Positions 1 to 64,000 of a stretch of DNA of 64,000 bases are shown here, piece after piece. Both the position numbers and the translations under genes were made by a program. The stretch's first letter is position 1, and each line of letters opens with the position of its first letter. The stretch comes from Corallium rubrum (lineage: Eukaryota > Cnidaria > Anthozoa > Scleralcyonacea > Coralliidae). The stretch covers positions 84,519,982 to 84,583,981 of the forward strand of contig OZ035997.1 in assembly GCA_964035015.1 (NCBI GenBank), read 5' to 3'. The notes beneath the pieces were generated by a model that was given only the letters and a program-made list of their open reading frames with translations, had not been told where the DNA came from and searched no databases.

Positions 1-1114
1 TATGCTGATTGCTGAAAAGATTTAGTGTGGTTGGCCAATCGCTCTTTGAATGTGGTTGAAGTCATGCCAATGTAATTCTTGATCGTGTTTGTGTTGTTTA
101 CTGTGACTGTTGCTTTGTATACTATGTCCCTAGTCATGCATTGTTTTCTAAGTGGACAATTCGTGTTTTTCTTACAATTGCAACTGCTAGTGTCCTTATC
201 CTGTGGCATGTTATTCCTAGATATGTGTGCATTGTGTTTAGTGATTATTGACTTAACATTGTTCATGCAGCTGTAACTTACTTTGACTGTGTTTCTGTTA
301 AAAATTTTATGGAGCTTATGGTGTGGTGGGAAGTGTTTGTCAATTAGGTTTAGGAAATTACGTCCTATGTTTGTGCTTACACTCTTGCTAAAAGGTGGGT
401 TGAACCAAGTGATGTTGCGTTGCCTATATTCCTGCGTGGTTGCTGTGCTGTGTGTTGAGTGTAGCTAAGCTCATGATCAAAGTTGCTGTGCCTAAGTGCG
501 TTCTGATATATGGGTGCAGATTCCTGAAAAACTTGTTCATCTGATGAGAGAAGTGCAATGCGCTTGTTGATTGATGTAGGTAACTGTCTTGTGATGCTTG
601 GTGGGTGGTTAGAGTGCTTATTTATGTAAAGCGGATCGTCATTGGGCTTCCTATAGGGCCTATAATTTCCATTGTTGAGGTCGTAAGTTACATCTAAAAA
701 GTTTACTATGCGTAAATTTGATTCGGCGGTAATTTTTAGGTCAAACTGCTCGAAAATTTTGTGGAGTTCTTTCCTTGTTTTGTCTGCTAAACGTGCTGAT
801 TTACTTTTTATAATAGCCAAACCGTCATCTCTATATAGGCCAATGCTTTCTTTGCCAAATTTCTTACTTAGGTGATTTAAAATGAAAAGGCCTACTAACT
901 CACAAACTTCCGCGCCGTCGAAACAACCCATGGTAACGTCAAACAAACTATTGCTATCTTTTTTTATCCATGAAATTCCGGTATTGAAAAGGAGAGATTT
1001 TCTAGCGTGTTTTATTATTGAAATGTTGTTTTCAGTTATAGTAGCCAAATTCGAAGCCCAAGATAATGCTTGGTCCAATAGTTTTTCAGAAATAGACGGA
1101 TAGAAATCGACAAT
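1..1114 (-). pseudogene. PLE reverse transcriptase fragment, inverted left arm
   Basis: Read on the minus strand, this arm encodes the RT palm: the FYPSIS motif around the first catalytic aspartate, the GCFDGAEVCELVGLFIL block, and the YRDD catalytic box near 828-839. The frame is open from the centre to about position 437, where a 2-bp insertion relative to the other arm shifts it; the old frame ends at 377. The same protein sequence resumes in another frame towards position 1, so the GIY-YIG part probably lies partly beyond the window edge. The finger region of the RT is missing. RT-GIY-YIG architecture is typical of Penelope-like elements. It is non-functional as it stands. Confidence 0.8.
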
Positions 1115-1120
1115 ATAACA

Positions 1121-2540
1121 AAAAACAATATAAAAGATAAGGACAGACATAGTTTTATTTCGTTTGACATTGTCGATTTCTATCCGTCTATTTCTGAAAA
1201 ACTATTGGACCAAGCATTATCTTGGGCTTCGAATTTGGCTACTATAACTGAAAACAACATTTCAATAATAAAACACGCTAGAAAATCTCTCCTTTTCAAT
1301 ACCGGAATTTCATGGATAAAAAAAGATAGCAATAGTTTGTTTGACGTTACCATGGGTTGTTTCGACGGCGCGGAAGTTTGTGAGTTAGTAGGCCTTTTCA
1401 TTTTAATTAAATCACCTAAGTAAGAAATTTGGCAAAGAAAGCATTGGCCTATATAGAGATGACGGTTTAGCTATTATAAAAAGTAAATCAGCACGTTTAG
1501 CAGACAAAACAAGGAAAGAACTCCACAAAATTTTCGAGCAGTTTGACCTAAAAATTACCGCCGAATCAAATTTACGCATAGTAAACTTTTTAGATGTAAC
1601 TTTCGACCTCAACAATGGAAATTATAGGCCCTATAGGAAGCCCAATGACGATCCGCTTTACATAAATAAGCACTCTAACCACCCACCAAGCATCACAAGA
1701 CAGTTACCTGCATCAATCAACAAGCGCATTGCACTTCTCTCATCAGATGAACAAGTTTTTCAGGAATCTGCACCCATATATCAGAACGCACTTAGGCACA
1801 GCAACTTTGATCATGAGCTTAGCTACACTCAACACACAGCACAGCAACCACGCAGGAATAGGCAACGCAACATCACTTGGTTCAACCCACCTTTTAGCAA
1901 GAGTGTAAGCACAAACATAGGACGTAATTTCCTAAACCTAATTGACAAACACTTCCCACCACACCATAAGCTCCATAAAATTTTTAACAGAAACACAGTC
2001 AAAGTAAGTTACAGCTGCATGAACAATGTTAAGTCAATAATCACTAAACACAATGCACACATATCTAGGAATAACATGCCACAGGATAAGGACACTAGCA
2101 GTTGCAATTGTAAGAAAAACACGAATTGTCCACTTAGAAAACAATGCATGACTAGGGACATAGTATACAAAGCAACAGTCACAGTAAACAACACAAACAC
2201 GATCAAGAATTACATTGGCATGACTTCAACCACATTCAAAGAGCGATTGGCCAACCACACTAAATCTTTTCAGCATAAAAAGCATGCAAACGACACCGAA
2301 CTTTCGAAATATATTTGGGCATTGAAAGAAAACAATAAGGATTTTAGTATTAATTGGCAAATTTTAAAACATTCCATTTCGTACACGGGAGGTTCAAAAC
2401 GATGTAATTTATGTTTAGAAGAAAAATTTTATATTTTGAAAGATAAAAACAAGAATTGTTTACTCAACAAAAGAGCAGAAATTATCAGTCAATGTCGTCA
2501 TCGAAACAAATTCCGCGCAAACAGCGCAACAAAGCCATGA
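1121..2540 (+). pseudogene. PLE reverse transcriptase - GIY-YIG endonuclease, 5'-truncated and frameshifted
   Basis: The frame begins inside the RT with SFISFDIVDFYPSIS (catalytic Asp box), continues through GCFDGAEVCELVGLFIL, and then breaks at about 1406 through a 4-bp insertion not present in the left arm. It is open again from about 1409 to the stop at 2540, with the YRDDGLAI catalytic box, a basic linker, a cysteine cluster (CNCKKN...CPLRKQC) and a GIY-YIG nuclease core including NYIGMTS and FKERLANH, ending in a C-terminal EEKFYIL segment. RT plus C-terminal GIY-YIG is the hallmark of Penelope-like retroelements, which use the nuclease to nick target DNA. The missing N-terminal fingers and the frameshift make this a dead copy. 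Confidence 0.85.
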
Positions 2541-2745
2541 ATGCATGTATTGTTTCGCCCCCACACTCCCACGTTCCGACAAGAAGGATATAAGCACCCC
2601 CTGTTTTCGAAAATTGTCATCTGCCTGAAGATTCTTTTTTGGATGAAACAGCCTGTAGCAGACTTTTGAAGTAAGCGAAAATCTATATTTGCTCTAACTA
2701 TATGTTATCGAGCACTCTTTGCGTTTCGTAGACCAAAACCCACAC
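2541..2745. other. 3' flank of the PLE copy, no gene seen
   Basis: Non-coding, probably PLE 3' untranslated sequence running up to the AT repeat. No conserved open frame or structural RNA was recognised. Confidence 0.4.
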
Positions 2746-2746
2746 G

Positions 2747-2822
<76 letters not shown>

Positions 2823-2823
2823 G
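2746..2823. repeat. (AT)n microsatellite
   Basis: About 78 bases of alternating TA with one interruption near 2802. Confidence 0.95.
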
Positions 2824-2874
2824 TATGTGTTAAAAATATTTTATTAAAAATCTGATCTAGTGTAAAATATATTG

Positions 2875-2908
2875 AAATTTTCGGCTGCAGACTGTCAGCC
2901 TTCCTCAG
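2875..2908 (-). other. Hammerhead-like hairpin motif (PLE-end type)
   Basis: On the minus strand a CTGAGGA box is followed by an A, the perfect 5-bp stem GGCTG/CAGCC closing an 8-base loop, and then GAAAATTTC. This is the order of the hammerhead core (CUGANGA, stem II, GAAA). Hammerhead motifs are known in PLE terminal repeats. The extra A after the CUGANGA box and an unverified stem I keep this a candidate only. Related motifs occur at 3128-3160, 9159-9195, 18674-18702 and 30403-30440. Confidence 0.35.
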
Positions 2909-3028
2909 CTACTAAAATATTTACAAGACGTTAAAACTATTCGACGTGGTGCCTTTATAATTAATGTTCGCTATTGATGCATTGAGTACATACAGACTCG
3001 CAGGCCCGCGGGGGTACTCTCGTATATA

Positions 3029-3168
3029 AGGGGTACAATAAAAGTAGAGTGCTGCGTAGGCAGTGTAGAAACAACAATCGAAATATAGTAAGGTTAGATA
3101 TACTGCCGAAACAGAGAACGTAGGAGTCTAACGTTTCGAGCGAAGGCCCTTCGTCAGAGAGAAACCTG
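3029..3168 (-). mobile_element. PLE terminal-repeat fragment inserted in copy A
   Basis: This stretch is absent from the matching place in copy B (around 25540). Parts of it recur at 22730-22850 and, inverted, at 23140-23211. It contains the motif at 3128-3160. It looks like a short terminal fragment of the same PLE family as the 22708-23211 insertion. Confidence 0.55.
3128..3160 (-). other. Hammerhead-like motif in PLE terminal fragment
   Basis: On the minus strand: CTGACGA, then A, then GGGC CTTC GCTC (a 4-bp stem with one G-U pair), then GAAACGTTAGAC. ACGT after GAA is self-complementary, as in the minimal stem III of dimeric PLE/retrozyme hammerheads. Three stem I bases (TCT/AGA) can pair. 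Folding and cleavage are untested. Confidence 0.4.
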
Positions 3169-3175
3169 CCGCCCT

Positions 3176-3360
3176 CTAGGGTATGGTTTTTGAGCTCCAG
3201 GGTTTGGAATAGGGTATACAAATTGCCCATTTTGGTCTGGAATAGGGTGCCGATGTGACATCAGTGCTGAGATGGGGTATTGATTTTTAGGTCTGGGATA
3301 GGGTCAGGATTTTGAGGTCAGGGCGGCACACCCTTACCCAAAAATTGCCAGAGTACCCCC
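3176..3360. repeat. GGGATAGGGT-rich interspersed repeat
   Basis: Irregular repeats of 'tgggatagggt' and 'tggaatagggt' spaced 30-50 bases apart, in both copy A and copy B (25545-25800). It resembles a decayed repeat element. The units are not regular enough to be telomeric. Confidence 0.6.
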
Positions 3361-3803
3361 CTGGCTCGCAGGATAGTAGTGTATATGTGCGTGTGAAGAA
3401 TAAAAACAGCGATATTCGGTAAATTTTTGCGTTTATTTAATACTACAAATGCATTAAATGCAAATTAATAAAGAACAAAAATAATATTTAACAATGAAAT
3501 TAGTAAGAAATGTTAATTGTTTCATTTAATGGTATAAGTTTTAAATACTCAAATAGTATATAATAATTTTTTCAACCTCGTACATATGAGACCTTTGCCT
3601 TCGACAAAAATGGTCATTCAACGCCCAGAAGTTTTGGATTTACAAGACAGTTTATGCAGTCTTTGTCTAATTTGTTGATTGGAGCCATTTCGGAGTCAAG
3701 GTAAAACTCATTTCATATACACATAAGACTGAAGCAACCATAGTAAACAATGCACTTTTGCAATTTGAAAGCGAAGCTTTATTGTGTATGAATTAAGTTA
3801 TAC

Positions 3804-4311
3804 TTTAAAGTGGCCTATAAAACGAAAATTAAGTTTGTCTTATTTGAAAGAACACTTAAAATCATAGAGGAACATCTTTTGCAGTTTTTCGTTTCCTTGC
3901 TTTGTTCTTGAGATATTTTAGTTTGTTTGATATCCAAATGAAACATTTTGACGTCGTAGGTGCATAATGAGCTATCGGAGAAGGTTAGATATCTTTTCTA
4001 TTATCAAATCAAATTAATTTAAATGATCGAAGTATGCATGTGGATGTGTTTCATCCACAAAACCAAACATGTAGATCTTCAAGTGATTATTATATTTGGT
4101 AATAGCAAAGATATATAACTTTTTCGATAACTCATTAAGCACGTGTGACGTCAAATGTTTAATTTGCATATAAAAAAAACCGAGAAGAAAAACGAGAAGT
4201 ATCTCAAGAACAAAGCAAGGAAACGAAAAACTGCAAAAGATGTTACTCCATACCATTTTAAGTGTTCTTTCAAATAGGACAAACTTAATTTTCGTTTCAT
4301 AGGCACTTTAA
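3804..4311. mobile_element. MITE with about 130-bp terminal inverted repeats (AAAGTG...GAAACGAAA family)
   Basis: Left end TTAAAGTGGCCTATAAAACG and right end CGTTTCATAGGCACTTTAA are inverted copies. The inversion extends inward for over 100 bases (TTTGCAGTTTTTCGTTTCC with its complement near 4217-4240). Members of the family are at 4312-4890, 20709-22483 and, more divergent, 42498-43490. Confidence 0.7.
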
Positions 4312-4890
4312 TGTGCATATATACGAAACGAAAATTAAGTTTGTCTTGTTTCAAAGAAAACTTAAAATGACAAAGTATCATTTTTTGCAGTTTTTGGTTT
4401 CTTTGCTACGTTTTTGAGATACTTTTGTTTGCTGGAAATATAAATGTCGCATGTTGTGACGTACATGTACATGACTTATCGCAGGTTATATATCTTTGCT
4501 ATGATCAAACCAAACTAAATTTGTAGGACGCGCATGTACGTCTGCATGTTCCTCACACTACATCAACCATGTAGAATTTCAAGTGGTTTCGTTTGATAAC
4601 AGCAAAGATATCTAGGACGCGCATGTACGTCTGCATGTTCCTCACACTACATCAACCATGTAGAATTTCAAGTGGTTTCGTTTGATAACAGCAAAGATAT
4701 CTAACCTTATCCACTTGGCATGGCACTCATTATGCATGTGTACGTCACAACGCGTGACATTTACATATCAAACAAACCGAAATATCTCAAAAACGAAGCA
4801 AGGAAACCAAAAACTGCAAAACGTGTTACTTTGTGATTTTAAGTGTTCTTTCATGTCAAAGACAAACATAATTTTCGTGTCTTCTCCATT
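4312..4890. mobile_element. Adjacent second TIR element of the same family
   Basis: Starts with TGTGCATATATACGAAACG and carries the same TTTGTTT / TTTGCAG-TTTTTGGTTTC block, with its inverted counterpart at 4780-4880. It abuts the previous element. It contains a direct 89-bp duplication (4524-4701). Copy B lacks most of it. Confidence 0.6.
4524..4701. repeat. 89-bp tandem duplication
   Basis: The unit beginning TAGGACGCGCATGTACGTC is repeated almost perfectly twice (4524-4612, 4613-4701), implying a recent duplication. Confidence 0.9.
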
Positions 4891-5355
4891 TTAACTGCAA
4901 AAATGTTCGAACTTGTAACTTTTGGACAATAAACTTCCTTGTGCCAACACGCAATCGTGTTATCCGCCATCTTGTTCTAATACTTTGACGTCACAACCAA
5001 AGTAAATAAACATGATGAAACTTATAGCTGAAGTTGCGTGATATTCTCTTGTAAGTGATGTGTTTTAAAGTTGAGAACAGAAACCATCCACAAAAGATCG
5101 AGTTACAGACTTTACACAAGTGTAAATCAAAGCAGGATATCGCACTCTTCCCAGACTGTTTTTCCCTGTGAATATTATATACGTGCAAATGTATAGACGA
5201 CTATAGCTTGCACTTACTCCCTTGATAGAGAACAAATGTTTCTAAACAACGAAATTTGTGCAAGAGGTCTGTATAGCTTGGTTCAGACTAGGGCCATAAG
5301 CATTTATGCTTATTCGCTAGTGTGAACCAGGCTTATAGTGGTATATTATAAGTAC

Positions 5356-5586
5356 TATTGGGCATTTCACTCGATTACATAGCATGTTCTAAGGATTTAG
5401 GGTGAAGGAAAATTCGAGTGTAGAATATATACATTTTAAGACCAAACCGGGAGCAGTTGCGAAAAATGCAACTACACAGGCCCTCCGGCAGGAATCGAAC
5501 CCACGACCTTGCGACTCTAGTGCAATGCTCTGACCACTGAGCCACGGAGGCCGTTGCCGAGAGCTTGATCGCGAGTTCTGTATATA
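5356..5586 (-). mobile_element. tRNA-derived SINE (copy 1)
   Basis: On the minus strand the head has a pol III A box (TGGCTCAGTGG) and B box (GGTTCGATTCC) with a tRNA-like arrangement, followed by a tail ending near CATTTCACTCGATT (plus-strand read of 5364 on). Copy B of the duplication (about 27240) lacks it, so it inserted after the duplication or was lost there. Other copies: 19784, 20240, 36538 and 36793. Confidence 0.8.
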
Positions 5587-6589
5587 TAAGCTTGTACCTC
5601 ATTACATATTTGACAAACAAAAGCATTCTAGGAAAATTGCAATATCATCCTTTGTGTGTATCTGACTCAATTTTTCACTTTACCCTGGTTGTGACTTCAC
5701 ATGCATGGAGGACAATGACGAGCCGGTGCTAGTAATAGCAATAATTTCTCCGGCACATGATTGGTACTGCACAGTCATCTCAGTCTTTAACTATTAAATC
5801 TACAGACGAGTCACTGACAAATATGTACACTAACCGATAAACGAGTTTCCTATCATTCGTTCATAGCATAGGTAATAGAACGTATACATGGTTTGGAAAG
5901 TCATCCAAAGTCATTGTTCTATGTTTTTGTCGTATATAAAGTGTTTGGAAATTTGTGCAACTTAACGGTATTGTATTTTCTGTATAACGAAGCAGTTATC
6001 CAATAGCAGCGATCGGGTTTAATTTGTAGTCCTTCATCGTCACGTGTTGTGGTGCTTCGTCGTCACGTGTTCATAGAATTTACTTCCATATAAGGAACTC
6101 CATTGTCTTTCAACATGACCATTACTTCAAGTTGAAAGACAATAGAGCTTCCAAACCATATGTTCTATTAACTATATGTTCAGGGTCGGCATCTACCTAT
6201 ATTAAGGTTTTTGATTGGTTTAGTTCACCTGTCTAACCCAAACAAAAACTCTAATCAGTAACGAGAGTGGAAACAAATTGTCAATTGTCAATGCGATTTG
6301 TTATTTATAGCCAATCAAAAAACTTGTTCATATTACGCAAGTCTTTACTGGTCGTTGACCATTATTTTCATCGACGACATATTTTTAGCGCGAATTGTCG
6401 ACTAGTTCAAGTTAAAAAATTATTAGCTACTTAGTTACATAAAATATTCTAACTGAAAAGCAAACTAGTACACTAGCTCGTCAATGGAAATAATGAGCAT
6501 TGAATAATACGAAACGTGTCTATCAGTCAGTGTATTCTGACTATAAGAAGTGTCACTCAGTGAATCTATCTTCCTCGTCTGTATTTTCA

Positions 6590-6835
6590 TGTAATATTTC
6601 ATAAACGAATGGGAGTGTTTTACCAGGAGTTACAAATACGAGAGGACAATGAAAATCACGAGGCCGTTAACCGAGTAATTTTCATTGTCCTCGAGTGTTT
6701 GTAAAACATTTTTATTGTTTTCGAATGTTTTACAAACATGAGAGAACATTGAAAATTACGGGGTAATATAGGCCGAGTGATTTCTGTTGTTCTCGAGTTT
6801 TTGCAACCCCACGACACACGAGTTTATGAAATAAC
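6590..6835. repeat. Interspersed repeat with alternating inverted segments (copy 1)
   Basis: Starts at TATTTCATAAACGAATGGG and contains several inverted short blocks around AATTTTCATTGTCCTCGAG. Also at 28220-28500 (copy B) and, in the opposite orientation, at 61040-61200 inside a SEC24 intron, so it is a mobile family and not only part of the duplication. Confidence 0.6.
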
Positions 6836-7217
6836 TTCTCAATCCGAGTTAATTATAGTAGAGGGACTTGATGATGTTGGTCATATTGTATTATACAATG
6901 GTTTCAATGCACGTTGAATTTATAATTAAGAAATGTGGTAATAAACGGTTCTTTGTTTGTGTCGTGCATTATCTGATTTCTTAATTGTAAATTCAGTTAG
7001 CGCGACCGGGTTTCAAAACTCATGCACATGACCAAATATTTTCCTCTGATTGGCTAATTAGCTCAATGAATTATTGAGTTTGAGAAATCAATTATAGACT
7101 GAGGCGACTACACTGTTAAAACATCAATATGTTTTACCATAGTTGATAGAGGGAGATGGTTAGGAAACATCATAAAACCCATTGTTCTAAGGTCTTGTGC
7201 ACGGTCACGGTTGAAAA

Positions 7218-7264
7218 TTCTATTGTTTTACTATTGTTTTACTATTGTTTTACTATTGTTTTAC
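7218..7264. repeat. Short tandem array of TATTGTTTTAC
   Basis: Four units of TATTGTTTTAC-type sequence in copy A; copy B has fewer at 28865-28888. Confidence 0.8.
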
Positions 7265-7334
7265 ATTTGCGAACTAAGATAGCAGTGTAAAAGAGATTGG
7301 GCACTACGTGTTTGTTTTGGCTTCTGGTTCGAGG

Positions 7335-7702
7335 AACACCGCTGCCAAACGTTTTGCGCATGCGCGACGTCCGAGCTCGTCCCAGGCTCGTCCTCAGAAA
7401 AAGAGCGGGAAAACACTAAAATATTTCGACTTGTCCAAGAGTCCGACACAAAAGTTAAAATTATAAGCATACTACCAAAAAGATAAGGTAGGTAATTTGT
7501 ACATGGCTTCCTTGTCAATATTGTAACATATTCTGAATTTACCACTTCGTAATTTTCTTTACCCTTTTTTAAAAACACAAATGAATAGTCGAGTCTTACT
7601 TAGTCTCCACTGTCTGGTTGTTGTCGCCACGGCTAGTTCTCACTTCTCTTGCAATGTTTACTCAGCGAATTCACGCATGCGCAAACGTTTGGCAGCGGTG
7701 TT
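7335..7702. mobile_element. MITE, AACACCGCTGCCAAACG family (copy 1), 9-bp TSD
   Basis: TIRs AACACCGCTGCCAAACG and CGTTTGGCAGCGGTGTT, flanked by a perfect 9-bp direct repeat GGTTCGAGG (7326-7334 and 7703-7711). The same insertion with the same TSD is in copy B (28957-29244), so it predates the duplication. A third, independent insertion is at 48108-48464. The TSD size suggests a MULE- or hAT-type transposase; the family is not identified. Confidence 0.8.
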
Positions 7703-7979
7703 GGTTCGAGGTATTCCAGTACCTACTGTATTTCAATAGAAAACGTTTGTGCTCAGTCGTTTGTTCATATCAAATGAGCTTTAAAAAACTTTGTGCACGG
7801 TCAAACCCCGTTCAACCTCCAAGTGGGTTCTTTGTTCAATATATTTGAAGTTTGCCGGGTTTCCTAACCATCTCCACCTATCAAATATGGTTTTAGAAAC
7901 TGTCAAAAGATTTGAGACTAATCTATATTGATCAACGAATCAGGAACCGGATAGATTTCTGCTATATTATATATACCGC

Positions 7980-8180
7980 CTAATAACTTAGGGTAGAAAC
8001 TTTAAAAGTCATTTTCGTCTCATTGGCTTGCTTTTAAAAACTTTGGTTTCTTTATTGCTAACACGCTTTAACAGCGCACCTAAAAACGCCTCAATCAAAA
8101 CATCATTTAAATTATATATACCAAGAGCATGTAGAGCTGGCGAGGACTTACGATTTGCGCCCTCAGGAAGCTTATATAAC
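7980..8180 (-). pseudogene. Possible decayed coding fragment of unknown gene (copy A)
   Basis: The minus strand has stretches like FLGALLK and SKPMRRK interrupted by stops. The copy B counterpart (29468-29674) is open and reads VVTEAFLGALLKGVSNKE. It may be a remnant of a host gene or a transposon. Family not recognised. Confidence 0.2.
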
Positions 8181-8502
8181 TACATTTCAATTCCAAATAA
8201 TAAATCATCTATCTAAATTGTACGATCTATTTTATAGTGCAATTAAAGTAACTTAATTCAAATGACAAAGAATATCTCGTGCACTTAAGTTGGATAAAAC
8301 TCGCCTCCAATCCCTGTGCTAGTTCTTAAAACAAATTAATAAAGTGCAGTGTAATATACCTACCAATCCGGACACTATTATTATAATTACTATTATTACT
8401 ACTTCGATCTAGTGACTTCACCAAAACCTAAAGGTACTGAAGTATTGGGAAAGAACAGAGAAAAGAAACTATTTAATACTCCTTTCCGTGCAATGAGTAT
8501 AA

Positions 8503-8901
8503 GGCCCTGTGGACATGAAGCGGATTGAGTGTCCAAGTCAAATCTCGCATGTTGTTTCTCCTTGTTGTGTTTACATGAAGAAGATTGAAAGTTTTCGATC
8601 TGATCGAAACGGATGGCTGAAGTCAATCCACGCAGTGGAGTGGATTGACTTGAGATCCAAGCAAGGTTCGACTTGAATGTCTCCAATCTGATTCATGTAT
8701 TAAAACACGGTTTGACTTCAAAATGGCTTGATACGTACGAGTGAAGTTGGTGCGTGTCATGCTAAATGGCAGACAGTGAGGGAAGCACAGAAAATAGTGT
8801 TCCAAAACCGAAAACAATGTTCCATGCAGATCGGATTCTACATGTAAACATGTGCTCGGATTGACGGTTTTCGATCCCATTCGCTTCATGTAAACAGGGC
8901 C
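8503..8901. mobile_element. MITE with GGCCCTG termini and TAA target duplication
   Basis: Left end GGCCCTGTGGACATGAAGC and right end GCTTCATGTAAACAGGGCC are inverted, flanked by TAA on both sides (8500-8502 and 8902-8904). A 3-bp TWA duplication is the PIF/Harbinger signature. The copy B version has lost its left end. Confidence 0.65.
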
Positions 8902-9158
8902 TAATTAGGAGTATATCGGCCAAACCAAACGTCAGTTTGGTACGCGGTTAAAAGAGCACGCGTGCCGCGTGGGATGATTCCAAAATTATTATCATTAATC
9001 CACGATACCATCAAAAACGTTGTATGGAGGTATGGTATGGCATATTAATATTGCTCACACGCTATTGAATCTCGACTACAACGGTCTATTACCAGAAGCC
9101 TATATTTGGATATTGTTGCGGCAGACAACGTTACGAGTGGTTGTCTTGTAAAGATCAT

Positions 9159-9195
9159 CTGATGAAGTCACTAGATCGGAGTGTCGAAGCGTTGG
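9159..9195 (+). other. Hammerhead-like motif (copy A)
   Basis: CTGATGA, then A, stem GTCACT/AGTGTC (one T-T mismatch) around a short loop, then GAAGCGTTGGG. Copy B (30403-30440) has GGCACT here and pairs fully with a G-U. The last core position is G, not A. Confidence 0.3.
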
Positions 9196-9229
9196 GTATG
9201 AACAGTAACTTTTTAAGTTACGTTAATTC

Positions 9230-10325
9230 ACAAACACGTAGCGATGTTCATACTGTATATGTACTGTGAGAAAATTCAATATAATAAAAATATAATTAAA
9301 AATGACTGTCCTAACTTATTCTGCAACTTATACAGTCTGTATTATACTGTTTGCATACTTAATAGCTACATGTAAGTTGTAACTAAAAAAAAATAGTGTC
9401 TTCCGTGACAGCGCGAGAATCAGTAAATTATATAGCCCGTACAGTATATACCCTCTCGTAACAGCCTCATCTAAAAAACTGTCTAGCAATTCCTGCAACC
9501 TTGGATGGAATGCTATGTCTGTTGGTATTCGTTACAGACCTGTACCGCTGCATAGGAAATACACTAGTATAATATCAGATACATGTAAATATACTAAGCT
9601 ATAAAGCTATTAATTAAAACTAAATGTGCCAAATACATTCAGAAATGGTTTTTTTTTAAACATTTTTAACAACTTTCCACATGTAAACATTTGCACTAGT
9701 AATTACATGTCTTTGAGAGTTTGAGGGCAATTTGGGATATACAGGTAGTCAGTTTTCAAAAACATTATGAAATTGCCCAATTGTGAACGAAGTGAGTTGA
9801 AAACTACTGAGGGCTATTTACCCGAAATTGCACGAAAAAACATGTACATGCAATTACTAATTAATTACATGTTACATGAAATTTTTGTTTCCTGCTTTCA
9901 GCCATTTTGAAGTGAAAAGCAGAAAGACTGGAGACGGAGTTTCCTGCCAAAAGAGGTCTTGGACGAAGGCAATTTCAAGCAGTGGGCAATTTCAAATAAT
10001 TGTACTGTTTGTGTGGTGAAACATATGGCAATTGCATGTAACATGTGATTACACAAGTTAATTAAATGTTTGCATAGTGACAAATTGTAAATACTGTTCA
10101 TAATCATTGTTTGAACAATATTGTTCAGCAGTGACAAAGCAAGATTTCTCATGTTGTTGGAACAGGGAAAATTAGTCGTATTCATTTGATGAAACAACTA
10201 TGTTCACTATTTTTGATAATCATGTCTGTTCCAACGTTTCACAAGTTATTACAGCATTGGAAAAATTGAATAATGTTGTAACAACTTAATATCATAGCAT
10301 TGACCATTTGCTGGTCAGTGCTCTT
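9230..10325. other. Non-coding stretch of copy A
   Basis: AT-rich with short inverted blocks (for example about 9725-9840). Holds the copy A counterpart of the short frame at 30683-30874, broken here. No gene recognised. Confidence 0.3.
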
Positions 10326-10330
10326 GTTTA

Positions 10331-10499
10331 CAGGGGCAGATCCAGGATTTTGGAAAAGGAAGGCCTCTACAAGTCATCGATCATATATGTAGCATCAGCA
10401 GTTGTTCAAAAGCAAAAATTTTTCGGGAAAAGTCTCTTTTTTATTTTACAATTTGGAAACAACAAGGTGCCATGAGCCCCTCTCCTGGATCTGCCACAG
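10331..10499. mobile_element. Small hAT-like MITE (copy A)
   Basis: Ends CAGGGGCAGATCCAGGA and TCCTGGATCTGCCACAG are inverted. Present at the same place in copy B (31630-31830), where the interior differs. The termini resemble the larger CAGGGGCGGATC element at 61311-62563. Confidence 0.45.
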
Positions 10500-10949
10500 G
10501 TTCACACTGGTCAGCACACTGTTGCTCAAGCCTGTTAAGTAAACCCTTTCCCTATTAGGCCACCCAAAACCAGCCACTTTGTTATTTTACTCTGTCTAAC
10601 ACCAGATGATTTTACTCATCAAGTGAGAATACCTAGAGGGAAAGGGTTAATGCCCGTTTGCACAATAATTATGATTCTTGTATACGATTGTCATTCTGGT
10701 ATATGTGATTGTTCGTACACAATGCAACAGTTGCTGGTTGCTCGTTTCTGATTTTGATGAAAGTTGCACACTTGTCAGTAGAGCACATATAAATTATGTC
10801 ACCATGACAATCATATACAAGCACTGTATTGTGTAGATTACAATATAGAACAAAACATACAATAATTTCTAATTTATATATTTTAAAATAATTGTGAATC
10901 CTACCGTTTGGTAAATAAGTTGTGCACAGTCAAGCATGTAGGTCCTCTA

Positions 10950-11961
10950 TTACATCAAGCAAAGATCATTACAAGCTGACATTGCTGCTCTTTCGATGGC
11001 TTTATCTTTGGATGGTTGGGGACTCAGGCTTTCATACTCCTCCACAGTATAAAAACAAAGGCTACCATAAAAGCTAGCTTGGCCTCCATCAATACTATAC
11101 TTCAAAGAGGGCACATTGCTTTGTGTTTGCCAAAACATATAAAGCTTGCCTCTTGAGTTGGTTGGACCTGTCTTTGGAATTGGCTTTTTTTCTTCTTCAA
11201 GAAGCTTTAGAGCTTGTTTAGCCAAAGCTTCCTCTGCATCTTTTTTCCTTGGCTGTGGCTCCTGTCCACTCAAGTTAATATTCCATTCCTTCACCACATG
11301 GACCACAACACTGAATTTCTCTCCATCAGTGCACGTTGCTTCTTCATATTTTGGAAATTCAGTGTGAACACTCAGTTTTTTCTGGTATTCTTTCAACATT
11401 TTTTGGCAGCGATCTGTTGATTTACAATTACGGCCCTTGAGCTCTTCCAATGCATCCTTGGCAGTATTTTGCTCAGCATCTTTTTTCTTTTTTGCCTTTT
11501 TACCTTTGAAGCAACGTTTACCAAGATAAACTTTGCTGAAGTATTCCTTTGTTTCTGGCACTTCTTGGATTATATATGTCAGAACTATTTTGCTTCGTTT
11601 CACATGTTCAGCAAGAAGCCCTTTGAAATTTGATGTAATCGGAGCTGCTTGGGCTTCAGCTTGGTTGCCCTGATGTTCAATTGTATCTTGCAACTGATTC
11701 TTGTCGCTTTTCTTGTTTCCTGTCTGCGCCTTAGGTAGCACAATGGGGTTCTTTGTTGTGGGCAGATTTGAAGGTGAAGGTGAAAAGTCATTCTCTTTGC
11801 AATCATCTGTTGATTCATTGATGAAAGATTTCAAGGCCACCTCAGCAGCACTTTGCTCTGCCTCCTTCTTAGTTAATTTAGCCCCTTCAGATGAGAACGA
11901 TTTTCCCGCAACAGAAACTTTGCTGAAAAACTGGTGAGTTGCAGTTTCTTCATGAGTATAC
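10950..11961 (-). pseudogene. HEPN-dsRBD gene copy A, C-terminal part (dsRBDs), separated by an insertion
   Basis: The minus-strand frame is open from the insertion point to a stop at 10950. It encodes the end of dsRBD1 (YTHEETATHQFFSKVSVAG then TKKEAEQSAAEVALK), a Ser/Pro linker, then a junction joining what is dsRBD2's first strand in copy B directly to the linker before dsRBD6, then dsRBD6, 7 and 8. Relative to copy B about 510 residues (dsRBD2-5) are missing, in frame. No stop codon or frameshift is seen apart from the mobile element. A short start is possible, but no upstream promoter is evident, so expression as a separate dsRBD protein is doubtful. See 32278-35877 for the family description. 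Confidence 0.8.
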
Positions 11962-11969
11962 TTTGGAAG

Positions 11970-13885
11970 GGGCTATCTTTAAAACCAGGAACGGGGAATC
12001 AGGGAACGGAACGGGGAACGGAACCGGGAACGCGAAAACCAGGAACGGAAAAAGCCGGAATCTTTAAAACCAGGAACGGAAAAACCCGGAATCTTTAAAA
12101 CCAGGAACGGAAAAACCCGGAATCTTTAAAACCAGGGACGGAAAAAGCCGGAATCTTTAAAACCAGGAACGGAAAAACCCGGAATCTTTAAAACCAGGAA
12201 CGGAAAAAGCCGGAATCTTTAAAACCAGGAACGGAAAAACCCGGAATCTTTAAAACCAGGAACGGAAAAACCCGGAATCTTTAAAACCAGGAACGGAAAA
12301 ACCCGGAATCTTGCAACAAAACAGACGTTGGATTCTACTGACATACCCTGCTCCACGATGCTTCTTTCAGATGTAATTCCAGTGCTTTTGATTATATAAC
12401 GTATATTTCCTTTATTCGCTGGTTTGACAGCGGACACGCCAGCCGCGCTTATATATCGATTACGCAAATTGAAAATCGTTATTGTTGGAAATCGTCTTAA
12501 GCGAGTGTAACTATAAGTCGAGGGTCGAGAGTCGAGAGTCGAGGGTTGAAGTCGAGAGTCGATAAATTGACCAGAAAATACCAAAAAATCACTAATACTA
12601 TAATCGATTATATATCGCAACATTGTATCTTATTTCTACGCGCCGCGGGATATATTTATAACCTTTGAGCCTTTGATCTAAAAACCGGGGGAAAGCGGCC
12701 ACTTTCACGAACAGCTTACACAGGGGTCTAAGAACCGGGGGAAAGCGGCCACTTTCACGAACAGCTTACATACTTTCACGAACAGCTTACACAGAAATAG
12801 TGATGTATGCGTCGCTTTTTAGCACCGCGGGATGTATTTATAACCTTTGAGAATTTGATCTAAAAACCGGCGAAGTCGTTTTCAGGCTTGACGAGTCTAA
12901 ATAAAAACAATTAAATTCGACTAAAAATTCTTTTAATCTTTATAAATAAGAAAACGAAACGCACTCGGCAAGTCTCTAATTCTAGAATGAAGGTACACAA
13001 GTAACTTTTGTGAAGTTTCTTTTACAACAGCAGGAAACGAATATCTGTCATACGCCGTTAAGCCTTCAATTATCCTTTCAAACAAAACGGCGCCTGGCGT
13101 TACGCAGTATATAAATATATATTTGCTAAAAAGCGACGCATACATCACTATTTCTGTGTAAGCTGTTCGTGAAAGTATGTAAGCTGTTCGTGAAAGTGGC
13201 CGCTTTTCCCCGGTTCTTAGACCCCTGTGTAAGCTGTTCGTGAAAGTGGCCGCTTTCCCCCGGTTTTTAGATCAAAGGCTCAAAGGTTATAAATATATCC
13301 CGCGGCGCGTAGAAATAAGATACAATGTTGCGATATATAATCGATTATAGTATTAGTGATTTTTTGGTATTTTCTGGTCAATTTATCGACTCTCAACTTC
13401 AACCCTCGACTCTCGACTCTCGACTCTCGACTTATAGTTACACTCGCTTAAGACGATTTCCAACAATAACGATTTTCAATTTGCGTAATCGATATATAAG
13501 CGCGGCTGGCGTGTCCGCTGTCAAACCAGCGAATAAAGGAAATATACGTTATATAATCAAAAGCACTGGAATTACATCTGAAAGAAGTATCGTGGAGCAG
13601 GGTATGTCAGTAGAATCCAACGTCTGTTTTGTTGCAAGATTCCGGGTTTTTCCGTTCCTGGTTTTAAAGATTCCGGGTTTTTCCGTTCCTGGTTTTAAAG
13701 ATTCCGGGTTTTCCCGTTCCTGGTTTTAAAGATTCCGGCTTTTTCCGTTCCTGGTTTTAAAGATTCCGGGTTTTTCCGTTCCTGGTTTTAAAGATTCCGG
13801 CTTTTTCCATTCCTGGTTTTCGCGTTCCCCGTTCCGTTCCCCGTTCCGTTCCCTGATTCCCCGTTCCTGGTTTTAAAGATAGCCC
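11970..13885. mobile_element. 1.9-kb palindromic foldback element inserted in HEPN-dsRBD copy A
   Basis: Flanked by a perfect 8-bp target duplication TTTGGAAG (11962-11969 and 13886-13893); copy B supplies the empty site. The termini are GGGCTATCTTTAAAACC in inverted orientation. The arms contain a 31-bp tandem unit (GGAATCTTTAAAACCAGG...) present 8 times on the left and 5 times on the right, then about 500 bp of nearly identical inverted sequence (12310-12823 against 13125-13638), around a unique centre of 301 bp (12824-13124). No transposase is seen; the mirrored 134-codon frames in the arms are repeat translations. The 8-bp TSD suggests a hAT- or P-type transposase acting in trans. Confidence 0.9.
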
Positions 13886-14949
13886 TTTGGAAGGTCAAGC
13901 TTTTTCTTTTGAGCATAGCACTGAAGTGAATTCTTCATCAACGACTTGTCATGCTGGGTACCTGTCGAGGTTGCAGCCTGGTTAGCTGCGACACCACTAT
14001 TTTTTTCAATTTCACTCATTCTTGACTCCATACATTCAATTTTTCCTTTCTGCTCACCATAACTGAATTCAACAGTGTACATCCTTGCTTCTAAATGATC
14101 TGTGACATTTTTTAAATGATCACTAATGTTATTTAATTTCAGGTCGAATCGCGTCTCCAAATCTTTGTTGTGCTTAATCCAGTCTGAGAAATTATCAAGT
14201 GCCTCGCGAGTCTCTGGACTGACTTCATCTCCGGACTCCAGAAGCAGTTCGTGGGTTCTCAAACTGCCTTCGATACAACGAACTTCTACTTCCGGGAGGA
14301 TCTGAAAATCGCCATCCCTCAATGACTTTATTATTTCTACCTTCTCCTTGCAAACTTTCAAATTCTTCAAGAACAGTTCGTCCTCTAGAAGCGCGATAAT
14401 GGAGTCAATGAAGCTTTTCATATCCTTCTCGGGAAAAGTCATTGTCGGACAATGCATGACTTTGTTTCGAATTTTACGAACATTCTCGGGTTGTTTTTTC
14501 TCTTTTAAATAAATACGACCAAACTCCTTGCAGTTCACCAAGACGTTGAGAATGCCAGACAGGTCGGTTTTCTCGGGTCCCGTGTTTAGAGCCGCCGTGG
14601 TTTTGCTCCCTTGCGGATTCATAAAGCACTTGGCGATTTCCCACGGGGTTTCGTGCCATATTGTTGGCTCGGTGTTCTTCCAGTTCAACAGGCCTTGATT
14701 TCTGTATGCCTTGATTTCCTTTACCCATTTCGAACAGCTCGCACAGCTCGGTTCTTTGCCCTTGTTTGTCTTGCATGTACCGTCGCAACGACTCTCAGCT
14801 GTCTTTTTCAGAATATTCCCGTGGACTTTTTCTATCACGTCTTTTGTGAAATCGTGCAAGGCTTCCTTCGACTGGATAAGAGCAAAGGAAACTTTCAACC
14901 AGTTCTTATATTCGTCGTCGTTCAAGCGATTTTCTAGTTCGGACCCCAT
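13886..14949 (-). pseudogene. HEPN-dsRBD gene copy A, N-terminal part (HEPN and coiled coil)
   Basis: Starts with MGSELENRL at 14949 and runs open to the insertion at 13893; beyond it the frame takes a few element codons and stops at 13873, giving a 358-residue product. It contains the whole CXorf38/DZIP3-like HEPN domain with the four-cysteine cluster (CDGTC, CASC), the R-x4-H motif RNKVMH, the coiled-coil segment, and the first helix of dsRBD1. Close to copy B, with scattered substitutions. If still transcribed it would make a HEPN-only protein lacking dsRNA binding. Listed as a pseudogene because the gene is split, but the HEPN part shows no decay. Confidence 0.8.
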
Positions 14950-15057
14950 ACAAATATATTTTCGTCCAGCGCCACTGAATCTTAGAAAACTTCTTACCGT
15001 TATATGAGTCGCTTTTAGACCGCGACTGCGACCGCAACGCTGATTTTTTCGCCAAAC

Positions 15058-15110
15058 GCTTTCGCTTTTACCATGGATTGTAAAAATGCTTTTACTTTCG
15101 CTTTTAGTTT
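15058..15110 (-). promoter_or_regulatory. ISRE/IRF-like element upstream of HEPN copy A
   Basis: The minus strand has AAACTAAAAGCGAAAGT (about 15093-15109), matching the GAAANNGAAA interferon-regulatory-factor site, and a second AAAAGCGAAAGC at 15058-15070. They lie about 110-160 bp upstream of the start at 14949. The same site occurs at the same place in copy B. Confidence 0.45.
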
Positions 15111-15997
15111 AATAGTTTTGACAGTTTTGTGACCAATGTTTTGTTTACCGCCACATCGGCGATTTAACCAAGGTACCCGGCCCCTAGGATCAGTGCCCTC
15201 GCTTTCTCGGGTGACTTAAAAAAGTTTGGGAAAAAGTTTGCAAAGCGGGAGAAAAATATTATTAAATAATAGACGGCCGGCCAAGCATCCAAAATATTAC
15301 TGTTGATGGCATTCTTTGTTACAAGCAGGCAACCACGCTAGATCGCATCGGATAGTGTTTACTTTGAAGGTTTGGGGGGTTGCCATCCGTAATTCGGGAT
15401 TTCAATATAAAAATTTGGAGTTTTTTTGAAAGCACACTACGGCTTTGAAGTTGCAGGCTATTGAAGTTCCGCTTTGACGACAGATGGGTTTTTGGTGGAG
15501 CAATGAAATGAGTCCTAATGTTTTACGACGATTGGCTAATGTTTTCGGTCATCCAATCAGCGCGCGTAAAGTTTCGGATGTCATAATTCGCATCAGCCAC
15601 AATGACAAACAAACAAGAAACGTGGCGTGGATACACCTAAATTTGAACACAACACATCGAAAAAAGGCGACAAGAAGGTAAACTTGTAAAGTTTTATAAT
15701 TGTTTTGGATCTGGTAGCTACGGTAAAGTCCTTTATATTAAGGGCTACAGTTGGTTTTGGTAATTTGCTGATACAACCATAATATATTTCCTTTTTATAA
15801 AGCAAAGCAGTCGTCCCGTGTTGCTCTGAACTTGAACATCAGAGTCAGAGCTAGCGAACCAAACTGAGTTGTTGTTCCTTATGACTTACCACTTAAATAT
15901 AAATATTAACCTTGGACGTGGTAAATGTGTGTACTGTCTTTAAGTTTTATATGTTATTCTGATTTCGTTTAACAATATTAGTTTACCGTATTTGTGT

Positions 15998-16077
15998 CAA
16001 CCTCGTACCCAGGGCCCTTATCTCCGCTCCCCCGCCCGGGCGGGGGAGCGGTGATAAGGGCCCTGGGTACGAGGTTG
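15998..16077. mobile_element. 80-bp perfect hairpin element with 9-bp TSD
   Basis: A near-perfect palindrome starting CAACCTCGTACCCAGGGCCC with a GC-rich centre, flanked by the direct repeat TATTTGTGT (15989-15997 and 16078-16086). It is nested inside the Harbinger-like element. It is too short to code for anything. Confidence 0.85.
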
Positions 16078-16109
16078 TATTTGTGTTCGCTATTGTATAA
16101 AGCTTATAA

Positions 16110-16412
16110 TTATTTTGAAAAGTGCTGTCTAGTATCGAGAGGTTGGCCTTCTTGAGAAATAGTTTGATGTTTATGAATTCTTGTTGATTTCCTAATCCAA
16201 GCGGAGAAGTAGTTATCTTCAGTACAGATGAGAGAAGCTTCTTTCCAAATAATTTTGTGGTCCGTTGCCCAGATGTATTTGGCAGCAGAAGATTTTTCAC
16301 AGCGACTATATTTTGAACAACAACCGAGATGCATGTTCTCTTCCAGACATTTGGCCAATTTTCCCGTGTTTTGGTTGAAAGCCAGAGTTAGTTATTCAGA
16401 TAGTCCATGAAA
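16110..16412 (-). pseudogene. GIY-YIG nuclease C-terminal remnant (PLE-type)
   Basis: The minus strand reads NTGKLAKCLEEN, then SSAAKYIWATDHKIIW, then a basic IRKSTRIHKH segment, the order seen at the C-terminus of PLE GIY-YIG domains. It is short, lacks the GIY and YIG motifs, and upstream stops appear quickly. Assignment is by overall pattern only. Confidence 0.4.
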
Positions 16413-17308
16413 TTAGAGATTCTTGTCTGTCTGTCTGTCTGTATAGCATAGCCAAGTGTTGAAAGTATACACTGCTGTCAAAAGTTTGGTTTGGTGTGCC
16501 AGATCGTTGCTTAGATCGTTGCTTCCAAAGACTTGAGTTTTTTGTTTGGGTTAGGTCATCAAAATAATCTCGTTTGGTGGCACTTGAATCGCTGGATCAC
16601 TCGGGTACGGTAAACTGTAAAATTTCCAAATATTCAAACAAATTCGTCTTCTGTTGCCAAACACAATTGAAGAATGAATCACAAATTCTCTGCAAACAAG
16701 CTTCATTCATTTGCAACCTGTCAACCCCACTTCAACAATAAAATAGCAAATATAACTTACGATATTGTAATAATATATTATAACAATAAACGCTTGAATA
16801 TATCTACAATCTTATACAAACTTTCAATTGTTGTCGTTTTGCCTTCTTGCAATAACATAGCCTGATTTCTCTCAATATAAAAACTTTGGAGTTGAATATT
16901 CAGATCGAATATAATTTGCATGAAATGCGCCGGTATCAATGTGCCGGGGGGCTTGTTTTGCCATTCGCGTGTTCTCATTGGCTATGTAATTATAACCTGG
17001 CCAATCACAGGAAAGTACGGGTACTTAAATTGTTGCTAGGGAAACCGAACTTGGAATTTTCAATCCAGCTCGTAGCGCGTGAAATAGCTGTAGAAAACCT
17101 CAAAATTTTCACATAAAAACGCCGAAACTCGGATGGCAACCGGCCTAGTCGTCTTTGTCGAAGTCTAAGCTACATTTCTGTGGTGGTTGCCTGCTTGTAA
17201 CACGAAATGCCATCAAAGGTGTTTTCCAGGCACTTTTATTGAGGTTGGCCGGCCGTCTATAACATCTGCTAATAGCAGTCCAGCTCCTCTTCCTCCTTTT
17301 CCTCTTTA

Positions 17309-17319
17309 TCATCATCATC

Positions 17320-17417
<98 letters not shown>

Positions 17418-17418
17418 A
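17309..17418. repeat. (CAT)n trinucleotide array, copy A
   Basis: About 110 bases of CAT/ATC repeats, longer than the matching array in copy B (36233-36291). It produces poly-His and poly-Met frames that are artefacts. Confidence 0.95.
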
Positions 17419-18150
17419 TCACCACCACACAATTGAAGGTGAAGATCGGAAAGGCGCTGCAGTCTGCGCAGAAAACTCCACTGAGCCTAAACACTGGGAG
17501 TTGGGGTTTGGCAATTTGCATATGTGGGGGCCCGAAGGCAAGCGGGAATTCACCTTTTGGGCATAAATATCCAAAAAGTCTTATAAACCATAACCAGCCG
17601 ACAATTTTAAAAAATAAAGAATAAAACATAATCCGAAAATCGTCATCTTGTGACTTGATATTCAAGTTAAAAACAAGATAAGACAAAATGAGAGGTAATA
17701 TTTCGACTCTATTTCAAAGTCATTATCAAACCAATAATTTACAAGCTTACTGAGTCCTATATATATACAATAATCACAAGGATGATGTCACCGCTTGGTA
17801 ACTGGAAAGGTCAGCAAGTTGACAAAACAGGTTAGACTGACATGTCAGCTGAATTGTTTCGAGTAAATGTAGATAAAAAAATAAAAGTTGACAGTGGTGA
17901 AAGGATATATACATATTAAAGTTCTAAAAATAAAGCTAAGGAAATAGAGATAGTTCTTTGCTGGCCTTTAGGCCATTGTTCAGTTCAGGCTTTCTAAATT
18001 TGATTAGAAGAGCTTCTAAAATAAGTAATTGATTTGTATTACCAAATTTACAGGAGTGAATTATTTTAAAGTTATTAAATATTTGGTTCGATATACTAGG
18101 TCCAAGAAGAGGGAGATCAGAGGTGAAAACTGAAAACTGAACGCTGCCTT

Positions 18151-18459
18151 CAAACTCGCCTTTCTGAACACTCTAATATCAACACTAGCGCTGTAGCACA
18201 GCACCTAATTGACTGTCCTCTTGCTCAACACCTTGCCAACCTCAACATTCTTTATGACAACCTTAATAACACCTCTGATCTCCCTCTTCTTGGACCTAGT
18301 ATATCGAACCAAATATTTAATAACTTTAAAATAATTCACTCCTGTAAATTTGGTAATACAAATCAATTACTTATTTTAGAAGCTCTTCTAATCAAATTTA
18401 GAAAGCCTGAACTGAACAATGGCCTAAAGGCCAGCAAAGAACTATCTCTATTTCCTTAG
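18151..18459 (+). pseudogene. GIY-YIG endonuclease C-terminal fragment of a PLE
   Basis: An open stretch of 102 codons reads QTRLSEHSN, AVAQHLIDC, then LILEALLIKFRKPELNN and stops after ELSLFP. This is the C-terminal half of a GIY-YIG domain. The RT and GIY part are missing. It is a different PLE family from the one at 1-2540. Confidence 0.7.
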
Positions 18460-18673
18460 CTTTATTTTTAGAACTTTAATATGTATATATCCTTTCACCA
18501 CTGTCAACTTTTATTTTTTTATCTACATTTACTCGAAACAATTCAGCTGACATGTCAGTCTAACCTGTTTTGTCAACTTGCTGACATTTCCAGTTACCAA
18601 GCGGTGACATCATCCTTGTGATTATTGTATATACAGTGTATATAGGACTCAGTTTAAGCTTGTAAATTATTGG

Positions 18674-18702
18674 TTTGATAATGACTTTGAAATAGAGTCG
18701 AA
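18674..18702 (+). other. PLE-end hairpin motif, mirrored at about 17700-17730
   Basis: TTTGATAATGACTTTGAAA followed by TAGAGTCGAAATATT: a GACT/AGTC stem leading into GAAA, in the same place relative to the PLE 3' end as the hammerhead-like motifs elsewhere. The CUGANGA box is degenerate. Confidence 0.25.
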
Positions 18703-18840
18703 ATATTACCTCTCATTTTGTCTTATCTTGTTTTTAACTTGAATATCAAGTCACAAGATGACGATTTTCGGATTATGTTTTATTCTTTAAGTCTCATAAA
18801 CATCCGACAAATACACAAAACGCGTTAGATTTTGACTGTG

Positions 18841-18864
18841 TTCCTGCCCCCCCCCCCCCCCCCT
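18841..18864. repeat. Poly(C) tract
   Basis: A run of C (CTGCCCCC...CTT). Similar homopolymer tracts are at 20079-20100 (G), 24849-24863 (C), 59812-59830 (G), 60020-60033 (C) and 61564-61576 (C). Confidence 0.9.
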
Positions 18865-18935
18865 TATGAATATTTCCAACAACTTAACTCTTTGCGGGAG
18901 GTGGTGGGGCGCCTGACCCCTTCCCCATCCCCGAG

Positions 18936-19048
18936 CCGGGCGACGGGCCGAAGGCCTGGAGCCTGGTGAGGGTGCTAATCTCGACACGCGTGGAGTTCAT
19001 TTTACACGCGTGTAGAAAAAGCAGGCAGACGAAAATCTGGAAGCTGTT

Positions 19049-19109
<61 letters not shown>

Positions 19110-19390
19110 GTCGTAGGGTGTCATGCGGTAAGAATTGTTGTACTGGTGACTGACAATGAAGCACCACAAAATTTTAGACTAAATCTATGGCTATATTTTG
19201 CGAACGAAAGAAACGAAATGGAGGCCGCTCTACTAAAACAACAAACGGCGGTTTAATATATCTTGAAGAGAAACCTAGAAAACCTGAAGATACTAAAGAC
19301 ACTAAACGCTGTATGGTAAACAAAAAGGCGATCCGAATTGGCAGTGTTTATGGTAACTCAGGTAGGGGATTTATATATTTATTTTGCTGA
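18936..19390. repeat. Interspersed repeat containing (AT)n, related to 41100-41880
   Basis: The block GGGCCGAAGGCCTGGAGCC...GAGGGTGCTAATCTCGA is followed by an AT microsatellite at 19051-19108. A divergent copy of the same order is at 41119-41273. Downstream, TTGGCAGTGTTTATGGT and GGATTTATAT resemble 41815-41870. No coding content was recognised. Confidence 0.5.
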
Positions 19391-20239
19391 TTGGATTCAT
19401 TGTATTAACTTCCAAGACCGGCAATACGTTTAAATAAAAGCCCTTTTATAGTCACTCGTCCGTTAAACCTAATCTAGCATCTATTATATAAAGTTTAATA
19501 CATTGTGTTGTTTTCATTGACTGTGTATATGCACTTCTTATTATTATAATACTCATGGGCCGACTTTGCCGATTTTCTAGGCAGTATTTCCAAATTTTCG
19601 CCAGAAACGTTGTCTGTTTAATATTTCTTTCTGGAATCCGATTCTACTGAATTGTTTTCAGACTTTATATTATAAATGTAGTTTTGGAGCTGTTAGCTTT
19701 TAATTCTGCCTTTGCAAAACATGTATGCAGAACAGCAGAGGGAAGCCACTTAAAGACTTGCTAAAAATAATTCCCTTGGAAACCTACACTCGAATTTTCC
19801 TTCGCCCTAAATCCTTAGAACATGCCATGTAATCGAGTGAAATGCCCAATATCCAATTACAATATAAACAATGAATATATGTTTTACAGCTATAGTTCAA
19901 TTAATGAAACCTAAGTTTTGCTTCCATATGTTCAATTTTCAAATCAGAAATCTGAAAGTAAACAGTTAGTCACCCTATAAATGCATATCAGGAGGGCTTT
20001 AATATTTTAATCAGGGTATAAAATTTAAAGATGATCTGTGTGTCATTAATGCAACAAAAACAGAAATTAGGGGAGGGGAGGGGGGGGGGGGGGGGGGGGG
20101 AGTGGGGTTAAAAAATGCATATAAAGCAGGCGAGGGGTTGTTGCATTCATGTATTTCTAGTATATTATAATACTCTTCCTTCAAAATACGTGAATTCATC
20201 AGCCTCCATGCAAACGTGGCCTGAAGCCGAGTCCTTGAA
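19391..20239. other. Non-coding stretch, with SINE tail and poly(G)
   Basis: AT-rich. Holds a 5'-truncated SINE tail (19784-19853, plus strand), a poly(G) run around 20075-20100, and the block AATACTCTTCCTTCAAAATACG (in two parts) shared with copy B at 36495. No gene seen. Confidence 0.4.
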
Positions 20240-20380
20240 GGACGTTCTAAAGATTTTGGGTGAAGGAAAATTCGAGTGTAGAATATATACATTTTAAGAC
20301 CAAACCGGGACCAGTTGCGAAAAATACAACTATACACAGGCCTTCCGGCAGGAATTGAACCCACCACCTTGCGATTCTAA
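20240..20380 (-). mobile_element. tRNA-derived SINE cut at its head (copy A end)
   Basis: The same SINE as 5356-5586. The sequence follows the family from the tail to the B box, then stops within the tRNA-like head (…TTGCGATTCTA) and switches to unrelated sequence. In copy B the same SINE (36538-36724) continues. The breakpoint coincides with the right end of the duplicated segment. Confidence 0.7.
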
Positions 20381-20383
20381 GGT

Positions 20384-20588
20384 CGTTTTTGTAAGCGCGC
20401 GTCTTGGAATCATCGCTAATAATCAAGATAATTGCGTTACATGTGATTCCTGGATCGGCTTTGGTGTTTCGTTTGGTGGTTGCGGTATTGCAATGGACGC
20501 CATAACCAACGGCAACCTGGCGATCTGTTCGGATACCGACAATGGACACAAGACCACTGCAGCATTTGGCTACTTGTTAGTGCAGTGA
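20384..20588 (+). CDS. Possible terminal exon of a secreted, cysteine-containing protein (skeletal-matrix-like)
   Basis: An open frame of about 67 codons reads RLGIIANNQDNCVTC, DSWIGFGVSFGGCG and ends DNGHKTTAAFGYLLVQ-stop. The WIGFG block, paired cysteines and an FGYxxVQ C-terminus resemble the end of anthozoan 'uncharacterized skeletal organic matrix protein 5'-like proteins as I remember them; this could not be checked. No clear splice acceptor precedes it: a SINE break lies immediately upstream, so it may be an orphaned exon left by the rearrangement. Codon use and the lack of stops favour a real or recent coding origin. Confidence 0.35.
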
Positions 20589-20856
20589 CAAAACAGTCAA
20601 AAAACACTTTTCATATTTAACCTGGTTTTCTCTTTCTAACAGGTAGTCTAGTCGCACGACCTGTCTGCTACAACTTATATTAATAATATGTAGATGTTTT
20701 CACAAACACTTAAAGTGCATATGAAACGAAATTTCACTTCAGTTTTTACTCGGGCTACTGTGGTAGGCCGAGTCCAGGTTTCGGCTCGTTTTTTGTGAGT
20801 TTTTTTCCTTTTTGAGTGTCAAGATTTTGCATTTTTGCACTTTTTACTTCTGCTAC

Positions 20857-21201
20857 TATTCATACTTCCGGTGAGTTGTTAGCAGCGTGACTGAGTGAGG
20901 CCGTGAGGCATGTTGTAAGTTCTTTGCTCCTTTTGCTTTTGGAGTTGAACAAAAAGTTGAACAACTTTGCTTTTTGATCAAGGTGTTCTTGCACGTTGTT
21001 GGTAGATTTCAAAATAGACTGACTGTTCATACTTCGGGTGAGTTGTTAGCCGTGTGATGGAGTGTTGGAGTGAGGTCATGAGGCATGTTGTAAGTTCTTT
21101 GCTCCTTTCGCTTTTGGAGTTGGACAAAAAGTTGAACAGCTTTGCCTTTTGTTCAAGGTGTTCTTGTACGTTGTTGGTAGATTTCAATATAGACTGACTG
21201 T
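20857..21201. repeat. About 170-bp tandem duplication
   Basis: TTCATACTTCCGGTGAGTTG...GATTTCAAAATAGACTGACTG occurs twice in a row (20857-21025, 21026-21201), slightly diverged. Confidence 0.85.
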
Positions 21202-21673
21202 GACAACTGTCTTAATCGTAAATATGTTCACCGCACCAACTTGTTTTAAATTGTATTTGGAAGAAAATCTAAGATAATGAAAAATGGCTTTTATATGCCT
21301 CCACGGTTGAATTATTGGTTATGCAATTTGAGCAATTACGTCACACGACGTTGTGGGAGAAAATCTGAACACGCAGAATCAGTCCACGGAGAGTAACTAC
21401 ACGACAATGCACCAATGAAGGAAAATTTCCAACGTTTGATTCATTTCAGTCAAAGCAATCCATAGATCTAGATGACTAATTTCCGTTTTCTCCCACATAC
21501 AATTTGTCACGTGTAGCGAGCGGAGCTTTAACACACACACATGCACACAACAGAGTTGGAGTGGAGAACAATTTAATAAAACAAAGTACAATTTAATTTT
21601 ATATAACAAAACCTTTCGTATGAACCTTACCCAAAGTAGGAAACTACGTCATTTACCTATTTTGTGGGAACGG

Positions 21674-22227
21674 CTAAACAGAGAGTTAATATTGGAGAGT
21701 TAAATCGGAGAGTTAAGATTTCGGAGAGTTCAATTTGAGCCACGCCCACGCTACGCCCGCTTTTCTCAACGACCACATCTAATTTCTTAACTCTCCCGAT
21801 GTTGTCTTTGGACTAACGTCAGAGAGTTAGTTTTAACTGAACTTTTTTCCTTCAAAAAGTAAAATAACACGCGGGAGTTAACTTTGTCTTAAGAATTTCT
21901 GAGTTCCGATACTAATAGTGTTACTTACCATCGAGTTATTTGGATTCAGGTAATACAGCGAAGATTCTAAAATTAGAGGTCTTTCTTGCCTTACTTTCGT
22001 TTTGTGGACGCAACGTTCTCCCGGGCAAAATGTCAGCGTCGTTGACTATTTAATTATAAGAACGTAACTCTTGTGAGAAACGAAGAGTAATTTACTTTTT
22101 GAAGGAAATGAGTTCAATTAAAACTAACTCTCTGACGTCAGTCCAAAGACAACATGGGCGTTGCGTGGGGGTCACTCAAATTTAACTCTCCGAAATGTTA
22201 ACTCTCCGATATTAACTCTCTGTTTAG
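21674..22227. mobile_element. Nested MITE with GGAGAGTTAA-rich inverted ends
   Basis: CTAAACAGAGAGTTAATATT...and its complement ending CTGTTTAG form TIRs of about 200 bp, rich in the unit GGAGAGTTAA. Flanked by similar copies of CCTATTTTGTG, possibly a target duplication. Confidence 0.7.
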
Positions 22228-22483
22228 TCAAACCCCTATTTTGTGATAACGCCTAAGCAGAAAGGCAGGAAGGTTCCTATACTACCCAATCCGATTAGTA
22301 TCACTTCGTAACTTTAACATGTAAAAATATTTACGCGCAACACACGCCATTGCTAAAATTGCATACTCAAGAATGGGATAAAATCTGAAAGGCATGTAAA
22401 AGCCATTTTTCATGATCTTAGATGTTCTTCCAAATACAATGTTAAAAAACTGAAGTGAAGTTTCGTTTCATAGGCACTTTAAG

Positions 22484-22694
22484 GCCGGCGAGTTTTGCTG
22501 CGATATTTCTTATCCTGACGCATGTGATGGAATGGATGATTTACGAAAGTTATAAACCATTATAAGCTTCTTCAAATGGTCCAATACATTCGTAAGTCAA
22601 TCCATTCGATCGCATTAGTCAGAGAGAGAAAACCGGTATAAGAGAGCCTTTAAAAATCTAATTGTGGTTTTAGCTGCTGCTCCGCAGACACAGC
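22484..22694. other. Unassigned stretch
   Basis: Begins with a short open stretch reading AGEFCCDISYPDACDGMDD before a stop. No family recognised. Could be a coding scrap or chance. Confidence 0.2.
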
Positions 22695-22707
22695 AGACTC
22701 TTAGGTA

Positions 22708-23211
22708 CAACACTCGAAATATGGTAAGGTTATAGATATACTGCCGAAACAGAGAACGTAGGAGTCTAACGTTTCGAGCGAAGGCCCTTCGTTGGACCTT
22801 CGCTCGAAACGTTAGACTCCTACGTTCTCTGTTTCGGCAGTATATCTAACCATAGTCAATCGAGATATGGTCTGGAAACTCGGCAAACTTCAAAGCGCCT
22901 ATAATGAGCTGTGATTTTATGTTGAACCGTACCTTACACCGTGCATATCCTTTGTTTTAGGTTTATTAATATTTAAATAATACGGTTGAGTGATTGAACT
23001 GAAACGTTGCTATTGGACAATTCGTTCATTATACTATTAAAATACAATGTGTTCAGTGACCGTGCACCGTGCACAAAAATGCATAAAGGCCAACAAAAAG
23101 ATAGAACAAAGACTTTAGCTGAGTTTCCAGACCATATCTCGATTGACTATGATCTAACCTTACCATATTTCGATTGTTTCTACACTGCCTACGCAGCACG
23201 CTACTTTTATT
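22708..23211. mobile_element. PLE-end insertion with 13-bp target duplication
   Basis: Flanked by a perfect direct repeat AGACTCTTAGGTA (22695-22707 and 23212-23224). The interior has a small palindrome of the PLE terminal fragment (about 22738-22850, arms beginning CTGCCGAAACAGAGAACG). The two outer ends are themselves inverted relatives (TAAGGTTATAGAT against ATCTAACCTTACC). It contains no coding part, so it looks like a solo PLE terminal repeat. Confidence 0.75.
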
Positions 23212-23504
23212 AGACTCTTAGGTATCTCAGTCCTCCAAAATTACGGTAAAGAAACCCCAACCCGCTGACCTAAATTCGCTTCAGGTCGGCACCTATCGGC
23301 ATTTCTTTCCAAGATGGCAGCCTGTTAAAATGGCACAAGCTTCTATGTTAATTCAACCAATTAGTAAGGGCACGTTTAAATGTCTTGGAAAGTGTTTGTC
23401 ATATACAGTTAATATTTCTGTTGTGTTTCACCAGAGTTTGGAGTTTCTTTTTCTTCAAAGAAAAACTAAATCAAGCTCGGCAAAAATGTGCCGTTCTGTG
23501 AGGT

Positions 23505-23735
23505 CAGCATTGACCGTACCAAAAAAGATGGCGACTTGTACATTCAACCACAATCCTTTGCGTGCAGTAAATATTGTTTCTTGCAGAATTATTGGAAATA
23601 TGGTTTTAAAACGAGCAACTTTGACAGCATGATAAACAATGTTTAGTTGTTATTTGAGCTGATTGAGGTCGCAAAGCATTGCGGTTAAATGTACCGCCAC
23701 CATCTTTTTCGGTACCGTCGATTGCCGAATGCCAA
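23505..23735. mobile_element. MITE with CCGTACCAAAAAAGATGG ends
   Basis: TTGACCGTACCAAAAAAGAT and, inverted, ATCTTTTTCGGTACCGTCGA bracket about 230 bases, with further inner complementarity (AACCACAATCC...CTTTGCG). Confidence 0.55.
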
Positions 23736-23851
23736 CCTCGTTTTCCAGGGCTAAGACCTTGAGGTGCAAAAAAGCATTCCCTCTGTTTTCGTCGCGTTAC
23801 TAGCAACATGACTAAAACTTTGATTTAGCAGAACAAGGAATGGCGTATATG

Positions 23852-24112
23852 TACCATCGATTGCATCTAAGGATGGACACCGCTGATAAAGAAATATTAC
23901 CTCCACCAACGTCCAAGTTCAAAATTTCCCAGGAGCACTTGACAGGTTTCTATTAGCTCAACCAATCAGCTCGGGGCTGGTTAAACGTGATTGGTTGAGC
24001 TAATAGAAACCTTCCAATTAAGTGCTCCTGGGAAACGCTAAAGTTTGACGTTGGCGCAGGTAATATTTCTTTATCAGCGGTGTTCATCCTTATAGTTGTA
24101 ATCGACGGTACC
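23852..24112. mobile_element. 260-bp palindromic MITE
   Basis: Left TACCATCGATTGCATCTAAG and right CTTATAGTTGTAATCGACGG are inverted. The arms stay paired through TTTCTATTAGCTCAACCAAT to a short centre near 23975. Confidence 0.75.
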
Positions 24113-24320
24113 AAATGGTCGAAACATGTTCACTCGGCAGTAATTACATTATTCGAAATAGTTCGTGTACTCTATGTATATGTTTAAAGTATATAATATA
24201 ATTGTAGTATGTGACAATGATCGAACTTGTAACCTAAGCGTTCTCAGAGTCTGTGGGTTGTGTATTACCCTGGGAGTCAGAACCCCTTTCGGACCTACGC
24301 AGGCTTCCGAGCAGCACAGA

Positions 24321-24555
24321 GCAGTACAGTACAGTACAGTACATCCTCAAACTCATTAATAATTCATGAACCAAAAACAAAAAAAATAATGTTTAATCAG
24401 TGCTTTGAAATCGTAGGAAAAGTACTAGTGTACTACTGGCCTTTTCAAAATGACGTATTTGAACTATTACGTACAGTACAGTACAGTACAGTACAGTACA
24501 GTACAGTGCAGTGCAGTGCAGTGCAGTGCAGTGCAGTGCAGTGCAGTACAGTGCA
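24321..24555. repeat. (CAGTA/CAGTG)n pentanucleotide arrays
   Basis: A short array at 24321-24345 and a longer one at 24472-24555 in which pure CAGTA is followed by pure CAGTG units, then CAGTA again. The frames through it are artefacts. Confidence 0.9.
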
Positions 24556-24559
24556 ATAC

Positions 24560-24700
24560 AGACTGTATTGGCGGTGCCAGTCATAAAGCCATAAAGGGCC
24601 CCCATATCCCCCATAGCAGTGATAAAGCCATAAAGGGGCCAAATGCCAGTGATAAATTAAAGCCAGAGGGCCCCTATAGCGGTGATAAAACCATTAGCGA
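24560..24700. repeat. Imperfect tandem units, CAGTGATAAAGCCATAAAGGG
   Basis: Three to four diverged units of roughly 40 bases with GTGATAAA and GGGCCCC. Confidence 0.6.
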
Positions 24701-25320
24701 GAATGCTAAAACTTCCAGTTGTCTATTACAAAATCGATTTTATCCTTTCACACTTTCACTGTAAAGATAATGTATAATATATTCCATTGTTTCCTTAAAA
24801 ATGGACCCCCTTTGGCCCCGGGCCACTGGTCAACGACCAGGCTGACACCCCCCCCCCCCCCCCTCCCTCGTCAGGCTTGAATCCAGTACATACAATGAAG
24901 TGCACTACATTCTAAAACTCATTAATAATTCATTAGGAAAACACAAAGAAAATCCACGTTTAATGAGGGTCTATAGAGCGTTTTCTTTCACTCACGTGAT
25001 CGGTGGCCCATTGGGCTTTGCCTCATGTCTGTATATCCCGATACTGAACCAGGCCTCATTAATATTTTTTTGTGCCTGCAAGCAGATTTAAAAGTTGGAA
25101 ATGTGCCTGCAAAAATTTGTGTTCCTTTTCAAGTTTTACTCAACACAGTTTTAATAATTAGCTAAAAATCAACAAAAAAAGTTGTGCCTGCACAAATTGA
25201 AAATGTGCCTGCGAGCGGCGCTCGTGCGCTCGCACACTTTAATGAGGCCTGTACAGAACGGCCATTCTGTAAATAGTACATACAGATTCGCAGGCCCGGG
25301 AATATACTCTGGTATATAAG

Positions 25321-25529
25321 CACAGGGCGCCCATCTTGGCAATTCGTCATGCCAAAAAGCGCGTGGGCACTCTGTGGCGGACTCGAAAGACGCGCGGGGC
25401 ACTGTGGCACACTCGGTCGTTTTTCGTTTTTTAGAATCCCCTGCCACAGTCCCCCGCGCGTCTTTCGAGTCCGCCACAGGTGACCACGCGCTTTTTGGCA
25501 TGACGAATTGCCAAGATGGGCGCCCTGTG
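25321..25529. mobile_element. 210-bp palindromic MITE in copy B
   Basis: CACAGGGCGCCCATCTTGGC and its complement end the element. The arms are about 90 bp, with a centre near 25420. Copy A lacks it. An imperfect TATAAG/ATACAAG flank may be the target duplication. Confidence 0.75.
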
Positions 25530-26676
25530 ATACAAGGGGTACAGGAATGCGCCGCCCTCTAGGGCGTATGGTTTTCGAGCTCCGGGGTTTGGGATAGGGT
25601 ATACAAATTGTCCATTTTGGTCTGGAATAGGGTGCTATATTTTGATCTGAGATAGGGTATGTATGTGACACCAGTGTTGAGATAGGGTATTGATTTTTTT
25701 AGGTTTGGGATAGGGTCTGAAAAATCGCCTTTTCAGGTCTAGGATAGGGTCAGGATTTTGAGGTCACGGCGGCACACCCCTACCCAAAAATTGCCAGAGT
25801 ACCCCCTGGCTCGCAGGATAGTAGCATATATGTACGTGTGAAGAATAAAAACAGCGATATTCGGTAAATTTCTGCGTTTATTTAATTCTACAAATGCATT
25901 AAATGCAAATTAATAAAGAACAAAAATAATATTTAAGAATGAAATTAGTAAGAAATTTTAATTGTTTCATTTAATGGTATGTTTTAAATACTCAAATAGT
26001 ATATAATAATTTTTTCAACCTTGTACATATGAGACCTTCGCCTTCGGCAAAAAGGTCATTCAACGCCCAGAAGTTTTGGATTTACAAGACAATTTATGCA
26101 GTCTTTGTCTAATTTGTTGATAGGAGCCATTTCGAAGTCAAGGTAAAACTCATCTGCATATACACATAAGACTGAAGCAACCATAGTAAACAATGCACTT
26201 TTGCAATTTGAAAGCGAAGCTTTATTGTGTACGAATTAAGTTATACTTTAAAGTGCCTAAAGTTTGTCTTATTTGAAAGAACACTTAAAATCATAGAGGA
26301 ACATCTTTTGCAGTTTTTCGTTTCCTTGCTTTGTTCTTGAAATATTTTAGTTTGTTTGATATGCAAATTAACATTTTGACGTCGTAGGTGCATAATGAGC
26401 TATCGGAGAAGGTTAGATATCTTTTCTATTATCAAATCAAATTAATTTAAATGATCGAAGCATGCATGTGGATGTGTTTCGTCCACAACACCAAACATGT
26501 AGATCTTCAAGTGATTATATTTAATTTGGTAATAGCAAAGATATATAACTTTTTCGATAACTCGTTAAGCACGTGTGACGCCAAATGTTCAATTTGCATA
26601 TAAAAAAAACTGAAGTATCTGAAGAACGAAGCAAGGAAATGAAAAACTGGAAAAGATGTTACTCTATACCATTTTA

Positions 26677-27015
26677 AGTAATAGTTAAAATATGAGTGGC
26701 CGATCTTTATGAGCATTTACAATGAATGGCGAGCCGAAGGCGAGCCATTGTAGATGCCCATAAAGATTGGACGCGAATATTTTAACTTACTTATCAGATT
26801 GTAAGTGTAAATTATGAACACTTTGTTTAAGAGTCGTAGAAAAGGCTAAATAAGGTCATTTTAACTGAGAAAAAGCTGAATTGAGCCACTAGTGCCTATT
26901 AACTTTGATAAAAATTGATGTTTTATTAATCAATGTTTTATCCGTATTTAAAGATGCTGATTAAACATTCATTTCCTTTGAATTTTCGTCATGAATCATT
27001 AATGAATTTGATAAG
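26677..27015. mobile_element. Insertion unique to copy B
   Basis: Interrupts the CATTTTAAGTGTTCTTTC seen uninterrupted in copy A (4252-4270). Its left 100 bases form an inverted repeat (GTTAAAATAT...ATATTTTAAC) around GGCGAGCCGAAGGCGAGCC. Confidence 0.6.
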
Positions 27016-28219
27016 TGTGTTCTTTCAAATAGGACAAACTTAATTTTCGTTTCATAGGTACTTTAAAGTGCATATATACGAAACGAAAAGTAAGTTTGTC
27101 TTGTTTCAAAGAAAACTTAAAATGACAAACGAAATTTGTAAACAACGAAATTTGTGCAAGAGGTCTGTATAGCTTGGTTCACACTAGTGCCATAAGCATT
27201 TATGCTTATTCGCTAGTGTGAACCAGGCTTATAGTGGTATAAGCTTGTACCTCTGCATATTTGACAAACAAAAGCATTCTGGGAAAATTGCAATATCGTC
27301 CTTTGTGTGTATCTGACTCAATTTTTCACTTTACCCTGGTTGTGACTTCACATGCATGGAGGACATTGACGAACTGGTGCTAGTAATAGCAATAATTTCT
27401 CCGGCCCATGATTGGTACTGCACAGTCATCTCAGTCTTTAACTATTAAATCTACAGACGAGTCCCTGACAAATATGTACACTAACTGATAAACGAGTTTC
27501 CTGTCATTCGTTCATAGCATAGGTAATAGAACGTATACATGGTTTGGAAAGTCATCCAAAGTCATTGTTCTATGTTTTTGTTTATAAAGTGTTTGGAAAT
27601 TTGTGCAACTTAACGGTATTGTATTTTCCGTATAACAAAGCAGTTATCCAATAGCAACGATCGGGTTTAATTAGTAGTCCTTCATCGTCACGTGTTCATA
27701 GAATTTACTTCCATATAAGGAACTCTACTGTCTTTCAACATGACCATTACTTCAAGTTGAAAGACAATATAGCTTCCAAAGTCCAAACCATATGTTCTAT
27801 TAACTATGTTCAGGGTCGGCATCTACCTATATCAAGGTTTTTGATTGGTTTAGTTCACCTGTCTAACCCAAACAAAAACTCTAATCAGTAACGAGAGTGG
27901 AAACAAATTGGCAATTGGCAATGCGATTTGTTATTTATGGCCAATCAAAAAACTTGTTCATATTACGCAAGTCTTTACTGGTCGTTGACCATTATTTTCA
28001 TCGACGAGATATTTTTAGCGCGATTGTCGACTAGTTCAAGTAAAAAAATTATTAGCTACTTAGTTACATAAAATATTCTAACTGAAAAGCAAACTAGTAC
28101 ATGTCGGCTAGCTCGTCAATGGAAATAATGAGCATTGAATAATACGAAACGTGTCTATCAGTCAGTGTATTCTGACTATAATAAGTGTCACTCAGTGAAT
28201 CGTTCTTCCTCGTCTGTAT

Positions 28220-28500
28220 TTTCATGTAATATTTCATAAACGAATGATGGGAGTGTTTTACCAGGGGTTACAAATACGAGAGGACAATGAAAATCACGAG
28301 GCCATTAACCGAGTAATTTTCATTGTTCTCGAGTGTTTGTAAAACATTTTCATTGTTTTCGAATGTTTTACAAATATGAGAGAACACTGCAAATTGCGGG
28401 GTAATATAGGCTGAGTGATTTCTGTTGTTCTCGAGTTTTTGCAACCTCTGGTAAAAAACACGACACACGAGTTTATGAAATAACTTCTCAATCCGAGTTA
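28220..28500. repeat. Interspersed repeat with alternating inverted segments (copy 2)
   Basis: Counterpart of 6590-6835 in copy B. Confidence 0.6.
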
Positions 28501-28956
28501 ATTATAGTAGAGGGACTTGATGATGTTGATCATATTGTATTATACAATGGTTTCATGCACGTTGAATTTATAACTAAGAAATGTGGTAATAAACGGTTCC
28601 TTGTGCCGTGTATTATCTGATTTCTTAATTGTAAATTCAGTTAGCGCGACCGGGTTTCGAAACTCATGCACATGACCAAATATTTTCCTCTGATTGGCTA
28701 ATTAGCTCAATGAATTATTGAGTTTGAGAAGTCAATTATAGACTGAGGCGACTACGCTGTTAAAACATCAATACGTTTTACCATAGTTGATAGAGGGAGA
28801 TGGTTAGGAAACATCATAAAATCCATTGTTCTAAGGTCTTGTGCACGGTCACGGTTGAAAATTCTATTGTTTTACTATTGTTTTACCTTTGCGAACTAAG
28901 ATAGCAGTGTAAAAGAGATTGGGCACTACGTGTTTGTTTTGGCTTCTGGTTCGAGG

Positions 28957-29244
28957 AACACCGCTACCAAACGTTTTGCGCATGCGCGACGTCCGAGATC
29001 GTCCCAGGCTCGTCCTCAGAAAAAGGGCGGGAAAACACTGAAATATTTGGACTTGTCCAAGAGTCCGACACAAAAGTTAAAATTATAAGCATGCTACCAA
29101 AAAGATAAGGTAGGTAATTTGTACATGGCTTCCTTGTCAATATTGTAAATACTGTCTGGTTGTTGTCGCCACGGCTAGTTACCACTTCTCTTGCAATGTT
29201 TACTCAGCGAATTCACGCATGCGCAAACGTTTGGCAGCGGTGTT
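28957..29244. mobile_element. MITE, AACACCGCTGCCAAACG family (copy 2)
   Basis: The same insertion as 7335-7702, with the same GGTTCGAGG duplication (28948-28956 and 29245-29253). An internal deletion makes it 288 bp. Confidence 0.8.
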
Positions 29245-29467
29245 GGTTCGAGGTATTCCAGTACCTATTCCAATATGAAATGAGCTTTAAAAAACTTTGT
29301 GCACGGTCAAACCCCGTTCAACCTCCAAGTGGGTTCTTTGTTCAATATATTTGAAGTTTGCCGGGTTTCCTAACCATCTCCCTCTATCAACTATGGTTTT
29401 ACAAACTGTCAAAAGATTTGAGACTAAGAAATATTGATCAACGAATCAGGAGCCGGATAGATTTCTG

Positions 29468-29674
29468 CTATATTTTATATATACCGCCTAATAATTTAGG
29501 ATAGAAATTTAAAAGTCGTTTTCGTCTCATTGGCTTGCTTTTCAAAACTTCGGCTTCTTTATTGCTAACACCCTTTAACAGCGCACCTAAAAACGCCTCA
29601 GTCACAACACCAACAGCATGTAGAGCTGGCGAGGACGTATATGCATGATTCGCGCCCTCAGAAAGGTTATACAA
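29468..29674 (-). other. Short open frame, possible gene remnant (copy B)
   Basis: 68 codons reading VVTEAFLGALLKGVSNKE and ending at 29468. It looks protein-like, and the copy A counterpart is broken. No family recognised. Confidence 0.2.
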
Positions 29675-30402
29675 CTACATTTCAATTTCACATAATAAAT
29701 CATCTATCTATAAATTGTACGATCTATACCTTATAGTGCAATTAAAGTAACTTTATTCAAATGACAAATGACTAGTTCTTAAAATAAATCAATATAAAGT
29801 GCAGTATAATATACCAACCAATTAAAATCATGAAATGGATACTATTATCATAATTATTATTATTACTGTATTATTCCGATCTAGTGATTTCACCAAAACG
29901 TAAAGATACTGAAGTATTGCGAAGGAACAGAGAAAAGAAACTGTTTAGTACTCCTTTCCGTTTCCGTTTTCGATCTGATCGAAACGAATGGCTGAAGTCA
30001 ATCCACGCAGTGGAGTGGATTGACTTGAGATTCAACAAGCAAGGTTCGACTTGAATGTCTCCAATCTGATTCATGTATTAAAACACGGTTCGACTTAAAA
30101 ATGACTTGATACGTATGAATGAAGTTGGTACGTGTCGTGCTAAATGGCCGCAGAGATTGAGGGAAGCACAAAAAATAGTGTTCCAAAACCATATAACAAT
30201 GTTCCATGCAGATCGGATTCTACATGTAAACATGTGCCCGGATTGACGGTTTTCGATCCCATTCGCTTCATGTAAACAGGGCCTAATTAGGAGTATATCG
30301 GCCAAATCAAACGTTTGGATATTGTTGGCAGACAACGTTAAGAGTTAATGCCCAACATCATTTATAATAAAACGTTAAGAGTGGTTGTCTTGTAAAGATC
30401 AC

Positions 30403-30440
30403 CTGATGAAGGCACTAGATCGGAGTGTCGAAGCGTTGGG
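30403..30440 (+). other. Hammerhead-like motif (copy B)
   Basis: CTGATGA, then A, stem GGCACT/AGTGTC fully paired with one G-U, then GAAGCG. See copy A at 9159. Confidence 0.3.
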
Positions 30441-30473
30441 TATGAACAGTAACTTTTTAAGTTACGTTCATTC

Positions 30474-30539
30474 TAGCCTGATTATCAGACGGTATGGTGT
30501 TCACTCACTCGAACACCATACCGTCTGATAATCAGGCTA
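30474..30539. mobile_element. 66-bp perfect hairpin element with 9-bp TSD
   Basis: A 29-bp stem starting TAGCCTGATTATCAGACGG, an 8-base loop ACTCACTC, and the exact complement. Flanked by CGTTCATTC (30465-30473 and 30540-30548). Copy A has the uninterrupted site near 9223, so this is a clean insertion into copy B. Confidence 0.9.
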
Positions 30540-30682
30540 CGTTCATTCACAAACACGTAGCGATGTTGATATATGTACTGTGAGAAAATTTAATATTAAT
30601 AATAAAAACATATTAAAAATGACTGTCCCAATTTATTCCACAACTTGTACAGTCTGTATTATACTGTTTGCAAACTTAATAA

Positions 30683-30874
30683 CTAACTAAAAAAAATAAA
30701 TTTAGTGTCCTCCGTGACAGCGCGAGAATCAGTAAATTCTATAGCCCGTATACAGTATATACCCTCTCGTACAGCCTCATCTAAAAAACTGTCTAGCAAT
30801 TCCTGCAACCTTGGATGGAATGCTATGTCTGTTGGTATTCTGTACAGATCTGTATCACTGCATAGGAAATACAC
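30683..30874 (-). other. Short open frame, unrecognised (copy B)
   Basis: 63 codons containing RIPTDIAFHPRLQELLDSFL. The copy A counterpart (about 9400-9570) has a 1-base insertion. Protein-like composition, family unknown. Confidence 0.2.
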
Positions 30875-30889
30875 TAGTATAATATCAGA

Positions 30890-32277
30890 TACATGTAAAT
30901 ATACTAAGCTATAAAGCTATTAATTAAAGCTAATGTGCCAAATTGAATTTTTTTTAACAACTTTCCACATGTAAACATTTGCAGTAGTAATTACATGTCT
31001 TTGAGAGTTTGAGGGCAATTTTGGATATACAAGTAGTTAGTTTTCAAATACATGAAATTGTCCAATTGTGAACGAAGTGAGTTGAAGTCTACCGAGGGCT
31101 ATTTACCCCAAATTGCACGAAAAAACATGTACAGTACATGTAATAACTAATTAATGACATGTTACTTACATGCAATTTTTGTTTCCTACTTTCAGCCAAT
31201 TTGAAGTAAAAAGCAGAAAGACTGGAGACGGAGTTTCCCGCCAAAAGTGTTCTTGGACGAAGGCAATTTCAAATAATTGTACTCTGTTTGTGTAGTGAAA
31301 CCACAGGCAATTTCATGTAACATGTAATTACACAAGTTAATTCTTTAAATGTTTCCATAGTGACAAATTGTAAATATTGTTCATAATCATTGTTTGAACA
31401 ATATTGTCAGCAGTGACAAAGCAATATTTTTCATGTTGTTGGAACAGGGAAAAGTCATATTCATTTGATGAAACAACTATGTTCACTATTTTTGATAATC
31501 ATGTCTGTTCCATTACGTTTCACAAGTTATTACAGCATTGGAAAAATTGAACAATGTTGTAACAACTTAATATCATGCTGTAGCTTTTAAAACAACATTG
31601 TACATTGCTGGTCAGTGCTATTGTTTACAGGGGCAGATCCAGGATTATGGAAAATGAAGGGCCCTACAAGTCATCGATCATACTGTAATATGTAGCATTA
31701 CTAGCATCAGCAGTTGTTCAAAAGCAAAAATAGGCTCTGCTAGAGGGCCAGAGTTTCAGGAAAAGTCTCTTTTATTTTACAATTTGCAAGCAACAAGGCA
31801 CCATGAGCCCCTCTCCTGGATCTGCCACAGGTTCACACTGGTCAGCACACTGCTGCTCAAGCCTGTTAAGTAAACCCTTTCCCTACTGGGCCACACAAAA
31901 CCAGCCACTTTGTTATTTTACTCTGTCTAATGCCAGACAATTTTACTCATCAAGTGAGAATGCCTAGAGGGAAAGGGTTAATGCCCATTTGCACAATATG
32001 ATTCTTGTATACGATTGTCATTCTGGTATATGTGATTGTTCGTACACAATGCAACAGTTGCTGGTTGCTCGTTTCTGATTTTGATGAAAGTTGCACACTT
32101 GTCAGTAGACCACATATAAATTATGTCACCATGACAATCGTATACAAGCACTGTATTGTGTAGATTACAATATAGAACAAAACATACAATAATTTCTAAT
32201 TTATATATTTTAAAATAATTGTGAATCCTACCGTTTGGTAAATAAGTTGTTGCACAGTCAAGCATGTAGGTCCTCCA
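30890..32277. other. 3' flank of the intact HEPN-dsRBD gene
   Basis: Non-coding, matches 9600-10949 in copy A. Contains a small CAGGGGCAGATCC-type MITE at about 31629-31830. Confidence 0.4.
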
Positions 32278-35200
32278 TTAAATCAAGCAAAGATCATTAC
32301 AAGCTGACATTGCTGCTCTTTCGATGGCTTTATCTTTGGATGGTTGGGGACTCAGGCTTTCATACTCCTCCACAGTATAAAAACAAAGGCTACCATAAAA
32401 GCTAGCTTGGCCACCATCAATACTATACTTCAAAGAGGGTGCATTGCTTTGCCTTTGACAAAACGAATTAAGCTTACTTTTAGAGTTGGTTGGACCTGTC
32501 TTTGGAATTGGCTTTTTTTCTTCTTCAAGAAGCTTTAGAGCTTGTTTAGCCAAAGCTTCCTCTGCATCTTTTTTCTTTGGTTGCGGCTCCTGCTCGCTCA
32601 AGTTAATATTCCATTCCTTCACCACATGGACCACAACACTGAATTTCTCTCCATCAGTGTGAGTTGCTTCTTCATATTTTGGAAATTCAACCTTAACATT
32701 CAGTTTTTTCTGGTATTCTTTCAACATTTTTTGGCAGTGATCTGTTGATTTACAATTACGGCCCTTGAGCTCTTCCAATGCATTCTTGGCAGCATTTTGC
32801 TCAGCATCTTTTTTCTTTTTTGCCTTTTCACCTTTGAAACAACGCTTACCAAGATAAACTTTGCTGAAGAATTCCTTTGTGTCTGGTGCTTGTTGGGTTG
32901 TATATGTTGGAACTATTTTGCTTTGTTTTACATGTTCAGCAAGAAGAACTCTGAAATTTGATTTAATTGGAACTGGTTGGGCTTCAGCTTGGATGCCCTG
33001 ATTTTCAATTCCAACATCTTGATCAATGGTATTGTCAGTTGCATTCAGCCCAATCACTTTGTTTTGAATTTCTACTCCCTCTCTCTGTACAGATGTTTCG
33101 TTCTGATGATTCACGTGTAATACAGCGCCTTCTCCTGATGCCAGAGCACATTTGCTTGAAGATAGGGCTGAGGCAAGTGAAACACCATCACATGAACTCT
33201 GTCCCAGTACAAGAAATGTATAAGCTTGTTTTGCAGCGTTGTCTCTGGCTTCTTTTTTACTCTTTTGTGGGCTGCTGCTTTTGTAGGTCTTGCCCATTAC
33301 CACCACTTTAGACCAGTACCCAAAATCATCACTTTCATCTTTGTATTCAGGAGGAACATCAGAACCACTTGACTGAACATACTCATTTAATTTGCTTCGG
33401 TATGGTCGTTTATCCTCATCTGAAAAGTGAAGTTCAATGGGTGGTGAAGTATTGGAGCTTGAACTTCTGGCTTGGGTGTCATCTCTATCTACATTTCCAG
33501 TTGTGCTTGTAGTAGTGATGATGGAGGAAGGTAATTCTCTCACTGTATCAGCTGAGGAACCAGTGGACAATGAATCGTCATTGGATAAAGGCAACATGGT
33601 TGTACCATTGCTCACACTTGATGTCAATTTTTCAGGAGTTGATCGAGTTATATCATTCCATGCTTCCTTTGCTGCCATCTCTTTAGCTGCCTTTTTAGTA
33701 GGTTGAGGTGCTTGACTTTTATATGTTTTGCCCATTAACTTTACTTGGCTCAGAAATCCTGATTCACACTTTATTTCTTCATAATCAAGGTGCTCATCTA
33801 TACCAAGCTGCTGAACATGTTCGTGCAGTTTGCTTTTGAATGGCTTTTTTCCATCAGGGCTGTCACCCAACTCAGATGTACTGACTTCAGAAAGCTTGGT
33901 ACATGATTGGCTATCTGCATCAGTTAGAACACTGGTTACAGAGGATTTACAACAGACATCTTTTGTTGCTGTTATTGATGATGATGATGAATCAGCAGAA
34001 TTGTGATTTAAGGTTGAAAAACAATCACTTTGACATGTTTGATATTTTAACAAGTTTAACTGAGAGCAAGCTTCCATTGCAGCACTCTCTTTTGCTTCTT
34101 TTATACTATTCATAGCTTGTGGGCTTTTGTAGGTCATCCCAGATACCTTAACACTGTAGAGGAATTTCTTTTCACACTGCTCTGGCACATAATCAGGTGG
34201 TGTACCGGACATTTTCTGTACATGTTCATTTAGTATGCTCTTATATGTTTTCTCAGTACTCTTCGGTGAAGTTTCTTTAACCATAATTGAAGTAGAAGTT
34301 TCAGTGCAGCTTGAACTTGAAGGACTTTCATTACCTGGTTGGGGCAGAGATGTGCTATTTTTCTCCAGGTATGCCAACACAAATTCAGCAGCTTTTTGTT
34401 CGGCATCAATTTTTCTTCCTTGAGGAAGAGTGTCAGGTGAGTACCAAACCCCATCAAAAAACACTTTCGACAAAAAGAGGCCACCTTCTGTCCTTTTTGA
34501 TTCATAAAGTGGATTCAAGATCTTCTGTTCCTGGGCACATTCCTGCAGCTGATTCTTGTAGCTTTTCTTGTTTCCTGTCTGCACCTTAGGCAGCACAATG
34601 GGGTTCTTCGTTGTGGGCAGATTTGAAGGTGAAGGTGAAAAGTCATTCTCTTTGCAATCATCTGTTGATTCATTGATGAAATATTTCAACGCCACCTCAG
34701 CAGCACTTTGCTCTGCCTCCTTCTTAGTTGATTTAGCCCCTTCAGATGAGAATGATTTCCCTGCAACAGAGACCTTGCTGAAAAACTGACCAGTTGCAGT
34801 TGCTTCATGAGTATACTTTGGAAGGTCAAGCTTTTTCTTTTGAGCATAGCACTGAAGTGAATTCTTCAACAATGACTTGTCATGCTGGATACCTGTCGAG
34901 GTTGCAGCCTGGTTAGCTACACCACCACTATTTTTTTCAAGCTCACTTATTCTTGACGCCATATACTCAATTGTCCCTTTCAGCTCACCACAACTGAATT
35001 CAACAGTAGACATCCTTGCATCGAAATGATCTGTGACATTTTTTAAATGATCACTAATGTTATTTAATTTCAGGTCGAATCGCGTCTCCAAATCTTTGTT
35101 GTGCTTAATCCAGTTTGAGAAATTATCAAGTGCCACGCGAGTCTCTGGGCTGACTTCATCTCCGGACTCCAGAAGCAGTTCGTGGGTTCTCAAACTGCCT

Positions 35201-35877
35201 TCGATACAATCAACTTCTACTTCCGGGAGGATCTGAAACTCGCCATCCCTCAATGACTTTATTATTTCTACCTTCTCCTTGCAAACTTTCAACTTCTTCA
35301 AGGACAGTTCGTCCTCTAGAAGCGCGATAATGGAGTCAATGAAGCTTTTCATATCCTTCTCGGGAAAAGTCATTGTCGGACAATGCATGACTTTGTTTCG
35401 AATTTCACGAACATTCTCGGGTTGTTTTTTCTCTTTTAAATAACTACGACCAAACTCTTTGCAGTTCACCAAGACGTTGAGAATGCCAGACAGGTCGGTT
35501 TTCTCGGGTCCCGTGTTTAGAGTCGCCGTGGTTTTGCTCCCTTGCGGATTCATAAAGCACTTGGCGATTTCCCACGGGGTTTCGTGCCATATTGTTGGCT
35601 CCGTGTTCTTCCAGTTCAACAGGCCTTTGTTGTATGCCTTGATTTCCTTTACCCATTTCGAACAGCTCGCACAGCTCGGTTCTTTGCCCTTGTTTGTCTT
35701 GCACGTACCGTCGCAACGACTCCTACCTGTCTTTGTCAGAATATTCCCATGGACTTTTTCTATCACGTCTTTCGTGAAATCGTGCAAGGCTTCCTTCGAC
35801 TGGAGAAGAGCAAAGGAAACTTTCAACCAGTTCTTGTATTCGTTGTCGTTCAAGCGATTTTCTAGTTCGGACCCCAT
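32278..35877 (-). CDS. HEPN-domain protein with coiled coil and eight tandem dsRNA-binding domains
   Basis: A single-exon frame of 1199 codons from MGSELENRL (35877). An in-frame Met 41 codons upstream (36000) exists, but copy A has a frameshift there and an ISRE-like site abuts it, so the shorter start is preferred. Residues about 1-210 form a CXorf38/DZIP3-like HEPN domain with a cysteine cluster (C55, C59, C69, C72) and R160-N-K-V-M-H165, the R-x4-H motif of HEPN ribonucleases. About 249-315 is a coiled coil. Eight dsRBD-like repeats follow near 337-402, 440-505, 544-607, 679-743, 825-891, 974-1038, 1047-1118 and 1133-1196. Most keep the KKxAxxxAA helix that contacts dsRNA (for example TKKEAEQSAAEVAL); the last is degenerate. 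Linkers are Ser/Thr-rich. No helicase, kinase or deaminase domain. A role in dsRNA recognition and RNA cleavage is inference from the domains. It is probably cytoplasmic: no signal peptide or membrane segment. Its paralogue is the split copy A. Confidence 0.9.
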   Translation of the reverse strand: MGSELENRLNDNEYKNWLKVSFALLQSKEALHDFTKDVIEKVHGNILTKTGRSRCDGTCKTNKGKEPSCASCSKWVKEIKAYNKGLLNWKNTEPTIWHETPWEIAKCFMNPQGSKTTATLNTGPEKTDLSGILNVLVNCKEFGRSYLKEKKQPENVREIRNKVMHCPTMTFPEKDMKSFIDSIIALLEDELSLKKLKVCKEKVEIIKSLRDGEFQILPEVEVDCIEGSLRTHELLLESGDEVSPETRVALDNFSNWIKHNKDLETRFDLKLNNISDHLKNVTDHFDARMSTVEFSCGELKGTIEYMASRISELEKNSGGVANQAATSTGIQHDKSLLKNSLQCYAQKKKLDLPKYTHEATATGQFFSKVSVAGKSFSSEGAKSTKKEAEQSAAEVALKYFINESTDDCKENDFSPSPSNLPTTKNPIVLPKVQTGNKKSYKNQLQECAQEQKILNPLYESKRTEGGLFLSKVFFDGVWYSPDTLPQGRKIDAEQKAAEFVLAYLEKNSTSLPQPGNESPSSSSCTETSTSIMVKETSPKSTEKTYKSILNEHVQKMSGTPPDYVPEQCEKKFLYSVKVSGMTYKSPQAMNSIKEAKESAAMEACSQLNLLKYQTCQSDCFSTLNHNSADSSSSSITATKDVCCKSSVTSVLTDADSQSCTKLSEVSTSELGDSPDGKKPFKSKLHEHVQQLGIDEHLDYEEIKCESGFLSQVKLMGKTYKSQAPQPTKKAAKEMAAKEAWNDITRSTPEKLTSSVSNGTTMLPLSNDDSLSTGSSADTVRELPSSIITTTSTTGNVDRDDTQARSSSSNTSPPIELHFSDEDKRPYRSKLNEYVQSSGSDVPPEYKDESDDFGYWSKVVVMGKTYKSSSPQKSKKEARDNAAKQAYTFLVLGQSSCDGVSLASALSSSKCALASGEGAVLHVNHQNETSVQREGVEIQNKVIGLNATDNTIDQDVGIENQGIQAEAQPVPIKSNFRVLLAEHVKQSKIVPTYTTQQAPDTKEFFSKVYLGKRCFKGEKAKKKKDAEQNAAKNALEELKGRNCKSTDHCQKMLKEYQKKLNVKVEFPKYEEATHTDGEKFSVVVHVVKEWNINLSEQEPQPKKKDAEEALAKQALKLLEEEKKPIPKTGPTNSKSKLNSFCQRQSNAPSLKYSIDGGQASFYGSLCFYTVEEYESLSPQPSKDKAIERAAMSACNDLCLI

Positions 35878-36004
35878 ACAAATATATTTTCGTCCAGCGC
35901 CACTGAATGTTAGAAAACGTCTTACCGTTATATGAGTCGCTTTTAGACCGCGACTGCGACCGCAACGCTGTGATTTTTTCGCCAAACGCTTTGAATTCAA
36001 TTTT

Positions 36005-36022
36005 ACTTTCGCTTTCAGTTTT
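36005..36022 (-). promoter_or_regulatory. ISRE/IRF-like element upstream of HEPN-dsRBD copy B
   Basis: Minus strand AAAACTGAAAGCGAAAGT is a three-part GAAANN repeat matching the interferon-stimulated response element core (GAAANNGAAA). It is about 130-145 bp upstream of the start at 35877, and conserved in copy A. A CCAAT-like ACCAATCAG is at 36033-36041. Cnidarians have IRF genes; binding here is untested. Confidence 0.5.
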
Positions 36023-36232
36023 GACAGTTTTGTACCAATCAGTTTTGTTTACCCGCCATATCGGCGATTTAACCAAGGTACCCGGCCCCTAGGATCAGTG
36101 CGCCGAATTTTTCGGTGACTTTAGCTTTAGCTGTGTAAGAAAATCAAGGAAAAAGTTTGCAAAGCGGGAGAAAAATATTATTAAATAACATCTGCTAATA
36201 GCAGTCCAGTCCTCTTCCTCCTTTTCCTCTTT

Positions 36233-36291
36233 ATCATCATCATCATCTTCATCATTATCATCGTCATCATCATCATCATCATCATCATCAC
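36233..36291. repeat. (CAT)n trinucleotide array, copy B
   Basis: About 59 bases, interrupted; shorter than the copy A array. Confidence 0.95.
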
Positions 36292-36537
36292 CACCACACA
36301 ATTGAAGGTGATCATGAAGATCGGAAAGGCGCTGCAGTCTGCGCAGAAAACTCCACTGAGCCGAAACACTGGGAGTTGGGGTTTGGCAATTTGCATATAT
36401 TCCGACAACTTGACTATTTGCGGGAGGTGGTGGGGCGCCTGACTCTTTTCCCCACCACCACAATTTCCTGTACTTATATATTATATAATATATTATAATA
36501 CTCTTCCTTCAAAATACGTGATCCCATGCCAACCCAT

Positions 36538-36724
36538 TTTGGGTGAAGGAAAATTAGAGTGTAGAATACATACATTTTAAGACCAAACCGGGACCAGTTG
36601 CGAAAAATGCAACTACACATACAGGCCTTCCGGGAGGAATTGAACCCACGACCTTGCGATTCTAGTGCAATGCTCTGACGCCACGGAGGGCGTTGCCGAA
36701 AGCTCGATCGCGAGTTCTGTATAC
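36538..36724 (-). mobile_element. tRNA-derived SINE (copy 4)
   Basis: Same family as 5356. The B box (GGTTCAATTCC) is present; the A-box region has lost about 8 bases (TGACGCCACGG). Confidence 0.75.
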
Positions 36725-36792
36725 TATAATAAGGTCCAATATTACTAATAATATTAATATACCCAATTCTCTCCTGGCATTACCACCTTACT

Positions 36793-37040
36793 ATATATAC
36801 AGAAGTCCAGAACTCGCGATCGAGCTTTCGGCAACGCCTAGCTCCGTGGCTGAGTGGTCAGAGCATTGTACTAGAATCGCAAGGTCGTGCATGGGTTCAA
36901 TTCTTGCCGGAAGGCCTGTGTAGTTGCATTTTTCGCAACTGGTCCCGGTTTGGTCTTAAAATGTATATATTCTACACTCGAATTTTCCTTCACGCAAAAT
37001 CCTTAGAACATGCTATGTAATCGAGTGAAATGCCCAATAT
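36793..37040 (+). mobile_element. tRNA-derived SINE (copy 5), inverted partner of copy 4
   Basis: A full-length copy: head with TGGCTGAGTGGTCAGAGC and GGTTCAATTC, a short insertion (GTGCATGG), then the conserved tail to TGCCCAATAT. It faces copy 4 across about 70 bases. Confidence 0.8.
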
Positions 37041-37496
37041 TACTTATTCCCTGATGTGATGTTTTGGATAAACATTTAATAGATTAGATTAGATTATAGA
37101 TTAGATAAACTTTATGTTGCGAGAATAACACATTACAGTGAATAACTGATAAACTTGTGGTCCTCATTACTGAATTGAGCGCAAAATTTAACAATATGTG
37201 ACGCAAGTTGGTGCGCTATGATGTGACCAAAAATGTGTCATGTGTTATCGAAAATCAGTGTCATGGAATTCTGTACTGGGAACGAGAAGTTCGATGCCAC
37301 GTTGCGGGATTCCGCTTCGAGTGCGCATGACTTTGAGCGGAAGACGAAACCTCGGTGTTGTTTGGAAACTGGAAAGTAGAAAGCTTTTGGAGTCCAATGT
37401 ATCGTCGTAAGTGTTGGAGAACTTGTAAAAAGACCTACGATTTGGTCGTCTACGGCTTATTGAGATGATGGAATAGCTTCGGAAACGTTGAACGAA

Positions 37497-37695
37497 ATGT
37501 CGAGGAGCGGATATTCGCCGGGGAGCTTACCATCCCCGCAAACATACGATCCAGTGGCCATGAATTCGACACGAAGGGACTCGCCTGTCCTTCAAAATAC
37601 AAGTGACTCTGGTACTGGTGTGAAATCCGGATTGAATTCTCCCATTTATCCAAAACACTTTCAGGGTCCAATGACTACAAAAGGAACTGGTCAAG
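37497..37695 (+). CDS. SEC24A/B-type COPII adaptor, exon 1 (start)
   Basis: ATG at 37497 opens MSRSGYSPGSLPSPQ and runs to a GT donor at 37696 (CAAG|GTATCG), leaving phase 1. It is a Ser/Pro-rich, disordered N-terminus as in SEC24 proteins. The product, if complete, would be a COPII coat subunit that pairs with SEC23 and selects cargo at ER exit sites. The start is supported by frame continuity into the next exon (G|CA joins to Ala) and by the lack of an upstream in-frame Met in an open run. It is divergent from the HEPN-dsRBD gene, starting about 1.6 kb away. Only the first eight coding exons are in this window. Confidence 0.7.
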
Positions 37696-38647
37696 GTATC
37701 GTCTTTCTTTTGTTATAACAACGTGGCTTGATTATTTGAGTGTTCAGGAGTAGTTTTAATGCCCTCGTATAAACCCCCGATACCCGTATATTTAAATCGA
37801 TACTTGGCACTCACAACTACACAAGTTGACTGACCGCTTATGTTTTCTTTGGTTTCTTTTAAGTTGTTGTCGTTGTTATTCCAAGAGAAATTGTTAAACT
37901 CGTAGCACTATAAATTGTTAACTACATAAATGATAAATCTTTTCAAACGTAAAGAAAATATGAACGAAATATAAAAGTCTGGCGACACGTATGTTAACGA
38001 TTCATATTGCCTGATATTGCCTAATGCGACCTCAACAAGGGCTGGGTAACCCTTTATACGTTTTTATGTTATAAAGCTTTTGAGTTTGCCATGTTTAATT
38101 ATGCATACAACCAGAGCTAATCTTGTTCTGACATGTTTAATATAAAATTAAAGTTTCATTAAAATGGACCATTCCAGAAAATTTCCATACTTCCCCCACA
38201 CAGTAAATTCTAAACAAGACACCTGGGTCAGGTGTTCACTCGGGCTACTGGAAAGTGCAGAAGTCTCTATAACGCACAAGCAAAGAGGTGGGAGTGGGCC
38301 GAGGAAGATCAGATCGAAGGCTGAATGTGGTGCAGGACTATCCTGAAATGTCAATCTAAAGTGTCTAGAATTCAGGATTAACCTGAAGCCTAGGGGACTT
38401 CTCTGTCCCACATACGGGATGTTAAACTAAAAAGCATATAACAAAAAAAAACAGTAGGCGTGTTGTAGTCAGGGTCTGAGAGGCGGAACTTTCTCCCAGG
38501 GGGGTTGTGGTTGGATTTAGGTTACTGGGGGTTGTCATTAGGTTTAGGGTCAGGTTTAGAGGTGGGGTCAGGTTTGGGTTTCATTTTCTTTAATATTCAG
38601 GATTATCTGGAATTCTAGACCATTTCACAATTCAGGATAATCATGTA

Positions 38648-39654
38648 CAGTGAAACCTGAGTTTTGCGACCCCCATGTTTTGTGACCACCTGTCATATAC
38701 GACCACTTTTTCTGGCACGGATGATTTGTAGTTGAAATATACCTGCAATGAGCGACCACCTGCCTTACGCGACCAGTGACCGGTTTTTTGTGTCCCAAAC
38801 AAGATATTTACCTGTTATTAGCGACCAATTCAACGTAAAACTGCCGAAATATGTTAAAGAAATACCCATTTTTTCGTAGTAAACAAACGCGAATGTGACC
38901 ACATGTGAAAACAAGAAACCGGAAGTGTTACCCAATTGCCGTGTTACCGGAATTTAGTCTTGTTTTGCTTCTCTTTTGAGCATTATTTGATGAAAATCTG
39001 TGTGAATTTCTCCTGCCAAAGCCAAATACTTTTTAGTTGAAGTTTGAGAGTTAATACAATGACTGAACAATCCAAAACCATGAGTAATATTTGTTAACTT
39101 TAGACAAGTTGATCTTGATGATCGTTTACCGCGACAAGTTTGTATGGATAAGGAAAGTGACAAAACTGAGTGTTCACATCTAATAATTAATAAATGACTA
39201 CTGGAAGATCGTAAATAAAGCCAAGAGCTTTTAACAAGACCAAACCAGTGCAAAAATTGAATCTGAAACGTAACAAAAACACAGTGCAAAAACTGAAGTG
39301 AACGACAGTACGAGACCATTTTGATGTGGAGAACATCGCTCTAATAAGGCCATGATATTAAACACACAAATGTCAGATTTCTTTTATTTTAATATCCAAA
39401 TAACATAGTAACATTAATAAATCAAGACTGCACTTCTTTGAAGTGCTCTTGGTTTTTCCATTTCCCTTGTAAATCTTTATAAATCGCCATTTTCCTAACC
39501 TTGAAACAACGTTGATATAAAGAACCGCTGCGGGTCGCGGTGCTGCCAAAATGGCTGCTATGACATCACATCACAACCTGTCTGAACGACCACCTGTCCT
39601 TAACGACCACTTTTTTGTGGCACCAGGGGTGGTCGCAAAACTCAGGTTTCACTG
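38648..39654. mobile_element. pogo/Tigger-like non-autonomous element, TA TSD
   Basis: CAGTGAAACCTGAGTTTTGC and its inverted complement end the element, flanked by TA (38646-38647 and 39655-39656). Subterminal units GCGACCACCTG and ACGACCACTTT recur at both ends. No transposase seen. Confidence 0.8.
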
Positions 39655-41099
39655 TAAACAAATACAATAGATATAAGTGATTAAGGTCAGTAGCAGTAGG
39701 GTTTAGAAGAGAGTACATGTATGTTATAGGTTGGGATGAAGAACATTTTAAACATTGATTTCCAAAAAAAAAGTTATTGATGTCATAAGCATTAATTAAT
39801 AATTACACCATTAATCCAAACTTCACATGTGTAGACCAGGTACAGATGCACTAGAAAATACTGTATGCAATAGGTGACTAGTAAAATATACCTGCACCTA
39901 CGTTTATGCAATATCTTCATACAACATGAATCCTGATTCTATGTTTTTGCTTTAGAGCATGTTGAGAAGGCTCTTTGACTCTGCAGCACTGGTACTGTAG
40001 GGGAATGTCAGTCACTGTAATTTCTCTATAGAGTTTGGTACCATCAGCATAATAACACACACCAAGGCTGATGTTATAATGGCCGATGTGTCATTAAAGT
40101 ATGACTGTATGTAATTGTACAGTATGTGAGGAACATGACTGGTTCAAAGTTATTTTTATGATGAATATCTTTTTACTCAATCTATGCATCAAAATTTATA
40201 TCAAAATGAACATCAAGATATGGATAACATACTTGTGACAAAATTACATACTCAAAGGTTCAAACCACTTACAACATTGAATATAAATCCTAATGGATCA
40301 ATAAAGCTACTGTCCATTGCCAATCTCAAACTCAAAGACAAGGAACAGTCGGTAAAAACACAAATGGTACATAAAACAATACATGTGTAACAAGCTTCCT
40401 ACTCAGCATAAGAAATATATTTAACTCGTTTAGTAATATTAACTATTAAGCATATAAATAATAATGCAAAAAATTATAAAGATACTGTCAATGTCAACAA
40501 ACTGTTTCCTCAAAGTCTGTCATCTTCATGAATGTTCCTTGTGTTCTCACATCTTGGATTTTGTTTGCAATAGTTTTCATGAGGCTTTAACAGGTCCTGA
40601 GTTCAGACCAATTCAGCCAATGTAGTATTGCTGCCTGAAGCCATGCAGAAAACCTATGAACATTGCAATTGCTCGACCAAAGGTGTTAGAAAGGCCAATA
40701 TAAAGATCCAGAATGTTAGCGTTAACTCTGTACCGGCGGTATTAAATATTTATGGCATGTAGAGACCTGCTAAGCCATGAGAAAAATATAATTACTGTAG
40801 TCTGTATATCGTTGTCGGTTGTAGTCCAGTTCCAGACCCAATGTCGGTTGCTCGAAAACGTTTTGTGAACACTGGTAGAGAAGTTTATAAACAAGATACT
40901 TGCCAGCCGCATAACTGACTTCAAACACTTCCATGCAAAAACACTTTCAACTATGTACTCGAAGTCTCAAACTCGACCAAAATTAAAAGAAAGATGCCAC
41001 CTGCAGTTTCGCAAAGCCTCTTGGGGCAATATCTCGACCCAAAAAACAAAAACAACAATCGCAAAACCTAGTAATTAGTCGTCCCCTCCTTTTCAGACA

Positions 41100-41222
41100 T
41101 CCAACATAATCCCCAGGTGGAGGGCCGAAGGCCTTGGAGCCCATTGAGGGTGCTAATCTCGATGTGTGTGGAGTCCACTTTACACGTGAGGTGAAAAGCT
41201 GAAAGCAATTCTGAAACCTGTT

Positions 41223-41279
<57 letters not shown>

Positions 41280-41880
41280 TATCAAAGCCACAACTTGCGC
41301 TGTTCAAATAGCAGGGTACTGGTAACTAAGCTGTTATATTCAAATTATTTAAATTTATGTTAGCAAATTATAATTTATAAGTTCGGTCGTGACGAAAGAA
41401 ATCTTTGCCAGACTGAATGGTTTCAGCTAAAATGTACATTAATATTACTATGAAAAAAGACCAAAGAAAGAAGGCTAACAAGAGATGTGGCAGCGAGAAA
41501 AAGGCAACAATAAATACGATTTAAAACCACTGGAAAAAAGCCTAAAAATTAATACGATAAAGAACAAAAATGATGCCAACCAAAATGTAACTGAAAGAAG
41601 AAGAATGTGTCCTGAAACTGTTCGAAGCCAGTAGGGAATTTTGCTCTGGTGTATTCTACATAACTGAAGAGGGAACGATGAAGAACTTTTGAAACAAACA
41701 GCTTTTTAGATCATGAAGAGAACTGAATGATGCCTTGTCATATTTATGTGTCAACAATGAAAAATGTAAGAAACCGTGAATGAGAAAAACAATCCGAAAA
41801 GACTAGACTGGATTGGCAGTGTTTGTGGTGACAAAAGCACAAGAAAGTTTAATGGTAGGAGATTTGTATTTACCAGTTTA
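41100..41880. repeat. AT-microsatellite-bearing repeat, relative of 18936-19390
   Basis: GAGGGCCGAAGGCCTTGGAG, GAGGGTGCTAATCTCGA and (AT)n at 41226-41273 occur in the same order as at 18936. Confidence 0.5.
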
Positions 41881-42497
41881 GCTGACAGTGTTAAAACAGA
41901 AGAAATCTTGAAGATGAAAATTAAGAAATTATCCAGTTCTTTGGGGTGGTTTGTGGTTAACTGAGAACTGTTCGGCTGTGGGAAACTTTGAAATGTCCTC
42001 ATTGGTGTGGTTATCTTTTAGTATGTTGAGTGCTTTTCAAAGAACTGCAGGACTTTCAACTGGGGGCATGTGATTGAGGCCAGGCTGGGGCCCAGCTGAA
42101 TCTGGGTGCACAATTTACCATGCACCCAATGTTTGAATTTCCAGAAGAATGGAGTGATACCAATTATCGAATTTTTTCAAATTAGGGAACAGTGGTAATA
42201 ATAAATATCACTACAGTGAAGCCTCACGATAATGTGGTAGTTGGGGTCCTTAGTGGTGACTGCAGTATAGATGAAGTGTGTTATTGATCATCATGAGATC
42301 ATCATTGATATCTGTGTTGTCTTTCTTAAAATAATTCCAAATGAGACGTTGCACATTTAGGCATGATGAATACTGAACAGAACAGGACTGAAGAAATCGT
42401 ATTGCAGTGTTGACTGCAGTGAGCTGTATAAATTCTGACACCACTGTGTGTCTGACACTTTGCTTCTAACCGAAGTCTGGCAAGCTGTGAAATCACT

Positions 42498-43490
42498 TTA
42501 AAGGGCTTATGCAGCGAAAAATAAGTTTGGGAGAGACTCTCTTACTCTCACTCTCTTATTTAAAAGAACTTTTGAAGTTATAAAAAAATGACGTTTACAG
42601 TTCGTCCTTATCTCACTTCGTTCTTGAGATATTGAAATTTGTTTTATATGTAAATAACATCACTTAGACGGTGACGTCTAAGTTTTAAAAAATGACGTTT
42701 ACAGTTTGTCCTTATCTCACTTTGTTCTTGAGATATTGAAATTTGTTTTATATGTAAATAACATCACTTAGACGGTGACGTCTAAGTTTTAAAAAAATGA
42801 CGTTTACAGTTTGTCCTTATCTCACTTTGTTCTTGAGATATTGAAATTTGTTTTATGTAATAGATAAATCCCGAGAACGAGGGATTTATGCTATATAAAA
42901 ACCCGAGGACACGCAGCGTCCGAGTGCTTTATATCGCATACATCCCGACGTTCGATGGATTTATCTGACTTAATTTATTATTGAGGAGGTTTTCCAACCA
43001 AGTTTTGTCTATGGTTTCCACCTTGACAAAGATTTTCCTTGTTTTTTTCTTCATTTATTCAAGGGCTTTATGTGATATAAAGCCCTCGGAAGAACAAAGA
43101 AAACCGACTCAATAATAAATTAAATGTAAATAACATCACTTAGACGTCACACTGTATAATGAATTGTTGGAAAATCTTGAATATCAATTTGATATTATTT
43201 AACGCAATCACTTTTAACTGTGCATGTGCTTCTGTGTATCGCAGGACGCTATACATGAAAAGTTTCAAGTGATATACTTGAATTATTGCAAGAATAGACA
43301 TGATTTTCTAACAAGTCATTATACAGTGTGACGTCTAAATGATGTTATTTGCATATCATGCAAATCCCAATATCTAAAGAACGAAGTGAGATATGGAAGA
43401 GCTGCGAACGTCAATCGTTATAACTTCAAAAGTTCTTTGAAATAAGAGAGTCTCTCCCGAACTTATTTTTCGCTGCATAAGCCCTTTAAA
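42498..43490. mobile_element. 1-kb TIR element with internal triplication and nested insertion
   Basis: Ends TTTAAAGGGCTTATGCAGCG and CGCTGCATAAGCCCTTTAAA are inverted, and complementarity extends through GGGAGAGACTCTCTTA and GTGAGATA. A unit of about 101 bases (AATGACGTTTACAGTTTGTC...) is tandemly repeated nearly three times at 42584-42856. A separate stretch with GAGAACGAGGGATTTATGC is nested at about 42857-43126. Confidence 0.7.
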
Positions 43491-44228
43491 AGCACTATAA
43501 ATCGAATTTTGAACAAACTTCGAAGTGTTTGGGTATCCTAGTGAAACACTCAACCGAGTGTTTGATACAGCATCTCAAACAAATCAGTATTTTAAGGTAA
43601 AAGTTTGCTATTAAGCAAATATAATTTCTTCCTCCAATATTACCAAACCACAGACACGGTACTGATTTCCTTTGTGTTTTCCTCATGAATTATTAATGAG
43701 TTTGACATTATTTTACTGTAGCCAAAAAAATTTCGAAGTGGCTATACATGTAGCTCCGGTAACCAGAACTTAACAAGACGCCTGCTCAGGCGTTCACTCG
43801 GGCTACTGATTTCTGGAAGCTTGGCGTAGCCTATGCGTACTCTAACAAGACTATATGGCAATGGCAATGCATAATTGCATATATTTTGACAAATAGAATT
43901 TATGGTCTTATATGAACTGCAGCAGTGCAGGAAGTGCCGAAGGTTTGCTAATGTACATGTATTAAAACAACAAGCTAGGCCGTTTTTCTGAAAATTAAAC
44001 AACGGATCTAATATATTTAGTAGACAAAACCTGTATAGTGCCGGATTCGGCAGATTCAAGCGATCATTTTGATATAGTATTTATTTAAATTCGGACAAAC
44101 AGAAAATATTTAAACATGTTTTGAAACACACGTTTTCAAATGTAATACGACAGTGATATCAGTGATATCTAGTATCACGCACTCGCAGTCTAGTGTTCGT
44201 AATTGATGGTTTTTTTTTGTATTTACAG

Positions 44229-44903
44229 CATTGCCGTCACCTTTAACGACTCATCCAGGAGCACAGGGTGGGATTCCAAATGGTCCTGTGAACGGTATTC
44301 CAGGCCAACTACCACTGTCAACTGGACACCACTCTACGCTAATGGCAGCAACTCATTCTAGATCAGCGACTTCAACACCACCATTACCAGGGTCAGTAGG
44401 TCAACCATCTCGACCTGGATCTGCACCATTACCAGGTGTTAGCCGTCAAGGTTCTAGTCCACTGTACCAGCCACCAGGAACTCTGGGAGGTCTTTCTCCT
44501 GGTCAAGGTCAGCCTGGTGGGGCAGGGTATTTGTCGTCATTATCTGGACCATCAATGCCTCCATCAAACCCTCGTGCCTCTCATGCTGTATCTTCACCAA
44601 ATACCATGATGACTGGTGGTACACCAACGTCACCAACTCAACCACCAGGCATGCCACCATCATCGTACCCACGATTGCCCAGTGGGATGTCTTTATCTGG
44701 TCCATCAATTAGTCAACCAGCATCACTGCCTGTACGACCATCTCCATGGCAAGCTTCGCTTGGTGCCAGACAACCAGGGCCAGTTTCACCAATCAATCCA
44801 CCACTAACCAATAGAATGGCAGCACCACCCACTGGTCAGGTGGTTGGTTCTGGTGGGCAGCATTTAATGCCACAGATGTCGCAGCCACCTCCACCTGGGC
44901 AAG
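44229..44903 (+). CDS. SEC24A/B-type, exon 2 (Pro/Ser/Gly-rich)
   Basis: Between TTTACAG|CATTG and CAAG|GTACAG; 675 bases, phase 1 in and out. 225 codons of low-complexity sequence (for example QPSRPGSAPLPGV, TSPTQPPGMPPSS), the disordered N-terminal arm typical of SEC24A/B. No folded domain. Confidence 0.8.
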
Positions 44904-45345
44904 GTACAGTGTAGTTTCAAAATTTTTGAATTTTTGGTCTCTGAAACAGCGTTTCCCGCGTTTTGTTGGCACTTTTGAGAAAAATGTATAGAAAAAAATT
45001 ATTTTTTTTATATATTTTATATAAAAATTTAAAAAATACAAAAATATAAACACAAATTAAATTAAAAATCTTTATATTGTTTCACTATCGCGTGTTTGCA
45101 CCGAGGAGGTGAGGAGTCTGGAACAAGTGAGCGTGTCAAACTTATTGAAGAGCGGTTTTATTAAACAACATGGTTGCTTGATGTTAGAGCCACATAATGC
45201 TTTAAGTATACATATGCGTGGTTAAGTCGATCTCGCAAGGCGCAATCAATCGTCATATCTGCATGTTCTTGACAAAAATAAGTGACAAAACCTACACAAT
45301 AGCTGACGTAAACAGCAGCTAACAGTAATCTAGAAACATCAGAAA

Positions 45346-45764
45346 CAGGGTTCTGCCCAGGACCATGTGAGTGCCGGGTACCTGCAGGCCTGAGGGCATG
45401 CCCCCCTCCATCCCCGATCCCTCCCGCCGACAACTTTTGAAATGTTGCGTGACATCAATAAACAAAGTGCGAAGTGATTAGCGGGAATATCGCATTTCAC
45501 CGAATCACCCAGTAACTAGTATTGTGAGCATGTAGTGCTGAATTTCATCTAATATTGTTTGAATAAAAAGATTCGCCAAAGACAAAAAATACAAAATTAT
45601 ATCTGTAAAATATATATTAAAAATACAAGAATGGGGTTTTCGTATTGCATATTTGATACTTTTCGAGTGCCGGGCGGAAGAATCCGCTTTGGCGTGAGTT
45701 CCGGGCGGCACTGCTGAGTACTGGGCGCCGCCGCCCTGTGCCGCCCACCGTGGGCAGAACCCTG
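45346..45764. mobile_element. hAT-like MITE, CAGGGTTCTGCCCA termini
   Basis: CAGGGTTCTGCCCA and TGGGCAGAACCCTG are exact inverted ends, with CAGAAA immediately outside both (45340-45345 and 45765-45770). The interior has GC-rich GCCGGGCGG units. Confidence 0.7.
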
Positions 45765-46499
45765 CAGAAAGGGGGAAACTTGTAAGTTGTTGTTTGAGGA
45801 GAATATTTTGCTTAGGCCATCCATAGCCGTCCGTACAATTAAGTGGCCGTTCAAAAACCTGATTTTTCAAAAGTGACCGTCCAAAAGCCTGGTGCAGTTT
45901 ACACTATCTATTTTGAATGCATAATGTTTCCTACAGTACAGTAACTACGTGTACTCTAAGTTTTACAGTAGTAATTGTCTTGTTTGATTTTCCCATCAAG
46001 GGAAATTAGTGCCAGTATCCATCATAATGTGCTAGAGTGAGATTGGCTGTTTTCTTTACAGGGGTCCTTATTAATAACGGTATTTTCAGCCATGTATAAA
46101 TTGCTTGTAAGCACGCGGGATATCGTGCGTTATATTAAAGTGAGATACGCGATGACAAAACTACGTGTCAATACAGTACCAGGTTTATAAGATCACATGT
46201 TCTACCAGCTATATAAGACGTTCCGCAACAATGTTAGGATACACGTCATGAGACATTACACTGCGTTACTTATAAGACTATGTTCACATGATGCCGGTAA
46301 AAGTTGGAAACGGCACTAAAAAGTTTTATAAAATAAGGTGCCCTCTACGCACGCTCTGATTGGCTGGGCTCCGTGCATTTATAAAAGAACAGAGATCATG
46401 GATGACGTAAAATGGCGTAGAATGGCGTCAGCTGGCCGGAAAAGCCCGCCAAATTCCTAAACTACCTCACTTTTAGTTTGATTTTTCCTCTTCTTATTT

Positions 46500-46703
46500 T
46501 ATAAAACAAATAAAACATACCACTCCTGTGCATATATACTCTTATAAAGGTACGTTTGACGTGATTTGAACACGAAAGAAGTGTAAAGGCACTCGGCTAT
46601 CGCCTCGTGCCGCTACTCAACTTCTTTCGTGTTCAAATGACGTCAAACGTGCCTTTATAAGAGTACATATGCACGGAGCTTTATGTTTTATTTGTTAAAC
46701 AAA
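46500..46703. mobile_element. 204-bp palindrome
   Basis: TAAAACAAATAAAACATA...GTTTGACGTGATTTGAACACG with its complement; centre near 46605. MITE-like, no clear target duplication. Confidence 0.7.
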
Positions 46704-46831
46704 CAGCCGTCGCGCCGCGTTCGCACGGTACCGGACCGAATATGTGCGAAACTGTCATGTAGTTGTTAACTGCGAGGTACTGTATTCCTAACTGCAACAA
46801 AGTTGTTAACTGTGACTTTTGAATTTTGTAG

Positions 46832-46908
46832 TAGTTCCACCAACTTCACCTAGTACTGGACCAGTTGGATCTGCTCCAATGTCAAAACGGCGGGTGTACC
46901 CAACACAG
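46832..46908 (+). CDS. SEC24A/B-type, exon 3
   Basis: Acceptor TTGTAG|TAGTTCC (or 3 bases later, TAG|TTCC; either keeps frame) to donor CACAG|GTACAA. Reads VPPTSPSTGPVGSAPMSKRR then VYPTQ; leaves phase 0. The NAGNAG-type acceptor could give a one-residue difference. Confidence 0.75.
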
Positions 46909-47051
46909 GTACAAGTACTGATTAGTCAACTCAATTTTCATAGTGGAACACTAACTTTGGGCATGAACTACTTTAGCAACATGTTGAGGGGCATAGAGAT
47001 CATAATATAAAGACTAGAGGGACATTGCGACCAAAAATGCAAGGAATATTG

Positions 47052-47849
47052 TAGGCTGATGCGGTATATCGATATATCGATAATTATCGGGGTTTTTCAA
47101 ATACCGATTACTCGGTATTTCAATTTTCAAATATCGGTATATCGATAATACCGAAATTTTCGATATTATCGGTAAATTTCGGTATTATCGGTACGGTACT
47201 ACGGTATTGCGTTTGTGTGATTAAAAACGTCGTATTGCGGTATTGCGATAACAAGATGTTGCCTTAAAAATTGTCCTTGCGATTCCAGCCAGCAGTTCGC
47301 CGTCCGAGAGATTGTTCAGCAAAGCCGGTCAGGTTATAATTCCACAGCGAGCCCAGTTGAAGCCTGATAAAGCAAACATGCTGGTGTTTCTTGCAGAACA
47401 TTTGTGATTGCCGAACTTGATATTAATATCTATAAAACTTCTAGATTTGTAACAAAACTTTAATTTAACGAAATCTAACGTCGAATGTTTAAATATGGCC
47501 ATTAACAAATAATACGGAGCCAAATCCGAGGCCAAATCATCGAACTCGTGTAATTTTTGTATTGTTAGTATTTTTATCTTAATTGGATAATGTTATTTCT
47601 GTAGACTTTGCTACAACGGAAAAACACGGGTTTTTCTGGCTGCAGAACAGGTTGTATTATCCAAAATTAAGCCAGATTTACACTACGAAAAAAAGCGAAC
47701 TTTTTTTGTGAAAACCCGCGACATTTTTGTCGTTCAGCGGAAAAATAAATATTAAGTTTCTATTGCGGTGAAATATCGATATATCGGTATTATCGGTATT
47801 TTTTTTCCGGTATCGGTATTCGGTTTTTTTTCAATACCGCATCAGCCTA
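47052..47849. mobile_element. hAT-family deletion derivative with 8-bp TSD
   Basis: Ends TAGGCTGATGCGGTAT and ATACCGCATCAGCCTA, flanked by GAATATTG (47044-47051 and 47850-47857). TAGGCTG plus an 8-bp TSD are hAT signatures. Subterminal regions are rich in CGGTATTATCGGTA units. It retains the last coding piece of a hAT transposase (next entry). Confidence 0.9.
47261..47407 (+). pseudogene. hAT transposase C-terminal dimerisation domain fragment
   Basis: Reads PASSSPSERLFSKAGQVI, then PQRAQLKPDKANMLVFLAEH-L-stop, the well-known hAT C-terminal (hATC) signature. Everything upstream (RNase H core, BED finger) is missing, so this is an internal-deletion derivative. Confidence 0.85.
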
Positions 47850-48107
47850 GAATATTGACGGCCGCCATTATATAGAGAGGAAAAACGAGCTAAAATTCAT
47901 CTAAAACAAGCCTTTTACTAAATTTTCATCACGATTTTTAAGAAAATAAAACTTAAATTAGCGTTTTCGGTCTTATTACTATTATAAATCTTATCTTAGT
48001 TCTTTATTGAGGCGTCTATTATCTGTTTAATTTTTCCACTCCTTGGATATAAATTGTGGCGGCCATTTTGAAGTACCCGGCCGCGCGCATTGGCAAGTTT
48101 CGTAGGC

Positions 48108-48464
48108 AACACCGCTGCCAAACGTTTTGCGCATGTGCGACGTCCGAGCTCGTCCTCGGAAAAAGAGCGGGAAAGCACTGAAATATTTGGACTGGTCCGA
48201 GAGTCCGACACAAACGTTAAAATTATAAGCATACTACCAAAAAGATAAGGTAGGTAATTTGTGCATGGCTTCTTTGTCAATGTTGTAACATATTCTGAAT
48301 TTACCTCATGGTAATTTTCTTTACCCTTTTTTTAAAACACAAATGAATAGTCGAGTCTTACTTAGTCTTCACTGTCTGGTTGTTGTCGCCACGGCTAGTT
48401 CCCACTTCTCTTGCATTGTTTACTCAGCGAATTCACGCATGCGTAAACGTTTGGCATCGCTGTT
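48108..48464. mobile_element. MITE, AACACCGCTGCCAAACG family (copy 3)
   Basis: Same TIRs as 7335-7702, inserted elsewhere with a different flank: GTTTCGTAGGC (48097-48107) and GTCTCGTAGGC (48465-48475). This independent insertion shows the family is mobile. Confidence 0.75.
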
Positions 48465-48883
48465 GTCTCGTAGGCAAGTCTTCAAAGGACCTGGATACTA
48501 GCTTTTCCTCTCTAATGGCGGCGCCGTATTTCCCCCGCACATTTGACTGGACTCTGCATAGGAATGCCCCCTCTAGTATTATATTATGATCTCTATGAAC
48601 TTTGGGGCCTAAAGTGAAGTCAGCTATATTACTTCGCTTTCCGTCCCCCTGCAAACTGTTTCTACATGTTCGAAAGGTAGCACACAGGAGAGTAAATCCG
48701 ACGTGATATACGAGAATCCTGACTACATTTTTTAAGCGTTCTAATGATTGAAATCAGCGTTTCAGACGTGGAGAATGAAGTTCACTCATGATGACCTATA
48801 TTCTCTTATGTATGGTCATGACTGATGGGGATGGGAGGTGATGAAAATTAACATGGTGGCTGCCATGCTCTACAAGGCCTTAC

Positions 48884-50245
48884 AGCCAAACCTTACCGGA
48901 TGTCCTTTACCGACCTTTATTGCGACCTTGCAATGTTGACAGCAACATGCAATGCAATGTTGACTTGCAAACGGTACACGGCGTCTCCTTGGCAAGTTGC
49001 CAGGCGGTGTGCGCACTGGGATTGCAAAGCATGACAGTTATGTTAATATCGATAAATTGTCTTCTTGTAAACTTGTTTCTAATAATAAGTGCTCCAAGCG
49101 TGTTTTATCGTCTAAATGAAAAACGATAAAGTCATAGAGCCAGTCGGTTTATCGATGCGACGATGCCTTACAGCTCATTAGGATTACTGATCATGAACCG
49201 AATTCAGAGAAGAGAAATGCCGCAAATCGACCGAGAAACTTAGTTGCCTCTAAGTCCTGTAAATTAGAAAAACTGCTTGTTGGTTCAAGAAGGAAACTGC
49301 GGCTTTTGTCGTTATTTTTAATTGTTCTGTTGGCTAGCCATCGACAGCCGCAATATTAACATATTATATTAAATACGTATATATACGAGAAGAATGTGCT
49401 TCATTTTTTAAAAACCGCCAACCCAAGCGCATTGCCTTGTTTATGTTTCCAAGCGCATTTAATCAAACTCTATAGCTTACTCTGAAACGTATTTGCTACG
49501 AATCTCCAGCTGTCAGTGCAATATTATATCTTTGTATTAACTCGTCAGTCGCGCTCGACGCGCTGTCGTCGCTGTAAAAATGTATATTTTCAAGTTGTAA
49601 ATAGAAGGTGATCCCAAGGAGAACGTTGGAGATCACATTTTTACATAGCTTAGGGTCTATATAATACATCCAAATAGTCAAAACTAGGTTTTCTTCGGTA
49701 GTTTAAAATATATTTTCCAAAAATCTAACCGTAGTCAAATTACATCTTCGATCACGTAAAATAACAACTCAAATTCACCAGCCCTAAATTCCGATCAGAA
49801 ACTAGTTTTCTTCCAACTTGAGATGTAAATACTCGCTTTTATATGTAAATTTCACAATTATGTAAAAATAATTGACAAATATTAACAACTATTTCAAAAA
49901 ATAAAGCCTAAACGCACTGCTGTTTGAGTGTTAGTTTGCCATGTTGGTCACTGCGAAGCGATAATTGCCAACAACAATGCATTACGATGCCAGTGCGCAC
50001 ACCGCCTAGCAAGTTGCTAAACATTTACATTTTGGAAATCGAACTTCATGTAACATGAAGTTTACTTAGAGTTAATTGTTCTGACTTTCAATAGAACTTC
50101 ATATTACCTGAAGTTCGATATTTAAAATGCAAATTTTTAGCAACTTGCTAAGACGTCGCAGTGTACCGTTTCCAAGTAAACGTAATTGCAATGTTGCTGT
50201 CAATATTGCAAGGTCGTGTTGGAAGGAAAATCCGGTTTGGGCATT
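48884..50245. mobile_element. pogo-like MITE relative of 63438-63770, interrupted
   Basis: The halves GACCTTGCAATGTTGACAGC and GCAATGTTGCTGTCAATATT are inverted, and the interior AACATGAAGTTTACTTAGAG matches the element at 63438-63770. It is split by the 49002-50008 insertion. Confidence 0.65.
49002..50008. mobile_element. 1-kb TIR element nested in the previous one, 9-bp TSD
   Basis: CAGGCGGTGTGCGCACTGG and CCAGTGCGCACACCGCCTA are inverted ends, flanked by GCAAGTTGC (48993-49001 and 50009-50017). The intact relative at 63530 shows the empty site. The interior was not recognised. Confidence 0.8.
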
Positions 50246-50359
50246 GTCATTGGACGTGTGTTTGTTTGTGTGTGTGGCGTGGGGGCCTGGGCCTATGTGG
50301 GAGATACTTCTTTCTCTTTTTTTTTTCTTGGTATAGATGTGTTGAAAAAATACAAGATC

Positions 50360-51365
50360 AATAAGTGCTGCTTGAGCCCAATGGACCATTGCACGCTGAC
50401 GTGAGATGGCGTTGGGTGGCTACAACTACCAGAATGCTTTGCCAGTATTCTAGGGTTTCGGCTAGAAGGGATGACTCGAAAGGACCTGTCCAGTCCTTAG
50501 GCGGCTTTTCCAAAATGTGTCGTCAAATATGTTTTTCCAAAAAGCCAGGGGGCTTAGCGATCTTTTCGATATCCTAACCACAACATAAACCTGACCCTAA
50601 TCAGGAATCTGGTTTATCCCCCAGCTTTTTGGAAAAACATATTTGACGACATATTTTGGAAATGCCGCGAAAGGACTGGACGGGTCCCTTTGAGTCATTT
50701 CTTTTAGCCGAAACCCTAGAATACTGCCAAAGCATTCTGGTAGTTGTAGTCACCCAATAGACCTTATTCAAAAATGACTGCCGAATTAAAATTCTGTTAT
50801 TGCTGCGAGCCGTAAGGCGAGCAGCTCACTAATCTTGACCAGGTCTGGGCCGAGTTTATATGCGTTCACAAACTCGATTCTTAGGATTTCGTGGGCGATG
50901 ATCTTCGGTATACGCAATGTCTACCGATCAGCGGCAGGCATTATTAAATTGTGCGCTACGCTACACCACGTTGTCTTTCTTCCTCGAGGACTTTTCTTGG
51001 CAAGTTGGCATTGCTTGGCGCTGGAATATATTGATTTATTAAACAGAAGTAAGTGTGACGTCCATGTTGAGGAAACGCCGCATGCTTAAGCTCTTTAATT
51101 GAAAATGCTTCGGACGATAACAAGTATTTTACTACTAAATAGTAAATGGTAACAACTCGCAGCACTTCACTTTTGATAAAAACTTCTAGTATACATATAA
51201 ATTAGCCCTTATGAACTCGTTTTCATGTGTGAAATTCAAAAGAATTTTTACTTTAAAACTTGGTCATAAGGGCTAATTTATATGCACATAAAAGAATTCT
51301 GATTCTGCGGCCATTTTTAAATAAGGTCTATGCCATCTCACGTCATCGCGCAATTGGTCTATTGC
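50360..51365. mobile_element. Composite of nested inverted repeats
   Basis: The outer pair is GACGTGAGATGGC with GCCATCTCACGTC (50398 and about 51332). Inside is a palindromic MITE at 50409-50756 (GGTGGCTACAACTACCAGAA with its complement). A second element starts TAGACCTTATTCAAAAATG (50759) with its inverse at about 51331. A small inverted pair (TAAATTAGCCCTTATGA) is at 51200-51283. Confidence 0.55.
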
Positions 51366-51522
51366 CTTCCCTGCTCAGCCATCTCTGCTCTGTTTTGAAA
51401 TGCGAATAATTTGTAAACCGAAATCTTCACAATGACGTTTCCTGATTTCCTCGACTTCACTGCATGACTTAACATCAACAACGAGAATAATTAAGAGAAC
51501 ATTGACTTTTGTTCTTTTTTAG

Positions 51523-51792
51523 TCCCATGGAAGCACTTATCCAAGCCCAGGATATCCAGGTGCAACCATGCCACCACAACCCAAATCAACTACGATGACG
51601 TCTACTACTATGTCTTCCGCAAACCGGCCTGGCATGGCAGGACCCGGCATGGCAGGACCCGGCATGGCAGGACCCGGCATGGCAAGACCCGGCATGGCAG
51701 GACCCGGCATGGCAGGACCCGGCATGGCAGGACCAGGCATGCCAGGAGCAGGCATTGCAGGACCTGGGCAAGGTTTAACGCCAAACATGGGG
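51523..51792 (+). CDS. SEC24A/B-type, exon 4 with GMAGP repeats
   Basis: TTTTTTAG|TCCCATGG to ATGGG|GTAAGC; 270 bases, phase 0. After SHGSTYPSPGYPG and MSSANRP it holds seven tandem GMAGP-type units (15 bp each, one GMARP) and then GMPGA, GIAGP. The coding minisatellite lies in the disordered arm and is likely length-polymorphic. Confidence 0.75.
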
Positions 51793-51954
51793 GTAAGCAA
51801 TGACCATACTAAAGTGTATACCGTATACGTTATTAGCTACTGTAGCCATTGAGATTCCAAAAACAGCAAATGAGCTAAATGCAACTTGGACACATCGATA
51901 ATGAAAGTAACAAAAATGCTAGAATCGTAATATGCTATTGGTATAGGTGATCAT

Positions 51955-52125
51955 ATGATAGCGAGTACAATTAAGGATTTACACTACAAGTGATATTTGA
52001 AAATTTTGCCAAAATTGCACGAGCCGTTAGGTGAGTGTAATTTGGCATAATTTTCAAATATCACGAGTAGTGTAAATCCTTAATCGTACGAGCAAAATCA
52101 TATGGTTACTCATTTATTATGTGCA
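51955..52125. mobile_element. 170-bp palindrome
   Basis: CAATTAAGGATTTACACTAC with its complement GTAGTGTAAATCCTTAATCG; centre near 52035. MITE-like. Confidence 0.7.
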
Positions 52126-52200
52126 TGACAAAATTACGACACGTACGCTTCGTACTCACTCACGCCTTTAAAAACATCTTGTTTCAGTACTTGACAGGAA

Positions 52201-52262
52201 TAGCCTGGGTAGCTGGCGGTATTCGCACCCGAAGTCCCTAATACCTCCAGCTACGCAGGCTA
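52201..52262. mobile_element. 62-bp hairpin element, TAGCCTG ends
   Basis: TAGCCTGGGTAGCTGGCGGT with its imperfect complement ending CAGGCTA, flanked by GACAGGAA and GACAAGAA (8 bp, one mismatch). It shares TAGCCTG termini with the 66-bp hairpin at 30474. Confidence 0.7.
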
Positions 52263-53079
52263 GACAAGAAACATTTCAAATCTGGGTGTTCTCTGTACTC
52301 ATTTCAAAATATTTACGTGGAATTTTTAGTTCATAGTGTACCACAAGTCGTTGGAAATGTGAAAACTTTCCATTGCAGAATTGGCCGCCATTTTGAATTT
52401 TATTGTCAACATCGTGCCCAGGGTCTTCTTTATTTTTATTAATTGTACTGCAGTACAATTAATAAAATAATTACATATCCTTCTGTAATCAGGCCCAAAT
52501 GCTGCAATTTCATTGGTTTAGAGGAGTGCGATTTGAGCTGTAATCACACACCTGCTTCAGCCAATGGAAATCAAGCTAGCTATCAAAATTGTCCAAATGC
52601 AGTTCGGCACCTAAGCTGTAGCATTTTCCAGGATTTTTCAAAGAATTTAAAAAATGGAGGATTTTAAATATTAAAATATAGAATTTAAATTTCTATCTTT
52701 TTGTATACGTTTTGAAAACAGTGTCGTGTCCTCAACAAATTATTACCCAGATTGGCACTCAGGTATTTCTTAAATATTTTAGTCAGTAAAGTAGCAACAC
52801 TCGGTGAAATACAGTAAGCTTAAACTGCATGAATGTGTTTATAAATACATGCGTATAAACACGCTATAAAGTAAAGACAAACAGCACTAAATTACTCACA
52901 TTTTTGGTTCTTGTCATTCTTTATCAATAACTCCCGGTTTTACCTCACATATAATTGTAAGAACTCCTAATAAAGTCACTTTATTATTAAAACAAACTCC
53001 TCGCCGAGTCTCCGTATATTAAAAGAAATGGCCGCCTGAAATTTGCATTTTTTTGCGGGCCATGTTGAAAAGCCCAAAT

Positions 53080-56000
53080 AGTTTTAAAAGTGTACAGTTT
53101 TAACAAGTGTGCAGTTTTAAAAAGTGCACCATTTTAAAAAGTGCACATTTTTAAAAAGTGCACAGTTTTAAAAAGTGCACATTTTTAAAAAGTGCACAGT
53201 TTTAAAAAATGCACAGTTTTAAAAAGTGCATAGTTTTAAAAAGTGCACAGTTTTAAAAAGTGCACGGTTTTAAAAAGTGCACAGTTTTAAAAAGTGCACC
53301 GCTTTAAAAAGCGCACCATTTTAAAAATTGCGCAGTTTTAAAAAGTGCACAGTTTTAAAAAGTGCACCATTTTAAAAAGTGCACAGTTTTAAAAAGTGCA
53401 CAGTTTTAAAAAGTGCACAGTTTTAAAAAGCGCACCATTTTAAAAAGTGCACAGTTTTAAGAAGTACACAGTTTTAAAAAGTGCACAGTTTTAAGAAGTG
53501 CACGGTTTTAAAAAGTGCACAGTTTTAAAAAGTGTACAGTTTTAAAAAGTGTACAGTTTTAAAAAGTGCACAGTTTTAAAAAGTGTACAGTTTTAAAAAG
53601 TGCACCGCTTTAAAAAGCGCACCATTTTAAAAATTGCGCAGTTTTAAAAAGTGCACAGTTTTAAAAAGTGCACCATTTTAAAAAGTGCACAGTTTTAAAA
53701 AGTGCACAGTTTTAAAAAGTGCACAGTTTTAAAAAGCGCACCATTTTAAAAAGTGCACAGTTTTAAGAAGTACACAGTTTTAAAAAGTGCACAGTTTTAA
53801 GAAGTGCACGGTTTTAAAAAGTGCACAGTTTTAAAAAGTGTACAGTTTTAAAAAGTGTACAGTTTTAAAAAGTGCACAGTTTTAAAAAGTGTACAGTTTT
53901 AAAAAGTGCACAGTTTTAAAAAGTGTACAGTTTTAAAAAGTGTACAGTTTTAAAAAGTGTACAGTTCTAAAAAGTGCACAGTTTTAAAAAGTGTACAGTT
54001 CTAAAAAGTCCATAGTTTTAAAAAGTGTACAGTTCTAAAAAGTGCACAGTTTTAAAAAGTGCACAGTTTTAAAAAGTGTACAGTTTCAAAAAGTGTACAG
54101 TTTTAAAAAGTGCACAGTTTTAAAAAGTGTACAGTTCTAAAAAGTGCACAGTTTTAAAAAGTGTACAGTTCTAAAAAGTGCACAGTTTTAAAAAGTGTAC
54201 AGTTCTAAAAAGTCCATAGTTTTAAAAAGTGTACAGTTCTAAAAAGTGCACAGTTTTAAAAAGTGCACAGTTTTAAAAAGTGTACAGTTTCAAAAAGTGT
54301 ACAGTTTTAAAAAGTGCACAGTTTTAAAAAGTGTACAGTTCTAAAAAGTGCACAGTTTTAAAAAGTGTACAGTTCTAAAAAGTGCACAGTTTTAAAAAGT
54401 GTACAGTTTTAAAAAGTGCAAAGTTTTAAAAAGTGCACAGTTTTAAAAAGTGAACAGTTTTAAGAAGTGTACAGTTTTAAAAAGTGAACAGTTTTAAAAA
54501 GTGCACAGTTTTAAAAAGTGCACAGTTTAAAAAATGCACCATTTTAAAAAGCACACCATTTTAAATAGTGCACAGTTTTGGGAAGTGCGCAGTTTTAAAA
54601 AGCACACCATTTTAAAAAGTGCACAGTTTTAAGAAGTGCACGGTTTTAAAAAGTGCACAGTTTTAAAAAGTGTACAGTTTTAAAAAGTGTACAGTTTTAA
54701 AAAGTGCACAGTTTTAAAAAGTGTACAGTTTTAAAAAGTGCACAGTTTTAAAAAGTGTACAGTTTTAAAAAGTGCACAGTTTTAAAAAGTGTACAGTTCT
54801 AAAAAGTGCACAGTTTTAAAAAGTGTACAGTTCTAAAAAGTCCATAGTTTTAAAAAGTGTACAGTTCTAAAAAGTGCACAGTTTTAAAAAGTGCACAGTT
54901 TTAAAAAGTGTACAGTTTCAAAAAGTGTACAGTTTTAAAAAGTGCACAGTTTTAAAAAGTGTACAGTTCTAAAAAGTGCACAGTTTTAAAAAGTGTACAG
55001 TTCTAAAAAGTGCACAGTTTTAAAAAGTGTACAGTTCTAAAAAGTCCATAGTTTTAAAAAGTGTACAGTTCTAAAAAGTGCACAGTTTTAAAAAGTGCAC
55101 AGTTTTAAAAAGTGTACAGTTTCAAAAAGTGTACAGTTTTAAAAAGTGCACAGTTTTAAAAAGTGTACAGTTCTAAAAAGTGCACAGTTTTAAAAAGTGT
55201 ACAGTTCTAAAAAGTGCACAGTTTTAAAAAGTGTACAGTTCTAAAAAGTGCACAGTTTTAAAAAGTGTACAGTTTTAAAAAGTGTACAGTTCTAAAAAGT
55301 GCACAGTTTTAAAAAGTGTACAGTTCTAAAAAGTGCACAGTTTTAAAAAGTGTACAGTTTTAAAAAGTGCACAGTTTTAAAAAGTGTACAGTTTTAAAAA
55401 GTGCACAGTTTTAAAAAGTGTACAGTTCTAAAAAGTGCACAGTTTTAAAAAGTGTACAGTTCTAAAAAGTACACAGTCTTAAAAAAAAGTGTACAGTTTT
55501 AAAAAGTGTACAGTTTTAAAAAGTGCACAGTTTTAAAAAGTGTACAGTTCTAAAAAGTGCACAGTTTTAAAAAGTGTACAGTTCTAAAAAGTGCACAGTT
55601 TTAAAAAGTGTACAGTTTTAAAAAGTGTACAGTTTTAAAACGTGTACATTTTTAAAAAGTGTACAGTTTTAGAAAGTGTACAGTTTTAAAAAGTGTACAT
55701 TTTTAAAAAGTGTATAGTTTTAGAAAGTGCACAGTTTTAAAAAGTGCACAGTTTTAAAAATTGCACAGTTTTAAAATGTGCACAGTTTTAAAAAGTACAC
55801 ACTTTTAAAAAGCGCACCATTTTAAAAAAGTGCACAGTTTTAAGAAGTGCACAGTTTTAAAAAGTACACAGTTTTAAAAAGTGCACAGTTTTAAAAAGTA
55901 CAAAGTTTTAAAAAGTGCACAGTTTTAAAAAGTGAACAGTTTTAAGAAGTGTACAGTTTAAAAAGTGAACAGTTTTAAAAAGTGCACAGTTTTAAAAAGT

Positions 56001-58862
56001 GCACAGTTTTAAAAAGTGCACATTTTTAAAAAGTGCACAGTTTTAAAAAATGCACAGTTTTAAAAAGTGCACAGTTTTAAAAAGTGCACAGTTTTAAAAA
56101 GTGCACGGTTTTAAAAAGTGCACAGTTTTAAAAAGTGCACCGCTTTAAAAAGCGCACCATTTTAAAAATTGCGCAGTTTTAAAAAGTGCACAGTTTTAAA
56201 AAGTGCACCATTTTAAAAAGTGCACAGTTTTAAAAAGTGCACAGTTTTAAAAAGTGCACAGTTTTAAAAAGCGCACCATTTTAAAAAGTGCACAGTTTTA
56301 AGAAGTACACAGTTTTAAAAAGTGCACAGTTTTAAGAAGTGCACGGTTTTAAAAAGTGCACAGTTTTAAAAAGTGTACAGTTTTAAAAAGTGTACAGTTT
56401 TAAAAAGTGCACAGTTTTAAAAAGTGTACAGTTTTAAAAAGTGCACAGTTTTAAAAAGTGTACAGTTTTAAAAAGTGTACAGTTTTAAAAAGTGTACAGT
56501 TCTAAAAAGTGCACAGTTTTAAAAAGTGTACAGTTCTAAAAAGTCCATAGTTTTAAAAAGTGTACAGTTCTAAAAAGTGCACAGTTTTAAAAAGTGCACA
56601 GTTTTAAAAAGTGTACAGTTTCAAAAAGTGTACAGTTTTAAAAAGTGCACAGTTTTAAAAAGTGTACAGTTCTAAAAAGTGCACAGTTTTAAAAAGTGTA
56701 CAGTTCTAAAAAGTGCACAGTTTTAAAAAGTGTACAGTTCTAAAAAGTCCATAGTTTTAAAAAGTGTACAGTTCTAAAAAGTGCACAGTTTTAAAAAGTG
56801 CACAGTTTTAAAAAGTGTACAGTTTCAAAAAGTGTACAGTTTTAAAAAGTGCACAGTTTTAAAAAGTGTACAGTTCTAAAAAGTGCACAGTTTTAAAAAG
56901 TGTACAGTTCTAAAAAGTGCACAGTTTTAAAAAGTGTACAGTTTTAAAAAGTGCAAAGTTTTAAAAAGTGCACAGTTTTAAAAAGTGAACAGTTTTAAGA
57001 AGTGTACAGTTTTAAAAAGTGAACAGTTTTAAAAAGTGCACAGTTTAAAAAATGCACCGTTTTAAAAAGCACACCATTTTAAATAGTGCACAGTTTTGGG
57101 AAGTGCGCAGTTTTAAAAAGCACACCATTTTAAAAAGTGCACAGTTTTAAGAAGTGCACGGTTTTAAAAAGTGCACAGTTTTAAAAAGTGTACAGTTTTA
57201 AAAAGTGTACAGTTTTAAAAAGTGCACAGTTTTAAAAAGTGTACAGTTTTAAAAAGTGCACAGTTTTAAAAAGTGTACAGTTTTAAAAAGTGCACAGTTT
57301 TAAAAAGTGTACAGTTCTAAAAAGTGCACAGTTTTAAAAAGTGTACAGTTCTAAAAAGTCCATAGTTTTAAAAAGTGTACAGTTCTAAAAAGTGCACAGT
57401 TTTAAAAAGTGCACAGTTTTAAAAAGTGTACAGTTTCAAAAAGTGTACAGTTTTAAAAAGTGCACAGTTTTAAAAAGTGTACAGTTCTAAAAAGTGCACA
57501 GTTTTAAAAAGTGTACAGTTCTAAAAAGTGCACAGTTTTAAAAAGTGTACAGTTCTAAAAAGTCCATAGTTTTAAAAAGTGTACAGTTCTAAAAAGTGCA
57601 CAGTTTTAAAAAGTGCACAGTTTTAAAAAGTGTACAGTTTCAAAAAGCGTACAGTTTTAAAAAGTGCACAGTTTTAAAAAGTGTACAGTTCTAAAAAGTG
57701 CACAGTTTTAAAAAGTGTACAGTTCTAAAAAGTGCACAGTTTTAAAAAGTGTACAGTTCTAAAAAGTGCACAGTTTTAAAAAGTGTACAGTTTTAAAAAG
57801 TGCACAGTTTTAAAAAGTGCACAGTTCTAAAAAGTGCACAGTTTTAAAAAGTGTACAGTTCTAAAAAGTGCACAGTTTTAAAAAGTGTACAGTTTTAAAA
57901 AGTGCACAGTTTTAAAAAGTGTACAGTTTTAAAAAGTGCACAGTTTTAAAAAGTGTACAGTTCTAAAAAGTGCACAGTTTTAAAAAGTGTACAGTTCTAA
58001 AAAGTACACAGTCTTAAAAAAAAGTGTACAGTTTTAAAAAGTGTACAGTTTTAAAAAGTGCACAGTTTTAAAAAGTGTACAGTTCTAAAAAGTGCACAGT
58101 TTTAAAAAGTGTACAGTTCTAAAAAGTGCACAGTTTTAAAAAGTGTACAGTTTTAAAAAGTGTACAGTTTTAAAACGTGTACATTTTTAAAAAGTGTACA
58201 GTTTTAGAAAGTGTACAGTTTTAAAAAGTGTACATTTTTAAAAAGTGTATAGTTTTAGAAAGTGCACAGTTTTAAAAAGTGCACAGTTTTAAAAATTGCA
58301 CAGTTTTAAAATGTGCACAGTTTTAAAAAGTACACACTTTTAAAAAGCGCACCATTTTAAAAAAGTGCACAGTTTTAAGAAGTGCACAGTTTTAAAAAGT
58401 ACACAGTTTTAAAAAGTGCACAGTTTTAAAAAGTACAAAGTTTTAAAAAGTGCACAGTTTTAAAAAGTGAACAGTTTTAAGAAGTGTACAGTTTAAAAAG
58501 TGAACAGTTTTAAAAAGTGCACAGTTTTAAAAAGTGCACAGTTTTAAAAAGTGCACAGTTTTAAAAAGTGCACAGTTTTAAAAAGTGCACAGTTTTAAAA
58601 AGTGCGTAGTTTTAAAAAGTGCGTAGTTTTAAAAAATGCACAGTTTTAAAAAGTGCACAATTTTAAAAAGTGCACAGTTTAAAAAATGCACCGTTTTGAA
58701 AAGCACACCATTTTAAATAGTGCACAGTTTTGGGAAGTGCGCAGTTTTAAAAAGCACACCATTTTAAAAAGTGCACAGTTTTAAGAAGTGCACAGTTTTA
58801 AAAAGTGCACTGTTTTAAAACGTGTACAGTTCCAAATGTGCACGGTTCCAAAAGTGCACTGC
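53080..58862. repeat. 5.8-kb satellite of a 17-bp unit (AGTTTTAAAAAGTGCAC)
   Basis: About 340 head-to-tail units with variants GTGCAC, GTGTAC, TTCTAAAAAG and others. Higher-order structure is visible: marker blocks repeat at about 2.53 kb spacing (TTTTGGGAAGTGCGCAG near 54570 and 57098; CAGTCTTAAAAAAAAGTG near 55470 and 58010), and a smaller duplication of about 313 bp (53287 and 53600). The array lies wholly in SEC24 intron 4. The unit contains self-complementary TTTTAAAA and GTGCAC. Confidence 0.97.
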
Positions 58863-58997
58863 GGTGTATACTGGCAGTGTAAACTAACTCCGTATAAACG
58901 AGGTGTATAATTTCTACTTATTCAGACCCCCTAGTTATCGGTCCTGTTTGTGCGACGTGTCACTTAAATTTAGATTTACCTTTTTTTGTGATTTCAG

Positions 58998-59045
58998 AGT
59001 CAAAATAGCCAACTGTCAAATCAAATGGGCAAACTCACTGTTCAG
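58998..59045 (+). CDS. SEC24A/B-type, exon 5
   Basis: TTTCAG|AGTCAAAA to TTCAG|GTTAGT; 48 bases, phase 0, SQNSQLSNQMGKLTVQ. Small exon supported by splice sites and frame only. Confidence 0.6.
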
Positions 59046-60896
59046 GTTAGTATATTATTTCATGGGGGAAAAAACAACACATATGATTCATTTTTAGAGA
59101 ACGTTCATGTTTTATTGTTCAAAGCGATTTTTGTGATTTTTCAATTTCTTACTTTTTGCCATTTCCACCTTCTAAAATATAAAACATGATGTTGGGTGCA
59201 AATTGGAAGGGGGAGTTTTTCATGCATGAGTTTTTCAAAGATTTCTAAATAGAACGAGTTGGAGAGACGAGTGCATGTTTTTCCAAATTGGACGAGAAAT
59301 TATGCTATATTACCAAAGGGTATTAAAAATACATTCCAGTACAGACTGAGCAACCGAGGTTAATGAACCATTTATTATGTGGCTTATTTGTTTTTAACTC
59401 ATCGTTGGCGTCTTCAGATGTTGCCGCTCATCTTACTTTTGATTTTGTCCAATTTGTATCGTGTTTACACCAATAGTTTCAATGTAAAAGAAGCACTAAT
59501 GTTCCAGGACGAAAATGTCTAAATTATCTTTTATTTTCATTTAAATCGACCTAGAAAAATTTTCGCTAAGACTTGCAGGCGTTAAATAAGGCGTAACGCT
59601 CTCCCACAGTGCCGGGATCGGGCGGGATGGCATTACCGCTTTTTTTTGACCTGCGCTATTTGTCGTAAAAACCTGAAAACAAGTTCAGCCATATATTTAT
59701 TTATTTTATTTATTAATATTTGTGTCTATTAACTGATAACGGAGAAACAACAATAGAACTCGAGGCGCCTTACAAGGTTATTCTCCTAAGATCGAATTGT
59801 TGATTTTACGGGGGGGGGGGGGGGGGGGGGTTACCGGAGAAAAACCCTCAAAGCACAGGAGAGATCAACTACAATAACTCTACTCACATGAGTTCCATCC
59901 AAACTCAAGCAGTTGACAAGGTTTGTCCCGAGCGGTCACCCATCAAAGTACTAAGCCCGTCCAGTCGAGCTTAACTTTGGATCGCAGCCTTGAGAGGAAA
60001 CTCTTCGCCACTCGTGCCCCCCCCCCCCCCCTTAAGTAGAGGTTAGTAACCGGGAATGAGGTAACTAAGCTAGTTAGTGACCAAGGCCCGTTTTTCCTTC
60101 CTTGGTTCCTTTCTGGAAAAATAATTAACTTTAGAACAGCGGCTAAAGGCTCACTCGAAAACCTTTAGATTCACTTATCCCCTCTAGGCTCAAACATATA
60201 TTAAATTTTACTTTTTGTATTCTTTAATTATGTTGTAAAAATAATCGTATATTCAACCGTAAAATTGTAATTTCAAAAAAAGACGAGCACGAAAACCTGT
60301 CCCGTATAGATCGTATAGTGTGAACAGACTCGGCACGACACGGCAAATAATTATGCCGTACGATACAACCAATCACCATGCTCTATAGTCCATTCTATTA
60401 ACTTACTTCCGAAACGATTTCGAACTCCGTTCACACTGGAGTTGAAACGGCACAAAAAGCTATCCGATAAAAGATGTACCTCTTTCGCAGAAATTGTGCC
60501 GGTGTCCCAGTAAATTTGTCCCCCCCAAAATATGTCCCCCCCAAAATATGTCCCCCCATACCACCATCACACCACACCACCACCACACCATACCACCACC
60601 ACACCAAACCACTACCACACCATACCACCACCACACCAAACAGGCGTTTTGTGTGTGTACAGAAGGCATACCCGGTATGGTTTTCGAAAGCTATCCGGTA
60701 TAGTGTGAACGCGGTCTTAATGTAGCTCTTTTCGTGCTACGGAAACATACAATTTTCCGGGGGGGGGGGATCTTCGTACTCCGACCAAATTCGTCATCTC
60801 TGGTGGCTTCATTTTTGGAGCTGGATGAGCAATTCAATTATATAGAGATCAGTGCAAGTCACTCAAATCCCTAACTGTGACATTTTTAATTTTCAG
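59046..60896 (+). other. SEC24 intron 5
   Basis: 1.85 kb. Contains a 5S rRNA-like stretch (59919-59990), poly(G) and poly(C) tracts, and CCA-rich repeats (about 60555-60640). The remainder, including 59100-59800, shows nothing recognised. Confidence 0.55.
59919..59990 (-). other. 5S rRNA-like sequence (possible 5S-derived SINE or pseudogene)
   Basis: The minus strand reads GATCCAAAGTTAAGCTCG, then GGGCTTAGTACTTTGATGGG and TGACCGCTCGGGA, close to the 3' half of eukaryotic 5S rRNA including the internal promoter C box (GATGGGxGACCGC). The 5' half of 5S is not clear, so it is not a functional gene. Confidence 0.45.
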
Positions 60897-60983
60897 CAAA
60901 ATGACAGTCAACCAGTTAATTTACTTGAACGACGACATTTTCTGCCGCCAGATAAAGAAGAAACAAATCTATATTCATCTCCA
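60897..60983 (+). CDS. SEC24A/B-type, exon 6
   Basis: TTTTCAG|CAAAATG to CTCCA|GTAGGT; 87 bases, phase 0, QNDSQPVNLLERRHFLPPD and so on. The VNLLxxRxxLPP pattern is the conserved segment just before the SEC24 zinc-finger core in the A/B subfamily. Confidence 0.8.
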
Positions 60984-62904
60984 GTAGGTTACCTTTATTG
61001 TTAATGCTTCTATTCTCATATATTTAAAGGACATTGGCAACAAAAATTAAGTTGAGTGATTTTCATTATTCTCTCATGTTTTACAACACTCGAGAACAAT
61101 GAAAATTACTCGGTCAACAGGCTCGTGATTTTCATTGTCCTATCGTGTTTGTAACCCCTGGTAAAACACTCCCACTCGTTTATGAAATATTACGTGGTAT
61201 ATCTCGCGCTCGACTTTTGATATTTGTTTTATGTGTTTCCATGTGGAACGATTTCAGCTATTCAATTTGTACAATATAGGAAAACCCAGCGCTCGACCTC
61301 GGGTGAATATCAGGGGCGGATCTAGACTGTTGCAACTGTTGCAAATGCAACAGTCAAAATGTCCAGAAAAACGAAAAACGACATTAAAAGATAATAAGAA
61401 TAATTCAATTTGCAAAATTACCTAACGGTTTATAACTCGAAAGCTCAGCCTCGGCCCTCCAGTCTTCGCTTCGAGCAAAATCCGGGAAAATTCTAACCCG
61501 CAATTGGGTGAGATTGTCATCACCCAGAAAACCCGCAATATACAATATTTCCGGCCGAACCTCCCCCCCCCCCCCATCTCCTTGTGCAACATCCTTGTGC
61601 AACAGGCCTGGTCCGCTGTTGCACCGGATCAGTCTGAAGTCGTTTGTGCAACAGTTGAGCTAAATATAGTCCGTGAAACAGGCTATATTTAGCATTTGTG
61701 CAACAGCTAGGGGTAGCTGTCCAATCAAAACACTAGACTGTGCAACAGTTGCAACAGATTACGAAATCTGTTTCGCTTCTCAGATGATGTTATTGAGTAC
61801 GCTTCATTCGACCTACTCGGCTTCTTTCAAGAATAAATGGCTTCTAACGATGTATATACGTGTTACAACCGCTGTTGAATATATTGATGGAGGTTATCGA
61901 GAGGAGACAGACTGTAAACTTATTGCTCTCAAACGCGAGTGCGAGCGTAATATTTCAAAAGGATGCGGAAAGAATCTTGGTGAAGATCTACGCTGTACTT
62001 TGTGCAGGAATCGCGCGCCTCGAATCACTACCCAGTGAGGTAAGCCTTAGCAGCTTAGCTTATGAATAATATTCTATAAACTAGGAGTTACTATCGCAAG
62101 GGAAGTGCTGCCTTGCCACGGGAATCGTCACACTTTTAATATTATATTATACTGTATGCTAATGAGTCCTCACTCAGTGTTTCATGGGAGTCAGCTCTCC
62201 GCTGTTCGGTTTCAATATTTACTGCAGTCAGTGAGTCAAGTCTGACAGTCACTTTCCATTTTAAATACATTTTGAGTTTAGACTAGTCTCTTTCTCTCGT
62301 TTATGCTTTGTACAGTATAGTATTACTAAGCGCTTCTCGGTTGTATTTATGTTTAATTGTGTATCTAATTACAATACGTTATCTTAAATATATACAAAAC
62401 GGTCTTCCAAGATGGCTTTCACTTGCTCTCAGAATGCGGGAAATGCGTTTTTAGAGGTCCTAATTTTCAAAATTTTCCGGGGGGACATGCCCCCGTACCC
62501 CCCTTGATGGAGTGAACCACACCATGCGTGCAACAGTCAAATATTTTCCTAGATCCGCCCCTGAATATAGTGGTAATCCAGATTAGAACACGACTATACT
62601 TTCCCGCTCTTTTTTGAGATACTGAATCCCCGGACGCATGCGTGGAATCTACGCATGTCTTTAACGTTTGGCAGCGGTATTGACCCAACGTACTGTAGAG
62701 GACAGCAAGAAATTCTGATATTTTTTTCTCTCGTCTCTATTAGGATACATCGCATTTTTACTTTACGTAGAGTTTAACTTCTATTTGAACGATTTATTTC
62801 TGTAGCAGAGCTAACTTAAACCAAGATAAATGAGGTACACACAGTATCTGGTTCACTTGTTTAGTAAACGTTTTTAAAAGACTGTTTTTCAATTCTGCTT
62901 TTAG
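60984..62904 (+). other. SEC24 intron 6
   Basis: 1.9 kb. Contains the inverted copy of the 6590-type repeat (61040-61200) and a CAGGGGCGGATC element (61311-62563). A fragment of the AACACCGCTGCCAAACG TIR occurs near 62660-62680. Confidence 0.6.
61311..62563. mobile_element. hAT-like element, CAGGGGCGGATCTAG termini
   Basis: CAGGGGCGGATCTAG and CTAGATCCGCCCCTG are inverted ends, with AATAT directly outside both. The interior is rich in TGCAACAGTTGCAACA. A 121-codon frame (61673-62038) shows no recognised domain. Confidence 0.65.
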
Positions 62905-62933
62905 GAATTGCAAAAGAAAAATGCGAAACCTAG
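62905..62933 (+). CDS. SEC24A/B-type, exon 7 (29 bases)
   Basis: TTTTAG|GAATTGC to CCTAG|GTTAGT; ELQKKNAKP then phase 2. A very short exon, matching the variable link before the zinc finger. A pentanucleotide array begins 9 bases after the donor. Confidence 0.55.
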
Positions 62934-62942
62934 GTTAGTGTT

Positions 62943-63173
62943 TTGTTGTGTTGTGTTGTGTTGTGTTGTGTTGTGTTGTGTTGTGTTGTGTTGTGTTGTG
63001 TTGTGTTGTGTTGTGTTGTGTTGTGTTGTGTTGTGTTGTGTTGTGTTGTGTTGTGTTGTGTTGTGTTGTGTTGTGTTGTGTTGTGTTGTGTTGTGTTGTG
63101 TTGTGTTGTGTTGTGTTGTGTTGTGTTGTGTTGTGTTGTGTTGTGTTGTGTTGTGTTGTGTTGTGTTGTGTTT
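62943..63173. repeat. (GTTGT)n pentanucleotide array
   Basis: About 46 perfect units beginning next to the exon 7 donor. Open frames on both strands are artefacts. Confidence 0.97.
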
Positions 63174-63246
63174 TGTTGATGGGTGCTGTACTGTCGCGTG
63201 CTGTGATGTGTTGCAGCCATATGGTGATGATATTAGTAGTGATAAC

Positions 63247-63362
63247 CTCCCTCCCTCCCTCCCTCCCTCCCTCCCTCCCTCCCTCCCTCCCTCCCTCCCT
63301 CCCTCCCTCCCTCCCTCCCTCCCTCCCTCCCTTCCTAACTCCCTCCCTTCTTCCTTCCCTCC
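63247..63362. repeat. (CCCT)n tetranucleotide array
   Basis: About 85 perfect bases followed by a degenerate tail; polypyrimidine on the plus strand. Confidence 0.95.
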
Positions 63363-63437
63363 ATGTTTGCGTTAACGCGTCTTGGAACCCCCAGAAGTCG
63401 TGATCATGAAACGGCGGCTATTTACGTAGCCTAGTTA

Positions 63438-63770
63438 CAGTCAAACCGGGTGTTCTTTCCCGCACGACCTTGCAATATTGACAGCAACATTGCAATGTTG
63501 ACTTGCTAACGACACATGGCGACTCCATGGCAAGTTACTAAAAATTCGTATTTTAAATATCAAACTTCAGATAACATGAAGTTTACTTAGAGTTAGTTGT
63601 TCTGAATTTCAATAGAGCTTCGTATTATGTGAAGTTCGATATTTAAAATGCAAATTTTTAGCAACTTGCTAAGTGCAATGTTGCTATCAGTATTGCAATA
63701 TTGCTATCAGTATTGCAATGTTGCTATCAATATTGCAAGATCGCGCGGGAAAGAACATCCAGTTTAACTG
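63438..63770. mobile_element. pogo/mariner-like MITE, TA TSD
   Basis: CAGTCAAACCGGGTGTTCTT at the left and AAGAACATCCAGTTTAACTG at the right are inverted, flanked by TA (63436-63437 and 63771-63772). Inner arms GCAATATTGACAGCAA are also inverted. A larger, interrupted relative is at 48884-50245. Confidence 0.75.
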
Positions 63771-63827
63771 TAAATACAGTTCATGGAATTTAACTTTCAT
63801 AACAGTTCTTTCTTTTTTCCTCTCTAG

Positions 63828-63930
63828 TGTTTTATGTTGTACGTTGAATAATGTCCCCGAAAATCACTCATTGCTACAAAAATGCAAGTTACCGTTTGGA
63901 ATACTTGTGCATCCTTTTAAAGACCTTTCT
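63828..63930 (+). CDS. SEC24A/B-type, exon 8 (start of conserved core)
   Basis: CTCTCTAG|TGTTTT to CTTTCT|GTAAGT; 103 bases, phase 2 in and phase 0 out. Reads VLCCTLNNVPENHSLL then KCKLPFGILVHPFKDLS, the strongly conserved SEC24A/B block immediately before the CxxC zinc finger (animal SEC24A/B have the same xxCTLxxIPxxxxLLxKxKLPxGxLxHPFxDL pattern). The SEC24C/D subfamily differs here, so the A/B subfamily is favoured. The remaining exons (zinc finger, trunk, gelsolin domain) lie beyond the window. Confidence 0.9.
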
Positions 63931-64000
63931 GTAAGTAGTATTGTGCTGTATTGTTTTACAAACCGTTGTTAACAATGTTAACAATTTACATTGTTCATTC

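Follow-up and report, generated by a model that had tools for sequence, protein, structure and literature searches.

Eight Tandem dsRBDs Joined to a CXorf38-Family HEPN Domain in Corallium rubrum: a Candidate dsRNA-Directed Ribonuclease

A 64,000-nucleotide stretch of the Corallium rubrum genome (contig OZ035997.1, positions 84,519,982 to 84,583,981; hereafter the window) contains a gene, copy A, whose predicted protein joins a HEPN-family domain with an invariant R-x4-H motif and four invariant cysteines to a heptad-repeat stretch and eight dsRBDs, the order of which is largely conserved among relatives. We consider it about an even chance (roughly 0.5) that this protein belongs, as an octocoral-type form, to the CXorf38 branch of HEPN proteins, acts as a dimeric endoribonuclease, is held on long dsRNA by the avidity of its dsRBDs, and has a likely role in defence.

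Fusions of HEPN domains with dsRBDs have been a known kind of protein since 2013, and the long array is an unusual version of it. In their passages on the CXorf38 family, Anantharaman et al. (2013; PMC3710099) describe a HEPN domain that is predicted to be active, contains a Zn ribbon as an insert, and is fused to dsRBDs; they suggest that it acts on dsRNA, for instance the replication intermediates of viruses, and report fusions to NACHT and DEATH domains as well as expression in immune cells. Of the 99 NLRP members in Corbicula fluminea, 45 carry DUF4559 (passage in PMC8298618), and a 2025 study presents human CXorf38 as a tumour suppressor, a term search of its main text returning no occurrence of “HEPN” (PMC12196990). 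A preliminary description of this DNA proposed a HEPN effector directed at dsRNA; the idea is plausible but not new, having been published for the CXorf38 family in 2013 (PMC3710099). That description had taken a published architecture as grounds for its refutation; the architecture is published in kind in the same passages, and a literature search (HEPN and dsRNA binding in cnidarians, dsRBD numbers, and CXorf38/DUF4559/dsrm/coral) found no description of an array of six to eight dsRBDs, the eight-domain form included.

Gene and Domain Layout

The copy A frame opens with a methionine at 35877 of the minus strand, codes to 32281, and closes with a stop codon ending at 32278 (Table 1), a single open frame as the preliminary description had claimed. 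The end of the HEPN domain at residue 215 is our choice, the Pfam DUF4559 match spanning residues 8-291. In a scan of residues 1-329 (200 shuffles per 35-residue window, using the sequence of this protein only), a strong heptad pattern at the 0.01 level was confined to windows starting at residues 245-295, in line with the coiled coil proposed earlier, which is likewise a prediction. The linkers between dsRBDs 6-8 are 10 and 13 residues long, giving close spacing at this end of the array. Eight relatives with the same architecture come from separate protein records, which makes misassembly or chance fusion of HEPN and dsRBDs unlikely.

Table 1. Features of the two gene copies in the window (residue numbers refer to the copy A protein).
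Feature	Position	Strand	Basis
Copy A, predicted reading frame without interruption (1199 aa, then stop)	32278..35877	-	ORF reading, Pfam
CXorf38/DUF4559-type HEPN domain (1-215)	35233..35877	-	DUF4559 match 8-291, invariant columns, HEPN_Swt1 in relatives
Four-cysteine cluster C55, C59, C69, C72 (55-72), zinc-ribbon candidate	35662..35715	-	29/29 invariance, PMC3710099
R-x4-H motif RNKVMH (160-165)	35383..35400	-	Motif search, R160/H165 invariant
Heptad-repeat stretch (about 245-320), predicted coiled coil	34918..35145	-	Heptad scan
dsRBD 1 (338-399)	34681..34866	-	Family HMM, single-domain Pfam
dsRBD 2 (440-504)	34366..34560	-	Family HMM, single-domain Pfam
dsRBD 3 (544-607)	34057..34248	-	Family HMM, single-domain Pfam
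dsRBD 4 (680-742)	33652..33840	-	Family HMM, single-domain Pfam
dsRBD 5 (826-889)	33211..33402	-	Family HMM, single-domain Pfam, domain tree, alignment
dsRBD 6 (974-1037)	32767..32958	-	Family HMM, single-domain Pfam
dsRBD 7 (1048-1117), weakest	32527..32736	-	Family HMM, single-domain Pfam (20.0 bits)
dsRBD 8 (1131-1196)	32290..32487	-	Family HMM, single-domain Pfam
Copy B, first part: HEPN domain, heptad stretch and beginning of dsRBD 1	13885..14949	-	Comparison with copy A
Inverted-repeat insertion of 1914 bp interrupting the copy B dsRBD 1	11971..13884	-	10-bp target-site duplication
Copy B, second part: remainder of dsRBD 1 followed by dsRBDs 6-8	10953..11970	-	Comparison with copy A

The HEPN Domain

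By sequence, the copy A protein is a member of the CXorf38/DUF4559 HEPN family. The whole protein matches DUF4559 (PF15112) with an E value of 4.2e-40 and 138.5 bits against a curated Pfam cut-off of 27, and all 29 members of the family alignment match it at E ≤ 0.01. This bears out the CXorf38-like half of the label given in the preliminary description; the DZIP3-like half finds no support, HEPN_DZIP3 being absent among the ten Pfam families listed up to E 10, a range in which HMMER already filters out most matches weaker than about 0.1. Among the 29 family members, 18 hit the HEPN_Swt1 profile at E ≤ 0.01 (best 7.1e-7), which agrees with PMC3710099, where CXorf38 is placed as Swt1-like; on the window’s own protein the profile scores 15.5-19.0 bits, under the cut-off of 27.5.

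RNKVMH is the sole R-x4-H in the 1199-residue protein when overlapping matches are counted. A single occurrence in that length would be unremarkable by chance, and the weight rests on the invariance of R160 and H165 which, together with C55, C59, C69, and C72, are identical in 29/29 aligned sequences, all of them close relatives and both copies of the window included. The cysteines fit a Zn ribbon inserted in the HEPN domain and make a zinc-ribbon candidate. Motif and cysteine cluster had both been picked out in the preliminary description, and both hold.

Searches of solved structures with the whole protein gave 11 matches, every one on dsRBDs and none on HEPN. With the family alignment as query (E up to 10), none of the best 60 of 130 chains aligned to the HEPN part, these matches falling on dsRBDs and, weakly (E ≥ 0.014), on coiled-coil chains. 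PADLOC defence models returned nothing for the whole protein and one match for the HEPN part at E 0.021, and a defence label on this basis was rejected.

The dsRBD Array and Its Relatives

The Pfam dsrm profile (PF00035) finds eight stretches in the whole copy A protein (E 1.8e-57), and seven of the eight domains exceed the cut-off of 23 bits when scored singly, dsRBD 7 being the exception; the eight dsRBDs of the preliminary description are recovered in this way. A family-specific HMM, trained on these very domains, gives each of them E ≤ 2e-18. The NCBIfam RNaseIII model, whose cut-off is 166.25 bits, scores 93.8, and its best stretch is dsRBD 1 (333-398), matched by the C-terminal part of the model.

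The eight relatives that share this architecture (P0001-P0005 and P0028-P0030) carry six to seven dsRBDs each, in largely conserved order. All five HEPN relatives that have an organism name are octocorals, and the Xenia relatives bear two consecutive locus numbers. In the domain tree, dsRBDs 2, 6, 7, and 8 group by position, each in a starred clade of its own, and dsRBD 5 is not separated from dsRBD 4; by alignment, a counterpart of dsRBD 5 is absent from P0001, P0004, and P0005. Viral or prokaryotic relatives were sought in one limited scan each of viral and genome contigs, using two short peptide patterns from the family alignment, and none of the 66 and 14 pattern matches, respectively, was confirmed.

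As read from its sequence, the array departs at GPxH from canonical (type A) dsRNA-binding dsRBDs, the loop between beta1 and beta2 matching neither a strict nor a loose pattern in any of the 60 full-length dsRBDs of the window protein and its eight relatives. The preliminary description made no mention of this loss. At the first two positions of region 3 (start of helix 2, KKxAK), both residues are K or R in 33 and at least one is in 56 of 61 domains (the 60 plus one fragment). In the window protein the full basic pair is present in five of the eight (dsRBDs 1, 4, 5, 6, and 7) and lacking in dsRBDs 2, 3, and 8; net charge is +5 for dsRBD 1, +6 for dsRBD 6, and 0 or below for dsRBDs 2, 4, and 8. 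Because GPxH is found in 0/60 domains and both region-3 basic residues in 5/8, dsRNA binding by the array is less certain than the preliminary description assumed, and since GPxH is lost each dsRBD is probably a weak binder.

Copy B and Selection

A second, broken copy of the gene (copy B) lies at 10953-14949 and was unmentioned in the preliminary description. It lacks dsRBDs 2-5 and is split by a 1.9-kb insertion; its first part is about 92% identical to copy A and keeps the R-x4-H motif and the cysteines, and its reading frame stops just inside the insertion. The stretch absent relative to copy A, comprising most of dsRBD 2 and dsRBDs 3-5, measures 1530 nt, a multiple of three.

Site differences between the copies, counted solely on alignments with the duplication’s offset, amount to 2.95% (residues 1-215), 6.00% (216-354), and 7.40% (C-terminal part), and to 1.7-9.4% in non-coding blocks. 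The dN/dS values between the copies, from which dsRBD 1 was left out because its tail crosses the deletion, are 0.45 (residues 1-215), 0.74 (216-330), 0.54 (1-354), and 0.52 (C-terminal part). Simulation of neutral change gave P 0.09, 0.46, and 0.09 for the first three regions, none of which rejects neutrality; the C-terminal part gave P 0.035, with no correction for the four tests, which overlap.

Comparison with Known Systems

Staufen also carries several dsRBDs within one animal protein and is not known to have a HEPN domain. RNase L senses 2-5A via ankyrin repeats and is not known to carry a dsRBD. Eight dsRBDs here compare with three to four plus one dsRBD-like domain in Staufen (PMC6477676), and RNase L and other KEN-type HEPN RNases share a HEPN-superfamily nuclease, theirs having a role in antiviral response (PMC3710099). 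Cyanobacterial HEPN-RNase III-dsRBD proteins likewise join HEPN to a dsRBD (PMC3710099) but carry an RNase III domain, whereas the RNaseIII model stays below its cut-off here. With the CXorf38/DUF4559 family as portrayed in PMC3710099 the protein shares the DUF4559 match, the R-x4-H motif, four cysteines inside HEPN, and the dsRBD fusion; it differs in being a cnidarian-type protein with eight dsRBDs, or six to seven in its relatives.

Proposed Mechanism and Alternatives

In the mechanism that we favour, the coiled coil would bring two chains together, and their two HEPN domains would jointly make up an endoribonuclease site that works without metal; the array, of probably weak dsRBDs of which several have region-3 basic residues, would keep the protein attached by avidity to long or multiply structured RNA, and cleavage would then fall on RNA at or near that site. 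The likely role would be in defence, either against RNA viruses or against RNA from transposable elements. We infer dimerisation, RNA binding, and cleavage by the copy A protein, counting in their favour the union of HEPN with eight dsRBDs, the 29/29 invariance, the largely conserved array, the confined heptads, the HEPN_Swt1 matches, the family account in PMC3710099, the presence of DUF4559 in Corbicula fluminea NLRPs (PMC8298618), and the stable RNA binding reported for several weaker dsRBDs acting jointly in Staufen2 (PMC6477676). Counted against are the missing GPxH, the incomplete region-3 basic pair in dsRBDs 2, 3, and 8, the charge of dsRBDs 2, 4, and 8, the HEPN_Swt1 score below cut-off, the neutrality not rejected for HEPN, the absence of the HEPN part from matches among the best 60 of 130 solved chains, and the tumour-suppressor report (PMC12196990). 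A bolder version, which we hold to be doubtful, is a helicase- and kinase-free dsRNA effector in which a dimeric HEPN nuclease would gauge RNA length through many weak GPxH-less dsRBDs engaged at once, only long viral duplexes anchoring and activating it; it is compatible with the evidence because array order is largely conserved, the canonical loop is absent, and the relatives examined all keep the nuclease motif unchanged.

The array might instead be mainly a protein scaffold, with several domains, especially 7 and 8, binding proteins or each other and HEPN acting on RNA brought by a partner. The absence of GPxH and the tight spacing of dsRBDs 6-8 speak for this, as do the matches of 6 of the 29 alignment members to a Dicer dimerisation profile and dsRBD2 of Arabidopsis DRB1, which lacks GPxH and chiefly mediates protein contacts (PMC4701949); however, dsRBDs 1 and 6 are basic, most domains have a leading region-3 K or R, and mutating the GPxH histidine of DRB1 dsRBD1 lowers binding just slightly (PMC4701949), and we regard a scaffold as rather unlikely. 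A role outside defence, as a Staufen-like binder of structured mRNAs with HEPN serving maturation or turnover, seems quite unlikely: Staufen employs its dsRBDs on cellular mRNA (PMC6477676) and position-specific domain conservation suggests distinct roles, but the CXorf38 family is tied to NACHT/DEATH fusions and immune-cell expression (PMC3710099), and the two window copies and consecutive Xenia loci would look more defence-gene-like. That HEPN binds RNA or dimerises without cutting, as a decoy or sensor, is a long shot; nuclease activity of family members here is predicted, and some HEPN domains probably act without catalysis, yet the cases named in PMC3710099 lack the motif, whereas R160/H165 are invariant here.

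Significance

The human genome has CXorf38, for which the relevant passages of PMC3710099 and PMC12196990 give no demonstrated molecular activity. A relative whose dsRBD array is long lends itself well to tests of the RNA cutting and dsRNA targeting suggested in 2013 for the CXorf38 HEPN branch, and the array-wide loss of GPxH offers a natural case for the study of dsRNA binding by avidity. If the dimeric endoribonuclease reading is true, some corals would own a dsRNA-directed ribonuclease that needs neither helicase nor second messenger.

Gene structure and domain composition

Copy A, the intact minus-strand gene of the window, is uninterrupted, conserved and real, and its frame stays open for 1199 residues before a stop codon, as the preliminary description had claimed. 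The CXorf38-like HEPN domain and the eight dsRBDs of that description were both recovered by profile searches of the 1199-residue protein, in which residues 8-291 match DUF4559, the Pfam family of the CXorf38-type HEPN domain (E = 4.2e-40), and dsrm matches the whole protein eight times (E = 1.8e-57). Individually, the dsRBDs clear the Pfam cut-off with the single exception of dsRBD 7, at 20.0 bits; the family-specific HMM that delimits the domains in the table was trained on these very dsRBDs and thus does not provide independent support for their number. The catalytic-type R-x4-H motif is found where it had been reported, as RNKVMH at residues 160-165, and is the only one in the protein. The claimed coiled coil is likewise predicted from the sequence, since the heptad pattern of core hydrophobics rises above that of shuffled sequences in 35-residue windows starting at 245-295, with no other 35-residue window of residues 1-329 reaching the 0.01 level.

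Coordinates of the two gene copies, their domains and other features of the window
Feature	Position	Strand	Remarks
Copy A open frame	35877 to 32278	minus	1199 residues and stop
dsRBDs 1-4 of copy A	residues 338-399, 440-504, 544-607, 680-742		family-specific HMM
dsRBDs 5-8 of copy A	residues 826-889, 974-1037, 1048-1117, 1131-1196		family-specific HMM
Copy A segment missing from copy B	33011-34540		1530 nt; residues 446 to about 955
Copy B, equivalent of residues 1-354	14949-13885	minus	tblastn within window, 91.5% identity
Copy B, equivalent of residues 352-451	11969-11670	minus	tblastn within window, 89% identity
Copy B, equivalent of residues 843-1199	11966-10953	minus	tblastn, 66%; alignment crosses deletion
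Inverted-repeat element in copy B	11971-13884		1914 bp; flanked by 10-bp target-site duplication
Duplicated block with both gene copies	about 3284-15269 vs 25730-36188		~10-12 kb; broken by insertions and deletions
Foldback	10-2275		2.3 kb; 98% match to own reverse complement
tRNA-Ser (AGA) gene	5479-5551		inside repeat
Further copies of tRNA-Ser-bearing repeat	near 20244-20379, 36536-36729, 36808-37047
Satellite	53080-58831		17-bp unit, about 338 copies

Relatives and conservation of the HEPN domain

A whole-protein search returned five relatives (P0001-P0005) of 1043-1109 residues and 40-52% identity, a query of the first 346 residues added 22 (P0006-P0027), and an alignment of six full-length proteins added three more HEPN proteins (P0028-P0030) and also matched two plant proteins with dsRBDs only. 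Scoring in the whole-protein and alignment searches was limited to the 7999 candidates with the largest number of shared words, so that further relatives may have been missed. The HEPN relatives that carry an organism name are all octocorals (5/5), namely Paramuricea clavata (two), Dendronephthya gigantea (one) and Xenia sp. (two). The window itself is presumably from an octocoral or another closely related anthozoan. In the HEPN-part tree, whose midpoint root is a drawing aid only, copy A and the broken second copy, copy B, form a pair (support 100/99) and group with P0001-P0003 (100/100), separate from the octocoral-named rows. The two Xenia sp. proteins, P0029 and P0030, have consecutive locus numbers (LOC124447027 and LOC124447028) and share a longest contig of 17445722; they are perhaps a tandem pair too.

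R160 and H165 of the motif are invariant in all 29 aligned sequences, copies A and B included, as are the residues of the previously noted four-cysteine cluster (C55, C59, C69 and C72); all 29 are close relatives, so this invariance says little about the wider CXorf38 family. DUF4559 matches every one of the 29 members and HEPN_Swt1 matches 18 (E <= 0.01), the HEPN_Swt1 score of the window's own protein lying under the family cut-off. These matches agree with the published assignment of CXorf38 to the Swt1-like HEPN domains (Anantharaman et al., 2013; PMC3710099).

In 15 of the 22 shorter relatives (P0006-P0027) the residues DRY stand right behind the last dsRBD, at or near the protein end, and DR are the final residues of P0015 and P0021. 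P0004 agrees with P0008 at 486 of the first 490 positions and then continues beyond its end, which would fit an intron at this place, absent from the window gene and from P0002 (25-kb contig).

The dsRBD array

With the family-specific HMM, seven dsRBDs are found in each of P0001-P0005, a higher count than the five or six given by Pfam alone, and six in each of P0028-P0030, one of those in P0030 being a 27-residue fragment. A tree was built from 65 domain sequences over 67 columns; many of its forks are unresolved, and dsRBDs 4 and 5 of the window protein drew long-branch warnings. In this tree dsRBDs 2, 6, 7 and 8 each form one starred clade across relatives, which suggests that the array was largely in place, its order largely conserved, before these lineages split. 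The dsRBD 3 group comprises four rows (support 97/77), and dsRBDs 1, 4 and 5 form no resolved groups. By alignment, dsRBD 5 has no counterpart in P0001, P0004 and P0005. P0002, P0003 and P0028 may lack dsRBD 3, because their third domains fall outside its group.

The usual RNA-binding regions of dsRBDs are a helix 1 glutamate, the GPxH of the beta1-beta2 loop and the KKxAK of helix 2 (PMC11309768). Among 61 domains (60 full length) of the window protein and eight relatives, none has GPxH. Region 3, the KKxAK, begins with two basic residues (K or R) in 33 of the 61, and 56 have K or R in at least one of these two positions. Both basic residues are kept in dsRBDs 1, 4, 5, 6 and 7 of the window protein, of which dsRBDs 1 and 6 are its most basic, and net charge is zero or below in dsRBDs 2, 4 and 8. 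Loss of GPxH need not abolish binding: mutation of the GPxH histidine in Arabidopsis DRB1 dsRBD1 lowered affinity only slightly, whereas DRB1 dsRBD2, which lacks it, serves mainly protein contacts (PMC4701949).

The broken neighbouring copy

Copy B retains an open frame over the HEPN domain and heptad stretch, in which no complete dsRBD lies. Its dsRBD 1 is split by a 1914-bp element, the frame stopping after LPKGYL; the long inverted ends of this element are nearly identical and consist partly of 31-bp tandem units, and we take it to resemble Mutator-like foldback elements. Copy B is also without a segment of copy A, a multiple of three in length, that holds most of dsRBD 2 and dsRBDs 3-5, and the match between the copies is continuous from about residue 956 onward. 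Since relatives carry dsRBDs in that region, its loss from copy B is the simpler explanation. Neutral divergence of copies A and B is not rejected in the HEPN region.

Other repeats accompany the duplicated block in the window. The satellite has a strong G over C skew; Pfam gives no match at E 0.01 for the open frames of 274 and 377 aa in or reaching past the foldback; and the tRNA-Ser-bearing repeat is possibly a tRNA-derived SINE family.

Proposed function

Proteins of this kind are already published, since CXorf38 is among the HEPN families for which activity has been predicted, its HEPN domain carrying a Zn ribbon insertion and having DSRBD, NACHT, ankyrin, CARD and DEATH domains as fusion partners (Anantharaman et al., 2013; PMC3710099). 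The fusion of CXorf38 and dsRBDs was thus described in 2013, whereas a HEPN domain with six to eight dsRBDs was not found described in the accessible open-licence literature, and the text passages of PMC3710099 give no number of dsRBDs per protein. To this the present analysis adds the length of the array, the absence of the GPxH loop from its domains and the disrupted copy nearby.

The reading best supported by these sequences is a ribonuclease of two paired HEPN domains that the dsRBD array would anchor on RNA by avidity, the cysteine cluster being a candidate for zinc binding. The dsRBD forms of CXorf38 have been taken to suggest action on dsRNA, e.g., viral replication intermediates (PMC3710099), and in the window protein the HEPN domain would cleave RNA, and the protein may have a role in defence.
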